From: Hyphomicrobiales bacterium
GTDB lineage: Bacteria > Pseudomonadota > Alphaproteobacteria > Rhizobiales > OSC116
Reading direction: 5' to 3'
NCBI GenBank assembly: GCA_013214705.1
Contig: JABSRZ010000003.1
Span: forward strand, 713,443-777,442
DNA length: 64,000 nt
Part shown: piece by piece, positions 1-64,000 of the stretch
Layout of the letters: each line of letters opens with the position of its first letter
Position numbering within the stretch: position 1 is the stretch's first letter
Notes under the pieces: generated by a model
What the model saw: only the letters and a program-made list of their open reading frames with translations
Database searches by the model: none
What the model was told of the DNA's origin: nothing
Position numbers and translations under genes: made by a program

Positions 1-427
1 TTTCTATGGTGTCTGCCGCGCCTTGGGTTAACACCGGGCCAATGCCAAAAGCCATAGACGCTGCATTCCACATTTCGGTGGTGGCCACAGCCAATATGCC
101 GGGTAGGCCTTGGCCGCCATATTCTGGGTTATGCGGCAGGCTGGCCCAGCCAGCGTCACACCAATTTTTATAGGTTTTGCCCCAGCCAGTGGCGGTTTTC
201 ACCTCGTTATAATCATTGTTATGGCTTATCAGCTTTGCGCCTTCTACATCGCCAACGCGGTTTAGCGGGGCAATTTCATTTTCGGCAAATTTGGCGGCTT
301 CATTGAGCACAGCGTCAATCAAATCATCCGATAAATCGGCAAATTTACCAGCTTTTACCAATTCGGTAAATTCGGTCATATAATCGAAGGTAAATTTAAT
401 GTCATTTATCGGGGCTTTATAAGTCAT
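1..427 (-). CDS. acyl-CoA dehydrogenase, N-terminal part (DmdC/AcdA-like)
   Basis: The reverse strand from the ATG at 427 reads without a stop to the window edge, about 142 residues, so only the N-terminal part is present. It opens with MTYKAPINDIKFTFDY and contains PEYGGQGLPG and a segment ending IGPVLTQGAADTIE, features of the long acyl-CoA dehydrogenases of alphaproteobacteria (related to 3-methylmercaptopropionyl-CoA dehydrogenase DmdC). These oxidise an acyl-CoA to the enoyl-CoA with FAD and pass electrons to ETF; an ETF-ubiquinone oxidoreductase lies at 25.4-27.1 kb. The catalytic base is outside the window, so the substrate is unknown. It diverges from the Sua5 gene. Confidence 0.85.
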   Translation of the reverse strand, partial: MTYKAPINDIKFTFDYMTEFTELVKAGKFADLSDDLIDAVLNEAAKFAENEIAPLNRVGDVEGAKLISHNNDYNEVKTATGWGKTYKNWCDAGWASLPHNPEYGGQGLPGILAVATTEMWNAASMAFGIGPVLTQGAADTIE

Positions 428-458
428 TCAACTGCCTTTTTGGTCTATTTAATAAGTT

Positions 459-475
459 TAGAGTTGCTAACTCTA
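459..475. promoter_or_regulatory. Perfect 7-3-7 palindrome in divergent promoter
   Basis: TAGAGTT-GCT-AACTCTA is a perfect inverted repeat between the divergent acyl-CoA dehydrogenase and Sua5 genes, 32 bases upstream of the dehydrogenase start. The compact dyad suits a dimeric repressor site, but the cognate regulator cannot be named. Confidence 0.4.
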
Positions 476-561
476 TTTGGGCAAGCTAATTTCTTATTTT
501 CCATTGCCTATTTGGCAAATAATTGCATTGACGCTGCGGCAATGGGTATAAGTAAGGGCAT

Positions 562-1542
562 TTGAGCGATATGGTCGATATATTACGCGCCAACCAGCAA
601 AATTTAAAAGAGGCAGGCAAGGCAATCCGCCGTGGTGAATTGGTGGCGTTTCCGACCGAAACGGTTTATGGATTGGGCGCGGATGCAACCAATGATGCGG
701 CGGTCAGTGCCATTTATAAAGCCAAAGGCCGGCCCAGCAATAACCCGCTTATTGTGCATATAACCACGTTAGATCAAGCCTATTCATATGGCGAATTTGA
801 TGACAGAGCCAAAAAATTGGCGGTTAAATATTGGCCGGGGCCGATGTCGCTTATTGTCAAGCGCAGTGCCAACTGCCCACTTTCTCATTTGGTTAGCGCC
901 GGTGGTGACACGGTGGCTTTGCGCATGCCCGCTCACCCGATATCGCGCCAATTGCTAGAGGCGGCAAATGTGCCGGTGGCCGCGCCTAGCGCCAACATTT
1001 CTGGTGGCATCAGCCCGACATTGCCTGCGCATGTCAAACAAAGCCTTGGCGACAATATATTTATGCTCATTGATGGCGGTGCATGTTTGCTCGGGGTCGA
1101 ATCATCTGTTATTTCGGCGTTGCCCAACCAGAATGTACAAATATTACGCCCCGGCAGCGTTGACGCTGCCGAATTGTCAGAATTTTTAGCCCAACCAGTA
1201 GATCAAATTCAAAACCACAAAACCAGTGATGAGAATATGATTTCGCCCGGCCTATTGAGCCGCCATTATGCACCCAAATCAGGTTTAAGAATGAACGTGG
1301 CTGAACCGCATAAAAATGAGGCCTATTTGGCCTTTGGCGCGCATCCAACTAGCCAATATTCACTCAATTTAAGCCCAACAAAAGACTTGGTCGAGGCGGC
1401 AAAAAATCTGTTTGCCATGCTACATAAATTAGACGATTATTGCCAACAGCATAATTGCACCATGGCCGCCGCGCCGATACCCAATACAGGGCTTGGCATC
1501 GCCATTAATGACCGTTTAAGGCGTGCCTCAGCAGCGAAATAA
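562..1542 (+). CDS. L-threonylcarbamoyladenylate synthase, Sua5/YrdC/YwlC type
   Basis: This enzyme makes threonylcarbamoyl-AMP from threonine, bicarbonate and ATP for the t6A modification of ANN-decoding tRNAs. The YrdC domain fills about residues 15-200, with PTETVYGLGADA, KGRPSNNPL (the K-x-R and S-x-N nucleotide-binding elements) and PSANISGG. A further C-terminal Sua5 domain brings it to 326 residues, so it is the long Sua5 form rather than a bare YrdC. The start is taken as TTG at 562 because an AAGGG sequence sits about 5 bases upstream; the in-frame ATG at 571 is the alternative. The next gene starts 3 bases after its stop, implying co-transcription. Confidence 0.93.
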   Translation: MSDMVDILRANQQNLKEAGKAIRRGELVAFPTETVYGLGADATNDAAVSAIYKAKGRPSNNPLIVHITTLDQAYSYGEFDDRAKKLAVKYWPGPMSLIVKRSANCPLSHLVSAGGDTVALRMPAHPISRQLLEAANVPVAAPSANISGGISPTLPAHVKQSLGDNIFMLIDGGACLLGVESSVISALPNQNVQILRPGSVDAAELSEFLAQPVDQIQNHKTSDENMISPGLLSRHYAPKSGLRMNVAEPHKNEAYLAFGAHPTSQYSLNLSPTKDLVEAAKNLFAMLHKLDDYCQQHNCTMAAAPIPNTGLGIAINDRLRRASAAK

Positions 1543-1545
1543 ATT

Positions 1546-2958
1546 ATGACATTTAACCAAATGAACCAAGCAGATATCGAATTTTTCACTCACATTTTGG
1601 GTCAAAAATATGTACTAAACGACGCTAGCGACATTGCCCAATATATCCAAGAGCCACGCAAATTATACACTCAATTCAGCCCGTGCGTATTGAAGCCAGC
1701 CACTGTTAGCCAAGTTTCAGAAATTATGAAATATGCCCATGGCCGCTGCCTTGCGGTCATTCCACAGGGTGGCAATACCGGTTTGGTCGGCGCACAAGTG
1801 CCAAAAATAGGCGGCGAAATTATACTCTCTTTGTCGCGTTTATCTGGCGATATAGAGGTGTCAAAACCAACCCAAAGCCTAAACTGTGGGGTTGGCAACA
1901 CTTTGGCACAGGTGCAACAAGCCGCCTTAGATGCCGGCCTGTTTTTTCCCTTAAGTCTGGCCTCAGAAGGCTCATGCCAAATTGGCGGCAATATAGCCTC
2001 TAACGCTGGCGGCACAGCGGTGTTGAAATATGGCAACATGCGCGATTTGGTGCTCGGCCTTGAGGTTGTCATGGCCGATGGCAGCATCTGGAATGGCCTT
2101 AAAAACCTGCGCAAAGACAATACCGGTTATGATTTAAAACATCTGTTCATCGGTTCAGAAGGCACGTTGGGCATCATCACCAAAGCCTGTTTAAAATTAT
2201 ATGCCAAACCGAAAAATACCACCACCGCATTTTGCGCCATTGCCAACCCTGATGATGCGGTTAATTTGCTGTCTTTGGCGCAAAAAAATTCAGACAATCA
2301 GGTCACTGCATTTGAAATTATTCCCCAAATCGGCGTGGATTTTGTGCTCAAACATGGCCAAGATATGCGCTTTCCACTTAGCGAGGCCGCACCATGGTAT
2401 ATTTTGATGGAGCTAGCCGCCGATGAAGACAAAATCACCAATATTTTAGCGCAAGCGTTTGAATTAGAACTGGTATCAGATGCCGCCATTGCCCAAAACC
2501 AAAACCAAGCCAAACAATTTTGGCGGCTGCGGCATGTCTTGTCAGAGGTTCAGAGGCTAGAAGGCGGCAGCATAAAACACGATATCAGCGTGGCCATTGC
2601 CGACATTCCAGAGTTTCTCAAGCAGGCGGCAAACATTGTCGAGCAGGTCATACCCGATGCCCGGCCCGTGCCGTTTGGCCATATCGGCGATGGCAATTTG
2701 CATTATAATGTCAGCCAACCAGTGGATATGGACAAGCAACAGTTTTTAGATCAATGGCATGAATTGGCCAATAAAATACATAAATTGGTAATAAGTTTTA
2801 ACGGCTCAGTGAGTGCCGAACATGGCATTGGCCAAATGAAATTTGATGAAATGCGCAACATAAAATCGGAGATAGAACTTAAAATGATGCGACAAATCAA
2901 AACCCAATTCGACCCAAGGAATATTTTAAATCCTTTTAAGACTATTCCCTTGGAATAG
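1546..2958 (+). CDS. FAD-linked D-2-hydroxyacid dehydrogenase, GlcD family
   Basis: A 470-residue flavoprotein of the vanillyl-alcohol oxidase/GlcD fold. The FAD-binding-4 domain contains PQGGNTGLVGAQVP (about residues 66-80) and NIASNAGGTAVLKYGN. The C-terminal FAD-oxidase domain has HIGDGNLHYN and SAEHGIGQMK near the end, typical of D-lactate, D-2-hydroxyglutarate and glycolate oxidase subunits. It oxidises a D-2-hydroxyacid to the 2-oxoacid with reduction of FAD; D-2-hydroxyglutarate and D-lactate are both plausible and cannot be told apart here. No glcE/glcF partners are adjacent, which favours a single-subunit enzyme. Its stop codon lies inside a terminator hairpin. Confidence 0.9.
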   Translation: MTFNQMNQADIEFFTHILGQKYVLNDASDIAQYIQEPRKLYTQFSPCVLKPATVSQVSEIMKYAHGRCLAVIPQGGNTGLVGAQVPKIGGEIILSLSRLSGDIEVSKPTQSLNCGVGNTLAQVQQAALDAGLFFPLSLASEGSCQIGGNIASNAGGTAVLKYGNMRDLVLGLEVVMADGSIWNGLKNLRKDNTGYDLKHLFIGSEGTLGIITKACLKLYAKPKNTTTAFCAIANPDDAVNLLSLAQKNSDNQVTAFEIIPQIGVDFVLKHGQDMRFPLSEAAPWYILMELAADEDKITNILAQAFELELVSDAAIAQNQNQAKQFWRLRHVLSEVQRLEGGSIKHDISVAIADIPEFLKQAANIVEQVIPDARPVPFGHIGDGNLHYNVSQPVDMDKQQFLDQWHELANKIHKLVISFNGSVSAEHGIGQMKFDEMRNIKSEIELKMMRQIKTQFDPRNILNPFKTIPLE

Positions 2959-2966
2959 TTTTAAAA
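2941..2966 (+). terminator. Terminator hairpin overlapping the stop of the GlcD-like gene
   Basis: ACTATTCC-CTT-GGAATAGT is a perfect 8-bp stem with a 3-base loop at 2941-2959, followed by TTTTAAAAG. The TAG stop codon at 2956-2958 lies inside the right arm, so coding sequence and terminator overlap. Confidence 0.65.
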
Positions 2967-2977
2967 GATTATGTTTG

Positions 2978-3075
2978 GCCCCTGCGGGCGCTTGCATCCG
3001 CAAGCTTGCTACGTCCTAACGGAAGGGCCTCAATGGCCAAGTTCACCAACGAGTTGGCTCATAGTCAACTCAAAT
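2978..3075. repeat. Intergenic cluster of short hairpins
   Basis: This gap is GC-richer than its surroundings and holds several short inverted repeats in a row: GCTTGC-ATCC-GCAAGC at 2990-3005, GGCC-TCAAT-GGCC at 3026-3038, and an AGTTG...CAACT pair around 3052-3070. It resembles REP-like or BIME-like sequence but does not match the repeat family seen at 18-31 kb. Confidence 0.4.
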
Positions 3076-3091
3076 AATAAAGTCCTGATAT

Positions 3092-3541
3092 ATGACCATA
3101 TCCTTTAGATTTGCCACAAAAACCGATCGACAATCCGCTATTCAATTGTGGCATGATGCTGGCCTCACACGGCCGCATAATGATCCCGATCTAGATTTTG
3201 GGTTTGCGGTAGAAGCCGCCACCTCTGAAATATTGCTGGCCGAACAAAATGGTATAATCATCGGCACTTGCATGGTCGGGCATGATGGCCATCGGGGCGC
3301 TATTTATTATCTGGCGGTCAAGCCCACACATCAAGGCAAGGGCTTGGGCAAACAAATTATGCAACAAGCCGAAGATTATTTGGTCAGCCAAGGCGTGTGG
3401 AAAATCAATCTATTTGTCCGTCATGGCAATGAGAATGTGCTTAATTTTTATGACAAACAGGGCTATGCGCCCAATGCCGCAGTGTCCCTTGCCAAAATTA
3501 TAGACAAAAGCAAAGTACCTACTTTGCGAGATAAAAATTAG
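3092..3541 (+). CDS. GNAT N-acetyltransferase, YpeA-like
   Basis: A 149-residue single-domain GNAT protein. The acetyl-CoA pyrophosphate-binding loop is visible as HQGKGLGKQIM (about residues 90-100), preceded by the beta-4 strand IYYLAVKP and followed by NVLNFYDKQGY, the usual C-terminal GNAT motif. Overall sequence and length match the YpeA family of uncharacterised acetyltransferases. The acetyl acceptor is not known. It stands alone between a terminator-bearing gene and a convergent small membrane protein. Confidence 0.88.
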   Translation: MTISFRFATKTDRQSAIQLWHDAGLTRPHNDPDLDFGFAVEAATSEILLAEQNGIIIGTCMVGHDGHRGAIYYLAVKPTHQGKGLGKQIMQQAEDYLVSQGVWKINLFVRHGNENVLNFYDKQGYAPNAAVSLAKIIDKSKVPTLRDKN

Positions 3542-3545
3542 CGAT

Positions 3546-3854
3546 TTAATTTTCGGTTTTGTCTAAAGAATGAACCTTAATGTAACCCCAGCTGTCATTT
3601 TTTGTCTCAGAAGCTCTTGCATCTAACTCAATAAGCAATCTTGCCGTTTCTTCTCTGTTAGCACCAATAACACTAGATAATGTTTTCATTGTGCGCCAGC
3701 CTTTTGGCCCCGGATTATCGAGCATTTGAGTTAGCATTTTTTTTCGTTTCCGATCTAACTCACGGTTATTATTGGTTTTTATTTTATGGGCCACAAAATT
3801 TACAAAAATTTGCAAAAAACTACCTATAATGACACCAATTATTCCTGCCCACAT
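3546..3854 (-). CDS. Small membrane-anchored protein of unknown function
   Basis: A 102-residue protein not assigned to a family. It begins with one hydrophobic segment (WAGIIGVIIGSFLQIFVNFV), followed by a basic stretch (NRELDRKRKKM). The remaining roughly 60 residues look like a small winged-helix-type domain (MKTLSSVIGANREETARLLIELDAR) with a WGYIKVH strand. The topology suggests an inner-membrane anchor with a cytoplasmic domain. It lies 13 bases downstream of the SRAP gene on the same strand, so the two are probably co-transcribed. Confidence 0.7.
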   Translation of the reverse strand: MWAGIIGVIIGSFLQIFVNFVAHKIKTNNNRELDRKRKKMLTQMLDNPGPKGWRTMKTLSSVIGANREETARLLIELDARASETKNDSWGYIKVHSLDKTEN

Positions 3855-3867
3855 ACTATCTCCCCTT

Positions 3868-4629
3868 TCAAAACAAACTCAGTTGATCCTGCGGTTTTTG
3901 TGGCATGTCTTTCGCGTCCTCGAGCTCTATCTCATCAATAAAATACGGCTTATCAATGCGGCTGTTGCCGACATCTCTGCTCACTGGGTATAATTTTATA
4001 CTCTCAACCTGTTTTAACGCATTTTCGTCATCACATAGTTTTATAGCGTTGCGCCCGCGCACATCCCAGCCGTTTAGCCATTCATCAAACCCGTCTTGCG
4101 GCAATATGCACGGCATGCGGTGGTGTACTTGTCTCACATGGCCGACAGCCTCGCGGGTCAATATTGCCATCGTGTCTATTTCACTGCCGTCTGCCGCCAT
4201 AAAACGGCTATAAATGCCAGCAAAACCCATCAGGCTATTGTTGCTTTTGCTCATGTCGCGGCGCAAGTAAAAAGGCTGTTTCACCCCTTTAATGGTCTTC
4301 CATTCATACCAGCCTGATGCCGGTATAATGCATCTATTCTGCTCTATGGCGCCTCTAAACATTGGCTTGTACAGCACCGTTTCTGCCCGGGCGTTTAATA
4401 TTAAGCGCGCTGGCGGTGCTTTCATCCAATCAGCCACAAAACCCCATTGCACAAGCTGCATATCAGGCCGGTTTTTCTGGCTTTCTGGCACATCAATTTG
4501 GTTTTTTATAATCACCACGGGCTGGCCGGGGGCTATATTGTAGCGGGCAGGAAACTGCAGAGCGGTGCGGCTGTTAAACAATTGCGCAACATAGTCATAT
4601 TCATCTAATAGGTTAAATCGTCCGCACAT
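3868..4629 (-). CDS. SOS response-associated peptidase family protein (SRAP, YedK/HMCES-like)
   Basis: SRAP proteins cross-link covalently to abasic sites in single-stranded DNA through the N-terminal cysteine and shield them from strand breakage. The protein begins MCGRFNL, giving the catalytic Cys2 after methionine removal. It also carries the conserved NARAET, GWYEWK and HHRMPCIL segments with the active-site Asn, Glu and His. Length (253 residues) fits the family, slightly above the roughly 220 of E. coli YedK. It is followed closely by a small membrane protein gene of unknown role. Confidence 0.93.
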   Translation of the reverse strand: MCGRFNLLDEYDYVAQLFNSRTALQFPARYNIAPGQPVVIIKNQIDVPESQKNRPDMQLVQWGFVADWMKAPPARLILNARAETVLYKPMFRGAIEQNRCIIPASGWYEWKTIKGVKQPFYLRRDMSKSNNSLMGFAGIYSRFMAADGSEIDTMAILTREAVGHVRQVHHRMPCILPQDGFDEWLNGWDVRGRNAIKLCDDENALKQVESIKLYPVSRDVGNSRIDKPYFIDEIELEDAKDMPQKPQDQLSLF

Positions 4630-4741
4630 AGGTCTTACCTGTCATTTCTAAACATAGACATAACATAATTCGGGTTTTATTAACCATTTTTTTGTATCCT
4701 TTAGCTCACATACTTCAAATACCACCGGTAAAATACACTAG

Positions 4742-5305
4742 ATGTCGAGCCAAATAGAAAACATAACCGATAGACGCTTAGATAGCAGGCGCACGGCAGA
4801 CGATTTACACATACGCATTGTCGGCAAATCCATCAGCGCTGTCACCTATTTAGCGACCGATTATTTAAACCATTTTAATGAAGTCATTATGTTGCTGGAT
4901 ATGATTGTCGATATGCCCGACTTGATCGAAGAATTATGCGTTTGGCAACCCAAAGATTATATCACTCACTTCAAGCACAGCGGCCTTTCAGATCAAGATT
5001 TAATCATCGAAGCTTATTTGGCGGCCACACCCGAAGATAGAAATACATTGTTAGCCATCACCACCGAAATGGAAAGCATCATTAAAGGCTCAATAGACGC
5101 GGCCTTGGTCGATGGCCAACCGATAGATGAAATTTCACTGACCATGTTATGCTCTACCACCACCGAAAAATTGCGTGAGCGCATCAATTTAGCCAGTGGC
5201 GTTATCAATAGCGGCGCGGCTTCGGTTGCCGATCATCATAACATTGCCCTCACCCACACTTCTATCAATGATACCCAAGCCACAGTCGATATTTTGTTTG
5301 ATTGA
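4742..5305 (+). CDS. Conserved-looking protein of unknown function, 187 aa
   Basis: No family is recognised. The protein is acidic, predicted mostly alpha-helical and soluble, with no signal peptide or membrane segment. The N-terminal part is hydrophilic (MSSQIENITDRRLDSRRTA). The middle contains LDMIVDMPDLIEELCVWQPKDYI, and the C-terminal half has helices around ESIIKGSIDAALVDGQP and EKLRERINLASGVINSG. Codon use resembles the surrounding genes. A TTAACC sequence about 60 bases upstream is at most half of a CtrA box. Confidence 0.7.
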   Translation: MSSQIENITDRRLDSRRTADDLHIRIVGKSISAVTYLATDYLNHFNEVIMLLDMIVDMPDLIEELCVWQPKDYITHFKHSGLSDQDLIIEAYLAATPEDRNTLLAITTEMESIIKGSIDAALVDGQPIDEISLTMLCSTTTEKLRERINLASGVINSGAASVADHHNIALTHTSINDTQATVDILFD

Positions 5306-5331
5306 TGACATTTAATTTGGCATTTATTGGG

Positions 5332-5346
5332 TTTACTTTTGATTAA
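5332..5346. promoter_or_regulatory. CtrA-like box, one mismatch
   Basis: TTTA-CTTTTGA-TTAA has the CtrA spacing (N7) with one mismatch to TTAA-N7-TTAA. It lies about 75 bases upstream of a perfect box in the same intergenic region. Confidence 0.35.
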
Positions 5347-5420
5347 CTATATATATTCATAAAATTTTAACTAATTTAAGCCGTTGTTTTTATTAGATAT
5401 TAACGCCATATTCCACAGCG

Positions 5421-5435
5421 TTAACCTTTTGTTAA
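5421..5435. promoter_or_regulatory. Perfect CtrA-type box (TTAA-N7-TTAA)
   Basis: TTAACCTTTTGTTAA matches the CtrA consensus exactly, including the common TTAACC extension. It is about 85 bases upstream of the ATG at 5521, in the intergenic region where the promoter of the 93-residue protein would lie. Binding is inferred from motif only. Confidence 0.5.
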
Positions 5436-5520
5436 TTTTTCCCACCACGCCCAAGCCAAATATGCTAAAAAGAGTGTAGATATAAACCGCTACAGCATAT
5501 TGGTTGGGACAAAATATTAT

Positions 5521-5802
5521 ATGAAAAATCTAAACGATAAATCAGATCTTATCGAGGATGACACAGGCAAACATATAGATCAACAATTCGAAAAACAGCG
5601 GGCTTTAAGCTATTTACTCGAAGCGTGGGAAAACGCCATTAATGATGGTGTTGAATCAGATATGATTGCCACCGCGGCCATATTTGCCGCCATTAGTGAC
5701 ATGGTCAATATGTATGGCGAAGACCCAGTGGCTAAAATGACTGAAAGTTTAGCCAAGCGCATTCGCACTGGTGAGTTTACACTTAATAAAACAATACAAT
5801 AA
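5521..5802 (+). CDS. Small acidic helical protein of unknown function
   Basis: The start is taken as the ATG at 5521; an in-frame TTG at 5500 would add 7 residues without a better ribosome-binding site. The product, about 93 residues, is acidic at the N terminus (NDKSDLIEDDTGKHID) and helical, with YLLEAWENAINDGVESDMIATAAIFAAISDMVNMYGED in the middle and a basic LAKRIRTGEF near the end. There is no signal peptide or clear membrane helix. The family is not recognised, but the gene is probably real because its codon use matches neighbours and its promoter region carries a perfect CtrA-type box. Confidence 0.65.
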   Translation: MKNLNDKSDLIEDDTGKHIDQQFEKQRALSYLLEAWENAINDGVESDMIATAAIFAAISDMVNMYGEDPVAKMTESLAKRIRTGEFTLNKTIQ

Positions 5803-5849
5803 TTCCAAATCTCATTTGGCATAATGGTTTTACATTTAAATGGGTTAAC

Positions 5850-6512
5850 ATGTTACTTAAGCACCAACATCTAACTCGTAAAACGATTATAAAAAATGAC
5901 ATATACCGAAGCACAATAGACCGAAGTATAATAAAAAGACTGTCCAAGTTTATTTTGGCAGTCTTTTTGGTTTTTGTCGGCTCAGTCTCGGCCGCAATGC
6001 CCGCATTGGCCGCAAATGATGTCTGCGCCCAGCCACCTATGGCCGAAATTTTGCCCGAACTTGTCATCAATATGCGCCAAGACATCATCCGCGCCGCCAA
6101 AACTGGCGATATGGAGCAAATGCAATATGTTGTCGAGCAAAATGAAGTGTTGCCAATTGCAAAATTCAATGCGGCGCAAGATGCAAATAATTCGCCTTTA
6201 GTGGCTTGGCAAGCTCAATCGCAAGATACAGATGGGCTATATATATTGGCACAGATGATAGAAATATTAAATCTGGGTTTTGCAAAACAAGCCTTAATAG
6301 CAGGGGTTGACCTCTATACATGGCCATATTTTGCCGATCAGGATATTAGCCAACTTTGCCCAACTGAACTTGTTGACCTATTGACCATATCTAGCCCGCA
6401 AGCCGTCAAACAAATGCAACAAATAAGGCTTTATACCGGTTTTCAGCTGGCCATTGGCAGCGATGGCAGTTGGCATTATTTTGCGCGCAAAAATATTGTA
6501 ATCAACAAATAA
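5850..6512 (+). CDS. Exported protein of unknown function, 220 aa
   Basis: The N terminus is long and basic, followed by a hydrophobic core (FILAVFLVFVGSVSA) and an ALAAN site at about residues 51-55, consistent with a Sec signal peptide. The mature part has a cysteine soon after cleavage (NDVCAQPP) and another late (QLCPTE), which may pair in the periplasm. It has alternating helical segments that could resemble ankyrin-type repeats (AAKTGDMEQMQYVVEQNEVLP), but the repeat assignment is weak. The function is unknown. It lies 37 bases upstream of ygfZ. Confidence 0.72.
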   Translation: MLLKHQHLTRKTIIKNDIYRSTIDRSIIKRLSKFILAVFLVFVGSVSAAMPALAANDVCAQPPMAEILPELVINMRQDIIRAAKTGDMEQMQYVVEQNEVLPIAKFNAAQDANNSPLVAWQAQSQDTDGLYILAQMIEILNLGFAKQALIAGVDLYTWPYFADQDISQLCPTELVDLLTISSPQAVKQMQQIRLYTGFQLAIGSDGSWHYFARKNIVINK

Positions 6513-6549
6513 TGATGCCATAATTGACCGTCATTTATATAAAGGTCAA

Positions 6550-7386
6550 TTGGTGTTAAAATTTCAAATCACACAACCCATTAAGTTGGCAAATCGCGCG
6601 CTGCTCCATATAAACGGCGCAGATGCGGCTGAATTTCTACAAGGTCAAATTAGTAATGATATTGATTTGATAAAAACCAGCAATGCCATTCACGCGCTCA
6701 TACTCACCCCCCAAGGCAAAATTTTGGCCGATTTATTTGTCTATAATTATAAAACTGGCTATTTGCTAGAATTAGATAGCCAGATAGTCGATTGGCTTAT
6801 TAAACGCTTGCAAATGTATCGTTTGCGCAGCGATGTAAGCATAGAGGATTTAAGCCAAGACTTAGACATAGTCATATCGCAACAGCCCCTTAAAACCGCA
6901 TTTATTTGCGCTGCCGACCCGCGCTTAACGGCCGTCGATCAACCCGCCCCCTTACGCAATGTCGTTTCATCGGCTGAAGGCTACAAAACCCGTAATGATG
7001 CCGAATATCAACAATATTTGGCACAACAAGCCATGGCCACATTTGGGGTCGATTATCAGGCCGCCGAATTTTTCCCTCAAGATTTATGGTATGATAAATT
7101 GGCCAGCACCAACTTTACCAAAGGCTGTTATGTCGGCCAAGAAGTCGTGTCACGCATGCGCCATAAATCAACTGCCCGCAAACGGCTAATGCCCTTATTT
7201 AGCAGGGCAGAAATTCAGCTAGATCAGCCGATAACCTATCAACAAAAAACCGTTGGTCAAGCGTTGTCACAGATGAAAATTACCGACGGTTACCTGATTC
7301 TTGCGGTTATGCGGCAAGACAAATTGCCCAGCGATACAGACATTTTGGATGATGTGGAAGTGAGGCGACCAGCATGGACAATGTAG
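6550..7386 (+). CDS. ygfZ: Folate-binding protein YgfZ
   Basis: YgfZ is a GcvT-like, folate-dependent factor that helps build or repair certain Fe-S enzymes, including MiaB. The diagnostic motif KGCYVGQEVVSRMRHK is present around residues 196-211, with the conserved cysteine, and the N-terminal GcvT-like part contains FLQGQISNDI. The product has 278 residues, in the family range. The start is TTG 6550 or GTG 6553; an AAAGG at 6541-6545 supports either. The end overlaps the start of tag by 13 bases, so translational coupling is likely. Confidence 0.92.
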   Translation: MVLKFQITQPIKLANRALLHINGADAAEFLQGQISNDIDLIKTSNAIHALILTPQGKILADLFVYNYKTGYLLELDSQIVDWLIKRLQMYRLRSDVSIEDLSQDLDIVISQQPLKTAFICAADPRLTAVDQPAPLRNVVSSAEGYKTRNDAEYQQYLAQQAMATFGVDYQAAEFFPQDLWYDKLASTNFTKGCYVGQEVVSRMRHKSTARKRLMPLFSRAEIQLDQPITYQQKTVGQALSQMKITDGYLILAVMRQDKLPSDTDILDDVEVRRPAWTM

Positions 7387-8027
7387 ACAATATCAACTCA
7401 GCCGCCAGAAAACATCTAGACGATGAATCGCGTGTAGGTGACGGCCTAGCGCGTTGCAATTGGCCAAATGCGGTGGATGAATTATATCTGGCTTATCACG
7501 ACAATAGCTGGGGTGTCCCGGTTTATGACGACCAGCAATTATTTGCAAAAATGATATTAGATGGGTTTCAAGCTGGCCTATCATGGATTATTATTTTGCG
7601 CAAAGAAGCAGCTTTTTATAAGGCGTTCCATAATTTCGACCCGTATATATTGGCAAATTTATCCGATGAAGAATTGGAAAAACAACTTAAAAATGCCGAT
7701 ATAATCCGCAACAGATCCAAAATTTTTGCGGTCAGAAGCAACGCCCAAGCCTATTTAAAACTACATGCCGAAGTTGGTTTTGCCAATTATTGGTGGGGGC
7801 AAGTCGGCGGGCGGCCGCTCAATGCCAAATTAACCGCTGATGACACGCATCCGGCCAAATCAGAATTAAGTGAAGCCATCTCCAAGGATTTAAAAAAGCG
7901 CGGGTTTAAATTTGTCGGACCAACCATTATCTACGCATTTATGGAGGCTGTGGGTTTGATAAACAATCACTTGGTCAGCTGCCATTGCCATCAGACCTGT
8001 GTCAATAAGATAGTCGATTTGCGATGA
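7374..8027 (+). CDS. tag: DNA-3-methyladenine glycosylase I
   Basis: TAG removes 3-methyladenine from alkylated DNA. The family zinc ligands are visible: CNWP near the N terminus with YHDNSWGVP, and the C-terminal HLVSCHCHQTC. The base-recognition helix reads LDGFQAGLSW, with Asp where E. coli TAG has Glu38, a conservative change. An N-terminal extension of about 25 residues precedes the usual start; an internal start cannot be excluded. It overlaps ygfZ upstream by 13 bases and the HD hydrolase downstream by 4 bases (ATGA), so the genes form one operon. Confidence 0.93.
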   Translation: MDNVDNINSAARKHLDDESRVGDGLARCNWPNAVDELYLAYHDNSWGVPVYDDQQLFAKMILDGFQAGLSWIIILRKEAAFYKAFHNFDPYILANLSDEELEKQLKNADIIRNRSKIFAVRSNAQAYLKLHAEVGFANYWWGQVGGRPLNAKLTADDTHPAKSELSEAISKDLKKRGFKFVGPTIIYAFMEAVGLINNHLVSCHCHQTCVNKIVDLR

Positions 8028-8644
8028 ATAAAAACAGCCAAAAACGCGCGTGGCAACGCATGCTGTCTGGCCGTAGGCTAGATTTGCTCGCCCCCTCACC
8101 GATGGATATTGATATTAATGACATTGCCCGTGGTCTGGCTTGTGTGGCCCGGTGGAACGGCCAAACCACTGGCGAACACGCTTTTTCGGTAGCCGAACAT
8201 TCACTCATGGTTGCCGATATTTGTGTCGATATTCTGCCGACCATTGCGCCGGAGTTAGAACTGATGGCGCTGTTGCATGATGCCGCCGAATATGTGATAG
8301 GCGATATGATCAGCCCATTTAAAAATGCTCTGGGGTTTGATTATCGACAATTTGAACAAAAGTTAGAAATGGCTATCCACATAAGTTTTGGCCTGCCCGC
8401 AAAACCGACTGATTTACAGAAAAAGCTTATTAAGCAAGCCGATTTGGCCTGTGCTTATTACGAAGCCACCCAATTGGCTGGTTTTTCGGTCGCCGAAGCC
8501 AATAAGTTTTTTGACACACCGCAAAATTTGAGTAAAACTATCGTCAGCACACTTAAAAACATCCATCCGTTAAGTGTAAAACAAGCGGAAGCTAATTTTC
8601 TGAGACGTTTTCACCAAATCAACCAAGCTATGCAAGCCGTTTAA
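8024..8644 (+). CDS. HD-domain phosphohydrolase, YfbR-like
   Basis: A 206-residue metal-dependent HD hydrolase. The metal ligands are seen in HAFSVAEHSLMVADI and LLHDAAEYVIGDMISP (the HD pair), followed by a distal Asp in KQADLACAYYEA. This layout matches the YfbR family of 5'-deoxynucleotidases and related alphaproteobacterial proteins. The likely role is nucleotide pool clean-up, although the substrate cannot be read from sequence. It overlaps the tag stop by 4 bases and is followed after 17 bases by a tyrosine-phosphatase-like gene. Confidence 0.85.
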   Translation: MNKNSQKRAWQRMLSGRRLDLLAPSPMDIDINDIARGLACVARWNGQTTGEHAFSVAEHSLMVADICVDILPTIAPELELMALLHDAAEYVIGDMISPFKNALGFDYRQFEQKLEMAIHISFGLPAKPTDLQKKLIKQADLACAYYEATQLAGFSVAEANKFFDTPQNLSKTIVSTLKNIHPLSVKQAEANFLRRFHQINQAMQAV

Positions 8645-8661
8645 CCGAAAGATATTTTCAT

Positions 8662-9165
8662 ATGATACATGTTTGCGGCCTCGATCTTATATCCCAAACC
8701 TTGCAAGACACGGGCGCAAAATATTTGGTGTCTATTATCAATCAAGATATGATGCCAGATACGCCCGACATTATCGACGCTGATAAACATTTAAAACTAT
8801 CTTTTAACGATGTAACCGGCCCAACCACTGGCTTTGTCAACGCACAGGCCAGCGACATTAAAAAACTGGTCGATTTTCTGGACAATTGGGCACAACAAGC
8901 GCCGATATTATTCCATTGTTGGGCAGGGGTTAGCCGCTCCACCGCCGGCGCTTACATCGCCGCAAATGTCATAAAAGGCAGCGGTGCCGAGGATGAATTG
9001 GCGCAAAATTTAAGACAGGCCGCGCCGTTTGCCAGCCCTAACCCGTTGGTCATTTCATTGGCCGATGATTATTTGCAGCGACATGGCAAAATGGTCAACG
9101 CGATAAAAAAAATTGGCCGTGGTAATTTTATAAATGGCAGCCAGCCGTTTCAATTGCCGCTTTAG
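8662..9165 (+). CDS. Protein tyrosine phosphatase-like protein
   Basis: A 167-residue protein with the cysteine-phosphatase P-loop HCWAGVSRSTAGAYI (C-x5-R), preceded by the helix KKLVDFLDNWAQQAPILF, as in dual-specificity phosphatase-like proteins of alphaproteobacteria. A general-acid Asp may be supplied by the FNDVTGP loop. The C-terminal region (FASPNPLVISLADDYL) is characteristic of this bacterial subgroup. Its substrate is unknown. It sits between the HD hydrolase and the NAD regulator, and this conserved-looking order suggests a link with nucleotide or NAD metabolism. Confidence 0.82.
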   Translation: MIHVCGLDLISQTLQDTGAKYLVSIINQDMMPDTPDIIDADKHLKLSFNDVTGPTTGFVNAQASDIKKLVDFLDNWAQQAPILFHCWAGVSRSTAGAYIAANVIKGSGAEDELAQNLRQAAPFASPNPLVISLADDYLQRHGKMVNAIKKIGRGNFINGSQPFQLPL

Positions 9166-9216
9166 CCCATATTTCCGCTCTAGCCCAATTCGCCGATCTA
9201 GCCCAAAAGGTATTCT

Positions 9217-10200
9217 ATGTCAGAAAATTCGCAAAAAAACTCAGAAATTATCAAACTGATTATCGATTTGAATGCGGTCATACTTTCAGTTAGCCCCGAC
9301 AATGATTTTAACCTAACCGTCCTCACCATTAACAACCAAAAAAATGTCCTGCCATGGGGGTTATATAACCCCAAAATCCACCCGACAATGGAACATTCTT
9401 TGCGCCATTGGGTTAAAAATCAAACGGGTATGGATTTGGTACAGGTCGAACAATTATACACATTTGGCGATGCTGGCCGATTTAGTTTTGGCGACCCAAA
9501 TCGGCATATTATTTCAACCGGTTATATTGCCAGCATCCAGCCAAAACATCGCTCTTCGCAATCTAGCGGTCGGTGGAGCGAAATTTATCAGCATTTCCCT
9601 TGGGAGGATTTTCGCGCTGGCCGCCCCGCGCTGTTAGATGATTTTATATTGCCCAAATTATATGAATGGAGCCAGAATGAAGCCACTCACAAACGCATTC
9701 GCTTTTGTTTTGGCCATGCTGGCGATTTATGGCAAGAAGAAAGCATATTGGAGCGTTTCGAGCTAATGTATGAAGCCAAATTGGTGTTTGAGGCCATCCG
9801 CGATGCCAACGAAAACATGTCGGCTGAAACCTATGTAAGCGCCGAAGATACTAAATTACCAACCGGTCGGTATATGCAGTTCGACCACCGGCGTATATTG
9901 GCAACGGCCATCGCCCGCATGCGGGTTAAGGTTAAAAACCATCCGGTTATATTCGAATTAATGCCCGACACTTTCAGCCTGTTTGATTTGCAAAAAACCA
10001 CCGAGGGCATATTGGGTTATAATTTGCACAAACAAAATTTCCGGCGGTTTGTGGAACGCGAAAAACTGGTCGCCAAAACCGGCGAATTGCGTAGCCAGCT
10101 CAGCGGCCGACCTGCCAGCCTATACCGGTTTAATGATGATTTGGTCGGCAAACCAAATGTTCTTGGTTTGCGCATTGGCAATGCCAACTCAGCCCATTAA
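9217..10200 (+). CDS. nadQ: NAD-metabolism regulator, NadQ/NrtR-like (COG4111 family)
   Basis: A two-domain regulator of 327 residues. The N-terminal 150 residues form a Nudix-like sensor without an intact Nudix box (LPWGLYNPKIHPTMEHSLRHWV). The C-terminal part holds a winged helix resembling NrtR (LGYNLHKQNFRRFVEREKLVAKTGE, followed by GRPASLYRFN). The overall architecture fits the alphaproteobacterial COG4111 family, proposed as the NAD regulator NadQ that controls nad genes. No nad biosynthetic gene is in the window, so it would act in trans. Assignment rests on the recognised domain layout rather than on an alignment. Confidence 0.75.
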   Translation: MSENSQKNSEIIKLIIDLNAVILSVSPDNDFNLTVLTINNQKNVLPWGLYNPKIHPTMEHSLRHWVKNQTGMDLVQVEQLYTFGDAGRFSFGDPNRHIISTGYIASIQPKHRSSQSSGRWSEIYQHFPWEDFRAGRPALLDDFILPKLYEWSQNEATHKRIRFCFGHAGDLWQEESILERFELMYEAKLVFEAIRDANENMSAETYVSAEDTKLPTGRYMQFDHRRILATAIARMRVKVKNHPVIFELMPDTFSLFDLQKTTEGILGYNLHKQNFRRFVEREKLVAKTGELRSQLSGRPASLYRFNDDLVGKPNVLGLRIGNANSAH

Positions 10201-10227
10201 GCCCATTAAGCCCATTAAGCCCATTAA
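10192..10227. repeat. 9-bp tandem repeat, four copies
   Basis: GCCCATTAA repeats exactly four times, the first copy carrying the nadQ stop codon. Related TAGCCCA spacings occur just upstream of nadQ (about 9164-9202). It appears to be a short slippage array in the 3' untranslated region. Confidence 0.9.
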
Positions 10228-10260
10228 GCCTGGGCCATAATCTGCCGCTTTAGCTACACA

Positions 10261-11649
10261 TTAGCTTTTGGCTCGTGGGTCTCGGTAAAATATATGGTTG
10301 CCAATCCGGCCAATGCGGTTCATCGTCCAACGCCATTTTGGGCTCACATAGGTGGCGTGGTAATGGGTGGCGCCCCGCACATCAGGTTGGCCAGCTCGGC
10401 CCGCCAAAAAATCTTTGGCCAAGCTTTTAAGTTTGTTCCAAGTTTTTAAGTCTCTAGGCAAGTCGGTTTTGCCATCGCAAGCAAATGAGAATTGGCACTT
10501 ATTGCGCTTGGTGGCGTTTTGATACACCACTTCACAGATCGTATTGGGGTAGGATTTGCTGGCCTTGCGCGACGCAATAACCTCTGCAACCGCCAATTGT
10601 CCGTTGCGGCTTTCTCCGCGCACCTCGTGGTATAGAGCCGTGGTTAAACAGGTCAAACTAGAGCGTTTTGTCGAGTTTTTCTTAGTGACCGGTTTTTTAA
10701 CCTTGGGTATATAAATCGGCCGTTTGAGCGGCGCGGGCACTTTTACATTGGTCAGGGTGATGTATTTTGGTTGGCTCTCCACCTGCTTTGTGGCTATTTT
10801 GCCATCCACAACCACAATAGCATTGGGTTTTTTAATTAGGTCAGAAGTTTTGACCGCTCCAGGTGTAGTTTCTACTTTACTCTTTGAAGTTTCTTGATCT
10901 TCATCCTGGTCTGAATTTTGGTCTGAGTCTTTAACATCAATCTCTTCAACCGGTTTTTCATCCTCTGTTGCCGGTTGTTCATCACCAGTGCTGATGGTCG
11001 GCATAGGCGCATTCTTTTCGGGCGCCAAAACCAATTTTTCATTGGCTAAATCTTGCTTCAAATGTTCAATTTCATCAGCGGTTAAAATTTTTGTGACGTT
11101 AGATTTTGCCCGCACCAACTCATCATCCGTTGGTTGCGCATTCAGCGGCTGGGCATTTTGCAATTGCTGGGTTAGCTGGTCAATTTTCAGCTGCTGAAGG
11201 TTTAATTTGGGGTTTAAGGCCGCTATCTGCAAATTGTCTTTACTCACCCGTAAGCCGCTGCCGTTATCTGCCATTGGCGCAAACCGATAGGTGCTGTCAC
11301 GTTTTTTGGTGCGGTTCACTTTAATTTCAAGGTTTTTAGTTTCAAACACCGCCGTCGCGTTTTCAAAATATAATTCATCATCCAGTTGTTGCAAATCTAC
11401 CAATGGTGGCTTGACCAACGGCAAACCTATAGGTTTCATGGCGGATATTTTGGCGATTTGAACACTTACAGCGTTAATTTTGGGCTGGTTAATTTGCGTA
11501 GATACGGCCCAAAAAAGACCAATACAAGCCAGTCCAATTAGCACATGCATTGCTGTTCGGCGGGTTATTTTTGGGGCTTTTTTCCTGCGCTTATGGTTTT
11601 TATCCATGTCTAGCTGAGCGTCAGAATGTTGGTGTTTATTCTGGTTCAT
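10261..11649 (-). CDS. Membrane-anchored cell wall hydrolase, SleB/CwlJ domain
   Basis: A 462-residue envelope protein. A basic N terminus (KNHKRRKKAPKITRR) precedes one membrane segment (MHVLIGLACIGLFWAVS, about residues 34-50). A long acidic, low-complexity periplasmic linker (about 60-310) follows, and then a C-terminal SleB/Hydrolase_2 domain with TALYHEVRGESRNGQLAVAEVIASR, NKCQFSFACDG and GATHYHATYVSPKW. The Glu in HEVRGE is the expected catalytic residue of these lytic transglycosylase-like enzymes. It probably cleaves peptidoglycan during growth or division. A perfect CtrA-type box 71 bases upstream suggests cell-cycle timing. Confidence 0.9.
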   Translation of the reverse strand: MNQNKHQHSDAQLDMDKNHKRRKKAPKITRRTAMHVLIGLACIGLFWAVSTQINQPKINAVSVQIAKISAMKPIGLPLVKPPLVDLQQLDDELYFENATAVFETKNLEIKVNRTKKRDSTYRFAPMADNGSGLRVSKDNLQIAALNPKLNLQQLKIDQLTQQLQNAQPLNAQPTDDELVRAKSNVTKILTADEIEHLKQDLANEKLVLAPEKNAPMPTISTGDEQPATEDEKPVEEIDVKDSDQNSDQDEDQETSKSKVETTPGAVKTSDLIKKPNAIVVVDGKIATKQVESQPKYITLTNVKVPAPLKRPIYIPKVKKPVTKKNSTKRSSLTCLTTALYHEVRGESRNGQLAVAEVIASRKASKSYPNTICEVVYQNATKRNKCQFSFACDGKTDLPRDLKTWNKLKSLAKDFLAGRAGQPDVRGATHYHATYVSPKWRWTMNRIGRIGNHIFYRDPRAKS

Positions 11650-11719
11650 TTTAAAATTTAATCTGGTTTATAGGTCTTTCCCATTGGTATCTGTTGCCTC
11701 AACTTGTACAAAATTGCAA

Positions 11720-11734
11720 TTAACATTCATTTAA
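11720..11734. promoter_or_regulatory. Perfect CtrA-type box upstream of the SleB-like gene
   Basis: TTAACATTCATTTAA is an exact TTAA-N7-TTAA match, 71-85 bases upstream of the cell wall hydrolase start on the minus strand. The only other nearby gene is the 3' end of ppdK, so the hydrolase is the likely target. Confidence 0.5.
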
Positions 11735-11765
11735 GCATAATTCAATAAGCTGCCGCCATCGGCAA

Positions 11766-14501
11766 TTAGCTGGAGGTTTTGGCGTTTTGCTTTCTTTTGC
11801 TGCATATGGCATTTTGCGCGGCAGCTAGGCGCGCTACCGGCACTCTAAATGGCGCACAGGATACATAATCTAGGCCTAAATCGCCATAAAAATGTATCGA
11901 ATATGGGTCACCGCCATGCTCACCACAAACCCCAAGGGTAATGTTTTTATTGCCAAGTTTGCCGCGTTCGACAGCAATTTGCACCAATTCCCCAACGCCT
12001 TCTTTGTCAATCGATACAAAGGGATCATGCGGAATGATCGCACGGCGGGTGTAAGAATTTAAAAACCGAGCGCTATCATCCCGGCTTATGCCATAGGTTG
12101 TTTGGGTTAAATCGTTAGAACCAAAGCTAAAAAAGTCAGACAATTCGGCCAAATCTTGCGCCCGCAACGCCGCTCTGGGCAGCTCAATCATGGTGCCAAA
12201 TTTAAACGCCGGGCGCGCGCCTTGCAGGTTGGCCACCTCGTCCGCAACCCGCTCTATCCGCTCTTTCAAAAACACCAATTCAGCTTTGGTCGATACAAAG
12301 GGTATCATAATTTCTGGCATAGTTGGGTCGCCAGTTTGTTGCTCTGCCAAGATGGTTGCCTCAAATATCGCCCGCACTTGCATGTCATAAATTTCAGGGT
12401 GGGTAATGGCCAAACGGCAACCTCTATGACCCAACATCGGGTTGGTTTCAGACAGGCTTTCCAAGCGGCTAGAAATAGTTTTATGGTCAATGCCCATCGC
12501 ATTGGCGGTTTCCATAATGTCATGTTCAGTCTTGGGCAAAAATTCATGCAAAGGTGGGTCAAGCAGCCTAATGGTCACCGGGTAACCCGACATGGCTGTA
12601 AACAAATCGACAAAATCTTTGCGCTGCATCGGCAGCAATTTGTCCAGTGCGCGTTTGCGGCCAACCTCGTCTTCAGCCAATATCATTTCACGCATAGAGA
12701 CAATGCGGCCGGGTTCAAAAAACATATGTTCTGTGCGGCACAGGCCAATGCCCTCAGCGCCCATTTTTTGGGCTTTTATGGCCAGTTCTGGGGTTTCGGC
12801 ATTGACCCTAACTTTAATTTTACGCACCTCATCGGCCCATTTCATCAAGGTGTAAAATTCGGCCGAAAAGCTCGGCTCAATGGTGGCCACTTCACCAACA
12901 TAAATCTCGCCAGATGTGCCATCAATGGTAATCGTATCGCCTTTTTCCAAGGTAAAGCCCGAGGCCGATAAAGTTTCGTTCTCGGCGTCTATTTTCACGC
13001 TGCTGGCACCCGTTACACACGGGCGGGCCATTATGCGTGCGGCCACTGCGGCGTGGCTGGTGCTGCCACCGCGCACGGTCAATATGCCCATGGCAGCGTG
13101 TATGCCATATACATCTTCGGGGCTGGTTTCGACCTTCACCAATATCACTTTTTTGCCCAAAGCCCGGCGCTCTTCGGCGGCTTCAGAGTTAAACACTATT
13201 TCGCCCGATGCCGCGCCGGGGCTAGCTGGCAGGCCTTTGGCCAAAATGGTTTTTTTGGCTTCCGGGTCGAGTGATGGATGCAATAATTGTTCGATCGATT
13301 TTGGGTCAACCCGCATCAATGCGTCTTGTTTGCTAATCAGCCCGGCCTGCGCCAAATCTACCGCCACAATAAGTTGGGCTTGGTCACTTCTTTTGGGGCT
13401 AACCGCTTCCAAAATATACAGTTTTCCATCTTCAATCGTGAATTCGATGTTCAACATGTCACCAAATGCTTTTTCAAGCTCAGATGAGGTTTTGACCAAT
13501 TGCGCAAACATTTTTGGCATCCGGTCTTCGAGGCTTTCGACCAGACTGCTGTCGCCTTTGTCTTTTATCGAGAACGGCTTAGGGTTGCGATATTGACCCA
13601 AAAATTCTGGGCCTTGGGCATAGGTTAAATAAGTACCAGAAACCATAGCTTCGCCGGTATTTGGGTTTCGGGTTTGGATAAGCCCAGTGGCGCTTTGGTC
13701 ATTGCGGTTGCCATGCACCATGCCTTGCACGGTCAGCGCTAGGCCGATGTCATCGGCTATATTGTTTATGCGCCGTTGGGAGCGCGCTCGATAGCCATTC
13801 CAGCTTTCAAAAGCTGCAGCAATGCCGCCCATCAATTGCTCAAATACATCTTGCGGAAATTCCGACCCGGTATTTTCGGCAATGCAGGCTTTATATCTAT
13901 CGATGATAATCTGGTAATCATTGCTTTCAAATTCACTTATCGAGGTTAACCCACCCTCGGCGCGCACTTCTTCAAAAATTTCTTCAAATAAATCCTCGCC
14001 GACATTCAACACCGCTATAGAATAGCTTTCAATAAAGCGTCTATAGCAGTCTAACGCGAAGCGTAAGTCACCGGTTTCATCGGCAATGGCTTTGCAGGTT
14101 TTGTCGTTTAATCCTAGGTTTAATATGGCTGGCATTAAGCCGGCCAAATGCACCGGCGCACCCGTGCGGATGGACAATGTCAGCGGTTTTTTGTCGCCGC
14201 CCAATTGCCGGCCAAAGTTTTTTTCGAGTTTTTTCAAACCCTTTTGCACCAAGCCATTTGCGCCTTTGGGCATTTTATTGCCCGCCGAAATAAATTGCCG
14301 GCAAAAATCAGTGGTTAAAACAAAGCCAATCGGCACCGGCAAGCCAATGGCGGTCATCCGCGCCAAAGATGCGCCTTTTAAACCCAAAATGTCGATGCGT
14401 TGTTGGTCGGTGAAATTTTCACCGTCACCACAAGCAAATAGGCATGAAGCATCTACCTCAATCTCATTGGCTTTTTGGTCATTTTCACTCGACATATTCA
14501 T
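11766..14501 (-). CDS. ppdK: Pyruvate, phosphate dikinase
   Basis: PPDK interconverts pyruvate + ATP + Pi and PEP + AMP + PPi. The 911-residue protein has the full domain order: an N-terminal ATP-grasp part (GLKGASLARMTAIGLPVPIGF), a central phosphohistidine domain (VRGGSTSHAAVAARIM, His acceptor, with Ser where Met is usual), and a C-terminal PEP-binding TIM barrel (GIGLCRTEHMFF, SFGSNDLTQTTYG, GVCGEHGGDP). It starts 5 bases after the glyS stop, with GAGGG upstream, so it is expressed with glyQS. In alphaproteobacteria it serves gluconeogenesis or anaplerotic balance. Confidence 0.97.
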   Translation of the reverse strand: MNMSSENDQKANEIEVDASCLFACGDGENFTDQQRIDILGLKGASLARMTAIGLPVPIGFVLTTDFCRQFISAGNKMPKGANGLVQKGLKKLEKNFGRQLGGDKKPLTLSIRTGAPVHLAGLMPAILNLGLNDKTCKAIADETGDLRFALDCYRRFIESYSIAVLNVGEDLFEEIFEEVRAEGGLTSISEFESNDYQIIIDRYKACIAENTGSEFPQDVFEQLMGGIAAAFESWNGYRARSQRRINNIADDIGLALTVQGMVHGNRNDQSATGLIQTRNPNTGEAMVSGTYLTYAQGPEFLGQYRNPKPFSIKDKGDSSLVESLEDRMPKMFAQLVKTSSELEKAFGDMLNIEFTIEDGKLYILEAVSPKRSDQAQLIVAVDLAQAGLISKQDALMRVDPKSIEQLLHPSLDPEAKKTILAKGLPASPGAASGEIVFNSEAAEERRALGKKVILVKVETSPEDVYGIHAAMGILTVRGGSTSHAAVAARIMARPCVTGASSVKIDAENETLSASGFTLEKGDTITIDGTSGEIYVGEVATIEPSFSAEFYTLMKWADEVRKIKVRVNAETPELAIKAQKMGAEGIGLCRTEHMFFEPGRIVSMREMILAEDEVGRKRALDKLLPMQRKDFVDLFTAMSGYPVTIRLLDPPLHEFLPKTEHDIMETANAMGIDHKTISSRLESLSETNPMLGHRGCRLAITHPEIYDMQVRAIFEATILAEQQTGDPTMPEIMIPFVSTKAELVFLKERIERVADEVANLQGARPAFKFGTMIELPRAALRAQDLAELSDFFSFGSNDLTQTTYGISRDDSARFLNSYTRRAIIPHDPFVSIDKEGVGELVQIAVERGKLGNKNITLGVCGEHGGDPYSIHFYGDLGLDYVSCAPFRVPVARLAAAQNAICSKRKQNAKTSS

Positions 14502-14505
14502 CCAA

Positions 14506-16509
14506 TTAGCCCTCTACACGGCTAAAATCAGCAATTGTTTTGGTTGCAGTTCTAATGATAAACAATAGTTTTAAGCGGTTAATACGAATTGCCGCATCAT
14601 CATCATTCACTTTAACATCTTCGAAAAATGAATCAATGGGCTGTCTTAGTTGCGCCAAGGCGGTCATGGCAGCGGCAAAATCTTCTTTTTTAACCGCTTC
14701 ATTCATCAGCTCAACATTTTTTGTAATGGCCGCAAATAAATGTCTCTCAGCGTCTAAAACCAACAGTTTTTCATCGATAATTGAGTTGAATTTTAACGGT
14801 TGTTTTTTGTCTTCGGCTTGCAAAATATTGTTGGCACGCTTCACACCCGCCAATAGGTTGGCGCCGTCATCCGTGGCTAAAAAATCCGCCAAGGCTATAA
14901 CTCGTTTTTCGGCCAATACCAGATCATTCTGGCCTTTAAGCGCAAATACCGCATCTATCAAATCATGGCGCAGACCTTGTTCTCTGAAATATACTTTCAA
15001 CCGGTCGATAAAGAATGGTAGTAATTCGGCCGGTATATCGAGCCTTAGGTTGCGCTCCATCACAATGCGGATAATGCCCAATGCGGCACGGCGCAAGGCA
15101 TAAGGGTCTTTTGAGCCAGTGGGTTTTTCATCAATGCTCCAAAAACCCAGCAAAGTGTTAAACTTATCCGCTAACGATACCGTCAAAGCGATAATATTTG
15201 TCGGCACCGCGTCCGATGGGCCTTGCGGCGCATAATGCTGCGCCAAGGCTTCTGCCACATCCGCATCAATGCCCTCAGCCAGTGCATATTGCTGGCCCAT
15301 ATAGCCTTGCAATTCTGGCAATTCGCCGACCATATGGGTCACCAGATCGGCTTTAGACAATTCAACCGCCAGCAAAGTTTTGGCTTTGTCGGCATGGGTG
15401 AATTCACACAGCATTTCGGCAATTTCTTTAATCGCCTCAACCCGTTGATGCTGGCTGCCCAATTTAGCGTGGAAAGTGATGTTTTTAAGCTTCTCAACCC
15501 GGTCTGCAAGTTTGGTTTTCTTGTCGGTTTGCCAAAAATAATTAGCGTCAGACAGGCGCGCACGTATCACTTTTTCATTGCCATGGGTGATGGTTTTGCC
15601 ACCATCATCGGCAATCATGTTGGATATGGCGACAAAATGATGGCTTAATTTTTTGGTTTTGGGGTCGATAACTGCGAAACATTTTTGATGGCCTTTAATG
15701 GTTTCAATAATCACCCGTTGTGGTACATCCAAAAATTCAATTTCAAACTCACCCAGCAAAGCCACCGGCCATTCCACCAGCCCGGCAGTTTCGGCAATAA
15801 GCGATTTGTCATCAATCAGTTCTAATCCGGCTTTAGCGCATATAACTTGGGCTTCGGCCAAAATCACGGCTTCGCGTTCCGCACCGTTTAACATCACATT
15901 CGCGGCCAATAATTTAGCCCTATAATCGGCAAAATCTTTCACGCTGAACCGCGCATTATTCATAAACAAATGACCTTGAGTGCTGTCACCCACCGGCACA
16001 TTTTCTATTTCAAACGGCACCACATCGCCGCCAAATAAGCAAATAATGCTTTGCAAAGGCCGCACCCATTTAAGGCTACCAGCGCCCCAACGCATAGATT
16101 TTGGCCACGGAAATTTATTTATCAATTCAGGCATAGAAGCGGCGATAATTTCTGCGGTTTGCTGGCCAGATTTCTCAATCATCGCCACATAAAAGGTTTT
16201 GCCCTTAATTTCTTGCTCAACACATTGCTCCAAAGTCACACCCGCACCACGTAAAAAACCCTGAATGGCTTGTTCTGGTGCGCCAACTTGTGGGCCTTTG
16301 CGTTGCTGGTTTATGTCGGGAGTAGATGTTGGCACATCGGCAATTTTCACGCATAGTCGGCGCGGGGTGGCATAGGTTTCAACCGCGCCAAATTTAAGCC
16401 CGGCGGCTTTTAAAAACCCAGACACCAAACGGCCTAAATCGGCGCGCGCGGTATTTTGCATGCGCGATGGAATTTCTTCTGAAAATAATTCGATAAATAG
16501 TTCAGCCAT
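14506..16509 (-). CDS. glyS: Glycyl-tRNA synthetase beta subunit
   Basis: This is the beta subunit of the bacterial alpha2beta2 glycyl-tRNA synthetase, which supplies tRNA recognition. The product has 667 residues. It begins [18 protein letters not shown], contains ATPRRLCVKI, RWGAGSLKWVRPLQ and ETIKGHQKCFAV, and ends in an anticodon-binding-like helical domain (SFFEDVKVNDDDAAIRINRL), all family hallmarks. Its ATG overlaps the glyQ stop by one base (TAATG), ensuring coupled translation of the two subunits. Confidence 0.97.
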   Translation of the reverse strand: MAELFIELFSEEIPSRMQNTARADLGRLVSGFLKAAGLKFGAVETYATPRRLCVKIADVPTSTPDINQQRKGPQVGAPEQAIQGFLRGAGVTLEQCVEQEIKGKTFYVAMIEKSGQQTAEIIAASMPELINKFPWPKSMRWGAGSLKWVRPLQSIICLFGGDVVPFEIENVPVGDSTQGHLFMNNARFSVKDFADYRAKLLAANVMLNGAEREAVILAEAQVICAKAGLELIDDKSLIAETAGLVEWPVALLGEFEIEFLDVPQRVIIETIKGHQKCFAVIDPKTKKLSHHFVAISNMIADDGGKTITHGNEKVIRARLSDANYFWQTDKKTKLADRVEKLKNITFHAKLGSQHQRVEAIKEIAEMLCEFTHADKAKTLLAVELSKADLVTHMVGELPELQGYMGQQYALAEGIDADVAEALAQHYAPQGPSDAVPTNIIALTVSLADKFNTLLGFWSIDEKPTGSKDPYALRRAALGIIRIVMERNLRLDIPAELLPFFIDRLKVYFREQGLRHDLIDAVFALKGQNDLVLAEKRVIALADFLATDDGANLLAGVKRANNILQAEDKKQPLKFNSIIDEKLLVLDAERHLFAAITKNVELMNEAVKKEDFAAAMTALAQLRQPIDSFFEDVKVNDDDAAIRINRLKLLFIIRTATKTIADFSRVEG

Positions 16510-17471
16510 TATTTCGCCTCCCCATTGGTTGCTTTACCCAGCGGCGTTTGCATCCACAAGTCAGCACATTTTTTAGACAATGCCCGCACCCGGCCAATAT
16601 AAGCCTGTCGCTCAGTGACCGAAATCACCCCCCGCGCGTCCAATAAATTAAATATATGCGAAGCTTTAATGCACTGGTCATAGGCTGGTAATGCCATAAT
16701 GTAATCATTGCCCAATGCACTTTTGGCCATGCTGGCATCGGCAATGGCTTGGCATTCTTGCTCGGCATCCTTAAAATGCTGCATCAGCATTTTGGTGTCT
16801 GCCGTCTCAAAATTATAACGGCTATATTCTTGCTCATTTTGGTGAAAAACATCACCATAAGTAATTTTATCAGCGCCCTCGCGGCCATTATAATTTAGCT
16901 CATAAACATTATCCACGCCTTGCACATACATGGCCAAACGCTCAACGCCATAAGTCAATTCGCCGGTAACCGGGCTGCAATCATAGCCAGCAATTTGTTG
17001 AAAATAGGTGAACTGGCTCACTTCCATGCCATCTACCCACACTTCCCAACCAAGCCCCCACGCGCCCAAAGTTGGGCTTTCCCAATCATCTTCGACAAAT
17101 CTTATGTCATGGTTGGCTTGGTCTATGCCAATGGCCGACAGGCTTTTAATGTATAATTCCTGGATGTCTTTAGGCGATGGTTTTAATACCACTTGAAACT
17201 GGTAAAAATGCTGCATGCGGTTGGGGTTTTCGCCATATCGGCCATCAGATGGCCGGCGCGAAGGCTGTATATAAGCCGTTTTCCAAGGTTTTGGCCCCAA
17301 GGCGCGCATTATTGTGGCCGGGTGAAATGTACCGGCACCGACTTCCATGTCATAAGGCTGCAATATAGCACAGCCATAATCTGCCCAAAAATTTTGCAAA
17401 GCCATAATCATCCCCTGAAAACTATTTTCGGGGCGCATATGTTGGGGGGCGGACATATTTTCAGAAGTCAT
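16509..17471 (-). CDS. glyQ: Glycyl-tRNA synthetase alpha subunit
   Basis: The catalytic alpha subunit binds glycine and ATP. The 320-residue product shows the signature sequence [18 protein letters not shown], then [35 protein letters not shown] and a [19 protein letters not shown] segment. An N-terminal tail of about 20 residues precedes the conserved core. It is the first gene of the glyQ-glyS-ppdK unit. No stand-alone eukaryotic-type GlyRS is needed with this pair. Confidence 0.97.
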
Positions 17472-17534
17472 GTATTCTGCCTATTTATAAGTAATTATTT
17501 CAACAAATAAATAGACTTAACCATCGAAATGGTC

Positions 17535-17557
17535 AATAAAAACACGCCATTTGGCGC
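17535..17557 (-). terminator. Probable terminator after the 66-residue membrane protein gene
   Basis: CGCC-ATTT-GGCG at 17545-17556 forms a short GC stem, followed on the minus strand by TGTTTTTATT. It is downstream of the minus-strand gene ending at 17584 and just upstream of glyQ. Confidence 0.4.
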
Positions 17558-17583
17558 TTATTATTCAAATAAATGGTTAAAAG

Positions 17584-17781
17584 TTATTTTTTAAGCCGGT
17601 ATATGCCGGTAACCGGGTCGCGTTTTAGTTTGGGCAGGTCTTTTATCGCCATTTTTGCCCGTTCCGCGGCATTGCCAGCTTCAGCCACCACATTTTGCGC
17701 GCCTCGCATTTTTTTAGCAAACCATTTGTAGCCTTTGTAAACGCCCATAGCGGCGATGGCGGTTAATAAAATTTCAGGCAT
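17584..17781 (-). CDS. Small single-span membrane protein, unknown function
   Basis: The ATG at 17781 is chosen because AGGTG lies 6 bases upstream; the GTG at 17790 would add three residues and has no ribosome-binding site. About 65 residues: a short hydrophobic N-terminal segment (MPEILLTAIAAMGVYKGYKWF), then a charged helix (NAAERAKMAIKDLPKLKRD) and a TGIYRLKK end. This looks like an inner-membrane protein with a cytoplasmic tail. Similar short proteins occur in other alphaproteobacteria, but no function is known to me. Confidence 0.65.
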   Translation of the reverse strand: MPEILLTAIAAMGVYKGYKWFAKKMRGAQNVVAEAGNAAERAKMAIKDLPKLKRDPVTGIYRLKK

Positions 17782-17816
17782 ATCCCTCACCTATGTTAAT
17801 TCATCTTATTTTACAT

Positions 17817-17831
17817 TTAATCATCATTTAA
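17817..17831. promoter_or_regulatory. Perfect CtrA-type box in a divergent promoter
   Basis: TTAATCATCATTTAA fits TTAA-N7-TTAA exactly. It lies between the divergent small membrane protein gene (start 17781) and the 203-residue gene (start 17881), 36 and 50 bases from the two starts. Confidence 0.45.
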
Positions 17832-17880
17832 TAAATTTCAAGGCATATTATAACATATATGTTTCAGCAGGATTTATTAT

Positions 17881-18492
17881 ATGGCCAAAAATAAAACTCC
17901 CAATATTCCGGTTATTTATAAACTGGTAAACAAATTAAAATTAGCCACTTTTGCTTATATTCAGAAACAAATGCAATTGCAAAAACCCAAATTGCAAACT
18001 GCTGATAAATTGGCAAAATTTGCAGGCCTAGAACAAACCATAGCGCGGCTTAAATTACAGGCTCAGCTAAATTTAGCTGGCTCAGATGAACCGATAGAAA
18101 ATTATTATATAGATGGTAAGCTGCTCAGTGCCGCGCAAGAAAAACAATATGAGCAAGATTTTCAGTTCGAAACTTATGCGCCAGAAGCCCATTATATAGT
18201 GCGCACCAACCCCTACCGCATTTCGGTTCAAGCGCCAGATGAACCGCTGCAAAAAGGCCGGTGGCGTAGTTTGCGCTCAGTGGTGATAGAGGTTGAAGAT
18301 CTCGGCCCGATCGAGGCTGACATTTGGCTGGTGATCAAAACTGATGATGGTGATTGCCGCTTTCCTGATGGCGCAATGGGCAGCGCCGAGGTGATAGAGC
18401 AGCTTTATAAATTAGATGGTTTTGACCATGAGGTGTTTATCAAGGCGATGGCTTGCGGGGTTAGGGCTAATTTTACGGTTTACAGTAGGTGA
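17881..18492 (+). CDS. Protein of unknown function, 203 aa
   Basis: No family is recognised. The first 70 residues are basic and helical, rich in Lys and Gln (YIQKQMQLQKPKLQTADKLA). The C-terminal half looks like a compact alpha/beta domain with GRWRSLRSVVIEVEDLG, ADIWLVIKTDDGDCRFPDGAMG and VFIKAMACGVRANFTVYSR. There is no signal peptide or membrane segment. The gene ends next to a copy of the dispersed repeat, convergent with the S49 protease gene. Confidence 0.68.
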   Translation: MAKNKTPNIPVIYKLVNKLKLATFAYIQKQMQLQKPKLQTADKLAKFAGLEQTIARLKLQAQLNLAGSDEPIENYYIDGKLLSAAQEKQYEQDFQFETYAPEAHYIVRTNPYRISVQAPDEPLQKGRWRSLRSVVIEVEDLGPIEADIWLVIKTDDGDCRFPDGAMGSAEVIEQLYKLDGFDHEVFIKAMACGVRANFTVYSR

Positions 18493-18541
18493 TGCATCCA
18501 TTTCCGTTTTTTAGCTCAGAACTCTGAGTTGCCGCCGGGTT

Positions 18542-18695
18542 GCACTCCTGCCTCCACAGGGATGCTTGCATTTATACGTTCGCTGCGCTCTCTGTTAGCA
18601 CTTGCGTGCGCTCGGCACAGCCTCGCTAGCCACCGCGCGTTAGGTGGCAGCGGCTTCGAACGGCTGCTTTCGCGCTCACCGAAATCGCGGCGTAT
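18542..18695 (-). repeat. Dispersed structured repeat, copy A (inverted)
   Basis: The boxes GCACTCCTG, TGCATTTATACGTTCG, GCACTTGCGTGCG and CACCGCGCGT match, in the same order, the inverted copies near 22.3 and 30.8 kb and, as reverse complement, the direct copies near 22.0, 28.2 and 28.6 kb. It fills the gap between two convergent genes and is visibly GC-richer than its surroundings. No open frame in it is convincing as a gene. Confidence 0.8.
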
Positions 18696-18716
18696 TTAGC
18701 AGGTGGCTATTGGTTT

Positions 18717-19595
18717 TTAGAGGCCGAAGCGGTTCCAGAGGGCTTTTTCTTCGGCCACTTGGGCTAGGCCGTGAGCTACGCCGACACCGATGTCGCTGAC
18801 ATTTCCGCCGGCTAGGGCCGCGGGGGTACTCGAGCCAAACATTTTTTTCAGTAGGCCTTTTTTGCCGATACTCACGTCTTTAAAACGCACTTGTTCGCCA
18901 AATTTTTCCTTCATCACGCTGTAAACATCGCCAATGCCATCAATTAAACCATGGTCTTTGGCGCGTTTTCCGGCCCAAAAATCACCATTAAACAGAGTTT
19001 CATCGTCAGATTTCAGCTTGTCTTTGCGCCGATCACGCACATGTTGTTTAAACGCATCATGTATGTCGCCAGACATTTGGTTTATCAATGCCACATCTTG
19101 TTTATTCTCCGGCATAAACATATCAAGTTTGTTTTTATTTTTGCCAGAGGTATAAACCCGCCGATCAATGTCCCATTTTTTCATCAATCTATCGACACCA
19201 AATGTCGACATAATCACCCCGATAGAACCAATAATGCTGGTTTCATGGGCATAAACTTCGTCACCTGCCAACACAATCCAATAGCCGCCAGATGCCGCGA
19301 CATCCTCAGCAAATGTATACACTGACACATCGTGTTTTTTCGATAAAGCGCGTATCCGGTCATGTATCAAGGCGCTTTGCACCGGGCTGCCGCCGGGTGA
19401 GTTGATCGATATCGCCACCGCGTCAATTTTGTTCATTTCAAAGGCTTTTTCGAGCGCATCTTTTACCGATGCCAAGTTAAGCCCGGCTTTAAAACTACTG
19501 CCTTCGCCAATCACCCCGGTTAGCCTAACGGTGGCCACAATCGGGTTGGTGCTGCGCATTTTCTTGGGTAAAAACGGGTCTAAAAATTCAAACAT
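18717..19595 (-). CDS. S49 family serine protease (SppA/SohB-like)
   Basis: A 292-residue member of the signal peptide peptidase A family. The nucleophile is in DVAASGGYW, the general-base Lys in YTSGKNKNKLD, and the oxyanion region in SINSPGGSPVQSA, all in the expected order. It lacks a clear membrane segment at the N terminus, like the short S49 proteins of alphaproteobacteria. These enzymes degrade membrane-derived peptides, and the precise role here is unknown. Its 3' end abuts repeat copy A. Confidence 0.88.
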   Translation of the reverse strand: MFEFLDPFLPKKMRSTNPIVATVRLTGVIGEGSSFKAGLNLASVKDALEKAFEMNKIDAVAISINSPGGSPVQSALIHDRIRALSKKHDVSVYTFAEDVAASGGYWIVLAGDEVYAHETSIIGSIGVIMSTFGVDRLMKKWDIDRRVYTSGKNKNKLDMFMPENKQDVALINQMSGDIHDAFKQHVRDRRKDKLKSDDETLFNGDFWAGKRAKDHGLIDGIGDVYSVMKEKFGEQVRFKDVSIGKKGLLKKMFGSSTPAALAGGNVSDIGVGVAHGLAQVAEEKALWNRFGL

Positions 19596-19691
19596 AAAAT
19601 CCTCATTAAATCAGTTATAGGTTAAATAGTGTTTGGCCAGCCAAATTACAATATTTAGCCAGCTATTTAGTCATTTATTAAGCCAAAAATT

Positions 19692-20450
19692 TTACATCAT
19701 TATGTTTTTACCATGCCTAAAAATACCCTCGGCAAACTCGGTAACGCTGCCATTATCATGGCGTAAATTCAATTGCCTAAGCATTTTCAACGGCGCGCGG
19801 CTGCCCTTTTTAGCCTGCAATAAAAACCTAGTGGCGGGGGCATTGGGCTTGCTAAATATCGGCCGGATGGATATATCACCCACGCGGTTTTCCAATATTT
19901 TTAGCACTTCATACAAATGTTCCATCGGGTAGATAATGCTCATCAGGGCTTTGTTTTTAAGCAACCTCACCATAAATATCAGCCAACGAGCCAAATCATC
20001 GTGTTTTATGCTGTGGGCAAGGGCTTTATAATCATCAGCCGATGTTTTGTTTTTTTTAGGGTCAAAAAATGGTGGGTTAGAATATATATGGTCAAAACTA
20101 TCGGAGGTTAAACCGCGTTTTTCAAATTGCTTGGCCGGCTCAAAAATATCTGCATTTACAATTTCTATATAGGCTTCAAAATGGTTTTTATCGACATTAT
20201 ATTGCGCCAATTTGGCAACATTTTTAAACTTTTCAAGCGCGGTTATTTTGGTGGCTAGTTCAACTCCAACCCGGGCTAAATAACACAGGCTTGGCGCGCC
20301 CACGCCGGCGCCCACTTCTAACATTTTGCCTTGGCATAAAGGCAGTGCAGCGGCCAATAGCAGCGCGTCAGACCCGGCTCTATAACCTTTTTTTGGTTGG
20401 CGTAATATTAGTTTACCGTCTAAAAAATCATCATCGGTATAGTCATCCAT
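19692..20450 (-). CDS. tRNA1(Val) adenine-N6 methyltransferase family (TrmN6/YfiC-like)
   Basis: A Rossmann-fold SAM methyltransferase of 252 residues. Motif I reads LEVGAGVGAPSLCYLARV (about residues 42-59), and the catalytic motif for amino-methylation is NPPFFDP. The N-terminal LRQPKKGYRAGSDALLLAA is the TrmN6/COG4123 signature. The E. coli homologue methylates A37 of tRNA1(Val); the same target is plausible but not certain. It is followed upstream by a DUF2007 gene 8 bases away, a pairing common in alphaproteobacteria. Confidence 0.88.
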   Translation of the reverse strand: MDDYTDDDFLDGKLILRQPKKGYRAGSDALLLAAALPLCQGKMLEVGAGVGAPSLCYLARVGVELATKITALEKFKNVAKLAQYNVDKNHFEAYIEIVNADIFEPAKQFEKRGLTSDSFDHIYSNPPFFDPKKNKTSADDYKALAHSIKHDDLARWLIFMVRLLKNKALMSIIYPMEHLYEVLKILENRVGDISIRPIFSKPNAPATRFLLQAKKGSRAPLKMLRQLNLRHDNGSVTEFAEGIFRHGKNIMM

Positions 20451-20458
20451 ATACGGCC

Positions 20459-20674
20459 TTACTCATTATATTTTTCAGCGAGGGTAAAATAGGTTTTGTG
20501 CGCCGCTTCATAATCGTCATCTATCACCATCACCCGCTTCTGAAAAGCCCCAATTGAGCCCTCTAACATAGAAATATTTTCATCAAAAATAAATGTCACA
20601 ATGTCCTCTTGTTCCAACATATTCCTGACATAGGATATAAATACAGAGTCTAAACTTTCAAATAGTAGTTTCAT
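20459..20674 (-). CDS. DUF2007 family small protein
   Basis: A 71-residue protein with the DUF2007 pattern: an MKLLFESLDSVFISYVRNMLEQEDI start, a central acidic FDENIS turn and a VMVIDDDYEAA motif. DUF2007 is annotated as a putative signal-transducing protein with a ferredoxin-like fold, and its biochemical role is not established. It is the first gene of a two-gene unit with the TrmN6-like methyltransferase and diverges from the polyprenyl synthase. Confidence 0.82.
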   Translation of the reverse strand: MKLLFESLDSVFISYVRNMLEQEDIVTFIFDENISMLEGSIGAFQKRVMVIDDDYEAAHKTYFTLAEKYNE

Positions 20675-20712
20675 AGTGCTTAATCCAATCCATTTTTATC
20701 CAAATTGATATA

Positions 20713-20727
20713 TTAAAAATTAGTTAA
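20713..20727. promoter_or_regulatory. Perfect CtrA-type box between DUF2007 and polyprenyl synthase genes
   Basis: TTAAAAATTAGTTAA matches TTAA-N7-TTAA, centred 40-45 bases from both divergent starts. The sequence is AT-rich, so chance occurrence is more likely than for the other boxes. Confidence 0.35.
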
Positions 20728-20762
20728 TTTCACTTGACCTTAGCATAAATAAACCCCAGATA

Positions 20763-21815
20763 ATGAAGGTAATGTTATTCAAGAGGCAAGACATCGTGGG
20801 CGCTATTTTACAATATAAAAAAACCAGCAGGCCAGACCTTGCATTGCTATTGGCGCTTACCAAACACGATATGGGTCGGGTCAATGAAAACATCCTTTCA
20901 CACACCGGCTCGCATGTCAAAACCATCCCACAAGTTGCCAACTATCTTATCGATAGCGGCGGCAAGCGCATTCGGCCCATGTTAATGCTGGCAGCGGCGC
21001 AATTGTGCGGCTATCAAGGCGATCATCATATTGTTATTTCGACTGCCATAGAATTCCTACACACCGCCACATTGCTACATGATGATGTGGTCGATGATAG
21101 TGACATGAGGCGCGGCAAACAAGCCGCCCGCAAAATTTGGGGCAATGAAAATAGCGTATTGGTTGGCGATTTTTTACTGGCCCGAACGTTTAATATGATG
21201 GTTAAAACCGGGTCTTTAGAGTGTCTCAACTCGCTTTCCGGCGCGGCGGTTACCATTTCGGAAGGTGAGATTATGCAACTCGCTGCGGCTAAAAATACCT
21301 CCACAACCGAAGATCATTATTTAAAAATTATCCATGCAAAAACCGCCGCATTGTTCGAAAGCGCCTGCGAAATGGGCGCGATGATTTCTGACGCCAGTGA
21401 AGAGCAGCGCCAAGCCCTACATTCATTTGGCCATAATTTGGGCATTGCGTTCCAATTGGTCGATGATGCGTTAGATTTCGGCGGTGGCTCTGGCCTCGGC
21501 GCCCAATTAGATAAAAATATTGGCGATGATTTTCGCGAACAAAAAATCACCCTGCCGATTATTTTCGCCTACCGCGAAGGCAGCATGGATGAGCGCAATT
21601 TTTGGGACAGAACCCTCAAACATGGCGACCAAAAAGATGGCGACCTAGAGCATGCCATCTCGTTATTGGCCAAATATGATACACTTAACAAAACCAAGTT
21701 ACGTGCCGAGCATTATGCCTCTAAAGCTGTGCAGGCGTTGGCTCTGTTTCCAGAATCCGAAATGCGCACCGCGTTAGAACAAACCGTAGCATTCTGTATT
21801 GCTCGCGAGAAGTAA
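20763..21815 (+). CDS. ispB: Long-chain polyprenyl diphosphate synthase (ubiquinone side chain)
   Basis: The 350-residue protein has the two aspartate-rich motifs of trans-prenyltransferases: LLHDDVVDDSDMRRG (first) and QLVDDALDF (second), plus GGKRIRPMLMLAAA. Small residues upstream of the first motif permit long products, as expected for octa- or decaprenyl diphosphate used in ubiquinone synthesis. Alphaproteobacteria usually make Q-10, so decaprenyl is likely. An internal start at MGRVNENIL is possible since about 35 extra residues precede the family core. A strong hairpin follows it. Confidence 0.9.
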   Translation: MKVMLFKRQDIVGAILQYKKTSRPDLALLLALTKHDMGRVNENILSHTGSHVKTIPQVANYLIDSGGKRIRPMLMLAAAQLCGYQGDHHIVISTAIEFLHTATLLHDDVVDDSDMRRGKQAARKIWGNENSVLVGDFLLARTFNMMVKTGSLECLNSLSGAAVTISEGEIMQLAAAKNTSTTEDHYLKIIHAKTAALFESACEMGAMISDASEEQRQALHSFGHNLGIAFQLVDDALDFGGGSGLGAQLDKNIGDDFREQKITLPIIFAYREGSMDERNFWDRTLKHGDQKDGDLEHAISLLAKYDTLNKTKLRAEHYASKAVQALALFPESEMRTALEQTVAFCIAREK

Positions 21816-21911
21816 AAACCTGTAGTTGAATCTATATCGCTCACGGCTATTCTTCGCTTGGCTCAGGCCTACGCGGGTGCGCCACATAAGTGGCGGCCTC
21901 CAGTCCGGCTG

Positions 21912-21939
21912 GTTCAAAAAACACATGAGTTTTTTGAAC
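21912..21939 (+). terminator. 11-bp stem-loop downstream of the polyprenyl synthase
   Basis: GTTCAAAAAAC-ACATGA-GTTTTTTGAAC is a perfect inverted repeat about 97 bases past the stop. A/T runs inside both arms would let it act as a terminator in either direction, though the GC content of the stem is low. A smaller hairpin GCCAC-ATAA-GTGGC precedes it. Confidence 0.5.
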
Positions 21940-21965
21940 GGGAGTTGTCCGGCAAGTTTGTGCTG

Positions 21966-22160
21966 AGTTTCCGTATACCTCCAAGCACCCCTGCGATTCG
22001 GCGAGTGCGCCCAGAAGCCGACAGGCAAACTCTGTGGCCAACGCGCGGAGGCTAGTGCGAATATTGAAAATATGAGCACGCACGCAAGTGCAAACAGTGA
22101 AAGAGGCGAAGCCGAAAGAACGTATAAATGCAAGCACCCCTGTAATGGCAGGAGCGCGAA
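21966..22160 (+). repeat. Dispersed structured repeat, copy B (direct)
   Basis: Shared boxes: GATTCGGCGAGTGCGCCC, AGAAGCCGACAGGCAAACTC, ACGCGCGGAGGCTAG, CGCACGCAAGTGCAAACAGTG, GAACGTATAAATGC and GGCAGGAGCGC. Between the boxes the sequence differs from the other copies but still folds: ATATT-GAA-AATAT and GGC-GAA-GCC. A further shared module (TCTGAAAC... CACAGCTTTT) follows at about 22195-22240. Confidence 0.85.
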
Positions 22161-22254
22161 CTTTCTATGTCTTAGCAAGATCAACGGCTGGCTCAGCTTC
22201 TGAAACTCCCTCGCAAAATATCAACAACACAGCTTTTCAGCCAGCTCAGGGGCA

Positions 22255-22400
22255 GCGCTCCTGCCAACACACTGGAAGTCTGCATTTATACGCTCGGCTT
22301 TAGCCTCGCTGTTGACACTTGCGTGCGTTCGCTACGCTCTCTAGCCTCCGCGCGTCCGTCGGCAGCGGCTTCGAACGGCCGTATTCGCACTCACCGTATG
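22255..22400 (-). repeat. Dispersed structured repeat, copy B2 (inverted)
   Basis: It reads CGCTCCTGCC, TCTGCATTTATACGCTCG, GACACTTGCGTGCG, CTCTAGCCTCCGCGCGT in order, the reverse complement of the direct copies. Its variable hairpin is GGCTTTAGCC. With copy B it fills the 600-base gap between the convergent polyprenyl synthase and ispE genes. No gene is seen in the gap. Confidence 0.85.
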
Positions 22401-22414
22401 GCACGTATTCGGTG

Positions 22415-23320
22415 CTATCCGGAAAATGTTGTTGGCTGTATCCACCAATTTGGGTGGCGGTTGGCCAATTTTCGTGCGGCTAATTCTGCTTCGCTTTGGT
22501 TTGTGAACAAACCAAAACAAGTTGCGCCACTGCCGCTCATGCGGCTTAGCATTATGTCGTTAATGGCGTTTAGCTCAGCCAACACATTGCCAATTGCTGG
22601 GCAGATGGCCACCGCTGCTGCCTGCATATCATTGGTTTGCAGTTGCAAAAAGCCAACCAAATCCTGTGCAGTTTTAAAGGTCGGGGCATCTTTGCCCACA
22701 AACTCATAATCATCCAACTGCGCAGATGCGTTTAAACGGCCGAATATTTTTGCGGTCGAGACCGCTTCATTGGGGTTGACTAAAATTGCGTTTAATTTCG
22801 GCAGATTGCGCCATTTTTCAAGCCGCTCGCCAATGCCGGTCATAAGGCTATTTTCAGCGCCATAACATACCGGCACGTCTGCGCCCAATGCCAGCAACAT
22901 TTCATCAACATCGCCGTGCTGGTCATAGGCTTGCTTCAACAGCTTTATCGCCATGGCCGCGTTGGCCGAGCCACCACCAATTCCTGAGGCCAAGGGTAAG
23001 TTTTTTTGCAGGTTAAATTTGCCGCACACTTTTAGCTCAAACCGGTGTTCAAACGCTTTAGCGGCTCGGATAATTAAATTATCGCCCAGGGCAAATTTGG
23101 CCAATTCGGTGGCATATTGGCCATCGATATCAAGGCTTAAGTCTTTTGCCCCTGGCTCATTTGCCACCCCTGGCTCAAATGTCAACTCATCACCAAAGTC
23201 AGCAAAAGTCACTAGGCTTTCTAAAATATGGTAGCCATCGGCTCTTTTACCTTTTATGTGCAAAAATAAATTCGCTTTTGCCGGGCATAATTGTTTATAA
23301 ATCGCTGGGACGGTTGGCAT
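22415..23320 (-). CDS. ispE: 4-diphosphocytidyl-2-C-methyl-D-erythritol kinase
   Basis: IspE is the GHMP kinase of the non-mevalonate isoprenoid pathway, phosphorylating the 2-hydroxyl of CDP-ME. It has CPAKANLFLHIKGKRADGYH at the N terminus, the GHMP ATP loop LPLASGIGGGSANAAMA (about residues 95-111), and GADVPVCY followed by GIGERLE. The length, 301 residues, is typical. It begins directly at the stop of the TPR/LysM gene with no gap. The 3' end runs to the edge of repeat copy B2, so the last residues may be divergent. A polyprenyl synthase nearby makes an isoprenoid-related neighbourhood. Confidence 0.94.
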   Translation of the reverse strand: MPTVPAIYKQLCPAKANLFLHIKGKRADGYHILESLVTFADFGDELTFEPGVANEPGAKDLSLDIDGQYATELAKFALGDNLIIRAAKAFEHRFELKVCGKFNLQKNLPLASGIGGGSANAAMAIKLLKQAYDQHGDVDEMLLALGADVPVCYGAENSLMTGIGERLEKWRNLPKLNAILVNPNEAVSTAKIFGRLNASAQLDDYEFVGKDAPTFKTAQDLVGFLQLQTNDMQAAAVAICPAIGNVLAELNAINDIMLSRMSGSGATCFGLFTNQSEAELAARKLANRHPNWWIQPTTFSG

Positions 23321-25300
23321 TTATTCTAACTCTAAATATTTGGGTAATAATAATATCTGGCCGGGATATATTGCCTCTGGGTCGCTTAAAACAGATTTAT
23401 TGGCTTCAAAAATCAGGTTATAATGCTCGCCGGTGCCATAAATCCGGTAAGATATATCCCACAGGCTTTCGCCTTCCTCGACAATGGCTTCACCCATATT
23501 TGGCACGGTTTTGGGTTCAGGCTGTGGTTTTTTCTGGCTGGCATTTTTTTCAATCAGCGCATCTAAACCAAAAGCGCGTTTATATTCCAGATCATCATAA
23601 TTAATTTCTGGCGATTTAAATATAGTCGCCTGCTGCCATTTAAATTCAGCCTCTAATTTGCGGCCTAATTTCCAATATACATCGCCCAAATGGTCACTAA
23701 TGTCAGCATTGCTGGGGCTTAAATCCAGCGCCTGTTCAAGCTCTATGCGGGCCAAATCATATTTACCAAGCTTATAATAAACCCAGCCCAGACTATCGAT
23801 GATAAATGCGTTACGTGGCTCGACCAATAAGGCATTTTCGATCATCTTAAGCCCTTGCTCAAGGTGGATGCCTTTATCAACCCAGGTATAGCCTAAATAA
23901 TTTAAAGCCGATGAATGATTGGGGTCTAACAATAAAGCTTGCCTAAAATCTTTTTCTGATTTCGGCCATTGTTTTAACCGCTCATAGCTCACCCCACGGT
24001 GAAAAAACAAATTGGCGTGGTTAATGTTCAAATCGTCCAAATTGTTGATTATTTTATCATAATAAACCAGCGATTGTTCGTATTTTTCATTGCGTTTGAG
24101 CATATGGGCATAAGCCAGATATACGGTTTCATCCACCTGTTTGAGCGGCAACAAACTAGCCAGTTTTTTCAATGCCAAATCTGTCTGGCCATTTATTTCT
24201 AAATTATTGGCGATGCGAATTTGCGACCTTAAATAAAACGGGCTAGATGGCGGAATTTTTTCTAACTCAACATTGGCGATCAAATTTTTGCCAATCGCCT
24301 GAAAATTCAAAGACAGATTATTCAGAATGTAATTGTTTGTGGGCGCCATATATTGTGCCAAGCGGGCGTAATTTATCGATTCATCAAAATTCTCAGCGCT
24401 ATAATATATATTGGCAATATGATACAGGTTATAGGCAATGGCTTGTTGGGCGTTGCTAATAAATGGCGCAGGTATTTTGTCGGTCTTTAGCCGTTCCAAC
24501 GCTTGGGTTATCACCGGGTGTTCGCCAGCTCTGTTCACAAAATCATCATATAAAGCAAAGGCTTTTTGCTTATTGTCAGTGCGTTCTAAAAACCGCCCAT
24601 AGGCTTCTATTAGGTGTAATTTTGTACCACCGAGTTTTAGCGCATCATTATAAAACCGGTCGGCATCATCATTACGGCCTTGCAATTGGGCAAATACTGC
24701 CGAATTTATCAAATAATATATTCTAAAAAAGCTGTTATCTTGCAGCCTATTTATATTGTCGGCAGTGTCTAGGGGCTTGCCCAATGCATAATTTATCCAT
24801 GCCGATAACAGTTGAAAACTCATTTCAGAAATGATGAAATCATCGCCTCGATTTAAACTTGCAAGGGCTTGCTTATAGTTATTCTGCTTCACTTGGCCAA
24901 GTGTTAAAAATAATCGCGATAGGTTATAATGGCCAGTGTCAGCTTCATCTATTGTGGGGTTTGAATGGTGGTATAGGCTGGCAAATGCATTGGCTTTTTC
25001 AAATTCGCCATTGATTAGTTGCACCACAAATAGGCTTTCAATAAACACCCGGTCGGTTGGGTCATTTATAAATAATTTCGATAAAAATGCCGCAGCGCTG
25101 CTATAATCTCGCTTACTCAAAGCTAAATTTGCCGCCAAAAAATTGCCCGAATATGTGCCCGGCGCGCCGCGCTGGGTGGCGTTAGAAGTATTGGATGCAT
25201 AAACAGAGGTTAGCCCGCTTAACGCCAACAAGCTGATGGCCAAAAAGGCCGAAATTATTTTTTTCACGTCTCTTAACCGAGTTATTTTCATCATATTCAT
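23321..25300 (-). CDS. Exported TPR-repeat protein with C-terminal LysM domain
   Basis: A 659-residue protein. A signal peptide (IISAFLAISLLALSGLTSVYA) is followed by many tetratricopeptide repeats; the best-preserved ones are near residues 435-560 (FFHRGVSYERLKQWPKSEKDFRQALLLDP, then NYLGYTW and SLGWVYYKLGKYDLA). The last 55 residues form a LysM-type domain (EEGESLWDISYRIYGTG... PGQILLLP), unusual as an addition to alphaproteobacterial TPR proteins of this type. It likely works in the periplasm at the cell wall as a scaffold. It is co-transcribed with ispE. Confidence 0.85.
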   Translation of the reverse strand: MNMMKITRLRDVKKIISAFLAISLLALSGLTSVYASNTSNATQRGAPGTYSGNFLAANLALSKRDYSSAAAFLSKLFINDPTDRVFIESLFVVQLINGEFEKANAFASLYHHSNPTIDEADTGHYNLSRLFLTLGQVKQNNYKQALASLNRGDDFIISEMSFQLLSAWINYALGKPLDTADNINRLQDNSFFRIYYLINSAVFAQLQGRNDDADRFYNDALKLGGTKLHLIEAYGRFLERTDNKQKAFALYDDFVNRAGEHPVITQALERLKTDKIPAPFISNAQQAIAYNLYHIANIYYSAENFDESINYARLAQYMAPTNNYILNNLSLNFQAIGKNLIANVELEKIPPSSPFYLRSQIRIANNLEINGQTDLALKKLASLLPLKQVDETVYLAYAHMLKRNEKYEQSLVYYDKIINNLDDLNINHANLFFHRGVSYERLKQWPKSEKDFRQALLLDPNHSSALNYLGYTWVDKGIHLEQGLKMIENALLVEPRNAFIIDSLGWVYYKLGKYDLARIELEQALDLSPSNADISDHLGDVYWKLGRKLEAEFKWQQATIFKSPEINYDDLEYKRAFGLDALIEKNASQKKPQPEPKTVPNMGEAIVEEGESLWDISYRIYGTGEHYNLIFEANKSVLSDPEAIYPGQILLLPKYLELE

Positions 25301-25446
25301 GCGCCAACAAACCCCATACTCTTCACAATATCTGCCAAACCCGCAGATTGGTTACATAACCTATAAGTAAGATAGGTTTATATAAAGTTATTTAAAACTC
25401 TAGCTAGCCATAAATAATGTCATAAATATGTAGGTTTGGTGAATTT

Positions 25447-27120
25447 TTACATATTTGGGTAGTTTGGCCCACCGCCGCCTTCTGGCACCATCCAGGTGAT
25501 ATTTTGCGCCGGGTCCTTTATGTCACAAGTTTTGCAATGTACGCAATTCTGGCCATTAATCTGAAAATATGGTTTGCCGTCTTTTTCAATAATTTCATAA
25601 ACTCCGGCCGGGCAGTAACGTTGTGCTGGTTCGGCAAATTCAGCCAAGTTTTTATCAATGGGTATAGACGCATCGGCCAAAACCAAATGGCAAGGTTGGT
25701 CTTCTTCGTGGTTGGTCGCGCTTAAAAAAACCGATGATAATCGGTCAAAAGTTATTTTTCCATCCGGCTTGGGATATTCAATCACCTTACATTTATCGGC
25801 TGGCAATAGGCTTTGTGCATCCGATTTTTTATGGTGCAAAGTATAACCGCCCAAAAACGGCAATAATGTTTGCAACCACATTTCGAACCCGCCCAACAAC
25901 ATGCCGAAATAATTGCCAAAGCGCGATATTAATGGCTTCACATTGCGTATTTTCTTAAGGTCTCTGCCAATTGGTCCGGTTAAAACCATGTCACTATAAG
26001 CGGTTAGCTCATCGTGCGAGCGGCCTTCACTTATGGCGTCAAACGCCGCTTGCGCGCCATGAATGCCCGACCATATGGCGTTATGCGTGCCTTTTACGCG
26101 CGGTAAATTTACCATGCCAGCGGCGCAACCTAACAAGATGCCACCGTTAAATGCCAATTTGGGTAGCGATTGATAACCACCTTTGGTGATGGCTCTGGCG
26201 CCATAGGCAATGCGTTTGCCGCCGGCCAAAACTTCGCTAATTGCCGGGTGAGTTTTAAATTTCTGAAACTCACCATAAGGCGAAATATACGGGTTGGCAT
26301 AATCCAAATCGGTAATGTAACCAATCGATATTTGGTTATTGTCCAGATGATACATAAATGAACCAGAGCCAACATTGGCCGGCGATGGCCACCCCAAGCT
26401 ATGCATGACCAAGCCCTCATCATGCATTTCAGGGTCAATTTCCCACAATTCTTTAATGCCAAGGCCAAATTTCGGCACATCGCAGTCGGCATCTAAATCA
26501 AATTTTTCGATAAGCTGTTTGGCCAATGAGCCGCGCACACCCTCGCCAATTAAGGTATATTTGGCATGTATTTCCATGCCGCGTTCAAAGCTGGGTTTGG
26601 GCTTGCCGTCAGCGCCAATGCCCATGTCGCCGGTCGCCACGCCTTTTACCGCGCCATTTTCATCATATAATATTTCAGCGCCGGCAAAGCCTGGGTAAAT
26701 TTCCACGCCCAAAGCTTCGGCTTGTTCGCCCATCCAGCGACTTAAATTGCCCAAGCTGATGATATAATTGCCGTAGTTATGCATTAATGGCGGCAATATA
26801 AAATTGGGTATGCGCAGCAGGCCAGAGTGGCCAAACAAATACATTTTGTCTTTTTTCACCGGCACATTTAACGGCGCGCCACGTTGCTGCCAATCGGGTA
26901 TTAATGCGGTTAACGATATCGGGTCTATCACCGCGCCCGAAAGTATATGCCCGCCCACTTCAGCGCCTTTTTCCAGCACCACTACAGACAGTTGTTGTTC
27001 CGCTTTTTGCGCCAATTGCATTAGTTTTATGGCGGCCGATAAGCCGGCTGGGCCAGCGCCAACAATCACCACGTCAACATCCATAGATTCGCGGGGCTCT
27101 AAGCCCGAATTTTCACTCAT
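25447..27120 (-). CDS. etfD: Electron transfer flavoprotein-ubiquinone oxidoreductase
   Basis: ETF-QO passes electrons from acyl-CoA dehydrogenases, through ETF, to ubiquinone at the membrane. The product has about 557 residues, with an N-terminal FAD-binding sequence (VVIVGAGPAGLSAAIKL), a ubiquinone-binding region and the C-terminal 4Fe-4S cluster motif CPAGVYE...NCVHCKTCDIKDP. The start is the ATG at 27120, with AAAGG 8 bases upstream; the GTG at 27138 lacks a ribosome-binding site. Acyl-CoA dehydrogenase genes at 1 and 56.5 kb are likely electron donors. Confidence 0.95.
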   Translation of the reverse strand: MSENSGLEPRESMDVDVVIVGAGPAGLSAAIKLMQLAQKAEQQLSVVVLEKGAEVGGHILSGAVIDPISLTALIPDWQQRGAPLNVPVKKDKMYLFGHSGLLRIPNFILPPLMHNYGNYIISLGNLSRWMGEQAEALGVEIYPGFAGAEILYDENGAVKGVATGDMGIGADGKPKPSFERGMEIHAKYTLIGEGVRGSLAKQLIEKFDLDADCDVPKFGLGIKELWEIDPEMHDEGLVMHSLGWPSPANVGSGSFMYHLDNNQISIGYITDLDYANPYISPYGEFQKFKTHPAISEVLAGGKRIAYGARAITKGGYQSLPKLAFNGGILLGCAAGMVNLPRVKGTHNAIWSGIHGAQAAFDAISEGRSHDELTAYSDMVLTGPIGRDLKKIRNVKPLISRFGNYFGMLLGGFEMWLQTLLPFLGGYTLHHKKSDAQSLLPADKCKVIEYPKPDGKITFDRLSSVFLSATNHEEDQPCHLVLADASIPIDKNLAEFAEPAQRYCPAGVYEIIEKDGKPYFQINGQNCVHCKTCDIKDPAQNITWMVPEGGGGPNYPNM

Positions 27121-27229
27121 ATCATAGCCTTTATTCACTCTAAACTGCTAAAAGAATATATATCACGGTTTTTTAAATCTTTGCTATTAAAAACTTGAAA
27201 ATAACTCGCAAAACTGGTCTATTCGCAAC

Positions 27230-28144
27230 ATGCAGCAATCCGATTCCACCAATTTAGATAGCTTAAATGCCGACGAGCTTTTGGACATATTGAGCTGGTA
27301 CGCGCTGGCCGGTGTCGATGAGGCGATAAGCGATGAGGTGACAAATCATTTTGAAAACCTAACTACGCCAATTACCCTAACTACGCCAATTATAAAGCCT
27401 GCACCAATTTTAGCGCCCGCACCAAATGCAGAACCCGCGCCGCAAACCCCAACCACGCGTGCGCCTCAAGCCGCTGCAATAACCACAGCCGCACCCAAAA
27501 CCAACCAAACCCGCTTGGCAAAAGATTTGCGTGCGGGCCAAGTCAATTACCAACATTCGATAAAGCTTGCCCAAAAACTTTCGGCCGCATGCGACGACTT
27601 GAATAGCCTGTCCAAGGCCTTGCACGGGTTTGAGGAATGCAGCCTAAAGCTCACCGCCAAACATCTTATTTTTGGCGAAGGCAATGAGCATGCAGACATT
27701 ATGTTAATTGGCGAGTCGCCCGGGCGCGATGAAGATATGATCGGCCATGCTTTTGCCGGCACAGCCGGTTTAATGCTCGACCAAATCCTAGCGGCTATAG
27801 GCTTAGAGCGTAAAAATGTTTATTTGGCTTATTTGCTGCCATGGCGCTCATTGGGCGGGGTGGCGCCAAGTCAGGCCAATATAGACATTTGCCAGCCGTT
27901 TTTAACCCGGCAAATCGAGCTGGTGAAACCCAAAATCATCATCACTTTCGATGCCCTAGTGTGCAAAATCCTGACCCAGCAAAAAGGCAGTATTTTGCAA
28001 ACCCGCGGAAAATTTACCGAAATTATTCTCGGCGAACAAAGCTTCAAAACCATCCCCACATTCCACCCCCAATTGCTGCAAGCTAACCCAAACTACAAAC
28101 AACTAGTCTGGCAGGATTTTTTGAGTGCAAAGTCGGCGGTTTGA
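27230..28144 (+). CDS. Uracil-DNA glycosylase, family 4-like
   Basis: The C-terminal 190 residues show the family 4/5 UDG motifs: GESPGRDEDMIGHAFAG (motif A) and HPQLLQAN (motif B), with IFGEGNEHADIMLI before. The N-terminal 100 residues are Pro/Ala-rich and low-complexity (PAPILAPAPNAEPAPQ), as in alphaproteobacterial members. Of the four cluster cysteines, only some candidates are visible (C in FEECSLK, C in NIDICQP), so Fe-S binding is uncertain. It removes uracil from DNA. Repeat copy C begins 17 bases after the stop. Confidence 0.85.
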   Translation: MQQSDSTNLDSLNADELLDILSWYALAGVDEAISDEVTNHFENLTTPITLTTPIIKPAPILAPAPNAEPAPQTPTTRAPQAAAITTAAPKTNQTRLAKDLRAGQVNYQHSIKLAQKLSAACDDLNSLSKALHGFEECSLKLTAKHLIFGEGNEHADIMLIGESPGRDEDMIGHAFAGTAGLMLDQILAAIGLERKNVYLAYLLPWRSLGGVAPSQANIDICQPFLTRQIELVKPKIIITFDALVCKILTQQKGSILQTRGKFTEIILGEQSFKTIPTFHPQLLQANPNYKQLVWQDFLSAKSAV

Positions 28145-28160
28145 GGTTGCTGCCGATAAA

Positions 28161-28404
28161 CTGCACCACCCCTACACATTCTGAATTTCCGTCTGCCCGC
28201 AGGAATCCCGGCGATTCGGCGAGTGCGTCCAAAAGCCGAAAGGCAAACTCTGTGGCCACCGCGCGGAGGCTAGCCGACACTTGCGGAAGCAAGTGGCTGC
28301 GCACGCAAGTGCCAACAGTGACAAGGCCGTTAGGCCGCAGGAACGTATGAATGCAGACTTCCAGAGTGTGGGCAGGAGCGCTAAGTGGGTTTGTCTTTAC
28401 AGCC
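28161..28404 (+). repeat. Dispersed structured repeat, copy C (direct)
   Basis: It is nearly the same as copy D, 342 bases downstream. Both start CTGCACACCCCTACACATTC-like and end CTTTGTCTTTACAGC-like. Variable hairpins inside: CACTTGC-GGAA-GCAAGTG and GGCC-GTTA-GGCC. It runs from just after the uracil-DNA glycosylase gene. Confidence 0.88.
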
Positions 28405-28426
28405 TCAAATGCAGGTTCGGCATCTG

Positions 28427-28470
28427 AAACCCCAGCGCAAAACTTCAACATCACAGCTTTTAGGCGAGCC
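28427..28470 (+). repeat. Accessory module of the dispersed repeat
   Basis: TCTGAAACCCCAGCGCAAAA...TCACAGCTTTT recurs after copy B (about 22197-22236) with a few changes. It shows that the repeat family has a longer form with an extra 3' segment. Confidence 0.6.
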
Positions 28471-28502
28471 CGAATGCCGCCGTTCGAAGCCACCGCCGAT
28501 CA

Positions 28503-28744
28503 TCTGCACACCCCTACACATTCTGAAGTTCCGTCTGCCCGCAAGAATCCCAGTGATTCGACGAGTGCGCCCAGAAGCCGAAAGGCAAACTCTGCGGGCA
28601 ACGCGCGGAGGCTAGCCGACACTTGCAAAGCAAGTGGCTGCGCACGCAAGTGCTAACAGTGACAAGGCCGATAGGCCGCAGGAACGTATAAATGCGAGAA
28701 TCCCTGTGTTGGCAGGAGTGCTAAGTGGCTTTGTCTTTACAGCG
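28503..28744 (+). repeat. Dispersed structured repeat, copy D (direct; left border of the island)
   Basis: Same boxes as copy C, with hairpins CACTTGC-AAA-GCAAGTG and GGCC-GATA-GGCC. Its 3' portion GGCAGGAGTGCTAAGTGG (28711-28728) is the exact reverse complement of 30780-30797 in copy E, giving an 18-bp perfect inverted pair around the three-gene island. Copies C and D account for the 620-base gap; no gene is seen there. Confidence 0.88.
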
Positions 28745-28763
28745 GTAGAGGTAAATTGAGAAA

Positions 28764-29207
28764 CTAAAACACTACCCCACAATTAGATATCTTCATACTC
28801 CTTCCACCATTCTTAAATGTTCCAAAGAACACTCCATACTCCACACCACATTTATCGTTCAATGGTGTCCAGACATCACCAAGTGAAAAGGTCTTTTCCA
28901 TATAACTAATAGCGGCAAAACCTTCGTTAGAAATCTCACTCAGGAAAAATGCGGTTAAACAAAGCTTTTTGCAATAACCCCCTTCCATTCTTACAACAAT
29001 ATATTTTGTGTCTGGCAGAACAATTTCGAATTGGAAATATTCCAATTTTTTTCCTGCAACTCTGTTATATATATGAGCCACGCTCTGAACCGCTTCAATT
29101 TGATCAATTGTCGCAGGTTCAAACACATTCTTCGGCGTCGCCATTATCGAATGTGCGGCGGTTACACTGTGCAAGAGGAAAACGAATATTATCAAAGACT
29201 TTTTCAT
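28764..29207 (-). CDS. Exported protein of unknown function (island gene 3)
   Basis: A 147-residue protein with a clear signal peptide (KKSLIIFVFLLHSVTAAHS). The mature part has several cysteines (GGYCKKLCLTAF, DKCGVEYG, SNCGVVF), which may form disulfide bonds in the periplasm. The family is not recognised. Base composition and codon choice are AT-richer than the flanking genes. It is the last gene of a three-gene minus-strand group bounded by inverted repeat copies. Confidence 0.7.
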   Translation of the reverse strand: MKKSLIIFVFLLHSVTAAHSIMATPKNVFEPATIDQIEAVQSVAHIYNRVAGKKLEYFQFEIVLPDTKYIVVRMEGGYCKKLCLTAFFLSEISNEGFAAISYMEKTFSLGDVWTPLNDKCGVEYGVFFGTFKNGGRSMKISNCGVVF

Positions 29208-29266
29208 AAATTATAACTCCAAACACTTAAGATCAACTCATTACGGGATTTGTCTCTGGTGAGTAT

Positions 29267-30124
29267 TCAATTCTTCAAATCCATTATCTTCGAGCCCAAA
29301 AATTCAATCTGGCTAAACTCTAGAATTCGAGAAAAATCAATATTATTGTCTTTGACAAACTCTCCAAACATCCTTTTATCTCTGGAGTTTTTTTCTAAAT
29401 ATGGCAAATAGCTAGCTACAAAAAATCTTGTTCCAACCTTGCATTCAGGGTTGATATTGTCATGATTTGAATCAGAAAAGAAACCCATAGGCGGTTTGCC
29501 ATTCAGAATCACTTCTGTTTTAACATGTGTGCCCTTGCAATCATCGATTTTAGCTATAAATGCAAAACTGGTCCGCTCAATCCATTGGTTTAATGTGAGC
29601 GACAAACCTGATTTGAGAGTCGGATCATCTACTAGTTTGCGAACAGCAGCTAGCCATAAGTCATTTGCTGTATTTATTTCTTCATATGCACGGGTGTGTG
29701 GGTTATCCAAAAAAATTAAATATGTCTTACCCGTGACAAATTGTGGGTGCATTTTACAGTCTGGGCCGTACCCCGCTCGAGTTACACCGCTATCCCAAAA
29801 TGCCAAATTTCTATGGCCATCAAAGTCCTCTTCTATTTGCCCACGCAAATAATAATTCTTAAACTCATCATCTTGATTAATAACCCGTCCATTTGAGACA
29901 ATAAAAGTTGCTAAAGCATCGCCTTTTATTACTTCTATGGTTTCAAATTTCGCACCAGAAACATTTTCAACATCACTCGCTCTAGCAACTATTATTGAGT
30001 TTGTTTGTTTAACTAACTCGGTGTGATGTACCCATAAACAACTTGGTCCAAAAGGACGGGCACTAACGTTTGTTAAATTAAAGATCATAAAAACAGTTAG
30101 TAAAAACGGAAACGTTTTCATCAT
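29267..30124 (-). CDS. Exported protein of unknown function (island gene 2)
   Basis: A 285-residue protein with an N-terminal signal peptide (TFPFLLTVFMIFNLTNVSA). The mature part contains SCLWVHHTELVKQTNSIIVARA, IEVIKGDALATF and GKTYLIFLD, a beta-rich layout that resembles tissue-inhibitor/NTR-like domains only loosely. Paired cysteines occur (GPDCKMHP, DDCKGTH, NPECKVG). No function can be given. It shares a 'catcataaattacaactcc'-type leader with its downstream neighbour, suggesting duplicated promoter/leader sequence. Confidence 0.7.
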   Translation of the reverse strand: MMKTFPFLLTVFMIFNLTNVSARPFGPSCLWVHHTELVKQTNSIIVARASDVENVSGAKFETIEVIKGDALATFIVSNGRVINQDDEFKNYYLRGQIEEDFDGHRNLAFWDSGVTRAGYGPDCKMHPQFVTGKTYLIFLDNPHTRAYEEINTANDLWLAAVRKLVDDPTLKSGLSLTLNQWIERTSFAFIAKIDDCKGTHVKTEVILNGKPPMGFFSDSNHDNINPECKVGTRFFVASYLPYLEKNSRDKRMFGEFVKDNNIDFSRILEFSQIEFLGSKIMDLKN

Positions 30125-30182
30125 AAATTACAACTCCAAAGATTAATAATCACATCAACAAAATAGAAACTTAGCATGCTTA

Positions 30183-30695
30183 CTAACAATATTGAGTAAT
30201 ATATACATATTCACTCGATATTCTAAAAACTTTTACTTTGCATTTTCCCTTGAAATTGTGGTTATATTTGGAATTTATTCGCATTAATTCTATAATTGGT
30301 TGGGTATTATTTTCATCTATCTTCATTAGAAAATAGAAAATAACAGTGCCATACCAGCCGTCGCTATAGTGGCTCCAACTTACCATGTCGCCGTGATGTT
30401 GTGGTAATTGATCTTTTGAGGTAATTTCAATTTTCGCCAAATTCCAATAAATTAAATAGGCACCATTTACACGTGGCGCAACTATAGTAGCACAATATAT
30501 GCCCACGATTAACGATATTGAAACCAGTATAAATCCAAACCGTTTTACAATCATAAAAGTGAATAAAAATGCTGCTAAAATAAATATTATTGATAAGATC
30601 AGAAGTCCGACTTTTAAGAAATCTACAAATACAAATGTAAATAAAACAAAATACAACACCGTACATGCAAATAAATTTAACGCCAATGTGCTCAT
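30183..30695 (-). CDS. Multi-span membrane protein of unknown function (island gene 1)
   Basis: About 170 residues from the ATG at 30695. A TTG at 30713 has a better ribosome-binding site (AAAGG) and could add six residues; a GTG at 30746 is also in frame. Three to four hydrophobic segments fill the first half (LFACTVLYFVLFTFVFVDFL, LLILSIIFILAAFLFTFMIV, FILVSISLIVGIYCATIV), followed by a hydrophilic C-terminal domain with MVSWSHYSDGWYGTVIFYFLM. The family is unknown. It is AT-rich and clearly different in composition from the housekeeping genes on both sides. Confidence 0.65.
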   Translation of the reverse strand: MSTLALNLFACTVLYFVLFTFVFVDFLKVGLLILSIIFILAAFLFTFMIVKRFGFILVSISLIVGIYCATIVAPRVNGAYLIYWNLAKIEITSKDQLPQHHGDMVSWSHYSDGWYGTVIFYFLMKIDENNTQPIIELMRINSKYNHNFKGKCKVKVFRISSEYVYITQYC

Positions 30696-30778
30696 TTTAT
30701 TTCGTTTGCCCAATTCGCTTACCTTTCTTATTTGATAGCAGCACACTTACCGCATTCATCATGTTTCTTTTAGGGCGA

Positions 30779-30964
30779 ACCACTTAGCACTCCTGCCAGC
30801 TCTCTGGAAGTCTGCATTTATACGTTCTTTCGGCTTCGCCTCTTTCACTGTTGGCACTTGCGTGCGTTCGCTGCGCTCTCTAGCCTCCGCGCGTTGGCCT
30901 CAGAGTTTGCCTTACGGCTTCTGGGCGCACTCGTCGAATCGCAGGGGTGCTTGGGGGCATACGC
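30779..30964 (-). repeat. Dispersed structured repeat, copy E (inverted; right border of the island)
   Basis: Reads CCACTTAGCACTCCTGCC, TCTGCATTTATACGTTC, GGCACTTGCGTGCG, TCTCTAGCCTCCGCGCGT, CTTCTGGGCGCACTCGTCG in order, the reverse complement of the direct copies. Its hairpin is GGC-TTC-GCC. The outer end stops 10 bases before the stop of the DUF2064 gene. Confidence 0.88.
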
Positions 30965-30973
30965 GATGCTGGG

Positions 30974-31576
30974 TCAGCGTCGGCTGTTTAGGTATGTGTA
31001 ATAGTCTTCGGCCTCATCGACATCGTTTAGTGTTGCAAGCATGCCAACTTCGTTGGCAGGGGCATTTTTCATTGTATCGGCCAATGCATATTGGCTTGAC
31101 CACCTCACGTCATCAAATAACTTTGTCACTTTCGGGCTGGTTCTTTGCCCTACGCACCAATATCCGCCATCGCCAGATGCCCCAAAGCACACTTTTTTGC
31201 GCCCCAATGTTTCAAAGCCGTGCATAATATGTTTGGGCTCAATATACGGTATATCACTGCCGATGATTAATATTTTAGCGCCGCCATATTGCCCGTGTAT
31301 ATGGGCAAATACATGTTGCATCCGGTCGCCCAAATTGCCATCTCCTTGGTCAAATACATTCACATATTGCGGCCAATATGCATCGCGCGCCGCTTGTTTC
31401 GGCGTGGTGGCAATGTGCAATTTAAACTTCGGGTTTTGGCCTAAATTGCGCATCAGGTTTTGCAAATTTAGGTTAAAAAATCTATAGGCCGCACTGTTGC
31501 CAATCTGTTTGGCCAAACGGGTTTTCACCCGCCCCATGGTTGGCCGTTTGGCCATAATTACCAAATGCCGGCTCAT
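30974..31576 (-). CDS. DUF2064 / TIGR04282-type glycosyltransferase-like protein
   Basis: A 200-residue nucleotidyl/glycosyltransferase-fold protein: MAKRPTMGRVKTRLAKQIG at the N terminus (nucleotide-binding), then IIGSDIPYIEPKHI and GASGDGGYWCVG. These match the family found beside TIGR04283 glycosyltransferases and sometimes in arsenosugar clusters. Its start overlaps the end of that partner gene by 4 bases, so the two are coupled. The product is unknown; a sugar-nucleotide or glycolipid role is an inference. Confidence 0.85.
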   Translation of the reverse strand: MSRHLVIMAKRPTMGRVKTRLAKQIGNSAAYRFFNLNLQNLMRNLGQNPKFKLHIATTPKQAARDAYWPQYVNVFDQGDGNLGDRMQHVFAHIHGQYGGAKILIIGSDIPYIEPKHIMHGFETLGRKKVCFGASGDGGYWCVGQRTSPKVTKLFDDVRWSSQYALADTMKNAPANEVGMLATLNDVDEAEDYYTYLNSRR

Positions 31577-32274
31577 TTATAATAGCTTTCGGCAATTTTT
31601 TTGGGGTCTTTGCCCAGTTTATAACTCATCAGATATTTAAAGTTACGCATTATGCGTTTAAAATATCCAGTTTTATATTTATCGGCCGATGTGGTTAAAA
31701 CACTGTCTAACATCAGCAAGTTTTGCTTGCCAATCTCAGCTTTTATGCGGCCAATAATGTCGACATCTTCCATAATCGGCAACGAGCTAAAACCACCAAT
31801 TTTTTCATATAATTCACGGCCAATCAGCAGGCCTTGGTCGCCATATGGCAGGCCGAATATTTTGCAGCGCCAATAAACCCCCCACCCTACAAATTTGGCT
31901 TTCAGGCTTTTATCATCCAGCTTAAACCTAAAATAAGCACATTTATTTTGGTTTTCGGCCTCATTAATAAAACCCATCAATTCATCTTCCCAGCCTTGTG
32001 CTAACTGGCAATCATCATGCAAAAACAACAACCATTCGGCTTTGGCGTAAATCACTGCAATTTTGCACTGCCTGCCGCGGCCTTTGGGTGTGCTGACAAA
32101 ATCTGCTCCCACCTCCTCAGCAATTTCAGCGGTTATATCGTCCGAGCCGCCATCAGCAAATATCACTTGCTTTATCAGGCCTGTAGCCGTGCCATCTACC
32201 AAGCCTGCCAACAAAGGCATAAGCCGGGCGGCGCTGTTTAAACAGGGTATTATTACAGATATTTTAACGGTCAT
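31573..32274 (-). CDS. TIGR04283-type family 2 glycosyltransferase
   Basis: A 233-residue GT-A glycosyltransferase: VKISVIIPCLNSAARL, then FADGGSDDITAEIAEE and a metal-binding LFLHDDCQL. The C-terminal EDVDIIGRIK and YFKRIMRNFKYLMSYKLG are family features. The enzyme would transfer a sugar from a nucleotide donor; donor and acceptor are unknown. TIGR04283 was named for arsenosugar biosynthesis, but the ArsS radical-SAM gene is not in this window. Confidence 0.85.
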   Translation of the reverse strand: MTVKISVIIPCLNSAARLMPLLAGLVDGTATGLIKQVIFADGGSDDITAEIAEEVGADFVSTPKGRGRQCKIAVIYAKAEWLLFLHDDCQLAQGWEDELMGFINEAENQNKCAYFRFKLDDKSLKAKFVGWGVYWRCKIFGLPYGDQGLLIGRELYEKIGGFSSLPIMEDVDIIGRIKAEIGKQNLLMLDSVLTTSADKYKTGYFKRIMRNFKYLMSYKLGKDPKKIAESYYK

Positions 32275-32678
32275 AGAGGCAACTTAACCCAATGATCTGA
32301 TTTTTAAAAGTTAATATATTGTTTACCATAAGTCAATAGTTTTCCCTGTTTGTTCTATTTTTGTTCTTGCTTTATTCGTTTTGCTGAGTTATAAATTGGG
32401 TGTCGTTAATACTAAGCACATTACACAATCCGACAATTAATTTAACAGCAAAGGAGATGCCGCCACATTCAGCATAACCACCCCGATAATTATAACTAGC
32501 CGTACCAAGTGTTTGGCAATACTCATTACCATTCTTAAGCCAAACGCTCATAATTATCCATCCACATCTAGGTTATTTTGGATGCCCAACTTTCGGGCTT
32601 TTTGGGTTCATAATCTCATTAAGCCCGAAACCCACAGATTCTACTCAGCTAGGGTTAGGTTTTCTCGGCCTGACCCTT

Positions 32679-32700
32679 TGGTTTATGCTTGCATAAACCA
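32679..32700 (+). promoter_or_regulatory. 9-bp hairpin upstream of rnhB
   Basis: TGGTTTATG-CTTG-CATAAACCA is a perfect stem-loop about 90 bases before the rnhB start. It is immediately followed by a second, longer inverted repeat. Confidence 0.5.
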
Positions 32701-32767
32701 CTTGGAATTGCAGATATATTCCCCCTTTTCCCGAAATAAAAGACATGAATATATTTGCAATTTCCAA
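32701..32767 (+). promoter_or_regulatory. 20-bp imperfect inverted repeat just before rnhB
   Basis: Left arm TTGGAATTGCAGATATATTC (32702-32721) pairs with 32747-32767 with one mismatch and one bulged A, around a 25-base loop. The element ends 21 bases before the ATG, so it would lie in the rnhB leader RNA. Confidence 0.5.
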
Positions 32768-32788
32768 TATCTTGGTTATTTTGCACCT

Positions 32789-33424
32789 ATGCAGAGTGAA
32801 CCCCAAATCAATTTTTCTTTCGAACAAGCTTTATGGCAAAATGGCCTTAAGCATATAGCCGGTGTCGATGAAGCCGGCCGTGGCCCTTGGGCTGGCCCCG
32901 TGGTGGCTGGGGCGGTTATTTTTGAGCCAAATTTCAAAGCCAAATTTTTAACCATATTAAATGACAGTAAAAAACTTAACGCCAAAAAACGCGATTATCT
33001 ATTTGATGAAATTATCAATAATTGCGATTACGCCATCGGCTCAGCATCGGTGACAGAAATTGATGACATTAACATCCTTCAAGCCTCTATGTTGGCCATG
33101 CATCGCGCCATAATTGGGCTTAAAGCCAGCGCCCAACATGCGTTGATAGATGGCAATAAAATTCCCGCACAATTGAATATAAATGCCCAAGCCATCATCA
33201 AAGGCGATGGCCGCAGTTTCAGCATTGCAGCGGCCTCTATCATTGCCAAAGTCACCCGTGATAGGTTGATGCAAAAATTGCATAGTGAATATCCGCATTA
33301 TAGTTGGCATACAAATGCTGGCTATGGCACAAAAGCTCACCAAATAGGTTTGGCCGAATTTGGCATAACCCCGCATCATCGCCGCACATTTAAGCCGATA
33401 AAACGACTACTTCGCAAAACGTAA
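32789..33424 (+). CDS. rnhB: Ribonuclease HII
   Basis: RNase HII cuts RNA in RNA-DNA hybrids and single ribonucleotides in DNA. The 211-residue product has AGVDEAGRGPWAGPVVAGAV with the catalytic Asp-Glu pair, LNDSKKLNAKKR, and distal Asp residues in ALIDGNKIP and KVTRDRLM. The start is the ATG at 32789 (MQSEPQ), which gives the normal family length. The same frame is open for another 92 codons upstream, but that part is unlike RNase HII. It is followed by ccrM, an order common in Hyphomicrobiales. Confidence 0.95.
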   Translation: MQSEPQINFSFEQALWQNGLKHIAGVDEAGRGPWAGPVVAGAVIFEPNFKAKFLTILNDSKKLNAKKRDYLFDEIINNCDYAIGSASVTEIDDINILQASMLAMHRAIIGLKASAQHALIDGNKIPAQLNINAQAIIKGDGRSFSIAAASIIAKVTRDRLMQKLHSEYPHYSWHTNAGYGTKAHQIGLAEFGITPHHRRTFKPIKRLLRKT

Positions 33425-33440
33425 CAAAAATATTTCGGCG

Positions 33441-33467
33441 TTAAACCATTATTTACCCTATTGATTC
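33441..33467 (+). promoter_or_regulatory. ccrM promoter region: CtrA-like box and GANTC site
   Basis: TTAA-ACCATTA-TTTA (33441-33455) is a CtrA box with one mismatch, and GATTC (33463-33467) is a GANTC methylation site 8 bases further on. They lie 55-80 bases upstream of the ccrM start. In Caulobacter ccrM is activated by CtrA and affected by GANTC methylation, so the arrangement is meaningful although seen only as motifs. Confidence 0.5.
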
Positions 33468-33521
33468 ATAATGCCCTTAGTCCGCTGCTGTTGCAGTTTG
33501 TATTGAGTATGGGGTGAGTGA

Positions 33522-35689
<2,168 letters not shown>

Positions 35690-35730
35690 ATAGCTATAGC
35701 TAACTTATGCTAGATTCGCTAAAATAAATT

Positions 35731-36249
35731 ATGAAAAAAACCTCAACCGCTAAAACCAATTATAAGCGCACCCATAAGGGCCTGCGCAATATAAGCCGTC
35801 TGGCGCAAAATATTGGCCGCAAGAGTTTCAAAAAACAAGGGTTTAACGGCATTGAGATTTTTAAACAATGGCCTTATATTGTCGGTGATACGTTAAGCCA
35901 ATATTGCTTGCCCGAAAAAATAAATTGGCCGCGCCAAACCCAAAAACTAGACCAAAATGATCTATTGGGCGCGACTTTAGTCATTAAGTGCATTGGGGCT
36001 TTTGCGCCAGAAATTCAGAGCCAAATGCCGATGATATTGCAGCGTGCCAACATTATGTTTGGCTATGAAGCCATTACAAAACTAAAATTAAAACAGGTTT
36101 ACGAACTTGATTTGGCTGAAAAATTTGAACCAGAACCAACCCCACAGGCCCCCGAAACGGTCAAAAAATCGACCTCGTCAGTTAAAAATGATGGCTTACG
36201 TGAAGCGTTGAATGCTTTGGGGGCACAAATTTATCAGAAAAAATCATAA
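35731..36249 (+). CDS. DUF721 family protein (DciA-like)
   Basis: A 172-residue DUF721 protein. The conserved core is about residues 15-120 (FKQWPYIVGDTLSQYCLPEKI, ATLVIKCIGAFAPEIQSQ, QRANIMFGYEAITKLKL). DUF721 covers DciA-type helicase operators in many bacteria, though alphaproteobacterial members are not characterised to the same degree. The C terminus is a Pro/Glu-rich tail. In related genomes it precedes dsbA-like and smc genes; here the DsbA-like gene follows but smc does not. A GANTC site is at 35713. Confidence 0.86.
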   Translation: MKKTSTAKTNYKRTHKGLRNISRLAQNIGRKSFKKQGFNGIEIFKQWPYIVGDTLSQYCLPEKINWPRQTQKLDQNDLLGATLVIKCIGAFAPEIQSQMPMILQRANIMFGYEAITKLKLKQVYELDLAEKFEPEPTPQAPETVKKSTSSVKNDGLREALNALGAQIYQKKS

Positions 36250-36375
36250 TCCGGGAAAAAATCATATTAAAGTGATTGGATATAGTGAGAATTTTGCAAT
36301 TGCTACCGATTGCCTTATTGCCTCGCGGTTGAAATTCGATTATATCAGTTAAGCAAACCAATTAAGGAAATTATC

Positions 36376-37071
36376 GTGAATTCTAATGTAAAAATCATCG
36401 TAGCTATTGTTATTGCAGCGGTTATAGCCGCCGCCGCTTGGTTTTATTTAAAACCAGATACATCTATTTTACCGGTTACCACCACAGGCATTATAGAAGA
36501 GACTGCCCCAACTGTGGCAGATGACCAGATAGCTTTATATGAGGCGCAAAAAATTGCCGACCATGTTATTGGTAACCCCAATGCAAAAGTTACGATTATT
36601 GAATATGCATCTTTAACTTGCCCGCATTGTGCTAATTTCCATACCAATACGTTTAAAAAATTCAAAGCCAACTATATTGACACCAATAAAGTTAAATTTA
36701 TCTACCGTAATTTCCATTTAGATAATTTGGCACTTGCTGGCGCGATGTTGGCAGAATGCGCCCCGAAAGATCAATTTTTTAACATTGTTGACCTTATTTT
36801 CACCAACCAACAACAATGGATAAGAGCCACAGACCAGTTTAAAGAAATGGTCAATATATTAAAACTTGTTGGTTATTCGGATGAAAAAGTGAATGAATGT
36901 TTTGCCCGCAAAGAATTAACCAGCGGCCTGCTGGATGATCGCCAAAGGGCATCAGAAGAATATGGCGTGGACTCGACCCCGACATTGTTTATAAATGGCG
37001 AAAAACAAGCCGGTGGCAACACCAATTATGAAGCCTTTAGCGCAACAATAGATGCGTTGCTTGCTGAATAA
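36376..37071 (+). CDS. DsbA-family thioredoxin-fold protein, membrane-anchored
   Basis: The GTG at 36376 is the start because AAGGA lies about 7 bases upstream, giving 231 residues. A membrane anchor or uncleaved signal (VKIIVAIVIAAVIAAAAWFYL) is followed by a DsbA domain with the redox motif CPHC in EYASLTCPHCANFH and cis-Pro loop DSTPTLFINGE. It oxidises or isomerises thiols in periplasmic proteins. It resembles the BdbD/DsbA-like proteins next to DUF721 in other alphaproteobacteria. A strong terminator follows. Confidence 0.92.
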   Translation: MNSNVKIIVAIVIAAVIAAAAWFYLKPDTSILPVTTTGIIEETAPTVADDQIALYEAQKIADHVIGNPNAKVTIIEYASLTCPHCANFHTNTFKKFKANYIDTNKVKFIYRNFHLDNLALAGAMLAECAPKDQFFNIVDLIFTNQQQWIRATDQFKEMVNILKLVGYSDEKVNECFARKELTSGLLDDRQRASEEYGVDSTPTLFINGEKQAGGNTNYEAFSATIDALLAE

Positions 37072-37097
37072 GCCGCTAATATTTACGTCTATAATTT

Positions 37098-37131
37098 AAA
37101 AGCCGCTCGATTATTTGGGCGGCTTTTTTTT
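37098..37131. terminator. Strong bidirectional terminator
   Basis: AAAAGCCGC (37098-37106) pairs perfectly with GCGGCTTTT (37119-37127) around a 12-base loop, then runs into T residues. It separates the DsbA-like gene from the convergent HAD gene and can serve both. Confidence 0.85.
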
Positions 37132-37156
37132 GGAAGTTTTATAAGTCTGGGTAAAA

Positions 37157-37819
37157 CTAATAGTTGCTGATGATATTGGGAATATCGGCCAAATCATCAA
37201 ATAACATCTGCGCGCCCGCGTCTAACAATTTTTGCTCATAACCAGCGTAGCAATGCGAAGCCCCATGATAGCCAATAACCGGCATTTTAGCGTCAACAGC
37301 GGCTTTAACGCCATGGGCGCTATCTTCGATAACCAAACATTCATCTGCAGCGACATTATGCTGCGCTGCGGCGTGCAAATATAAATCTGGCGCTGGTTTT
37401 GGCTTAGCCACCATAGAGCCAACATATAATTTATCTTCGGCGAAAAACTTGTCTAATTTGGTGATTTTAAGTTTGGTTATAAGGCTACTAAAACGGCTGT
37501 TTGAACCAATACAAATGGGCATTGTTAGGCTTTCTAGCATGGCAATTGCATTGGCCATAGGTGCCAAACGCTGATGATAAGCTTCAAGCGATAATTGTTT
37601 AATTTCGCTCAAAAACCTATCGACATTATCGGCCCCGACATTAGGGGCAAGATGTTTTCGCATATCGGTATCATGCATGCCGACAAAGCGTTTAAGCGTC
37701 GTATCGAGGTCGGCCTCTACGCCATATTTTAGCAGATGGGCTGTGGTCACTTGACCGGCAATATATTCACTGTCGACCAGCACACCATCAAAATCGAATA
37801 TTATTAGTTTAATTGTCAT
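37157..37819 (-). CDS. HAD-superfamily phosphatase/phosphomutase (subfamily IA)
   Basis: A 220-residue HAD protein with IIFDFDGVLVDSE (nucleophile Asp), a Ser in CIGSNSRFS (motif II), Lys in AKPKPAPDLYLHAA (motif III) and VIEDSAHGVKAAVDA (motif IV). A helical cap domain lies between motifs I and II, as in beta-phosphoglucomutase and sugar-phosphate phosphatases. It is the last gene of the sugar ABC import operon, so a sugar phosphate is the likely substrate. Confidence 0.88.
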   Translation of the reverse strand: MTIKLIIFDFDGVLVDSEYIAGQVTTAHLLKYGVEADLDTTLKRFVGMHDTDMRKHLAPNVGADNVDRFLSEIKQLSLEAYHQRLAPMANAIAMLESLTMPICIGSNSRFSSLITKLKITKLDKFFAEDKLYVGSMVAKPKPAPDLYLHAAAQHNVAADECLVIEDSAHGVKAAVDAKMPVIGYHGASHCYAGYEQKLLDAGAQMLFDDLADIPNIISNY

Positions 37820-37852
37820 CGTTACCGCTATGTTAATTAACTTTGGCTCTGA

Positions 37853-39004
37853 TTACATGTCCGGCAGTTTTGAGTCAAGCAGATCTACGCTGCGTTTAAA
37901 AGCCGCGCCATTTGCGTCAAATAGATGGCAATCGCTAGCTTTCAAGCCGATTTCGAGATCCTGACCTGGGGTAATGGTTGCCAATCCGTCTTGCAGGGAG
38001 CAGAAACGGTTGGTTTCTTCGGGGTCTTCACTCAAACCTTCTTCGCCGCCGGGTGAGTTGGCGTAAACCACTGTTTGCACACCCAAGCGCTCAACCACGT
38101 TGGCGTTTAAAGTCAATTTAATGTCTGCACCATCAAGCAAGGTATGCTCGGGGCGAATGCCAAGACTTAGCGTCTGGCCTTTGATGCCATCACGCGGGGC
38201 AACTGGTAGGGTAAGCTCCTCGCCAGTAGGCAACTGAACTTTTACCCCGGTTTTGGTTGTGCCCATGCAGGTCACATCGATAAAATTCATTTTTGGATTG
38301 CCAATAAAACCGGCGACAAAAATATTTTCAGGGTTGTGATATAATTCTAAGGGTGTGCCGACTTGAGATATATAACCACCATCCAACACCACAATGCGGT
38401 CGGCCATGGTCATGGCTTCAATTTGGTCATGGGTTACATATATCATGGTGGCATCTAAATCATTATGCAATTTAGAAAGTTCGATGCGCATCGAAGCGCG
38501 TAATGCCGCATCTAAGTTTGACAATGGTTCATCGAACAAGAATATGCTCGGCTCACGCACAATGGCGCGCCCAATTGCCACACGTTGGCGCTGACCACCG
38601 GATAATTCACCCGGGCGATAATTTAATCTTTCGGTTAATTTCAATATTTCCGCGGCTTTATGCACTTTGCTGTCAATCTCTGCTTGTTTGAGCTTTTCGA
38701 CGCGCAACGGAAACGCAATATTTTCATAAACATTCATATGTGGGTATAAGGCGTAAGATTGGAACACCATGGCTATGCCGCGTTTTACCGGCGGTAAGCT
38801 ATTCACTCTCACGTCATCGATGATGACATTGCCATCTGTAATGTCTTCTAAGCCAGCTATCATCCGCAATAGGGTTGATTTACCACAGCCTGAAGGCCCA
38901 ACAAATACTATAAATTCGCCATGTTTCACATCTAAAGATACGCCTTTAATAACTTCAACGTTACCAAAGCTTTTTTTAAGATTTTCTAATTTTAGTTGCC
39001 CCAT
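37853..39004 (-). CDS. ABC sugar importer ATP-binding protein, MsmK/UgpC type
   Basis: A 383-residue ATPase that powers sugar import. It has Walker A ([11 protein letters not shown]), Q-loop ([12 protein letters not shown]), signature ([15 protein letters not shown]), Walker B ([13 protein letters not shown]) and His switch (YVTHDQIEA). A C-terminal MalK-type TOBE/regulatory domain carries [10 protein letters not shown]. The start is the ATG at 39004, with GAAGGAG 6 bases upstream; the upstream ATG at 39019 overlaps that site. It follows the binding-protein gene after a stem-loop, so its dose may be set lower. Confidence 0.94.
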
Positions 39005-39039
39005 AGCGAGCTCCTTCATTCAATATATTTTTCATTGAA

Positions 39040-39067
39040 AGGCACGACCTATATTTTGGTCGTGCCT
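39040..39067. promoter_or_regulatory. Stem-loop between binding-protein and ATPase genes
   Basis: AGGCACGACC-TATATTTT-GGTCGTGCCT has a perfect 10-bp stem. No T-run follows on the minus strand, so it is more likely an mRNA-stabilising or processing element at the 3' end of the binding-protein message than a full terminator. Confidence 0.65.
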
Positions 39068-39082
39068 CACTATCGTATGATA

Positions 39083-40297
39083 TTATTTTGTATCTTCAAG
39101 TTCTTCGGCAGCAGCAGCTACAGCTTCAGCAGGTGTGGCTTCGCCCAATACAACACTTTGGATGGCGTCATTGATCGCATCTTGTAAACCAACATAGTCA
39201 GTAACAAACGGCTCAGGACCACCAGCAGGGATGATGTCTAGGAATGCAGCCCATGTTGGATCTTCAGCAATCATATCTTTAACACCAGCAACAGCGCGCA
39301 ATGGTGTTAGGCCAGCAGCCATTTCAAATTCGAACTGGTTTACTGGATTTGTAAGATATTTAGCTAAGCTAAGAGCTTGTTCTTCAACGCCTGTGCCTTT
39401 AAATACGGCAAGTGAGTCAGTGATAAGCAATGTACCAGATGCACCACTTGGGCCAGCAGGAATAAAGCCAACACCATAATTAACGCCACCTTCGTTCAAA
39501 CGAGCGCGAGCCCATGGACCGTCAATATACATAGCGATTTGGCCATTGATGAATAATGGACCTAATTTAGCACGGTCATAAGCAATTGGGCCAGTTTGTG
39601 AAACGCTTGCCAATTTACCGTAGAATGCCATAGTTTCAACATTTTGTGGAGAGTTGAAAACAATGTCGCCAGCTGAGTTGATCACTTCACCACCATTTGA
39701 ATATACATAATTCATGAACTGATGCATTGTGTTGTCAAATGATGCAGCGGCAAGGCCAACACCTTGTGCGTCTGTTTTGGCGATGATTTGCTCAGCAAAG
39801 CTGTACATTTCGTCCCAAGTTTTTGGTGGTGTTTCTGGGTCTAGGCCAGCGGCTGTAAACAGGTCTTTATTCCAGAAAAATGCTTTGGTTGAAAATGCAC
39901 GAGGTGCACCCCAAACTTGGCCATCAGCAGTTACTGTGCCCAATACTGGCGGCGCGTAAGTTGCTTTGTCGGCATCTGTCATGTTAATTGGAATGATCAA
40001 GTTATTTTTAGCCAATTGCTTAAGTGTGCGAGAGCCCATATAAGCTAGTGCAGGTGCATTACCGGCTGCAGCTAGGGTTTTGGCTTTGTCTTGGCATTGT
40101 CCCCAAGCCAGATATTCCAAATTCACTTTAAAACCTGGGTTTTGAGCTTCCCATTCGGCTATATGTTTTTCAGCAAAATCGCCACCCCAAGTGTTATCGC
40201 CACATTGGATCATATGCAGCTCTGTTTCTGCCGCTTGTGCACCTGAAAAGGTACCCAGCGCCAGCATACTAACGGCTGCTAATTTTAATAATTTCAT
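39083..40297 (-). CDS. ABC sugar-binding protein (extracellular solute-binding family 1)
   Basis: A 404-residue periplasmic binding protein. The signal peptide MKLLKLAAVSMLALGTFSGAQA is followed by a MalE/UgpB-type domain (FAEKHIAEWEAQNPGFKVNLEY, PPKTWDEMYSFAEQI, NGQIAMYIDGPWA, LAKYLTNPVNQ). It captures the sugar for the two permeases encoded upstream. Its codon use is noticeably biased and more even than its neighbours (frequent gca, gct, ggt), as expected of a highly expressed gene. Context in an amino-sugar locus suggests GalNAc, GlcNAc or a disaccharide as ligand. Confidence 0.93.
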   Translation of the reverse strand: MKLLKLAAVSMLALGTFSGAQAAETELHMIQCGDNTWGGDFAEKHIAEWEAQNPGFKVNLEYLAWGQCQDKAKTLAAAGNAPALAYMGSRTLKQLAKNNLIIPINMTDADKATYAPPVLGTVTADGQVWGAPRAFSTKAFFWNKDLFTAAGLDPETPPKTWDEMYSFAEQIIAKTDAQGVGLAAASFDNTMHQFMNYVYSNGGEVINSAGDIVFNSPQNVETMAFYGKLASVSQTGPIAYDRAKLGPLFINGQIAMYIDGPWARARLNEGGVNYGVGFIPAGPSGASGTLLITDSLAVFKGTGVEEQALSLAKYLTNPVNQFEFEMAAGLTPLRAVAGVKDMIAEDPTWAAFLDIIPAGGPEPFVTDYVGLQDAINDAIQSVVLGEATPAEAVAAAAEELEDTK

Positions 40298-40335
40298 TAT
40301 CTTCTCTCCCAGTTAAAAATTGCCACTAATTTATA

Positions 40336-41178
40336 TTATTCCTTAACAGCGCCTGCGGTAAGACCCGCTACAATGTATCGTTGAAGGAAAATATATATGA
40401 TCAACACTGGCAAAATGCCGACCAAACTTGCAGCCATCAACTCGTGCCAAAGCACTGTTTGACGACCAAAGAACTGATAGATGCCCACCGGTAAGGGGTT
40501 TAGAACATCTTTTGAATTAAATACTAACGCAAATAAGAATTGCTGCGCATAGCCGGTTATAAAAGTGGCAATGGCCACAACAATAATGCCCGGCATGGCG
40601 ATGGGCAAGATAACCCGACGCAGTATATACAGACGGTTTGCGCCATCTACCCATGCTGCTTCTTCTAAAGATATTGGTATTTTCATCATATATGAACGCA
40701 ATAACCAAATGCCTGTTGGCACTGTAAATGCCGCGCCGGGTATGATCATCGCCCAATAGGTGTTTAACAGGCCAAGGCTTTGCATAAGCTTATAAAGTGG
40801 GATGATAAGCACAGCGCCACCCACCATGTTAATGGCTAAAAACCCGCCTAAAAATGCATCACGGCCTTTAAATTCGAACCGAGCAAACGCCCATGCAGAG
40901 GGGATAACCACCGCCAAGGATATAATCGTAACGCTAGAGGCGATGAAGAAGCTATTCATAATATATATATGTAGCTTTGGCACGCTATGCCACATGGAGA
41001 AATAGGCATCAAAGCTCATATCTTCGGTGATGATTTTATATGGCACCGAAAAAATGCCGCTTAACGGCCGCATAGAGACCAAGAACGCTTCTAAAAATGG
41101 CGCAAGCATAAAAGTGACAAAAATAGCAATGCCGATATAGATGTAAATATATTCGTACCAACGATATTTATTTATCAT
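40336..41178 (-). CDS. ABC sugar permease, MalG type
   Basis: A 280-residue inner-membrane permease with six predicted spans. The EAA loop that docks on the ATPase is EEAAWVDGANRLYILRRVILPIAMPG (Gly in the usual place). It begins MINKYRWYEYIYIYIGIAIFV and ends TAGAVKE, a typical MalG-family C terminus. It overlaps the MalF-type gene upstream by 4 bases, so the pair is translationally coupled. Confidence 0.93.
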   Translation of the reverse strand: MINKYRWYEYIYIYIGIAIFVTFMLAPFLEAFLVSMRPLSGIFSVPYKIITEDMSFDAYFSMWHSVPKLHIYIMNSFFIASSVTIISLAVVIPSAWAFARFEFKGRDAFLGGFLAINMVGGAVLIIPLYKLMQSLGLLNTYWAMIIPGAAFTVPTGIWLLRSYMMKIPISLEEAAWVDGANRLYILRRVILPIAMPGIIVVAIATFITGYAQQFLFALVFNSKDVLNPLPVGIYQFFGRQTVLWHELMAASLVGILPVLIIYIFLQRYIVAGLTAGAVKE

Positions 41179-42080
41179 TTCTTGCCTCCGGTTTTATCCA
41201 ACGCGCGTTTTGCAAACCGCGATAACATGTAGAAATAGAAAGCTGAGAAAGAGGTTAGGAACACCACAATCATCACCGCGCGGGCTGCGCCTTCGCCATA
41301 TCTATTACGGCTAATGGCGGTTTTAAACGTATCCACAATCATGGTTGTGGTTGAGCCACGTGGGCCACCTTCGGTTAAAATCCAGATGATATCGAACGAG
41401 TTGAAAGTCCAAATCGCTGAAAGCAGCGCCATGGTCGCCACTGCCGGCATAATTAATGGCAGAGTGATGCGGCGGAAGCGGTAGAACCTGCTTGCGCCGT
41501 CTGTCCATGCGGCTTCGTGCAGATCGCCGGGCACAGATTGCATGGCGGCTAGCAAATAGATGGTCACTAACGGGGTGCCGACCCATACATCAGTTACAAT
41601 TGTTGCGTAAAATGCGGTGTTTCGGTAGGCCAAGAACTCGAACGGCCCCGCGAAAATACCTAGCCATTGGCCAATGCCCGAAATCATACCAAATTGGCCG
41701 TTATACATCCAACTCCAAATAAATACGCCGATGGCAATAGGCACTATCCATGGCGGCATGATGAGTATTCTAAACAGATTACGACCCGGCACTGCACAAT
41801 TGAGCAGCATAGCGCCCGCCACGCCGACCACCATTTTAAAGGTTACCGAAATGAGCATCCAATAAAAAGTACGGACAATAACTTCTGGGAATTTGCCGCC
41901 AAATATTTTGATGTAATTTTTAAAGCCGACATAATTTTCCACCGGGTTCAACGATGAGTTGGTGAACGACAAACGCACTGTTTCGGCCAATGGCCACGCC
42001 ACGATAAGCATAGTTAGCGCCAAAGCTGGCAGTAACAATAAATATGGGAAATAATTGGTTTTTCCATCTAGGGCATTCAT
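41175..42080 (-). CDS. ABC sugar permease, MalF/UgpA type
   Basis: A 301-residue permease with about six membrane spans. The EAA loop reads HEAAWTDGASRFYRFRRITLPLIMP, and WILTEGGPRGSTTTMIVD is the conserved region that follows. It partners the MalG-type subunit. Its start overlaps the oxidoreductase stop by one base. Confidence 0.93.
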   Translation of the reverse strand: MNALDGKTNYFPYLLLLPALALTMLIVAWPLAETVRLSFTNSSLNPVENYVGFKNYIKIFGGKFPEVIVRTFYWMLISVTFKMVVGVAGAMLLNCAVPGRNLFRILIMPPWIVPIAIGVFIWSWMYNGQFGMISGIGQWLGIFAGPFEFLAYRNTAFYATIVTDVWVGTPLVTIYLLAAMQSVPGDLHEAAWTDGASRFYRFRRITLPLIMPAVATMALLSAIWTFNSFDIIWILTEGGPRGSTTTMIVDTFKTAISRNRYGEGAARAVMIVVFLTSFSAFYFYMLSRFAKRALDKTGGKK

Positions 42081-43312
42081 TAAACGGCCTCCCCGTCTAT
42101 AAGCTTAGTTTTACGCAAACCGTAACTGTCAAACCGTTGCCACATATCTGTTAGGTCAATAACACTGCGAGAGTTACGAGCTTCGTCTAGTTTTATGGCG
42201 GTTAAGCCGGCTTCTAAGCCATCCAATATTGACACTGGTAGCTCAACGCCATCTTGCATATGGGCGAAAATATCGGTGATCATTTGTTCATCAGCGCCGT
42301 AATGCGCCGAAGCTGCATTATCTGAGATATAGGATTTGTCGACCAATCGCGTGGCCGATCTGGCATCGGTGACTTTAAAGAAATTGCGCACAAAATCGCC
42401 TTCGGCCATACCTTTAGAACCGATGACGCAAAAACGTCTAAATTCATCAGGAACATTTAAATTGGTGTGAAAACACAGGCTCTCACCATCGGCATATTCG
42501 ATGATGGCGGTTTGATAATCTATAATGTCGCCATCGCCATCAAACACCTTGTCTGAACCATTCCAGCCTGAGCCTTTGACATGATAAACCATGTTGTCGT
42601 TAGAGCCAGTATTGGCCGGTGCGTTTTTAGGTATAAAGCTACGGTTACCGCCAAAGCTAGCCACTCTAATGGGCCGGCTGCCAATTAAGCCTTGATATAA
42701 GTCGAGGTCGTGGCAGCATTTTTCCAGCATAAAACCGCCAGAATATTTGCTATGCCGACGCCAGTCGCGCATGAAAAAAGCCCCATGATAAGGCATAATA
42801 TGTTCCGAGGCTTCAATCGACGCGATGTCACCCAGCAACCCCTCATCACGGGCTTTTATGAGGTCACGATACAAGGGAGCATATCGCAACACCAAACCAA
42901 TCATTAACCTGTCCGTACCGCCATATTTGGACATTAACTCGAGCAATTCAAAAGTTTGCGCTTCGTCAGTTACAACTGGTTTTTCGGTAAAGGTTTTAAC
43001 CCCAGCTTCAAGTGCAATGCGTATATGTTCCAAATGCATATGGTTGGGCGAACCGATCATTAATAAATCAAGCTCGCAGGCATCTAACATTTCTGGCAGG
43101 CTGCCGTAAGTTTTGCCGGGGTCTAATTGTATAAAGCCCGCTTCTTCGGCGTTAATGCCGTAAACGCCTTTGCCGAGCATAGCATCTAGCCCGGCAGGAT
43201 CAGGGTCGACATAACCAACAAATTCCACATTTGGAATTTGCGCGGCAATCACTTGAGTGAGATACCCAATGCGCTGCCCCAAACCAACTATGCCAATTTT
43301 CAATACACTCAC
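42080..43312 (-). CDS. Gfo/Idh/MocA family oxidoreductase (or GH109-like glycosidase)
   Basis: A GTG at 43312 with GGGAG 6 bases upstream is the likely start (410 residues). The Rossmann NAD(P)-binding segment is KIGIVGLGQRIGYLTQVI, followed by SPNHMHLEHIRIALEAGVKTFTEKPV, whose EKP is the family signature. The C-terminal domain carries HDLDLYQGLIG. It heads the ABC import operon. It may oxidise an imported sugar; alternatively, because GH109 N-acetylgalactosaminidases belong to this fold and the locus handles GalNAc, hydrolytic use of NAD is possible. No export signal is seen. Confidence 0.85.
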   Translation of the reverse strand: MSVLKIGIVGLGQRIGYLTQVIAAQIPNVEFVGYVDPDPAGLDAMLGKGVYGINAEEAGFIQLDPGKTYGSLPEMLDACELDLLMIGSPNHMHLEHIRIALEAGVKTFTEKPVVTDEAQTFELLELMSKYGGTDRLMIGLVLRYAPLYRDLIKARDEGLLGDIASIEASEHIMPYHGAFFMRDWRRHSKYSGGFMLEKCCHDLDLYQGLIGSRPIRVASFGGNRSFIPKNAPANTGSNDNMVYHVKGSGWNGSDKVFDGDGDIIDYQTAIIEYADGESLCFHTNLNVPDEFRRFCVIGSKGMAEGDFVRNFFKVTDARSATRLVDKSYISDNAASAHYGADEQMITDIFAHMQDGVELPVSILDGLEAGLTAIKLDEARNSRSVIDLTDMWQRFDSYGLRKTKLIDGEAV

Positions 43313-43362
43313 TACAATCTCCCATCGCAGTCTACAGGACAAAAAATATCGTTGAATTTCGT

Positions 43363-43386
43363 CAACATCACGTTTATTTGATGTTG
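43363..43386. promoter_or_regulatory. Palindrome upstream of the ABC import operon
   Basis: CAACATCA-CGTTTATT-TGATGTTG is a perfect 8-bp inverted repeat about 50 bases upstream of the oxidoreductase start. It could be an operator or a leader hairpin. Confidence 0.5.
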
Positions 43387-43486
43387 CGGCGAATAATCTA
43401 TATTAACATTTTTTGTCAAATTCTGGCCCAAAGCTAATTGTATTTGTCGGTTATGTCAATTATATTTGCTTAAAACCGTCAAAATA

Positions 43487-43535
43487 TTTGTAAAACTACA
43501 TAACTAGCTGGACTTTGTTTGTAAAAACTACATAA
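43487..43535. promoter_or_regulatory. Direct-repeat operator candidate for the hybrid regulator
   Basis: TTTGTAAAACTACATAA (43487-43503) and TTTGTAAAAACTACATAA (43518-43535) repeat with a 31-base period, about three helical turns. A degenerate third copy (AATAACTACATCTAA) is at 43567. DeoR-family regulators often bind such repeated half-sites, making this the probable autoregulatory site. Confidence 0.55.
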
Positions 43536-43636
43536 TGAAATTAATTGGTATCGTTGCTCTTGTGGGCGAATAACTACATCTAACGCCAAAAATATATTAG
43601 TTTATAAACAACGCCTGCAAAAATTGTTGAGGAAGC

Positions 43637-44497
43637 ATGAATTTAGAACGATCAGTGTTAAGCATAGTCGAAAATGATTTGCCAAATATCAGCCGCGCCT
43701 TCACCCGGGTGGCAAACTTCCTACTCGAATCGCCAGATGAATTTATGCGCAAAACCGTGCAAGAATTGTCCAAGGCGGCGGCGGTAAGTGAACCCACGCT
43801 GATCAGGTTTTGCCGCCGATATGGCTATAATGGCGTGCCCGATTTTCGCATCGCGTTGGCGCTTTCTAGCTCGTCATCTGCTGGTGCAAATTTGGCCGGC
43901 GCTCAAGTTGGTTTGCAACTTGAGCCAAATATTGTCGACCGTTCGGCGGTAAATAAAGAGAGCAAACGCGCCATTGCCGAAAGTGCCATGAGCTTCATTG
44001 AAGAAGGCCAATCTATCATAGTCGATTCAGGTTCGACCATGGCTTTATTTGCCGAATATTTACGCAATGCACCACCGATAACTATTTTTACCACCGGGTT
44101 AAATGTAGTTGAAACATTATGGGGTTGCCAGCAGCATAAGCTTATTCTACCCGGCGGTATAGTTAGGTTTGACGCCAGCGCATTGACCGGCAGAATGGTA
44201 GAAGCGTCGTTAAAAGATTTGCATTTTGACCTGTTATTTTTGGGTGCAGACTCGATTTTACCCGAGGTCGGCTTAAGCACTTATAACGAAGAAGAAGCCC
44301 ACCAAAATAGACAGATGATTGACGCCGCTAGCCGATTAATATTGCTGGTCGACTCGAGCAAATTCAAGCAACCAGCCTTGCACCGGATATGTTCGATAAG
44401 CAGAATTCATGCGGTGATAACCGATAATGGATTGTCCGAACAAGATGCCAAAATGCTAAAAAATGCAGGCGTAAAAGTGATAATTGCAGACCAATAG
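43637..44497 (+). CDS. Hybrid transcriptional regulator: RpiR-type HTH fused to DeoR-type sugar-phosphate sensor
   Basis: A 286-residue regulator. Residues about 1-80 form an RpiR-family HTH_6 (FTRVANFLLESPDEF, then VQELSKAAAVSEPTLIRFCRRYGYNG, DFRIALA). An RpiR protein would continue with a SIS domain, but residues about 110-286 instead form the DeoR C-terminal sensor (IIVDSGSTMALFAEYL, FTTGLNVVETL, LILPGGIVRFDASALTG, FLGADSI, LLVDSSKF). The sensor suggests a sugar phosphate effector. It heads the agaS-ROK-agaZ operon and diverges from the import operon, so it is the local regulator. Confidence 0.85.
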   Translation: MNLERSVLSIVENDLPNISRAFTRVANFLLESPDEFMRKTVQELSKAAAVSEPTLIRFCRRYGYNGVPDFRIALALSSSSSAGANLAGAQVGLQLEPNIVDRSAVNKESKRAIAESAMSFIEEGQSIIVDSGSTMALFAEYLRNAPPITIFTTGLNVVETLWGCQQHKLILPGGIVRFDASALTGRMVEASLKDLHFDLLFLGADSILPEVGLSTYNEEEAHQNRQMIDAASRLILLVDSSKFKQPALHRICSISRIHAVITDNGLSEQDAKMLKNAGVKVIIADQ

Positions 44498-44510
44498 ATT
44501 GAGGTAAAAC

Positions 44511-45671
44511 ATGGTATCGAGTGATAAAAATTTAACCGACTGGCACACCCATGCCGAAATATATGCCCAGCCAAAAATTTGGCGTGAATGGGCGGATGAG
44601 TTAGAAAATGTTGCCGATGATATTCGCAAATGGATTGAATTGCGCCAACCAAAAGAAATATGGTTTTGCGGCGCTGGCACATCGGCATTTATTGGCGAAA
44701 CATTATCGGCACATTTGGGCGTAGATACCACTCGGATATACCGGTCTATCCCCACCACCGATTTTGTGTCTGTTGCGTATAATTATCCGCAGCCAAAACA
44801 CCGGGTTTTGGTGGTTTCTTTTGGCCGAAGCGGCGAAAGTTCAGAAACCATCGCAATGCTCGACATGTTAAACCAACATTATGCCGATTTTGACCGGCTC
44901 AACATCACTTGTAACCGCGACAGCCATCTAGCTAACTGCCCATTGCCGCAAATATCAGGTGCAAAATGCGCCCAAAAAACCATAATCTTGCCAGATGAGA
45001 CCTTAGATAAAGGTTTTGCCATGACGTCTAGCTATACCACCATGCTGATGACCGCATTGGCTTGCTTTGATTCGGTATCATTGCCGCAGGTTAAGCGGAT
45101 AATGGCCGAGCTTTCTGCCGCTGCCGAGACATTATTGGCGCGATTGCCCACACAATTGGCCAAATATACCAACCCGCAAGGCAAAAACATGCCAAACAGA
45201 TGCATATTTTTAGGCTCGGGCGCGTTGTTAGGCACGGCCAGAGAATCGGCGTTGAAAATATTAGAGTTGGCGGCCGGCCAAATCATCACCCAATGGGATA
45301 GTTGTTTAGGCTTTCGCCACGGCCCCAAAGCGGTGGTGAACCAAGATAGTCATGTGTTTGTATTCATATCCAACCATGCTTATACCCGCCAGTATGATTT
45401 GGACATTGCAGAAGAAATTGCCGCGCAATATGGCGCAGAAAATGTGACCACCATTGGCCTTGGGCCAGAGGTGCAAATTAGCCTTGCGACTGGTTTATCT
45501 GCCCAATTGGCGGTGAATGATGGGTGGTGCAGCCTGCTATATGTTTTGGTTTCGCATATTTTATGCATCCAATTTTCGCAAGCCCTGGGGCTGAATGTCG
45601 ACAATCCGTTTGATGCTGGCAATCTAACCCGTGTGGTTGCCGGGGTTAAAATCTACCCCTATGCAAAGTGA
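44511..45671 (+). CDS. agaS: SIS-domain aldose-ketose isomerase/deaminase AgaS
   Basis: AgaS converts galactosamine-6-phosphate to tagatose-6-phosphate with release of ammonia. The 386-residue protein has two SIS domains: ICFCGAGTS-like WFCGAGTSAFIGETLSAHLG and VVSFGRSGESSETIAMLD in the first, and FLGSGALLGTARESALKILELAAG with GFRHGPKAVV in the second. The C terminus DNPFDAGNLTRVVAGVKIY matches the AgaS family. It begins 14 bases after the hybrid regulator. NagB-II in the convergent operon is a separate SIS protein. Confidence 0.88.
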   Translation: MVSSDKNLTDWHTHAEIYAQPKIWREWADELENVADDIRKWIELRQPKEIWFCGAGTSAFIGETLSAHLGVDTTRIYRSIPTTDFVSVAYNYPQPKHRVLVVSFGRSGESSETIAMLDMLNQHYADFDRLNITCNRDSHLANCPLPQISGAKCAQKTIILPDETLDKGFAMTSSYTTMLMTALACFDSVSLPQVKRIMAELSAAAETLLARLPTQLAKYTNPQGKNMPNRCIFLGSGALLGTARESALKILELAAGQIITQWDSCLGFRHGPKAVVNQDSHVFVFISNHAYTRQYDLDIAEEIAAQYGAENVTTIGLGPEVQISLATGLSAQLAVNDGWCSLLYVLVSHILCIQFSQALGLNVDNPFDAGNLTRVVAGVKIYPYAK

Positions 45672-45678
45672 GGTAATT

Positions 45679-46578
45679 ATGCACGGAGCTATCGATTTAG
45701 GCGGCACTAAAATAGAAGCCGCCTTACTTAATGACCAGTTCGAAATTTTGAAATCGCAACGGGTGGCCACCCCGGCCGACAGTTATGAAAATCTGTTGGC
45801 GGCAATTGAGCTGCAAATAAATTGGCTAAAAACCCAAAGCCCACAGCAAACACTTAACATTGGCATTGGTGTGCCGGGTTTTGTAGACCAGCAGAGCGGA
45901 ATTGCCTTGACCTCAAACCTACCAGCGGCGGGGCAAATGCTGCGCAAAGACATTGCCGCGCGGGCGGGTCAATTTATCCCGATGGATAATGATTGCCGCT
46001 GTTTTGCTTTGTCTGAGGCCAATGGTGGCGCAGGTAATGATTTCAAAAAAGTGGTTGGCTTAATTGTCGGCACTGGCATAGGCGGCGGCACATGTGTCAA
46101 TGGAAAGTTAGACAATGGCTTGAACAGTTTGCCGATAGAAATAGGCCATTTGCCGATACCGCATCGGCTGATTGAAAGCTATAAATTGCCGGTTTTAAAA
46201 TGTGGTTGTGGCCGCATTGGCTGTTTTGAAACTTTGGTTTCTGGCGATGGCATGAGCCGATTGGCTAAACATTTTGTCCAACAAATTATAAGCGGTGAGG
46301 ACATTGTTCTGCGCGCTCAAAACGGCGATGCTGCTATGACTAAAATATTCGAAATTTGGTTAGATATTTATTGCCATATGCTAGATGTTATCCATCTCAT
46401 GCTAGACCCAGATTGCATAATATTGGGTGGTGGCACTTCAAAAATTGACAATCTAGCCCAAAAGCTGACGCAAAAATTTCAAAAATTATCATTAAAAAAT
46501 ACCAAAATACCCACAATATTAACCGCCAAATATGGTGATAGTAGCGGTGTGCGCGGTGCCGCCATGTTGAACATTTGA
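45679..46578 (+). CDS. ROK-family sugar kinase, probably GalNAc or GlcNAc kinase
   Basis: The ATG at 45679, with AGG upstream, gives 299 residues. ATP-binding AIDLGGTKIEAALL lies at the N terminus, GVPGFVDQQSG and VGLIVGTGIGGG follow, and the ROK zinc motif is CGCGRIGCFET. Located between agaS and agaZ, it most likely phosphorylates N-acetylgalactosamine after ABC import, a role carried by a dedicated AgaK kinase in non-PTS GalNAc pathways. The convergent operon has its own BadF-type kinase, so the two kinases probably split the substrates. Confidence 0.85.
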   Translation: MHGAIDLGGTKIEAALLNDQFEILKSQRVATPADSYENLLAAIELQINWLKTQSPQQTLNIGIGVPGFVDQQSGIALTSNLPAAGQMLRKDIAARAGQFIPMDNDCRCFALSEANGGAGNDFKKVVGLIVGTGIGGGTCVNGKLDNGLNSLPIEIGHLPIPHRLIESYKLPVLKCGCGRIGCFETLVSGDGMSRLAKHFVQQIISGEDIVLRAQNGDAAMTKIFEIWLDIYCHMLDVIHLMLDPDCIILGGGTSKIDNLAQKLTQKFQKLSLKNTKIPTILTAKYGDSSGVRGAAMLNI

Positions 46579-46589
46579 AAGAAAAACCC

Positions 46590-47870
46590 ATGCAAATTAT
46601 AGATAAGATTATTAAAGATAACCGCAATGGCAAGGCGGTTGCCATCCCGTCGATTTGTTCGGCGCATCCCAGTGTTTTAAAAGCCAGCCTATTGTTGGCA
46701 AAAATGCAAAACAAACCTTTATTGGTCGAAGCCACCAGCAACCAGGTCAACCAATATGGTGGTTATACCGGCATGACACCGGTGGATTTCATCGAATTTG
46801 TCTATGACATTTGCGATGACATTGGCCTAGCGCATGATATGGTTATTTTTGGTGGCGACCATCTTGGCCCGCAGGCGTGGCGAGCCGAGCCCGCCGAAAT
46901 CGCGATGGAAAAAGCCATAATATTGGTGACAGATTATGTGCAAGCTGGGTTTCGGAAAATTCATTTGGATTGCAGCGAAGGCTGCAAGGGTGAGCCAGCC
47001 CAAGTTGGTGACGATTTGGCGGCATCGCGTGCGGCTGTATTGGCCAAAGCGTGCGAAAATGCCATTAGCGACCCCGAAAATTTGCGTTACATTGTTGGCA
47101 CTGAAGTGCCACCGCCGGGCGGTGCGCGGGCAGAAGATGATGAAATGTCGGTGGTGCCGACCCTTCCAGAACATGCAAAAATTACCATTGTCAAACATCA
47201 ACAAGCATTTGAAGCGCTTGGTATTGCTCAAGTTTGGCCTAAAACCATCGGACTAGTGCTGCAACCGGGGCTGGAATTTGCGCCTGACCATATCTTCCCA
47301 TTTGATATGGCGCAGCCCAACCAATTATCTGCCATTTTGGCTGGCCATAACGGCCTATGTTTTGAAGCCCATTCGACAGATTATCAAAATTCAGCGGTTT
47401 ATGCCGACATTGCCAAGCGCAATTTTGCCATCCATAAAGTCGGCCCGGCGCTTACATTTGCTTATCGCAAAGCCATTTATGGCTTGGTTGCGGTGGAGAA
47501 TTGGTTAGACACAAAACCCAGCCAACAAGTGCCAGAAGTGATGGAAACTCTCATGTTGGAAAATTCGCAATATTGGTTAAACCATTATCAGGGCGATGAA
47601 CAGAATTTAAAGGCATTGCGTCATTTTGGCTATGCCGACCGCATCCGTTATTACTGGACGCAAGATGCCGCCAAATCATCGGTGATAAGCCTGATGAAAA
47701 ATTTGGATTGCCCCAAACCTGTGGCGTCTTTATTGGGGCAATATTTCCCGGCCGATATTGTTAGTTTAGCCAGCGGGTTAGAAAATGAGGATGTGAGTTG
47801 GGCGGAGGCTTTGATCATTGCCGAAATTCAACATGCATTGATGCCTTATTTTGAGGTTTATTCTGTCTGA
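46590..47870 (+). CDS. Tagatose-bisphosphate aldolase-associated protein / tagatose-6-P kinase, AgaZ/GatZ/KbaZ family
   Basis: A 426-residue GatZ/KbaZ-family protein: AVAIPSICSAHPSVLKASL, FGGDHLGPQAWR, KIHLDCSEGCKGEP and YIVGTEVPPPGGA. In enterobacteria this is the non-catalytic partner of the class II aldolase AgaY/GatY. In Shewanella GalNAc pathways an AgaZ is described as a tagatose-6-phosphate kinase. No AgaY/GatY or LacC-like gene is in the window, which fits either a kinase role here or an aldolase encoded elsewhere. The start is the ATG at 46590, overlapping nothing essential of the ROK gene end. Confidence 0.88.
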   Translation: MQIIDKIIKDNRNGKAVAIPSICSAHPSVLKASLLLAKMQNKPLLVEATSNQVNQYGGYTGMTPVDFIEFVYDICDDIGLAHDMVIFGGDHLGPQAWRAEPAEIAMEKAIILVTDYVQAGFRKIHLDCSEGCKGEPAQVGDDLAASRAAVLAKACENAISDPENLRYIVGTEVPPPGGARAEDDEMSVVPTLPEHAKITIVKHQQAFEALGIAQVWPKTIGLVLQPGLEFAPDHIFPFDMAQPNQLSAILAGHNGLCFEAHSTDYQNSAVYADIAKRNFAIHKVGPALTFAYRKAIYGLVAVENWLDTKPSQQVPEVMETLMLENSQYWLNHYQGDEQNLKALRHFGYADRIRYYWTQDAAKSSVISLMKNLDCPKPVASLLGQYFPADIVSLASGLENEDVSWAEALIIAEIQHALMPYFEVYSV

Positions 47871-47920
47871 ATCACTAGCGATTAATTTGCTGCGCGCAAA
47901 CCTTCAATCCCTTCGCTCTA

Positions 47921-49090
47921 TCAATCCCATTGCCCATTCACTGCCGTTTGAGTGGGCATTAGCTTGGGGTCAAGATGGACAATATCGGCCCGAAAACCCG
48001 GTTGCAACTGGCCCAATTTTTGCGACAAGCCAAGCGCATCGGCAGGATATTTGCTAGCCATACGCAAAGATTCTGTCAACTCTATGCCCAAACCTAGGTG
48101 GCAATTTCGCACCGCCGACGCCATATCTAACGCGCTGCCGGCAAGAGTGCCTTGTTGCGTAAAACAAGTGTCATCTTTAACCGAAATATCTTGGCCATAT
48201 AATTTGAAATTTTCACCATTTGTGCCCACCGGCGACATGGCATCGGTAACCAGACAAATTTTGCCGCGTTTTTTAGCCCGTATGGCGATGATGGCCGAAG
48301 CGTTGGCAACATGTTGGTTGTCCAAAATAAGCCCAGCAAAACTATCGTCATCTTCTATCGCCGCGCCGACAACGCCGGGTTCGCGGTTGGCAAGGGGGCT
48401 CATGGCGTTGTAAAGATGGGTGAAGCCGCTTAGGCCTTCGGCCAAGGCGGTTTGAATTTGTTCATAGGTGGCATCGGTGTGGCCAGCATAAACCAAAATG
48501 CCGGCATCGCGCAATTGGCCGATAAAGCCTTTTGGGGCTTGTTCTGGCGCTAAAGTCACCATTAATATGCCATTTTTTAGGCTTTTATATAGCTCCAAAA
48601 CCCCATCATCAATCGGCCTTATCATGGCTGGCAAATGCACGCCTTTGCGCATGATGTTAAAATATGGTCCTTCCAAATGCAAACCGAGCAGGCCGGGCAT
48701 ATTTTGGTTTAAGGCACGGTTGGTGGCATCCACAACCGTCTGCATTTTTTCGAAGGTGTCACTTATCATTGTCGGCAACATAGAGGTTGTGCCAAATTTT
48801 CTATGAGCTTTGATGATGGCAGCTAGGCCTTGTTCAGTCGGTTGGTCATTAAGCAACACGCCGCCACCGCCGTTTACCTGAAAATCTATAAACCCAGCGG
48901 TTAACAAACCGTCATTAAATTCAACCACTTGCCACCCATCACTTTTGGCTTGGGCTAAATCTAACTCGGCAATTGGCGATAGGCTTTCGATAACTCCATC
49001 GGTAACTTTTAGGGCATGATCGGGCAGAATATCTTGGCCATTAAAAATCGCCTTGCCGCAGATTATTTGTTTATTTTGGGAATTCATCAT
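47921..49090 (-). CDS. nagA: N-acetylglucosamine-6-phosphate deacetylase
   Basis: NagA removes acetate from GlcNAc-6-P (or GalNAc-6-P). The amidohydrolase barrel shows GFIDFQVNGGGG (metal region), LGLHLEGPYFN with the conserved Glu, AGHTDATYEQ, GFTHLYNAMSP, and the catalytic Asp in CLVTDAMSPVG. The product has about 390 residues. The start is the ATG at 49090; a TTG at 49102 is also possible. It is the last gene of the nagK-nagR-nagB-nagA unit and convergent with agaZ. Confidence 0.93.
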   Translation of the reverse strand: MMNSQNKQIICGKAIFNGQDILPDHALKVTDGVIESLSPIAELDLAQAKSDGWQVVEFNDGLLTAGFIDFQVNGGGGVLLNDQPTEQGLAAIIKAHRKFGTTSMLPTMISDTFEKMQTVVDATNRALNQNMPGLLGLHLEGPYFNIMRKGVHLPAMIRPIDDGVLELYKSLKNGILMVTLAPEQAPKGFIGQLRDAGILVYAGHTDATYEQIQTALAEGLSGFTHLYNAMSPLANREPGVVGAAIEDDDSFAGLILDNQHVANASAIIAIRAKKRGKICLVTDAMSPVGTNGENFKLYGQDISVKDDTCFTQQGTLAGSALDMASAVRNCHLGLGIELTESLRMASKYPADALGLSQKLGQLQPGFRADIVHLDPKLMPTQTAVNGQWD

Positions 49091-49107
49091 GGGTGTTGCC
49101 AATTTAA

Positions 49108-50175
49108 TTATCTGGTTTGGGTAATTTTGTTCAAATGGATGGGGGTATCTGGGTTGTAGCCACGGGCAAATGCCAACTCATTGGTCATCCGGTAAAAGGA
49201 TTGAATCATGCCGATCGGTTGTAATGCCGGGTGGATGTCGGCAATGATTGGCAAATGATCGGCCGCAAATTCGCCAGTGGGGCGCTTCGCTTGAGCCAAT
49301 AAAATACGGGCGCCTTTTTGGCGTAATTGATTGATTATATCGAGGCTGCCCTCTTTGGTGGCATCATCTTGCACATATGCCATTATCGGGAAGTCAGGCT
49401 CTATAAGTGCCATAGGGCCATGCATAACTTCGGCAATCGAAAACGCTTCGGCGTGTAAAATGCAGGTTTCCTTAAACTTTAAAGCCGCCTCTAGCGCCAC
49501 CCCATAGCCGACGCCGCGCGCCAAAACCAACATGTTTTTTTGCGGTTTTAAAAACTCAATGGCGTGACCCCAGTTTAATTCGGCAGATTGCGCCAATTGG
49601 TCGGGCAAGGCATCTAAACCATATTGCAATTTGCGGTCATTTGTCCAAATGGCGATAAGCTGTGCAAACACAGTTAATGTGGCGATATAGCTTTTGGTGG
49701 CGGCCACGCTTAACTCTGCCCCGGCATGCAGCGGTATCACCAGATCGGCCAGATCGGCCAATGGTGAGCTAACATCATTGACAAATGCCACCACATAAGC
49801 GCCGCTTTTTTTGGCGATTTCGGCATTTAAAATAAGGTCGGGGCTTTTGCCCGATTGCGATACGCAAATGAATAACGCATTGGTTAGCGCCAAATGTTTG
49901 CCATAAACCGAACCTACAGACGGCGCAAAACTTAACGTTGGAATGCCCAGCAAAATTTGGGCTAAATATTTGCCATATACCGAAGCATGATCGGACGAGC
50001 CACGTGCGCAAGTGACCAATAAAGATGGTGGTTTGCCCGCAAACCTAGCCACCAGCTCGCTTAAGGCTTGGTTGTTTTTTACCAATTGGGCCTCCACAAC
50101 TTTTGGCGCTTGTAGAGTTTCTTTTAGCATTAGGCTAGTTTCTGGGTATGCAGGTTGCATTTTTAGGTCGCTCAT
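49108..50175 (-). CDS. Glucosamine-6-phosphate deaminase, SIS type (NagB-II)
   Basis: A two-SIS-domain protein of about 355 residues related to the isomerase half of GlmS: TCARGSSDHASVYGKYL, SQSGKSPDLILNAEIAKKSGA and LSVAATKSYIATL in the first domain, and ARGVGYGVALEAALKFKETCILHAEAFSIAEVMHGPMALI in the second. It lacks the glutaminase domain, so it works in the deaminating direction to give fructose-6-P and ammonia. NagB-II replaces classical NagB in many alphaproteobacterial nag operons. An in-frame GTG at 50190 is an alternative start. Confidence 0.9.
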   Translation of the reverse strand: MSDLKMQPAYPETSLMLKETLQAPKVVEAQLVKNNQALSELVARFAGKPPSLLVTCARGSSDHASVYGKYLAQILLGIPTLSFAPSVGSVYGKHLALTNALFICVSQSGKSPDLILNAEIAKKSGAYVVAFVNDVSSPLADLADLVIPLHAGAELSVAATKSYIATLTVFAQLIAIWTNDRKLQYGLDALPDQLAQSAELNWGHAIEFLKPQKNMLVLARGVGYGVALEAALKFKETCILHAEAFSIAEVMHGPMALIEPDFPIMAYVQDDATKEGSLDIINQLRQKGARILLAQAKRPTGEFAADHLPIIADIHPALQPIGMIQSFYRMTNELAFARGYNPDTPIHLNKITQTR

Positions 50176-50190
50176 TATAATATTTTTCAC

Positions 50191-50961
50191 TTATTTAGAA
50201 ATTTGAAATTGTAAGTCGAGCCGCAGTTCTGCAACATAATCATAACTATCGCCACGGTAATATGAGCGGGTAAATTCGACGCCGCGGCCATCTTTTAAGA
50301 ATGATTGACGCTCGACATATAAAGCCACGCTGTTGACTTTTAGGTTGAGCAGTTCGGCCATTTCATCGTTAAATAGTTCAGCCCGCAAACGTTGCAATGC
50401 CCGGAAGGGACGGTAATTGGATTCCGTCAGCACATCATATAACGAGGTGTCGACGACGTTGGGGAATGGCAAAAATTGGCGAGGCACCGTGGTATATTCG
50501 ACCGCCACCGGCTCGCCAGAACCAAAGCGCACACGCGATAGACGCGAAACTTCGGTTCCGGGGGATACGTTTAACGACATGGCCTCTTCAGGTGTGGCGA
50601 TGCCGATTGACCTATCTAGCCATTTTACGCCCGGCACCATGCCGCGTTTGGCCATTTCTTCGGTAAAACCGGTTAATTGAGTGGATGGCTGCTCCATACG
50701 CCCGCGCACAAATGTGCCGACGCCTTGGCGTTGCACCAGTAGGCCCTCATCGACCAAACCTGAAACCGCTTTGCGCACCGTAACCCTCGATATGCCTAAG
50801 TCGGCAGCTATTTCGCGCTCTGCCGGTATCGGCTCATCGGCCTGTATATTGCCCATCACCATGGCTTTGCGGATAAGCTGTTGCAACTGTGCGTATAGTG
50901 GCACTTGGCTATTGCCGTGAAGAGACAGAGCTGAAAAAAAGGTGTTTTCAATTTTTGACAT
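50191..50961 (-). CDS. nagR: GntR-family regulator of the NagR/HutC subgroup
   Basis: A 256-residue repressor. The N-terminal winged helix is AEREIAADLGISRVTVRKAVSGLVDEGLLVQRQGVGTFV (GntR pattern). The C-terminal UTRA domain contains AVEYTTVPRQFLPFP and ALYVERQSFLKDGRGVEFTRSYYRGD. In this operon it should sense a GlcNAc-6-P-type ligand and repress nagK-nagR-nagB-nagA. The gene overlaps the end of the kinase gene by 14 bases. Confidence 0.88.
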   Translation of the reverse strand: MSKIENTFFSALSLHGNSQVPLYAQLQQLIRKAMVMGNIQADEPIPAEREIAADLGISRVTVRKAVSGLVDEGLLVQRQGVGTFVRGRMEQPSTQLTGFTEEMAKRGMVPGVKWLDRSIGIATPEEAMSLNVSPGTEVSRLSRVRFGSGEPVAVEYTTVPRQFLPFPNVVDTSLYDVLTESNYRPFRALQRLRAELFNDEMAELLNLKVNSVALYVERQSFLKDGRGVEFTRSYYRGDSYDYVAELRLDLQFQISK

Positions 50962-51949
50962 AAGCGCTCCTATGAGGATCTTGTGTTGGGGATTTTTCTG
51001 TTGAGGAATTTTGTGTTGTTGAATTTGAGTTGAATTTTTGTGGTTTGGTGACCCGGCTGCCGTTAAGGTTTTTGGTTATGCGCAAAAACCCGCCATATAA
51101 GGCGTTGCCATGGTGAGTTACATATTGTTTTTGCAAATTATCGGGCAGTAATTTTGCCGACCTAATTGCCAAGCCGCCCAGCAAGGTAAATTTTTGCGAA
51201 CCATAAGCCATGATAGAGGTGATAAGTTGCGAAATTTCGGCGATATGCTGAGCAACCAATTTTAGAGCTGCGTCATCGCCTTGTTCGGCCAAATCGAAAA
51301 CTTTGCTGGTAAAACCCGCATAATCCTTAGGTTCAGCGGCTTCTGCCCACAACACCATAGCGCCGGTTCGTTGGTCAAAATGGTTTAATATATAATCGCT
51401 CAACGCCGACTTTGGTTCGATATTCTCGGCCGCAAGCAATGCGTATCTTACCGCGTTACGGCCAACTATAGCGCCGCTGCCGGTGTCGGATAATTCAAAA
51501 CCCCAGCCGCCAATATTGTGGATTTCGCCATTATTTATTGCCACAGCTGATGAGCCAGTTCCGGTGATGACAATGGCACCATCCTCACCATTAAACGCGC
51601 CCAAACAGGCGGTTACGGCATCGGTTTCTAAAATTACCGATTTAAAACCAGTTGGCCATTCATAGAAATTTTGTTGATCGCGGTCTAATTCTAGCCCGGC
51701 CAAACCAAAACATGCATGAGTATTTGAAATGTTTTCGAAATCTATATTTGCCGCGGCAAAAGCTTGTTTGGCCGAAAGCATAATTTCGTTGACCACCCGC
51801 TTAACACCCAATCTGGCGTTAGAGGCACCAGTTGCAGCTTGACCCAAAATATTACCGTCAAAATCGTATAGGCAGGTTTTGCACGACGTGCCGCCACCGT
51901 CTACAGACAGATATAAATCATTGGCTAAAAATTGAGTTTGCTCACCCAT
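50948..51949 (-). CDS. nagK: N-acetylglucosamine kinase, BadF/BadG/BcrA/BcrD ATPase family
   Basis: A 333-residue sugar kinase with LYLSVDGGGTSCKTCLYD (phosphate-1), ETDAVTACLGAFNGEDGAIVITGTGS (phosphate-2) and LLGGLAIRS near the end. Proteins like this are the GlcNAc kinases of alphaproteobacterial nag operons. The last 35 residues are a Ser/Thr/Asn-rich tail (NSNSTTQNSSTEK) not part of the fold. Its stop overlaps nagR. It is the first gene of the operon. Confidence 0.88.
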   Translation of the reverse strand: MGEQTQFLANDLYLSVDGGGTSCKTCLYDFDGNILGQAATGASNARLGVKRVVNEIMLSAKQAFAAANIDFENISNTHACFGLAGLELDRDQQNFYEWPTGFKSVILETDAVTACLGAFNGEDGAIVITGTGSSAVAINNGEIHNIGGWGFELSDTGSGAIVGRNAVRYALLAAENIEPKSALSDYILNHFDQRTGAMVLWAEAAEPKDYAGFTSKVFDLAEQGDDAALKLVAQHIAEISQLITSIMAYGSQKFTLLGGLAIRSAKLLPDNLQKQYVTHHGNALYGGFLRITKNLNGSRVTKPQKFNSNSTTQNSSTEKSPTQDPHRSAYVKN

Positions 51950-52298
51950 CGTAAATCCTATATTTCCGAGAACTTGGCCGAGTTTAAAGAAGATGAGCAG
52001 TATTATTCAACGCCAAAAAAAAATTGGTATTACTGGTTTGCAAGCCAATTACTGGGTTGGTAACACTACCACATGACAAGTTTTTTAAAAACAATATATG
52101 CCAGAATCGCCGTTAACTGCGGTTTTGTACGTCATACCTCCTATTGCAATATCGCAATTGATATTAATTTCACCCCAAGTGGTATTGTTGGCATTAAAAT
52201 TGGCTACGATACTACCACCTAAATAAATTTTTTTATAAATTGCCGACAAAAGTTAAATGCGGCATACATTTAACAACTATATTGCTTAAGGATTTATG
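51950..52298. promoter_or_regulatory. Operator-rich region upstream of the nag operon
   Basis: No gene is seen in this 349-base divergent gap. It has several TGGTA/TACCA elements typical of GntR/NagR sites: TGGTA-ACAC-TACCA (52058-52071), TGGTATTACTGG (about 52025), and a GTGGTA...TACCAC pair spanning about 52180-52219, plus near-palindrome TGGTTTGCAAGCCA. It likely contains the NagR-controlled promoter. Confidence 0.6.
52058..52071. promoter_or_regulatory. NagR-type operator candidate
   Basis: TGGTAACACTACCA has perfect TGGTA/TACCA arms around ACAC, about 110 bases upstream of the BadF-type kinase. The dyad size suits a GntR-family dimer. Confidence 0.55.
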
Positions 52299-52778
52299 AT
52301 GAAATATGACACCAACCCGTTTGATAAAACCCACGATGCCGACAAAGCCCAGATTTGGAACATGTTGGTTTTGAGGGATATTGATGCCTTTATCGCCGCT
52401 GATTGGGCCATGGTCGAAAATGATTTTATGGCCGATAAATTTATGGGGGTTGATGGCGGAGGGCATGACAAACCTCAGGACTGGAAAATGACATTTCCAA
52501 CTTTAAATGATTATAAAACTTTGTGGTTATCCCAAGCGGTGAGTGCCAAAAAAGTCGAATATGCCGAGGACATCCGCGCGGCGATTCATCGGGTTACCAG
52601 TTTAACTGAAATAGACATTAACCAGCATAAAGCGCTGGTCACTAAAAAATTTAATGGCCAAATTAAGCTGGCTGATGGTGGCTTGGACAAGCTGAATTGG
52701 CAAACGTTATATTTTTGCGAAAAACAAGCTGAAGAGTGGAAAATTACCGGGTTTATCGGCTATTTGCCCTATCTCTAA
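52299..52778 (+). CDS. SnoaL/NTF2-like protein of unknown function
   Basis: The second of two adjacent ATGs (52299) is preferred, as AAGGA lies 6 bases upstream. The 159-residue product resembles SnoaL-like (NTF2-fold) proteins: a helix IWNMLVLRDIDAFIAADWAMVENDF at the start, then a beta-rich end with LNWQTLYFCEKQAEEWKITGFIGYLP. No catalytic residues are obvious. Placement next to the nag genes, with a shared regulatory gap, suggests co-regulation with amino-sugar use. Confidence 0.72.
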   Translation: MKYDTNPFDKTHDADKAQIWNMLVLRDIDAFIAADWAMVENDFMADKFMGVDGGGHDKPQDWKMTFPTLNDYKTLWLSQAVSAKKVEYAEDIRAAIHRVTSLTEIDINQHKALVTKKFNGQIKLADGGLDKLNWQTLYFCEKQAEEWKITGFIGYLPYL

Positions 52779-52799
52779 GTTCCATTTCTGGTCTCAGTC

Positions 52800-53270
52800 T
52801 TAATTTTCGAGCGTGCCTTTATAAATGCCGGGGTCTGAGTTCTCAATCGCCACCGCGCCAACTTTTTTGTGATAGAATTCGGTCGGTCCAGCGCTGCCAA
52901 TAATGGCATAGGCGTAGCCAATTTCGCGCATATTTTTAAGGCAAGCAAATAAAAGCGCCTCGCCAATGCCTTGGCCTCTTTGGGTTTTATCCACCCCTGT
53001 GGGGCCAAAAAAACCACGTATTGTCGCATCATAACAAGCAAAGCCGACTAATTTTCCGGCTTTGATGGCTATGTAAACACTCACCGGTTGGCGCGCGAAT
53101 GCCACTTCCACTTCGCTGCGCCATCCTAGGTCAAATTGCCGTTCTACCCATGCGCTAACATGGTGTTTTTCTGGGGCTATTGCGGGGCGGATGGTGATGT
53201 CTGCGGCTTCCATTTTGCTAAAAATAGAAGTTTTGGGCAAATCATATAATTTCACCAACATATCGGGCAT
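52800..53270 (-). CDS. GNAT N-acetyltransferase
   Basis: A 156-residue GNAT protein. The acetyl-CoA loop is QRGQGIGEALLFACL (about residues 102-116) after the strand FFGPTGVD. It ends with FYHKKVGAVAIENSDPGIYKG. It is 4 bases downstream of nagZ on the same strand, so it is in one transcript. A role in acetyl transfer to an amino sugar or to a cell wall-derived compound is an inference from position only. Confidence 0.82.
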   Translation of the reverse strand: MPDMLVKLYDLPKTSIFSKMEAADITIRPAIAPEKHHVSAWVERQFDLGWRSEVEVAFARQPVSVYIAIKAGKLVGFACYDATIRGFFGPTGVDKTQRGQGIGEALLFACLKNMREIGYAYAIIGSAGPTEFYHKKVGAVAIENSDPGIYKGTLEN

Positions 53271-53273
53271 AAT

Positions 53274-54293
53274 TCAGTCCTTTAAGATCCGCCATACATC
53301 TTGCATAGTCGCGTGTGGATCGGGGTCAATATTTTTTACAACTGCATCCATTTTATACTGAGCTTGGCTTAATCTTGCAAGGCTGTCGTCGGTTAAAGGC
53401 TGAAGTTTTTCATCCCACTCATACCAATCTTTTGCGCCGCCATGGCAAGATAGCACCAAATCCACACCGGCATTTTGCACCTGTTGACACCTGTCGGCTA
53501 TGTCGCCTTCTAGGCTTTGCATATATACGCAGTCAGAAATCAGCACACCGTCAAAACCAATTCGTTTGCGGATTATATCATCCACCACCGGTTTTGAAAT
53601 GCTGGCTGGCAAATCATCACATGCCGCATAAACAACATGTGAAACCATCGCCCACGGGCATTGATTTAGAGTTTTAAACGGTAGAAAATCGCTATTGTCT
53701 AATATGGCTAAACTTTCACTCACCACCGGGCGTTCCACATGGCTATCTTCTGCCGCACGGCCATGGCCAGGAATGTGTTTCATCATGGGGATGATGCCAC
53801 TTTCCATAAACCCGGCTATAATTTGTTCGCCCATGTGGGCGGCAATGTCGGCTCGCTCGCCAAAGCTTCTGTCGGAGATAACCGCAGAAGCGCCGGCAAA
53901 TGAAAGGTCTAGCACGGGTCCGCAATTGGCGTTAAACCCTGCTGTCGCCATGTCAGACGCCAAGGCGCGCGATGAGCGCCGCACCACTTGTTTGGCCAGT
54001 TCGAAATCTTTATCAATCAATTTTTTAAACGCGGCGTATATCGGATAAGTTGGCCAGTCAGGACCTTCTAAATGCTGGATGCGTCCGCCTTCTTGATCGG
54101 TGGTTATCACCGCGTCATCACGCCCAACGGCGTCTCTAAACTGGTCATTTAAGCGTTTAATTTGGTTTCGCCCCAACACATTGCGGCGCATGACCATCAG
54201 ACCATAAGGGTTCACATCTTTAAAAAACTGCAATTCATCTTGGCTAAATTCAGTGCCCTGAAAGCCAATCATAAGGGGTGATATTTGAGTCAT
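53274..54293 (-). CDS. nagZ: Beta-N-acetylhexosaminidase, GH3 (NagZ)
   Basis: A GH3 enzyme of 339 residues. The NagZ motif KHIPGHGRAAEDSH (K-H-x-P-G-H-G...D-S-H) holds the catalytic His, and the nucleophile Asp is in GVLISDCVYM. The N-terminal MIGFQGTEFSQDE and DQEGGRIQHLEGPDWP fit. With no signal peptide it is cytosolic, and releases GlcNAc from imported disaccharides or peptidoglycan fragments. It lies between a GNAT gene and the GH20 gene on the same strand. Confidence 0.94.
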   Translation of the reverse strand: MTQISPLMIGFQGTEFSQDELQFFKDVNPYGLMVMRRNVLGRNQIKRLNDQFRDAVGRDDAVITTDQEGGRIQHLEGPDWPTYPIYAAFKKLIDKDFELAKQVVRRSSRALASDMATAGFNANCGPVLDLSFAGASAVISDRSFGERADIAAHMGEQIIAGFMESGIIPMMKHIPGHGRAAEDSHVERPVVSESLAILDNSDFLPFKTLNQCPWAMVSHVVYAACDDLPASISKPVVDDIIRKRIGFDGVLISDCVYMQSLEGDIADRCQQVQNAGVDLVLSCHGGAKDWYEWDEKLQPLTDDSLARLSQAQYKMDAVVKNIDPDPHATMQDVWRILKD

Positions 54294-54313
54294 ATAGCTG
54301 TTTTCCTGTCAAT

Positions 54314-56290
54314 CTAAGAGAAATCTTTTTGCCGGTAGGCCAAGGCCAATTTATTCAATAAAGGTCTGTGCAGTTTTTTCAAATCTGCCAAAAAGCTTGG
54401 ATAATCTTTTTGCCCTTTTGGTGCCCAACATATCTCGCTTAAGGCGATCAAACGCGGGAATAGTTGTTGGTCTAGGATGGTTTTATCATGCAGGTTTTCG
54501 CTCCATAAACAGCCTTGAATGCCCTTAAATTTAGCTTGTACTGCTGCGGTAGCGCCATCGGGTATGGGTTCGTAATTATAAGTGTCTTGCAGGCCAACAT
54601 ATGTGCCGGTCCAGGTCAGGCCAGCTTCGTCAAAATCGGCAGATTGCGCCATGTCAAAATAGCAATATTGCGCCGGCGACATAACCACATTATAGCCCCG
54701 TTCGGCTGCATCTATGCCGGCTTGGACACCTTTCCAACTCACTATATAGCCATCTTTGTCAATTTCGCCTTGTTCGCTAGCTTCTTCCCATGCGCCGGTT
54801 TTTTTGCCATATTTAGCGGTGATTTCTTGAACTTTTTTAATAAAATGAGTTTGCACTTGTTCGGTCGAATTATAACCATTTTGTGCCATTAATTCTGCCA
54901 CTTTGGGTGATTTTTCCCACGTGCCTTCGGCGCGTTCATCTGCCCCGATATGGATAAAATCACTCGGGAATAATTCGGCAATCTCGGCAAATATAATGTC
55001 TATTATTTCGTAAGTTCTTGGCAATGCCGGGTTTAAACAATCAGCCTCATAACCTTGTACCGACCTATATTGCGATAAATCTTCGGCTTCGGTTAATTCT
55101 GGCAGTAATTTTATCAGCGCATAACAATGGCCGGGTATGTCAATTTCGGGTATCACCTCCACATTTCGGGCGCTGGCATAGGTGATGATTTCTCGAATTT
55201 CTTGCTGGCTATAAAAACCGCCATCGCTAGCCGCGCCGCTACCATATGATGGCGCAACAAACTGGCCATAGCCACGTTGGGCTATGTTGTTGGTTAGTTC
55301 TGGCAGGGCTTTAATTTCCACGCGCCAAGCTTCATCATCGGTTAAATGCCAATGAAATTTATTGAGCTTGTAGAGCGCCATATGGTTGATAAACCGCTTG
55401 ACCTCGTCAACGCTGTAAAACTGGCGCGCTACATCTAAATGTTGGCCGCGCCATTCAAAACGCGGTTGGTCGGTAATTTGGGCGCAAGCCACATTTTGTG
55501 GGTCGACAATCGCCATTTGCCACAGGCTCATCAGCCCGTTATGCACTCCCGCAGCGCTGGCGGCGCTCAGGTTTATGCCGGTTTGGCTGATGTCGAGTTT
55601 ATAGGCTTCGGCTGCCAGGGTATTTTGCTGCAAGATATTAAATTCAATGCCATTATCTGATTTGGTAAACAAGCGATGCTGGCCAGCAAAATCGCGCTCA
55701 ATTTGTACGCCATGGTCAAACGATTTTGCAAAAATCTCATCTGCATTGAGCCTGAAACCACGGCTTAAATCGGCATAGTCTCCAGACATTATAATTTGGT
55801 TTGGCAGTGGGAAAATGTTAATTTCGCGGCTGGTTGTTGCCGCTGCAACAGATATTTTTGTGGCTTTTTTATCGGTTCGGGCGGCAATTTTATCGTCTTT
55901 TGTGTAAATAACTTCGACAATTTCATCGCCATTAACCGCGAAAACGCCCGATGGCATATCGCTATATTGGTTTAAAACCGCGCCTGCAACAAGGGTAAAT
56001 TGCCAATTCTCGCCGGCTTCTAGCCCCTTGGTTTCTAAACCATTGGCTTCTAAACCATTGGCTTCTAAACTATTGGCGTTTTCGTGCGCAAGTTCATAAT
56101 AGGTGGCCACCCGGCTTAACAATGTTGCATTGTCAAACGGGTTATCTGCCATGGGATAAATGAAATTGAAGCATAATTTATCGAAGGCTATAAATTCATC
56201 GGTTAGGTTTTGCAAACAAACCGTTAGCTTCATTTGCGTTTCGGCGAATATTTCGGCGTTTATTTTTAGTTTTAAATGGGTCATAGCCAA
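54314..56290 (-). CDS. Beta-N-acetylhexosaminidase, GH20 family
   Basis: A 658-residue enzyme with an N-terminal non-catalytic domain, an HEX-like domain 2, and a GH20 barrel starting around QPRFEWRGQHLDVARQFYS. The catalytic Asp-Glu pair is in FIHIGADERAEGTW, with HWHLTDDEAWRVEI and WTGTYVGLQDTYNYEP nearby. It removes terminal GlcNAc or GalNAc by substrate-assisted catalysis. No signal peptide is visible, so it is either cytosolic or exported by another route. A run of about four imperfect five-residue repeats (NGLEA-like) lies near residues 75-95. Confidence 0.92.
   Translation of the reverse strand: MAMTHLKLKINAEIFAETQMKLTVCLQNLTDEFIAFDKLCFNFIYPMADNPFDNATLLSRVATYYELAHENANSLEANGLEANGLETKGLEAGENWQFTLVAGAVLNQYSDMPSGVFAVNGDEIVEVIYTKDDKIAARTDKKATKISVAAATTSREINIFPLPNQIIMSGDYADLSRGFRLNADEIFAKSFDHGVQIERDFAGQHRLFTKSDNGIEFNILQQNTLAAEAYKLDISQTGINLSAASAAGVHNGLMSLWQMAIVDPQNVACAQITDQPRFEWRGQHLDVARQFYSVDEVKRFINHMALYKLNKFHWHLTDDEAWRVEIKALPELTNNIAQRGYGQFVAPSYGSGAASDGGFYSQQEIREIITYASARNVEVIPEIDIPGHCYALIKLLPELTEAEDLSQYRSVQGYEADCLNPALPRTYEIIDIIFAEIAELFPSDFIHIGADERAEGTWEKSPKVAELMAQNGYNSTEQVQTHFIKKVQEITAKYGKKTGAWEEASEQGEIDKDGYIVSWKGVQAGIDAAERGYNVVMSPAQYCYFDMAQSADFDEAGLTWTGTYVGLQDTYNYEPIPDGATAAVQAKFKGIQGCLWSENLHDKTILDQQLFPRLIALSEICWAPKGQKDYPSFLADLKKLHRPLLNKLALAYRQKDFS
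56026..56080. repeat. 15-bp in-frame tandem repeat in the GH20 gene
   Basis: CATTGGCTTCTAAAC occurs twice exactly (56041-56055, 56056-56070), with degenerate copies before (56026) and after (56071). It encodes repeats of about NGLEA on the minus strand. Copy number changes would keep the reading frame. Confidence 0.9.
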
Positions 56291-56469
56291 AATATTAACC
56301 GCAAAATATAGCTTGGCAAATTCAATTTGGCAATTTGGCCGGGCTTTTTAAATTGGTATTAGCTGACATTAGTTCGATATCCATTAAGAAGCAGATTCCA
56401 TAAGGTGCATGCGGCCTAAGCCAAAAAATGAAACCAAATACCAGTTGATATATTTACCAATTGTCATAT

Positions 56470-57588
56470 TTAAGTGACCGGCTCCTGCCCCATGGCCAAC
56501 AACCCGGTAAAGCGATGTTGTCTTTTTTCCTGCATTGGGTGATATTGAGCGGCCAATATGTCTCTTAGCATCTTTTCCAACCCTAGTTTTCTAAAATAAC
56601 CTGCTCCACCGGCTATTTCCATAGCTTTTTTGGCAACAGTAGTTACGGCATTGGCGGCAATTGTTTTGCGAATCAGTATTAAGTTGGTGGTTTCTATGCT
56701 CGCCTCATAGCCCCATTCATTATGTATTGATAGCATATTTTGTACAGTTATTTGCGCCATGGTGAGGGCGTTCAACATCTCACCCACCAAATAAGCCTGT
56801 ACTTCATCTTCCTGTTTGGCGCTGGCTCGGGCGAGCGCAATGTCAGCTGCAGCCTCGGCAATGCCAAGATATACAGACATAACTAATGGCAATGCGTTGG
56901 GCACCACAAAGTCAAATAATTTGCAATAACCAGCTTGCGGGCGCATAACCGAAACTGCGGCATCGGGCACAAAGGCGTTCTCTAAAATAACGGTTTGTGA
57001 ACCAGTTTCGCGCATGCCCATGGCGTCCCAATCGTCGGCAAATTTTACGCCATCACTATTTAAAGGTAAGGCAAAGTGAATGACTTGTGCGCCTTTTTCG
57101 GGGTCTTGATAACGGCAAGATGATACCAGCATTTGGCCACTTGGTGAGCCACTGGCAAATGGTTTGAACGCGGTGACGCTATAACCGCCCTCGACTTTTA
57201 GGGCTTTGCCGTTAGACTCCATCCAATCATTTGCGCCGGTGCTGACCAAAACAGGCTGGTTGGCGGCAACTTTTTCGAGCAATGCGCGGCCTGGCCGGCC
57301 ATTTTTGTCATTATAAACCGCAGTGCAGACCACATGTTGGTGCATGGCTAAAGACAAAGCTGTTGATGAATTATATGCGGCGATTTGCTTTAAAAAACTG
57401 GCTAATTCTGCATAAGTTGCGCCGCCGCCGCCCATTTCTAACGGCACAATAGCAGAAAAAATTGAATTAGATTTTAGCAGCTCATGATTTTGGGCCGCGA
57501 AGCTGCCGTCTAGTTCGCGCTGATCTGCGCCTTGTTTTAACTGATCTTTTAACGATAGTGCAAGTTTATTCAGGTCGATTTTATCCAT
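56470..57588 (-). CDS. Acyl-CoA dehydrogenase family protein
   Basis: A 372-residue flavoprotein with the acyl-CoA dehydrogenase fold: N-terminal helical domain (FSAIVPLEMGGGGATYAELASFL), middle beta domain (DWDAMGMRETGSQTVILENAFVP), and C-terminal helices ending AGGAGYFRKLGLEKMLRDILAAQYHPMQ. The usual catalytic Glu position is not obvious, and the protein is closer to the monooxygenase-like branch of the fold, so the substrate is uncertain. It diverges from an HxlR regulator gene, which probably controls it. Confidence 0.82.
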   Translation of the reverse strand: MDKIDLNKLALSLKDQLKQGADQRELDGSFAAQNHELLKSNSIFSAIVPLEMGGGGATYAELASFLKQIAAYNSSTALSLAMHQHVVCTAVYNDKNGRPGRALLEKVAANQPVLVSTGANDWMESNGKALKVEGGYSVTAFKPFASGSPSGQMLVSSCRYQDPEKGAQVIHFALPLNSDGVKFADDWDAMGMRETGSQTVILENAFVPDAAVSVMRPQAGYCKLFDFVVPNALPLVMSVYLGIAEAAADIALARASAKQEDEVQAYLVGEMLNALTMAQITVQNMLSIHNEWGYEASIETTNLILIRKTIAANAVTTVAKKAMEIAGGAGYFRKLGLEKMLRDILAAQYHPMQEKRQHRFTGLLAMGQEPVT

Positions 57589-57645
57589 TTTAAGTTCCTC
57601 TCAATAGTTATGCCAAAAGGTTAGCGTAGCTACAGTCCCTAAGAT

Positions 57646-57688
57646 ACTTCAATAACTGAAGTTGCATATAAATTCATTAGGTTGCATA
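57646..57688. promoter_or_regulatory. Palindrome and direct repeats in the HxlR-dehydrogenase promoter
   Basis: ACTTCA-ATAAC-TGAAGT (57646-57662) is a perfect dyad. GTTGCATA occurs twice, at 57661 and 57681, 20 bases apart. Both lie between the divergent genes and are candidate HxlR operators. Confidence 0.45.
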
Positions 57689-57696
57689 ATATTTGC

Positions 57697-58416
57697 ATGA
57701 CCCAAAAAAACCAAGGCTATGCCCAATTTTGCCCCGTTGCCGTAACTGCTGAAGTTATTTGCACCCGCTGGACACCACTTATATTGAGCGCATTTTTCTG
57801 TGGTGCGACAAAATTTAGTGAAATTCAGAAAAGAGCACCGGCCATGTCATCGGCCATATTGGCGCATCGGCTAAGAGAGTTAATAGCCGCCAATATTATC
57901 GCCGAAGTGGCCAGTCAAGGCAAGAATAAACAATATAGACTGACACTGGCGGGTGAAGCGTTGTTTCCGATACTGGAAAATATGGGCGATTGGGCGCAAA
58001 CTTGGCTGCGGCGCGATATTGTGCAGCACAAGAATTTAGACCCAGATATATTATTTTGGGAAATTAGGCAGTTAAATGTAGCCAAGCAAGATAGCATTAA
58101 AAAACGTCGAGTGGCTAAATTTTTGGTCAATGGAGTGCCATCTGCGCGGCAATGTTATTGGTTGATGTTTGAGCCTGATAACACAGAAATTTGTGTTAGT
58201 GACCCCGGCCATGATGTGGATATTTGGATAACCGCCCACATCACAACCTTGGTAAAAATTTGGCTTGGCCACATTAAACTTAGCACCGCACTTGAAAATG
58301 GCGATATGCAATTGGATGGCTCGCCGCAAGAAATATTGGCATTTAGCGATTGGTTTAGCTTAAGTCATTTTTCGGCTAAAGCTTTGCAAGAATTAGAAGT
58401 TGCGGCGACAAATTAG
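57697..58416 (+). CDS. HxlR-family regulator with C-terminal SCP2-like domain
   Basis: The ATG at 57697 is chosen; a TTG at 57682 is also in frame. The 239-residue product has an HxlR winged helix (CPVAVTAEVICTRWTPLILSAFFCGATKFSEIQKRAPAMSSAILAHRLRELIAANI). It is about twice the normal HxlR length; residues about 130-230 form an extra domain (ARQCYWLMFEPDNTEICVSDPGHDVDIWITAHITTLVKIWLG) that resembles SCP2-type sterol-binding domains and could bind a lipid effector. It diverges from the acyl-CoA dehydrogenase gene. Confidence 0.84.
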   Translation: MTQKNQGYAQFCPVAVTAEVICTRWTPLILSAFFCGATKFSEIQKRAPAMSSAILAHRLRELIAANIIAEVASQGKNKQYRLTLAGEALFPILENMGDWAQTWLRRDIVQHKNLDPDILFWEIRQLNVAKQDSIKKRRVAKFLVNGVPSARQCYWLMFEPDNTEICVSDPGHDVDIWITAHITTLVKIWLGHIKLSTALENGDMQLDGSPQEILAFSDWFSLSHFSAKALQELEVAATN

Positions 58417-58499
58417 CACCTTTGTGCCAAATTCAGGCCGCAAGCGTGATAAACCATTTAACAACTAGCAGAATCATGGCTAAATTAGGGCTGTAAGTC

Positions 58500-58528
58500 T
58501 TGACAGGGTTTTACGTCACTTATATATT
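58500..58528 (+). promoter_or_regulatory. Sigma-70-type promoter of the atp operon
   Basis: TTGACA (58500-58505) is a perfect -35 element, followed after exactly 17 bases by TATATT (58523-58528), one base off the -10 consensus. It is about 60 bases upstream of the atpI start. It is the clearest housekeeping promoter in the window. Confidence 0.75.
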
Positions 58529-58589
58529 TCGGCCAACTTGTTGTGATTTTTTAGATGGTTTAAAGTTGTTTTGAACTTATGAGGCTAAA

Positions 58590-58919
58590 GTGACCGACCC
58601 TATGCCAAACAAATTAAAAGATTTTGATGAAAAGCTTAAACGAGCTAAAAAACCAAAACAAGTTAAAGAGAAGAGCGAACACAACCAAGCGATGAGCAAT
58701 GCATATAAATATGCAACAGAATTGTTAGCTGGGTTTGCTATTGGTGCAGTTATGGGCTGGTCTTTAGATAAATGGTTGGAAACAAAACCATTGTTTATGA
58801 TTATGTTTATATTTTTGGGTGCAGCGGCAGGCATATTTAATGTCGTCAAATCATCCAAACGAGATTATGAAGCGCAGCTAAAGGCTGAACAAGACGCAAA
58901 AAATGATCAAGCTGAATAG
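58590..58919 (+). CDS. atpI: F0F1 ATP synthase-associated protein AtpI
   Basis: A 109-residue protein with a charged N terminus (KDFDEKLKRAKKPKQVKEK) and two membrane segments (ATELLAGFAIGAVMGWSLDKW and PLFMIMFIFLGAAAGIFNVV), as in alphaproteobacterial AtpI. It helps assemble the c-ring. The start is the GTG at 58590, with GAGG 5 bases upstream. It leads the atpI-B-E-F'-F operon. Confidence 0.9.
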   Translation: MTDPMPNKLKDFDEKLKRAKKPKQVKEKSEHNQAMSNAYKYATELLAGFAIGAVMGWSLDKWLETKPLFMIMFIFLGAAAGIFNVVKSSKRDYEAQLKAEQDAKNDQAE

Positions 58920-58950
58920 ACATTGGCTTTATTGAACAAAGGATATAGAA

Positions 58951-59688
58951 ATGGCAGTAACTGAAGATCATGGCCCTATGGCGCAGTTTAAAATTACCAC
59001 CTATAAAGAAATTAACGTCGGTGGGTATGACATTTCATTTACCAATAGCGCGTTGATGATGGTAATAGCGGTTGTGGCGATTGTGTTGTTTACCATTTTA
59101 AGCATGCGTGGCCGCTCTATTGTCCCCACCCGGATGCAATCATTGGCCGAATTATCCTACGAATTTATTGCCGGCATGATTCGCGAAAATATCGGCTCTG
59201 GCGGATTGAAATTCTTCCCCTTTGTATTTAGCCTATTTATGTTTGTGTTGGTTTTAAACCTCATTGGTTTGGTGCCCTACTCATTTACCGTGACCAGCCA
59301 CATTGCGGTTACCTTTATCATGGCAATGGCGGTATTTTTGCTGGTGACTATATACGGCTTTATGAAACATGGTTTTGGCTTCTTAAAATTATTTGCTCCG
59401 GCTGGCCTGCCTATCTACATGTATCCCATCATCACGCCTATTGAGATTGTATCATATCTAAGCCGCCCACTTAGCTTGTCTGTACGGTTGTTTGCCAATA
59501 TGTTGGCTGGCCATACCATGCTTAAAGTGTTTGCTGGCTTTGTGATTGCACTGGGTTTCTTTGGCGTTGTGCCGTTGGTGGTGATTGTTATGTTTACCGG
59601 CCTAGAATTGCTAGTGGCGGTGTTGCAAGCCTATGTGTTTGCAATTTTGACCTGTATTTATTTGAACGATGCGGTGAACCTTCACTAA
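58951..59688 (+). CDS. atpB: ATP synthase F0 subunit a
   Basis: The 245-residue subunit a provides the proton half-channels. Membrane helices are plain, and the essential Arg is in [46 protein letters not shown] is the conserved central helix pair. It lies 31 bases after atpI. A tandem hairpin array follows the stop. Confidence 0.97.
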
Positions 59689-59702
59689 CTCGTTTTAGAC
59701 AT

Positions 59703-59799
59703 GGGCCTATGCCCTGAAACATTAGGGGGCCTATGCCCTAAAACATTAGGGGGCCTATGCCCTAAAACATTAGGGGGCCTACTCCCTAAACTCTTGAGG
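59703..59799 (+). repeat. 24-bp tandem repeat of small hairpins between atpB and atpE
   Basis: The unit GGGCCTATGCCCTAAAACATTAGG starts at 59703, 59727 and 59751, with a degenerate fourth copy from 59775. Each carries CCCTAA-AACA-TTAGGG, a 6-bp stem with a 4-base loop. The first copy has one change (CTGAA for CTAAA). Confidence 0.92.
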
Positions 59800-59833
59800 T
59801 TTATCCTCATAATCCATTGAGGATAAACCTCAA
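59794..59833 (+). promoter_or_regulatory. 16-bp perfect stem-loop upstream of atpE
   Basis: TTGAGGTTTATCCTCA (59794-59809) pairs exactly with TGAGGATAAACCTCAA (59818-59833) around an 8-base loop. It ends 13 bases before the atpE Shine-Dalgarno sequence. With no T-run, it is probably an mRNA processing or stabilising structure. Confidence 0.8.
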
Positions 59834-59858
59834 TATAAATTATCTTAAGGAGATAATC

Positions 59859-60083
59859 ATGGAAGCAGACGCAGCAAAATATATCGGTGCTGGCATCGCA
59901 TGTTTGGCACTATTAGGTGCTGGTATTGGTATCGGTAACATTTTCGGTAGCTACCTACAAGGCGCTCTACGCAACCCATCAGCAGCTGCTGGCCAACAAA
60001 CTAACCTATTGCTAGGTTTTGCGTTGACAGAAGCCACTGGCCTATTTGGCTTGGTTATCGCGTTTATCATTCTTTTCTCATAA
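59859..60083 (+). CDS. atpE: ATP synthase F0 subunit c
   Basis: The 74-residue proteolipid forms the rotating ring. Two helices are joined by the polar loop YLQGALRNPSAAAGQ. The proton-binding Glu is in FALTEATGLFGLV. The start is the ATG at 59859, with a perfect AAGGAG 6 bases upstream, a stronger site than those of its neighbours, as expected for the most abundant subunit. The region also shows codon bias for high expression (gca, ggt, cgc). Confidence 0.97.
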   Translation: MEADAAKYIGAGIACLALLGAGIGIGNIFGSYLQGALRNPSAAAGQQTNLLLGFALTEATGLFGLVIAFIILFS

Positions 60084-60116
60084 GACTTGGTCTTTAGATT
60101 AGTTTGAACGAATTAA

Positions 60117-60165
60117 CTAGCTTGGTTTGGCAATAGTGGGTTATCCCTGCGTTAAACCAAGTTAG
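60117..60165 (+). promoter_or_regulatory. Stem-loop between atpE and atpF'
   Basis: CTAGCTTGGTTT (60117-60128) pairs with AAACCAAGTTAG (60154-60165) with one mismatch, and the loop contains GGG-TTAT-CCC. It sits 65 bases before the b' start. It may mark the 3' end of an atpE mRNA segment. Confidence 0.6.
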
Positions 60166-60229
60166 TGATTGACTATATTTTGTGATGGTCAAAAAATATT
60201 TCACAAAAAGAATTTTATGGAGCAGAAAT

Positions 60230-60715
60230 ATGCCTCAATTAGATTTTTCGACTTATTTGCCGCAAATATTTTGGTTATTTGTAACCTTTGGTGTGTTGTA
60301 TATCACCATGGCTAAAGTGGCTCTGCCGCGCATTGGCGAAATTATCGAAGAAAGACGCGACCGCATTGCTGCTGATTTAGACCAAGCCGAACGCTTACGT
60401 GCCGAAACTGACGAAGCGATTGCCTCTTACGAAAAAGCTCTGGGTGATGCCCGCGGTGAAGCGCATAACATTGCGCAAAGCACGCGCGACAAATTGGCCA
60501 CCAAAGCTGATAAGAAACGTAAAGAAGTAGAAGCTAGGTTAGCCACTAAGCTTGAAAAGTCTGAAGCAAAAATTGCAAAAATGACTGACAATGCGATGGC
60601 CGAAGTTGGTGACATAGCCACAACAACAACCGCTAGTTTGGTTAATTTGTTGCTCGGTGAAGATGCAGATAGCAAACATGTAAGCCAAGCTGTTAAAGCT
60701 CAACTTAGTCATTAA
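60230..60715 (+). CDS. atpF': ATP synthase F0 subunit b'
   Basis: A 161-residue b-type subunit: one N-terminal membrane helix (LPQIFWLFVTFGVLYITMAKVALPRIG) and then a long charged coiled coil (EERRDRIAADLDQAERLRAETDEAIASYE, later EKSEAKIAKMTDNA). It dimerises with b to form the peripheral stalk; the b/b' pair is typical of alphaproteobacteria, cyanobacteria and plastids. The start is the ATG at 60230, with GGAG 7 bases upstream. Confidence 0.95.
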   Translation: MPQLDFSTYLPQIFWLFVTFGVLYITMAKVALPRIGEIIEERRDRIAADLDQAERLRAETDEAIASYEKALGDARGEAHNIAQSTRDKLATKADKKRKEVEARLATKLEKSEAKIAKMTDNAMAEVGDIATTTTASLVNLLLGEDADSKHVSQAVKAQLSH

Positions 60716-60726
60716 GGACAATAAAT

Positions 60727-61212
60727 ATGTTACAAGATCCTACATTTTGGGTTGCCGTTGGTATGGTTGGCTTTATAGCCCTGTTGGTTTATTTGGGCGT
60801 GCCTAAATTAATAACCAAATCTTTGGATGACCGCGCTGATGCCATTAAAAATGAGCTCGACACAGCCCGCAAACTAAAAGAAGAAGCCCAACATATGTTG
60901 GCCGAATATGAGCGCAAGCAAAAAGCTGCAGTTGAAGAAGCTCAAAGCATCATCGACCAAGCCAAAGCCGAAGCCGAATCTTTAGCCGCTGAAACCGAGA
61001 AAAAGCTGAACGAAACCATTGATCGGCGTACAAAAATGGCCGAAAATAAAATTTTGCAGGCGCAATTACAAGCGCGTAAAAATGTGCAAGCTTATGCGGC
61101 TGACATTGCTGTTGCGGCCACCGAAGAAATCCTATCTAACGATTTGAGCAAAGCCAAATCTAACCAATTGATTGACGACAGTATAGCTTCTTTGAAAGAA
61201 CGCTTAAACTAA
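60727..61212 (+). CDS. atpF: ATP synthase F0 subunit b
   Basis: A 161-residue partner of b': a short periplasmic start (MLQDPTFWVAVGMVGFIALLVYLGVP) gives the membrane helix, followed by a coiled coil (LDTARKLKEEAQHMLAEYERKQ). It is 11 bases downstream of b'. The operon ends here with a terminator; the F1 genes are not in the window, as is usual for split alphaproteobacterial atp operons. Confidence 0.96.
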   Translation: MLQDPTFWVAVGMVGFIALLVYLGVPKLITKSLDDRADAIKNELDTARKLKEEAQHMLAEYERKQKAAVEEAQSIIDQAKAEAESLAAETEKKLNETIDRRTKMAENKILQAQLQARKNVQAYAADIAVAATEEILSNDLSKAKSNQLIDDSIASLKERLN

Positions 61213-61251
61213 GCGATATCGACCAGATTGAACTGATTGACCAAATTGACC

Positions 61252-61284
61252 GGGCTCGACAATTGATTTTGTCGGGCTTTTTTT
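61252..61284. terminator. Terminator after the atp operon
   Basis: GGCTCGACAA at about 61253-61262 pairs with TTGTCGGGC (about 61269-61277; one G-T pair) and is followed by a run of seven T. The convergent acetyltransferase gene ends 10 bases beyond it. Confidence 0.85.
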
Positions 61285-61293
61285 GTGTTTGGC

Positions 61294-62106
61294 TTAGGTG
61301 CTGGGTTTGGTTTGGCCATTAACTTTGCGCCAGATAAATCTGGTCTCATAAGCTTTGAAACCAAATTTAACACAATTTCTCTCACTGCTGCTATTGGGCA
61401 CAACGTCCACAATAAGCTGTTTAAGGCCTGATTTTTTGGCATCTTGCAAGCGGGCATTTAACAAAACCGATTGGCAGCCAAGGTTGCGAAATTTGGGCTG
61501 AACAAATGCATTGGCCAATAAGCCAAATTGATTGTCTATATATAAGGTGGCCAAGCCGCAGGCCACGCCATCCACTTTGGCGACAAAACATCTGAAAACA
61601 TCAGTGCAATATAGATGTTTTTTTAAGTTCCAAATCTCGGCATTGGTTTGCATGCCCGAGGTTTCGAGCAAAGCCAAAAACAGGTCTGCATCTGATGGCA
61701 TTAGCCGCGTAACATGTATATCAGAATTAACAGCGGGGGCTGGAATGGCTTGGCATTCGAGCGATAAAAAATTTAGCAATTCTACCATTTCAAAATTCAA
61801 ACTGGCTAATTGGGCGCCAATTTTGGCGGTTAAATCTGTTTGGTTTATATCAAGTTCGGGCGATTGGTTAATGTTGGCATAAACCGCTAGTGCGGCTGGC
61901 AGATGCGCAATGGTTTGCTGGTTAATGCCCCAAATTTGGTTGGCAAAGCCTATGGCCGCATCTTTTAGCAAGCTTAGGCCGTGCATATGGACCAATTCAA
62001 ATTGGCTAGAATTTGCGGTTCTTAACGTCCGTTTGGCATTAAAAGCTATGTGATTAATTTCTAAATTGCTAAATTTACCTGCCAACACAGCCAGTCCAAT
62101 TATCAT
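61294..62106 (-). CDS. GNAT N-acetyltransferase, two-part
   Basis: A 270-residue protein. The C-terminal half is a GNAT domain (VTRLMPSDADLFLALLETSGM, then CFVAKVDGVACGLATLYI, FVQPKFRNLGCQSVLLNARLQDAK with the acetyl-CoA loop, and CVKFGFKAYETRF). The N-terminal half looks like a degenerate GNAT-type fold or an unrelated helical domain (LLKDAAIGFANQIWGINQ), so it may be a tandem-GNAT protein. Substrate unknown. Confidence 0.8.
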   Translation of the reverse strand: MIIGLAVLAGKFSNLEINHIAFNAKRTLRTANSSQFELVHMHGLSLLKDAAIGFANQIWGINQQTIAHLPAALAVYANINQSPELDINQTDLTAKIGAQLASLNFEMVELLNFLSLECQAIPAPAVNSDIHVTRLMPSDADLFLALLETSGMQTNAEIWNLKKHLYCTDVFRCFVAKVDGVACGLATLYIDNQFGLLANAFVQPKFRNLGCQSVLLNARLQDAKKSGLKQLIVDVVPNSSSERNCVKFGFKAYETRFIWRKVNGQTKPST

Positions 62107-62155
62107 TTATTTGAATTGGTTTTTTCAATAACATGATGATATTCATAAAGCCACT

Positions 62156-62191
62156 TATTTAGGAGACGTTGTGTATTTAGGAGACATTGTG
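62156..62191 (+). repeat. 18-bp tandem repeat carrying two SD-plus-GTG start signals
   Basis: TATTTAGGAGACGTTGTG (62156-62173) and TATTTAGGAGACATTGTG (62174-62191) differ by one base. Each has AGGAG followed by GTG at 62171 or 62189, both in frame with the permease. Confidence 0.9.
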
Positions 62192-63157
62192 AAACTAGAA
62201 ACCCCGATATTTGTAACTTTTGCGGCCATATTAACTTGGAGTCTATTGAGCGTCAGCGGGCGGGTGATATTGCTAAAATATAGTTTGGCCCCTGCGACCT
62301 TTGTATTCATTCAAATGTTATCTGGCGGGATGGCATTGGTATTGTTAAGCCCCAAACGCATAAAAACCATTGGCTTGATGCCATTAACCCAATATCACAC
62401 CTGGGCGTTTGGCGGGTTTAGGGTGGTGGCAGCCAGTTTTTATGCCGGCGCTTTGATATATTTGAGTGCCGCAAACCTATCATTTATGGGCGCATCTAAC
62501 GTGACGATGAGCGTATTATATGTGTGGTTTGTGCTCAACCGAAAACCGACATTACGCGAGCTGCCCGGCCATATCATCATCGTCATCATGTGGGTATTAT
62601 TGGCTCTGCAATTTGATGGCCAGTTTAACAACCCCGGCATTTGGCTGTTATTGGTGTCGCAATTCATCATCACCATTGCCATAACTTTGGGCGAAACCCA
62701 CCCGCTAAACCAGAGCAATAATAGCGGCGATACATTTTATTTAACCGGCATGGTTTTGGTGGCCAGCGCGGCCATATTATTGAGTTTGTCTTACATCGCA
62801 TCGCGGTTCGAGAGCCAATTGCCAAGTGATTTTTACCCCACTATTCGCGCCCATGTGGCGGGTTTTATATTGGAAGATTTATTAAACCCGGCGGCATGGC
62901 TATTGGGCATTATAACTGGGGTTAGTTTTCGGGCGGCGGCTATCTATTATTCACTGCGGGCGGTGAAACTAACCAGTAGCGAATTTTATTTGGGCAGTAT
63001 GGCATTTATGCCGTTCACCAATATGGCGTTAGAAGATATTGCCATGCGGTTTGGTTTTTTGCCCACTGTGAAATTAGAGTTTTATCAAATATTATTTGGC
63101 AGCATTATATGTGCTGCGTCTTTATATATTATTTATTGCAAACGCGCGAAACGCTGA
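62171..63157 (+). CDS. DMT-superfamily (EamA-like) permease
   Basis: A polytopic membrane protein of 328 residues (or 322 from the second GTG at 62189) with about ten hydrophobic segments, e.g. PIFVTFAAILTWSLLSVSG, FVFIQMLSGGMALVLL, and IIIVIMWVLLALQF. The two-half arrangement and the SNVTMSVLYVW segment fit drug/metabolite transporter-like permeases; substrate unknown. Residues 220-240 contain an unusual loop. Each of two tandem start signals has its own AGGAG. It ends 10 bases before a 54-bp repeat array. Confidence 0.8.
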   Translation: MYLGDIVKLETPIFVTFAAILTWSLLSVSGRVILLKYSLAPATFVFIQMLSGGMALVLLSPKRIKTIGLMPLTQYHTWAFGGFRVVAASFYAGALIYLSAANLSFMGASNVTMSVLYVWFVLNRKPTLRELPGHIIIVIMWVLLALQFDGQFNNPGIWLLLVSQFIITIAITLGETHPLNQSNNSGDTFYLTGMVLVASAAILLSLSYIASRFESQLPSDFYPTIRAHVAGFILEDLLNPAAWLLGIITGVSFRAAAIYYSLRAVKLTSSEFYLGSMAFMPFTNMALEDIAMRFGFLPTVKLEFYQILFGSIICAASLYIIYCKRAKR

Positions 63158-63166
63158 ACTGTTGCG

Positions 63167-63301
63167 CTGGGCTACTGCGCAGTCCAGCCGCCAACTTAAT
63201 GTTGCCGATGGCGTGAAGAGCTGGGCTACTGCGCAGTCCAGCCGCCAACTTGATGTTGCCGATGGCGTGAAGAGCTGGGCTACTGCGCAGTCCAGCCGCC
63301 A
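63167..63301. repeat. 54-bp tandem repeat, two and a half copies, at the 3' end of the hydroxybutyrate dehydrogenase gene
   Basis: CTGGGCTACTGCGCAGTCCA-type units start at 63167, 63221 and 63275, exactly 54 bases apart. The third is cut after 27 bases because it becomes the end of the dehydrogenase coding sequence. So the last codons of the gene (GGWTAQ-stop on the minus strand) recur twice downstream. Within the units GATGTTGCCGATGGCGTGAA is also shared. The first and second copies differ at one base. Confidence 0.93.
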
Positions 63302-64000
63302 TCTAGAGGCAAGCTAACGCCGGTCATCTGGCTGGCAGCAACAGAGCATAAAAACACCGCCAAATCGCCCAATTGTTCAACCTGTACAAAGCTTTTGCTG
63401 GGTTGTTTCTCGCCCAATAATTGTTCAATCGCCGCTTCTTGGCTACCTAATATTTTGGCTTTGTCATCTATTTGTTGTTGAATTAATGGGGTTAAGGTAA
63501 AGCCCGGGCAAATGGCATTGGCGGTAATGTTGGCCTCGGCGGTTTCTAGTGCCACGGTTTTGGTTAACCCCACCAGCCCATGTTTTGCCGCCACATAAGC
63601 TGATTTATTGACCGATGCCACCAAGCCATGCACCGAAGCCACATTGATAATGCGCCCCCAACCATTTTGGCGCATTTTGGGCAGGCACAGTCTGATGGTG
63701 TGAAAAGCACTGGATAGGTTTATGGCGATGATGTCATCCCATTTTTGCGGCTCAAATTGCTCTATCGGCACCACATGTTGAATGCCGGCATTGTTGACCA
63801 ATATATCCACCATGCCAAATTCGGCTTCCGCCAAATTGATCATTTGCGCAATCTCAGCCGGCGACAACATATTTGCATCGCTATAAATAACTTTGCCACT
63901 GCCTTGGCCATTAACCTGTTCTATGGCTTTGGCGATGTCGGCTTTGCTGCCAAACCCGCTTAAAATTATGTTGGCATTTTGTTTGGCAAGCTGGCGCGCA
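63280..64000 (-). CDS. 3-hydroxybutyrate dehydrogenase (SDR), N terminus outside the window
   Basis: The minus-strand frame is open to the window edge, about 240 residues, lacking the first 15 to 20. It has VDILVNNAGIQHVVPIEQF, the catalytic Tyr-Lys in SAYVAAKHGLVGLTK, NAICPGFTLTPLI and the ending SLPLDGGWTAQ, typical of D-3-hydroxybutyrate dehydrogenases. The enzyme converts D-3-hydroxybutyrate and NAD to acetoacetate. The upstream portion (LAKQNANIILSGFGSKADIA) fits the end of the Rossmann core. The 3' end is duplicated in tandem downstream. Confidence 0.93.
   Translation of the reverse strand, partial: ARQLAKQNANIILSGFGSKADIAKAIEQVNGQGSGKVIYSDANMLSPAEIAQMINLAEAEFGMVDILVNNAGIQHVVPIEQFEPQKWDDIIAINLSSAFHTIRLCLPKMRQNGWGRIINVASVHGLVASVNKSAYVAAKHGLVGLTKTVALETAEANITANAICPGFTLTPLIQQQIDDKAKILGSQEAAIEQLLGEKQPSKSFVQVEQLGDLAVFLCSVAASQMTGVSLPLDGGWTAQ

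Follow-up and report, generated by a model that had tools for sequence, protein, structure and literature searches.

A genus-restricted repeat with exchangeable hairpin modules in a marine Hyphomicrobiales bacterium

Integron attC sites are hairpins that lie directly behind a gene and act as single strands, with same-direction cassettes and an IntI integrase. In the minimal mobile elements of Neisseria, exchange rests on conserved flanking genes, while the small dispersed repeats of cyanobacteria are tiny hairpins that insert into intergenic regions and into one another. Excerpts of PMC2800124 describe the same for sponge mitochondrial hairpin elements (RHE). REPs and REP dimers (GTAG, CGTC) are presented in passages of PMC3733652 as palindromic, intergenic and often oppositely paired, with heterodimers whose stems differ; each is a single hairpin of 20-40 bp that carries a GTAG or CGTC tag, and most lie downstream of a gene and less than 20 bp from the 3' ends of convergent ORFs. 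The BOX element of Streptococcus pneumoniae, according to parts of PMC3049150, is composite, modular, intergenic, strongly folded and over-represented between convergent genes, and differs from copy to copy mainly in how many boxB units stand between boxA and boxC. In the early promoters of phage N4, extrusion of the hairpin needs the closing pair together with the loop G and A, and the hairpin is stable on one strand only (sections of PMC4496689 and PMC8373063).

Six arms and the family to which they belong

We examined 64,000 nt (the window) of Hyphomicrobiales bacterium GCA_013214705.1, contig JABSRZ010000003.1, positions 713,443-777,442 of the forward strand. The organism is marine and is placed by GTDB in Bacteria; Pseudomonadota; Alphaproteobacteria; Rhizobiales; OSC116. 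A first-pass annotation had proposed a repeat with six copies in both orientations, at 18.54, 21.97, 22.26, 28.16, 28.50 and 30.78 kb. All six positions were confirmed; the copies at 21.97 and 22.26 kb are a single inverted pair and not two separate insertions. Boxes that stay invariant over 54 aligned copies, together with the number of matches in the genome, place the family well beyond chance. In the window, GCACGCAAGTG occurs six times (plus strand at 22080, 28301 and 28642; minus strand at 18599, 22316 and 30855), CGCGCGGAGGCTAG is present in five of the six copies, the one at 18.6 kb having GGTGGCTAG instead, and CGTATAAATGC is also present in five, with CGTATGAATGC in its place in the 28.3-kb copy. 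The self-complementary segments quoted in the annotation were all recovered: GGCC-GTTA-GGCC at 28325, GGC-GAA-GCC at 22105 and 30832, GGCT-TTA-GCC at 22296, CACTTGC-GGAA-GCAAGTG at 28278 and ATATT-GAA-AATAT at 22061. The window copies are indeed GC-richer (0.54-0.61 vs 0.448 for the whole window), and five of the six do lie between convergent ORFs, the sixth (30.78 kb) being between two minus-strand ORFs. The features of the region are as follows.

17881..18492, plus strand: ORF of 203 aa flanking the 18.5-kb arm on its inner side, missing from the aligned orthologous interval of three relatives
18525..18699, minus strand: solo arm of type A2 with short b and c hairpins (profile match, 130 bits)
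21957..22209, plus strand: left arm of an inverted pair, with ATATT-GAA-AATAT in slot b and GGC-GAA-GCC in slot c (profile match, 204 bits)
22158..22254, no strand assigned: asymmetric centre of about 100 bp between two arm ends, the X tail and the Y tail (centres aligned, 22 pairs)
22192..22427, minus strand: right arm of the inverted pair begun at 21957 (profile match, 152 bits)
28176..28433, plus strand: arm whose slot b contains CACTTGC-GGAA-GCAAGTG and whose slot c contains GGCC-GTTA-GGCC (profile match, 209 bits)
28447..28499, plus strand: weak arm fragment between two tandem arms (profile match, 15 bits, E 7e-4)
28519..28772, plus strand: arm forming the left border of a gene-containing interior (profile match, 205 bits)
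28616..28641, plus strand: CACTTGC-AAA-GCAAGTG, illustrating a module of slot b, flanked by the fixed boxes at 28602 and 28642
28660..28684, plus strand: example of a slot c module, GGCC-GATA-GGCC, between AACAG and CGTATAAATG
28764..30746, minus strand: three AT-rich ORFs (28764-29207, 29267-30124, 30183-30746) within a + ... - arm pair
30778..30964, minus strand: arm forming the right border of the three-ORF interior (profile match, 152 bits)

Each unit, an arm, measures about 215 bp and consists of fixed boxes alternating with variable slots; of the four slots, b and c contain short hairpins. Convergent pairs were formed by 52 of 88 arm matches; among neighbouring arms less than 60 bp apart, 26 of 30 were + then - and none were - then +. 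As arms are usually arranged in facing pairs, with a centre of 100 bp between them, the element folds back on itself. A 37-nt micro-module was found in 10 contexts, five within arms and five outside.

A genome-wide search, which the annotation had recommended, revealed further copies: at least 109 matches at E<=0.001 in the organism's own genome, with 150 of 668 candidates scored. We then consider the genus and the order, where at most 73 candidates were scored per genome under stricter filters than in the own-genome search. The repeat was present in all six genomes of the genus and in none of 35 genomes from other families of the order. Copy number, a lower bound in both searches because only part of the candidates was scored, was very uneven within the genus: four genomes had 68 matches or more, G003 had 4 and G004 had 6. 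The repeat family is thus restricted to the genus. At one orthologous site, the filled interval is 588 bp in the own genome and the empty one 48 bp in two relatives.

Hairpin modules and their loops

A set of 58 arms carries 47 different slot combinations. Two of the slots have 74 and 68 distinct module sequences. The slots are not fully free, since A-c, b-c and c-tail are associated; the d slot is unlinked. Between the own genome and NORP94 a single b module was common (pools of 34 and 15), as was a single c module (pools of 38 and 17). The module pools of slots b and c are largely species-specific despite the common boxes.

Compensating changes had been taken in the annotation as a sign of selection on structure. 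Covariation in three sets of same-length modules supports selection on single-strand structure: among 13, 12 and 18 distinct sequences, 9, 9 and 15 cells were changed on both sides of the pair, and the covariation score was reached by none of 500 shuffles in each set. The number of pairs with double changes was matched by 274, 40 and 59 of 500 shuffles, respectively. Of the module alignments, A3 took 12 of 13 references and A4 20 of 21; A4, which is gapped, was excluded from pair counting. What did not stand is the stepwise character of the changes, since in the commonest change an entire hairpin has given way to an unrelated one in the same slot. Outside the modules, fixed-length scaffold stems tested on 45 sequences had no double changes, and a scaffold pseudoknot with a stem P2 was rejected, its middle positions being paired in just 13-20 of the 45 sequences. 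Four of the 58 arms carried insertions or deletions and were left out of the covariance-model alignment, which comprised the other 54.

The choice between RNA and single-stranded DNA, left open by the annotation, could be addressed through the loops. The following counts overstate independence, as the modules share ancestry. Loops of the form C(G..A)G, read along the arm strand, accounted for 19 of 120 triloop hairpins in arms vs 47 of 3886 elsewhere, and for 27 of 157 tetraloop hairpins in arms vs 49 of 5498 elsewhere; the complementary loop type in arms amounted to 4 triloops and 1 tetraloop. When C/G..A tetraloops were counted per genome, pyrimidines outnumbered purines at the third base by 36 to 9. 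Such one-strand C(GNA)G and C(GNNA)G loops, with a third base that is mostly a pyrimidine, favour DNA: the bias is a better match to stable DNA hairpins than to the GNRA loops of RNA.

From the observed copy number, arm pairing, module exchange, covariation, loop bias, gene-end placement, presence or absence between species and enclosed accessory genes, we propose, at about an even chance of being right, a high-copy, genus-specific modular foldback repeat that is selected to form DNA hairpins and whose arms exchange hairpins and sometimes interiors. As a putative non-autonomous mobile element, the repeat would enter the spacers between gene ends. Because C(GNA)G and C(GNNA)G are loop kinds that stabilise DNA hairpins, the hairpins would act as DNA, either extruded from the duplex or formed in single-stranded DNA. 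They may spread between copies when the fixed boxes serve as anchors for recombination or gene conversion, and each species would therefore build its own hairpin set; arm-arm recombination could let accessory genes replace interiors. The folding of a whole pair (z -8.3) and the three interiors at one orthologous site also speak for this proposal. Against it stand single arms that fold little better than shuffles, scaffold stems lacking double changes, linked slots, pair ends without a consistent target duplication, the absence of a Y1 gene from the own genome, gene enclosure that is not in excess there, and an association with gene-content change that is modest. A fuller version is offered only tentatively and is, as a whole, rather doubtful: the hairpins themselves, with their C(GNA)G and C(GNNA)G loops, would be exchangeable units docking at the fixed boxes, each species re-stocking its slots, and the paired arms would be a platform for the exchange of accessory and defence genes.

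Gene ends, enclosed genes and alternative readings

The annotation had pointed to an association with gene ends, and this was upheld. Counted over 122 arms with a score >=60 and a start within model position 12, outer ends faced gene 3' ends in 48 of 56, 19 of 25 and 29 of 41 cases in three genomes (47 of 55 in the own genome once a copy entered twice, as L034 and C23, is corrected for); 25 of the 48 lay within -14 to +11 nt of the stop codon. Adjoining gene ends count against a DNA-only view, as they fit an RNA role too.

It is possible, although we think it less probable than our proposal, that the repeat is a 3' untranslated element, transcribed along with the gene in front, which stops transcription arriving from either side or protects the ends of mRNAs in the manner of REPs. 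Besides the position of the outer ends in three genomes, often close to the stop, this would account for the favoured loop strand being the sense strand of the gene in front, and for the strong folding of the inverted pair as RNA (z -8.3 over the whole pair at 22 kb; single arms reached only -1.4 to -1.7 against shuffles). However, the tetraloops are mostly GNYA and not GNRA, and gene-end placement equally follows from selection against damage. Terminator-like sites were not enriched in the region (15 found vs 16.0 expected), and the one that overlaps an arm is without a strict T-run. The element is also without an Rfam family, none of 4227 models matching up to E=1 over 18.0-31.5 kb or at gathering over the whole window.

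In the DNA-hairpin reading the exchange of interiors is one step; that the arms are primarily recombination sites swapping cassettes, like minimal mobile elements or, loosely, integron sites, is unlikely. In the loci examined, arms in + ... - arrangement enclosed 22 distinct interiors, each 250-4000 bp long. Fourteen of these supplied 20 ORFs for a search, of which 11 had a Pfam family, including Thoeris ThsA/ThsB, ThsB, DUF6119, Tle1-like and resolvase, but defence genes are a minority of interiors and the majority of pairs are empty. GC was <=0.39 in 10 of the 14 searched interiors vs 5.6% of 1.2-kb windows in the own genome. Two of the families are patchy in the genus (DUF6119 in 1/6 genomes, ThsB_TIR in 2/6), yet one of three ThsB genes is on a contig without an arm match. 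The site at 28.1-31.0 kb has different interiors in three species: three ORFs here, the plain 100-bp centre in G001 and a serine resolvase between the arms in G005; both flanking genes are common to G001, and the G005 contig shares one flank. The three ORFs are without a Pfam family, and the 285-aa ORF among them is in 2/6 genus genomes. The 203-aa ORF at 17881..18492 likewise has no Pfam family; its orthologous interval is 779 bp long here, whereas in G001 it is about 150 bp, in G005 312 bp and in G003 85 bp. Against a general role in exchange, own-genome arms 250-3999 bp apart were + - six times and - + seven times, so gene enclosure is not in excess at gene-sized distances. The idea that all indels near the window are at arms was rejected (arms at 4/11 and 2/6 breaks); in a wider test, gene content changed in 13 of 40 arm gaps vs 31 of 256 other gaps, a modest 3.5-fold enrichment over gaps that are not independent.

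We regard as very unlikely a selfish repeat whose hairpins are kept only for a transposition enzyme, with no host use and no recombination, the mosaics being old subfamilies. Such a repeat could well be restricted to a genus, very uneven in copy number and present at filled and absent from empty orthologous sites, but 47 combinations among 58 arms and an unlinked d slot are ill-suited to few subfamilies. The annotation's suggestion of a REP-associated tyrosine transposase failed, PF01797 having no match in the own genome with a control positive in 5 of 14 genomes; lacking a Y1 family there, a RAYT-driven REP was rejected, and the missing enzyme counts against the selfish repeat also. A search for IS91-type Y2 gave no match, its control being equally silent. 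The ends of 19 pairs had only 4-6 nt matches at varying offsets, and neither a fixed-size target duplication nor a YTAR target recurred consistently; at one filled/empty site both ends read TTAA, though TTAA includes both stop codons. A 281-bp query was without a match among phages or plasmids, and the exact pattern was absent from viral contigs. That the centre encodes a small peptide, with the arms as regulatory ends, is hardly credible: one reverse frame is almost open over 20 centre copies (3 stops), but with 20 of 22 centres tested (two mis-oriented rows omitted) |z| was <2 in five of six frames and the best positive z was 1.67, and a coding centre was rejected since no frame had a significant coding signal.

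Relation to described repeats

Variation among intergenic repeats is usually a matter of copy number or point changes. In this family, entire hairpins are exchanged at fixed slots without loss of pairing. The many natural variants per slot in related species amount to a ready-made mutational scan of the DNA hairpins that are tolerated or needed, and the loop bias offers a direct route to testing DNA versus RNA function. Should exchanged genes also prove to be bordered by arms, the arms would be markers of gene-exchange sites, including those of anti-phage genes, in uncultured marine bacteria. Our literature search, with most subscription papers outside its scope, found no description of the repeat. 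As far as the texts retrieved extend, the box 12-mer CGCACGCAAGTG appears in literature on cyanobacteria or microalgae and the other three strings in none.

Each comparison yields likenesses and differences. As in stable DNA loops and those of phage N4, the short stems close with a C-G pair and have G..A loops, but nothing promoter-like is suggested for the arms. Integron attC sites likewise sit right behind genes, whereas our arms face each other behind conserved housekeeping genes. Different genes between the same conserved neighbours recall the Neisseria minimal mobile elements (28.1-31.0 kb vs G001, a single site), except that the interior here is bordered by repeat arms. Unlike the cyanobacterial and mitochondrial elements, the hairpins replace each other within a fixed scaffold. 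MITEs share the non-coding character, inverted ends (here convergent arms), high copy number and presence or absence at orthologous sites; they are AT-rich, whereas the window copies have a GC of 0.54-0.61; no consistent target duplication emerged at the ends of 19 pairs, and the Y1 and Y2 families searched gave no match (the Y2 control being silent). BOX shares the composite, modular and strongly folded build and the setting between convergent genes, but each slot here takes one of many hairpins, the arms are mirror-paired and the phylum is different. With REPs the arms share a palindromic, intergenic character, proximity to gene 3' ends and oppositely oriented dimers, including heterodimers of unlike stems, but each arm, at about 215 bp, contains four slots, no GTAG/CGTC-type tag was seen by eye in the 54- and 58-copy alignments, and, unlike for the GTAG class, the own genome is without a Y1 transposase gene. 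The repeat looks like an apparently new, unusually modular version of a known bacterial repeat class.

Organization and distribution of the repeat

It is established that this modular foldback repeat is restricted to the genus and located at gene ends, and that its hairpins are under selection. The first-pass annotation had claimed six copies in the window, and all six were recovered by sequence search. Profile searches, iterated over the window plus 23 further regions, yielded 78 repeat segments, of which 58 were near-complete units ("arms"). Read away from the gene, fixed boxes alternate with variable slots as follows.

Order of elements in an arm
Outer end: near CTGARTTTCC, the gene-proximal start
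5' part: one of two kinds, A1 or A2, after the outer end
Box ACGCGCGGAGGCTAG: between the 5' part and slot b
Slot b: variable, between boxes ACGCGCGGAGGCTAG and GCACGCAAGTG
Box GCACGCAAGTG, then AACAG: between slots b and c
Slot c: variable, between AACAG and box CGTATAAATG
Box CGTATAAATG: between slots c and d
Slot d: variable, between boxes CGTATAAATG and GGCAGGAGYGC
Box GGCAGGAGYGC, then tail X or Y: inner end of the arm

A covariance model built from 54 arms was used for the genome-wide search that the annotation had proposed, and further copies were indeed present: the source genome (a 3.5-Mb draft, 98.9% complete) holds at least 109 matches at E≤0.001, with 150 of 668 candidates scored. 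Their distribution is uneven. A 237-kb part of the contig carrying the window (C23, window at 713443-777442) has 8 arm matches, every one within its last third; another contig (C45, 192 kb) has 32. Under strict filters the model matched all six genomes of the genus, whereas 35 genomes, one from each of 35 other families of the order, gave no match. Two genus relatives have only 4 (G003) and 6 (G004) matches and the remaining four genomes at least 68, a difference suggesting recent expansion or loss. An exact two-box pattern was found in six named MAGs (NORP94, NORP194, NORP83, NORP335, DT_98 and BB6); NORP names denote North Pond crustal-fluid MAGs in a report that assigns NORP83 to the order Rhizobiales (PMC9426424).

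Neighboring arms less than 60 bp apart in the source genome were arranged + then - in 26 of 30 cases, the other four being - -. The same + then - order was seen in 12/12 and 11/12 cases in the parts of two relatives covered (G001 and G005, respectively), and - then + never occurred in the source genome or in those parts. The center of such pairs is about 100 bp long and gave no coding signal when tested. For the window pair (21957-22209, +; 22192-22427, -) the predicted RNA fold has a z of -8.3. A single arm reaches only -1.4 when folded as RNA, and between -1.5 and -1.7 when folded as DNA; thus, the strong fold is the product of pairing between the two arms.

Variable modules and their hairpins

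Among 58 arms, the four slots occur in 47 distinct combinations. Linkage between slots is weak, yet present: in 2000 permutations, the 5' part was associated with slot c (p 0.002), b with c (p 0.0015) and c with the tail (0/2000), and more weakly the 5' part with b (p 0.024) and b with the tail (p 0.035), while slot d was associated with none of these. Genus-wide, there are 74 distinct slot b and 68 slot c sequences (modules), of which 28 and 39, respectively, beat 95% of shuffles in folding, a test that short modules are unable to pass. Boxes are common to all species and modules differ from species to species. The source genome shares one slot b module with NORP94 and two with NORP194, which have seven in common; the corresponding slot c numbers are one, four and 10. 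Different modules are also frequent at orthologous arms, as judged by eye. Exchange of modules between copies is likely.

A 37-nt micro-module, which carries a GCGNAGC hairpin of its own, occurs in 10 distinct contexts in at least three genomes, five outside arms and five within them, where it splits the GCACGCAAGTG box (for example, L044 9273, -; L017 1470, -; L195 12057, +; plus seven others). A second hairpin-rich repeat, with a CTAGAGAGCGNAGCGAACGCACGC segment in common with arms, adjoins them in NORP94 and NORP194 (L119 ~6280-6450; L151 ~12050-12210).

The claim of compensating changes is supported for the modules. Pairing-preserving double changes occupied 9/78, 9/84 and 15/108 cells in three same-length module sets, and in all three both the covariation score and the number of double-change cells were reached by 0/500 shuffles; slid versions scored lower. 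Two results point the other way: the count of pairs with double changes was reached in 274, 40 and 59 shuffles, and no double changes were seen in the scaffold stems of 45 sequences.

Loops were counted over distinct hairpins with stems ≥4, in arms versus the remainder of the same contigs. On the arm strand, C(G..A)G triloops made up 19/120 in arms versus 47/3886 elsewhere, and C(G..A)G tetraloops 27/157 versus 49/5498; the complementary types numbered 4 and 1 in arms, and 43 and 41 elsewhere. Common descent inflates these counts; the loop kinds nonetheless recur on different stems. Module triloops were GNA in 47/71 cases. Counted per genome, module G..A tetraloops had a pyrimidine at the third position in 36 cases and a purine in nine, with 20 tetraloops of other types. 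In RNA, GNRA loops would be expected to be favored. The motif d(cGNNAg) is described as favored in DNA (Nakano et al. 2002, via PMC8373063), and hairpin extrusion in phage N4 is reported to require a C-G closing pair and the loop G and A (PMC4496689). The hairpins therefore likely matter as DNA.

Gene ends and insertion sites

In the source genome, 48/56 arms with a usable outer end faced a gene 3' end, seven a gene start and one neither; one copy was entered twice, so the 3'-end figure is really 47/55. The corresponding counts were 19, five and one of 25 in G001, and 29, eight and four of 41 in G005. In 25 of the 48 3'-facing source-genome arms, the position relative to the stop codon was between -14 and +11 nt, and in some cases the gene is terminated by the repeat's own TGA. 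At one site, two anchors are separated by 588 bp in the source genome versus 48 bp in both relatives, where two genes end in one common TTAA; TTAA flanks the insert on both sides. No consistent target duplication was seen across 19 pairs. When source-genome arms lie 100-140 bp from the stop codon, a T-run hairpin (TTCGCCAAnAAnTTGGCTCGCC) is often found between gene and arm (L046 near 16340 and L039 near 2600; outer distances 105-141).

Genes between arms and related systems

Across all examined loci, arm pairs in + then - order enclose 22 distinct interiors, each 250-4000 bp long. Of 20 ORFs searched, from 14 interiors, 11 had a Pfam family (E≤0.01): Tle1-like, glyoxalase, resolvase, DUF6119, methyltransferase, LysE, DUF805, ThsB (twice), ThsA and MFS-like. 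PADLOC matched 4/10 interior proteins, one of them weakly. GC was ≤0.39 in 10/14 interiors; 1.2-kb windows of the source genome have a mean of 0.450, with 5.6% at ≤0.39. Across the six genus genomes, a 285-aa window ORF is present in two, DUF6119 in one, and ThsB_TIR in two (three genes, one on a contig without arm matches).

Selected genes
L093 2085-3514 (NORP194, contig NVQL02000027.1): complete pair of Thoeris genes (ThsB followed by macro-type ThsA), enclosed by + and - arms
C43:1702-1995 (source genome): second ThsB-TIR gene, on the contig without an arm match
L154 2272-2841 (G005, C79): serine resolvase, 189 aa, PF00239, between + and - arms; a candidate for an enzyme that might act on arm DNA
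Window 28764-29207 and 29267-30124: two orphan ORFs between arms, with signal-peptide-like N-terminal stretches

The interior at 28.1-31.0 kb holds three ORFs in the source genome, an empty center in G001 and a resolvase in G005, whose contig has only the right-hand gene in common. Only the source genome has an additional 203-aa ORF next to the arm at 18.5 kb; in G003 the site has neither arm nor ORF (85 bp). With each site counted against two relatives, residual length changes of ≥300 bp affected 13/40 arm gaps versus 31/256 others (p 0.003), and of ≥500 bp 10/40 versus 29/256 (p 0.024). Gene-sized arm neighbors in three genomes were + - in 20 cases, - + in 12, + + in four and - - in nine; the source genome alone gave six + - versus seven - +. 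Arms may possibly serve in gene exchange.

REPs are likewise reported close to gene 3' ends (PMC3733652). The arm repeat resembles REP dimers in place and pairing but departs from REPs in size and tag. BOX elements are likewise modular, but their modules are counted, whereas those of the arm repeat are swapped.
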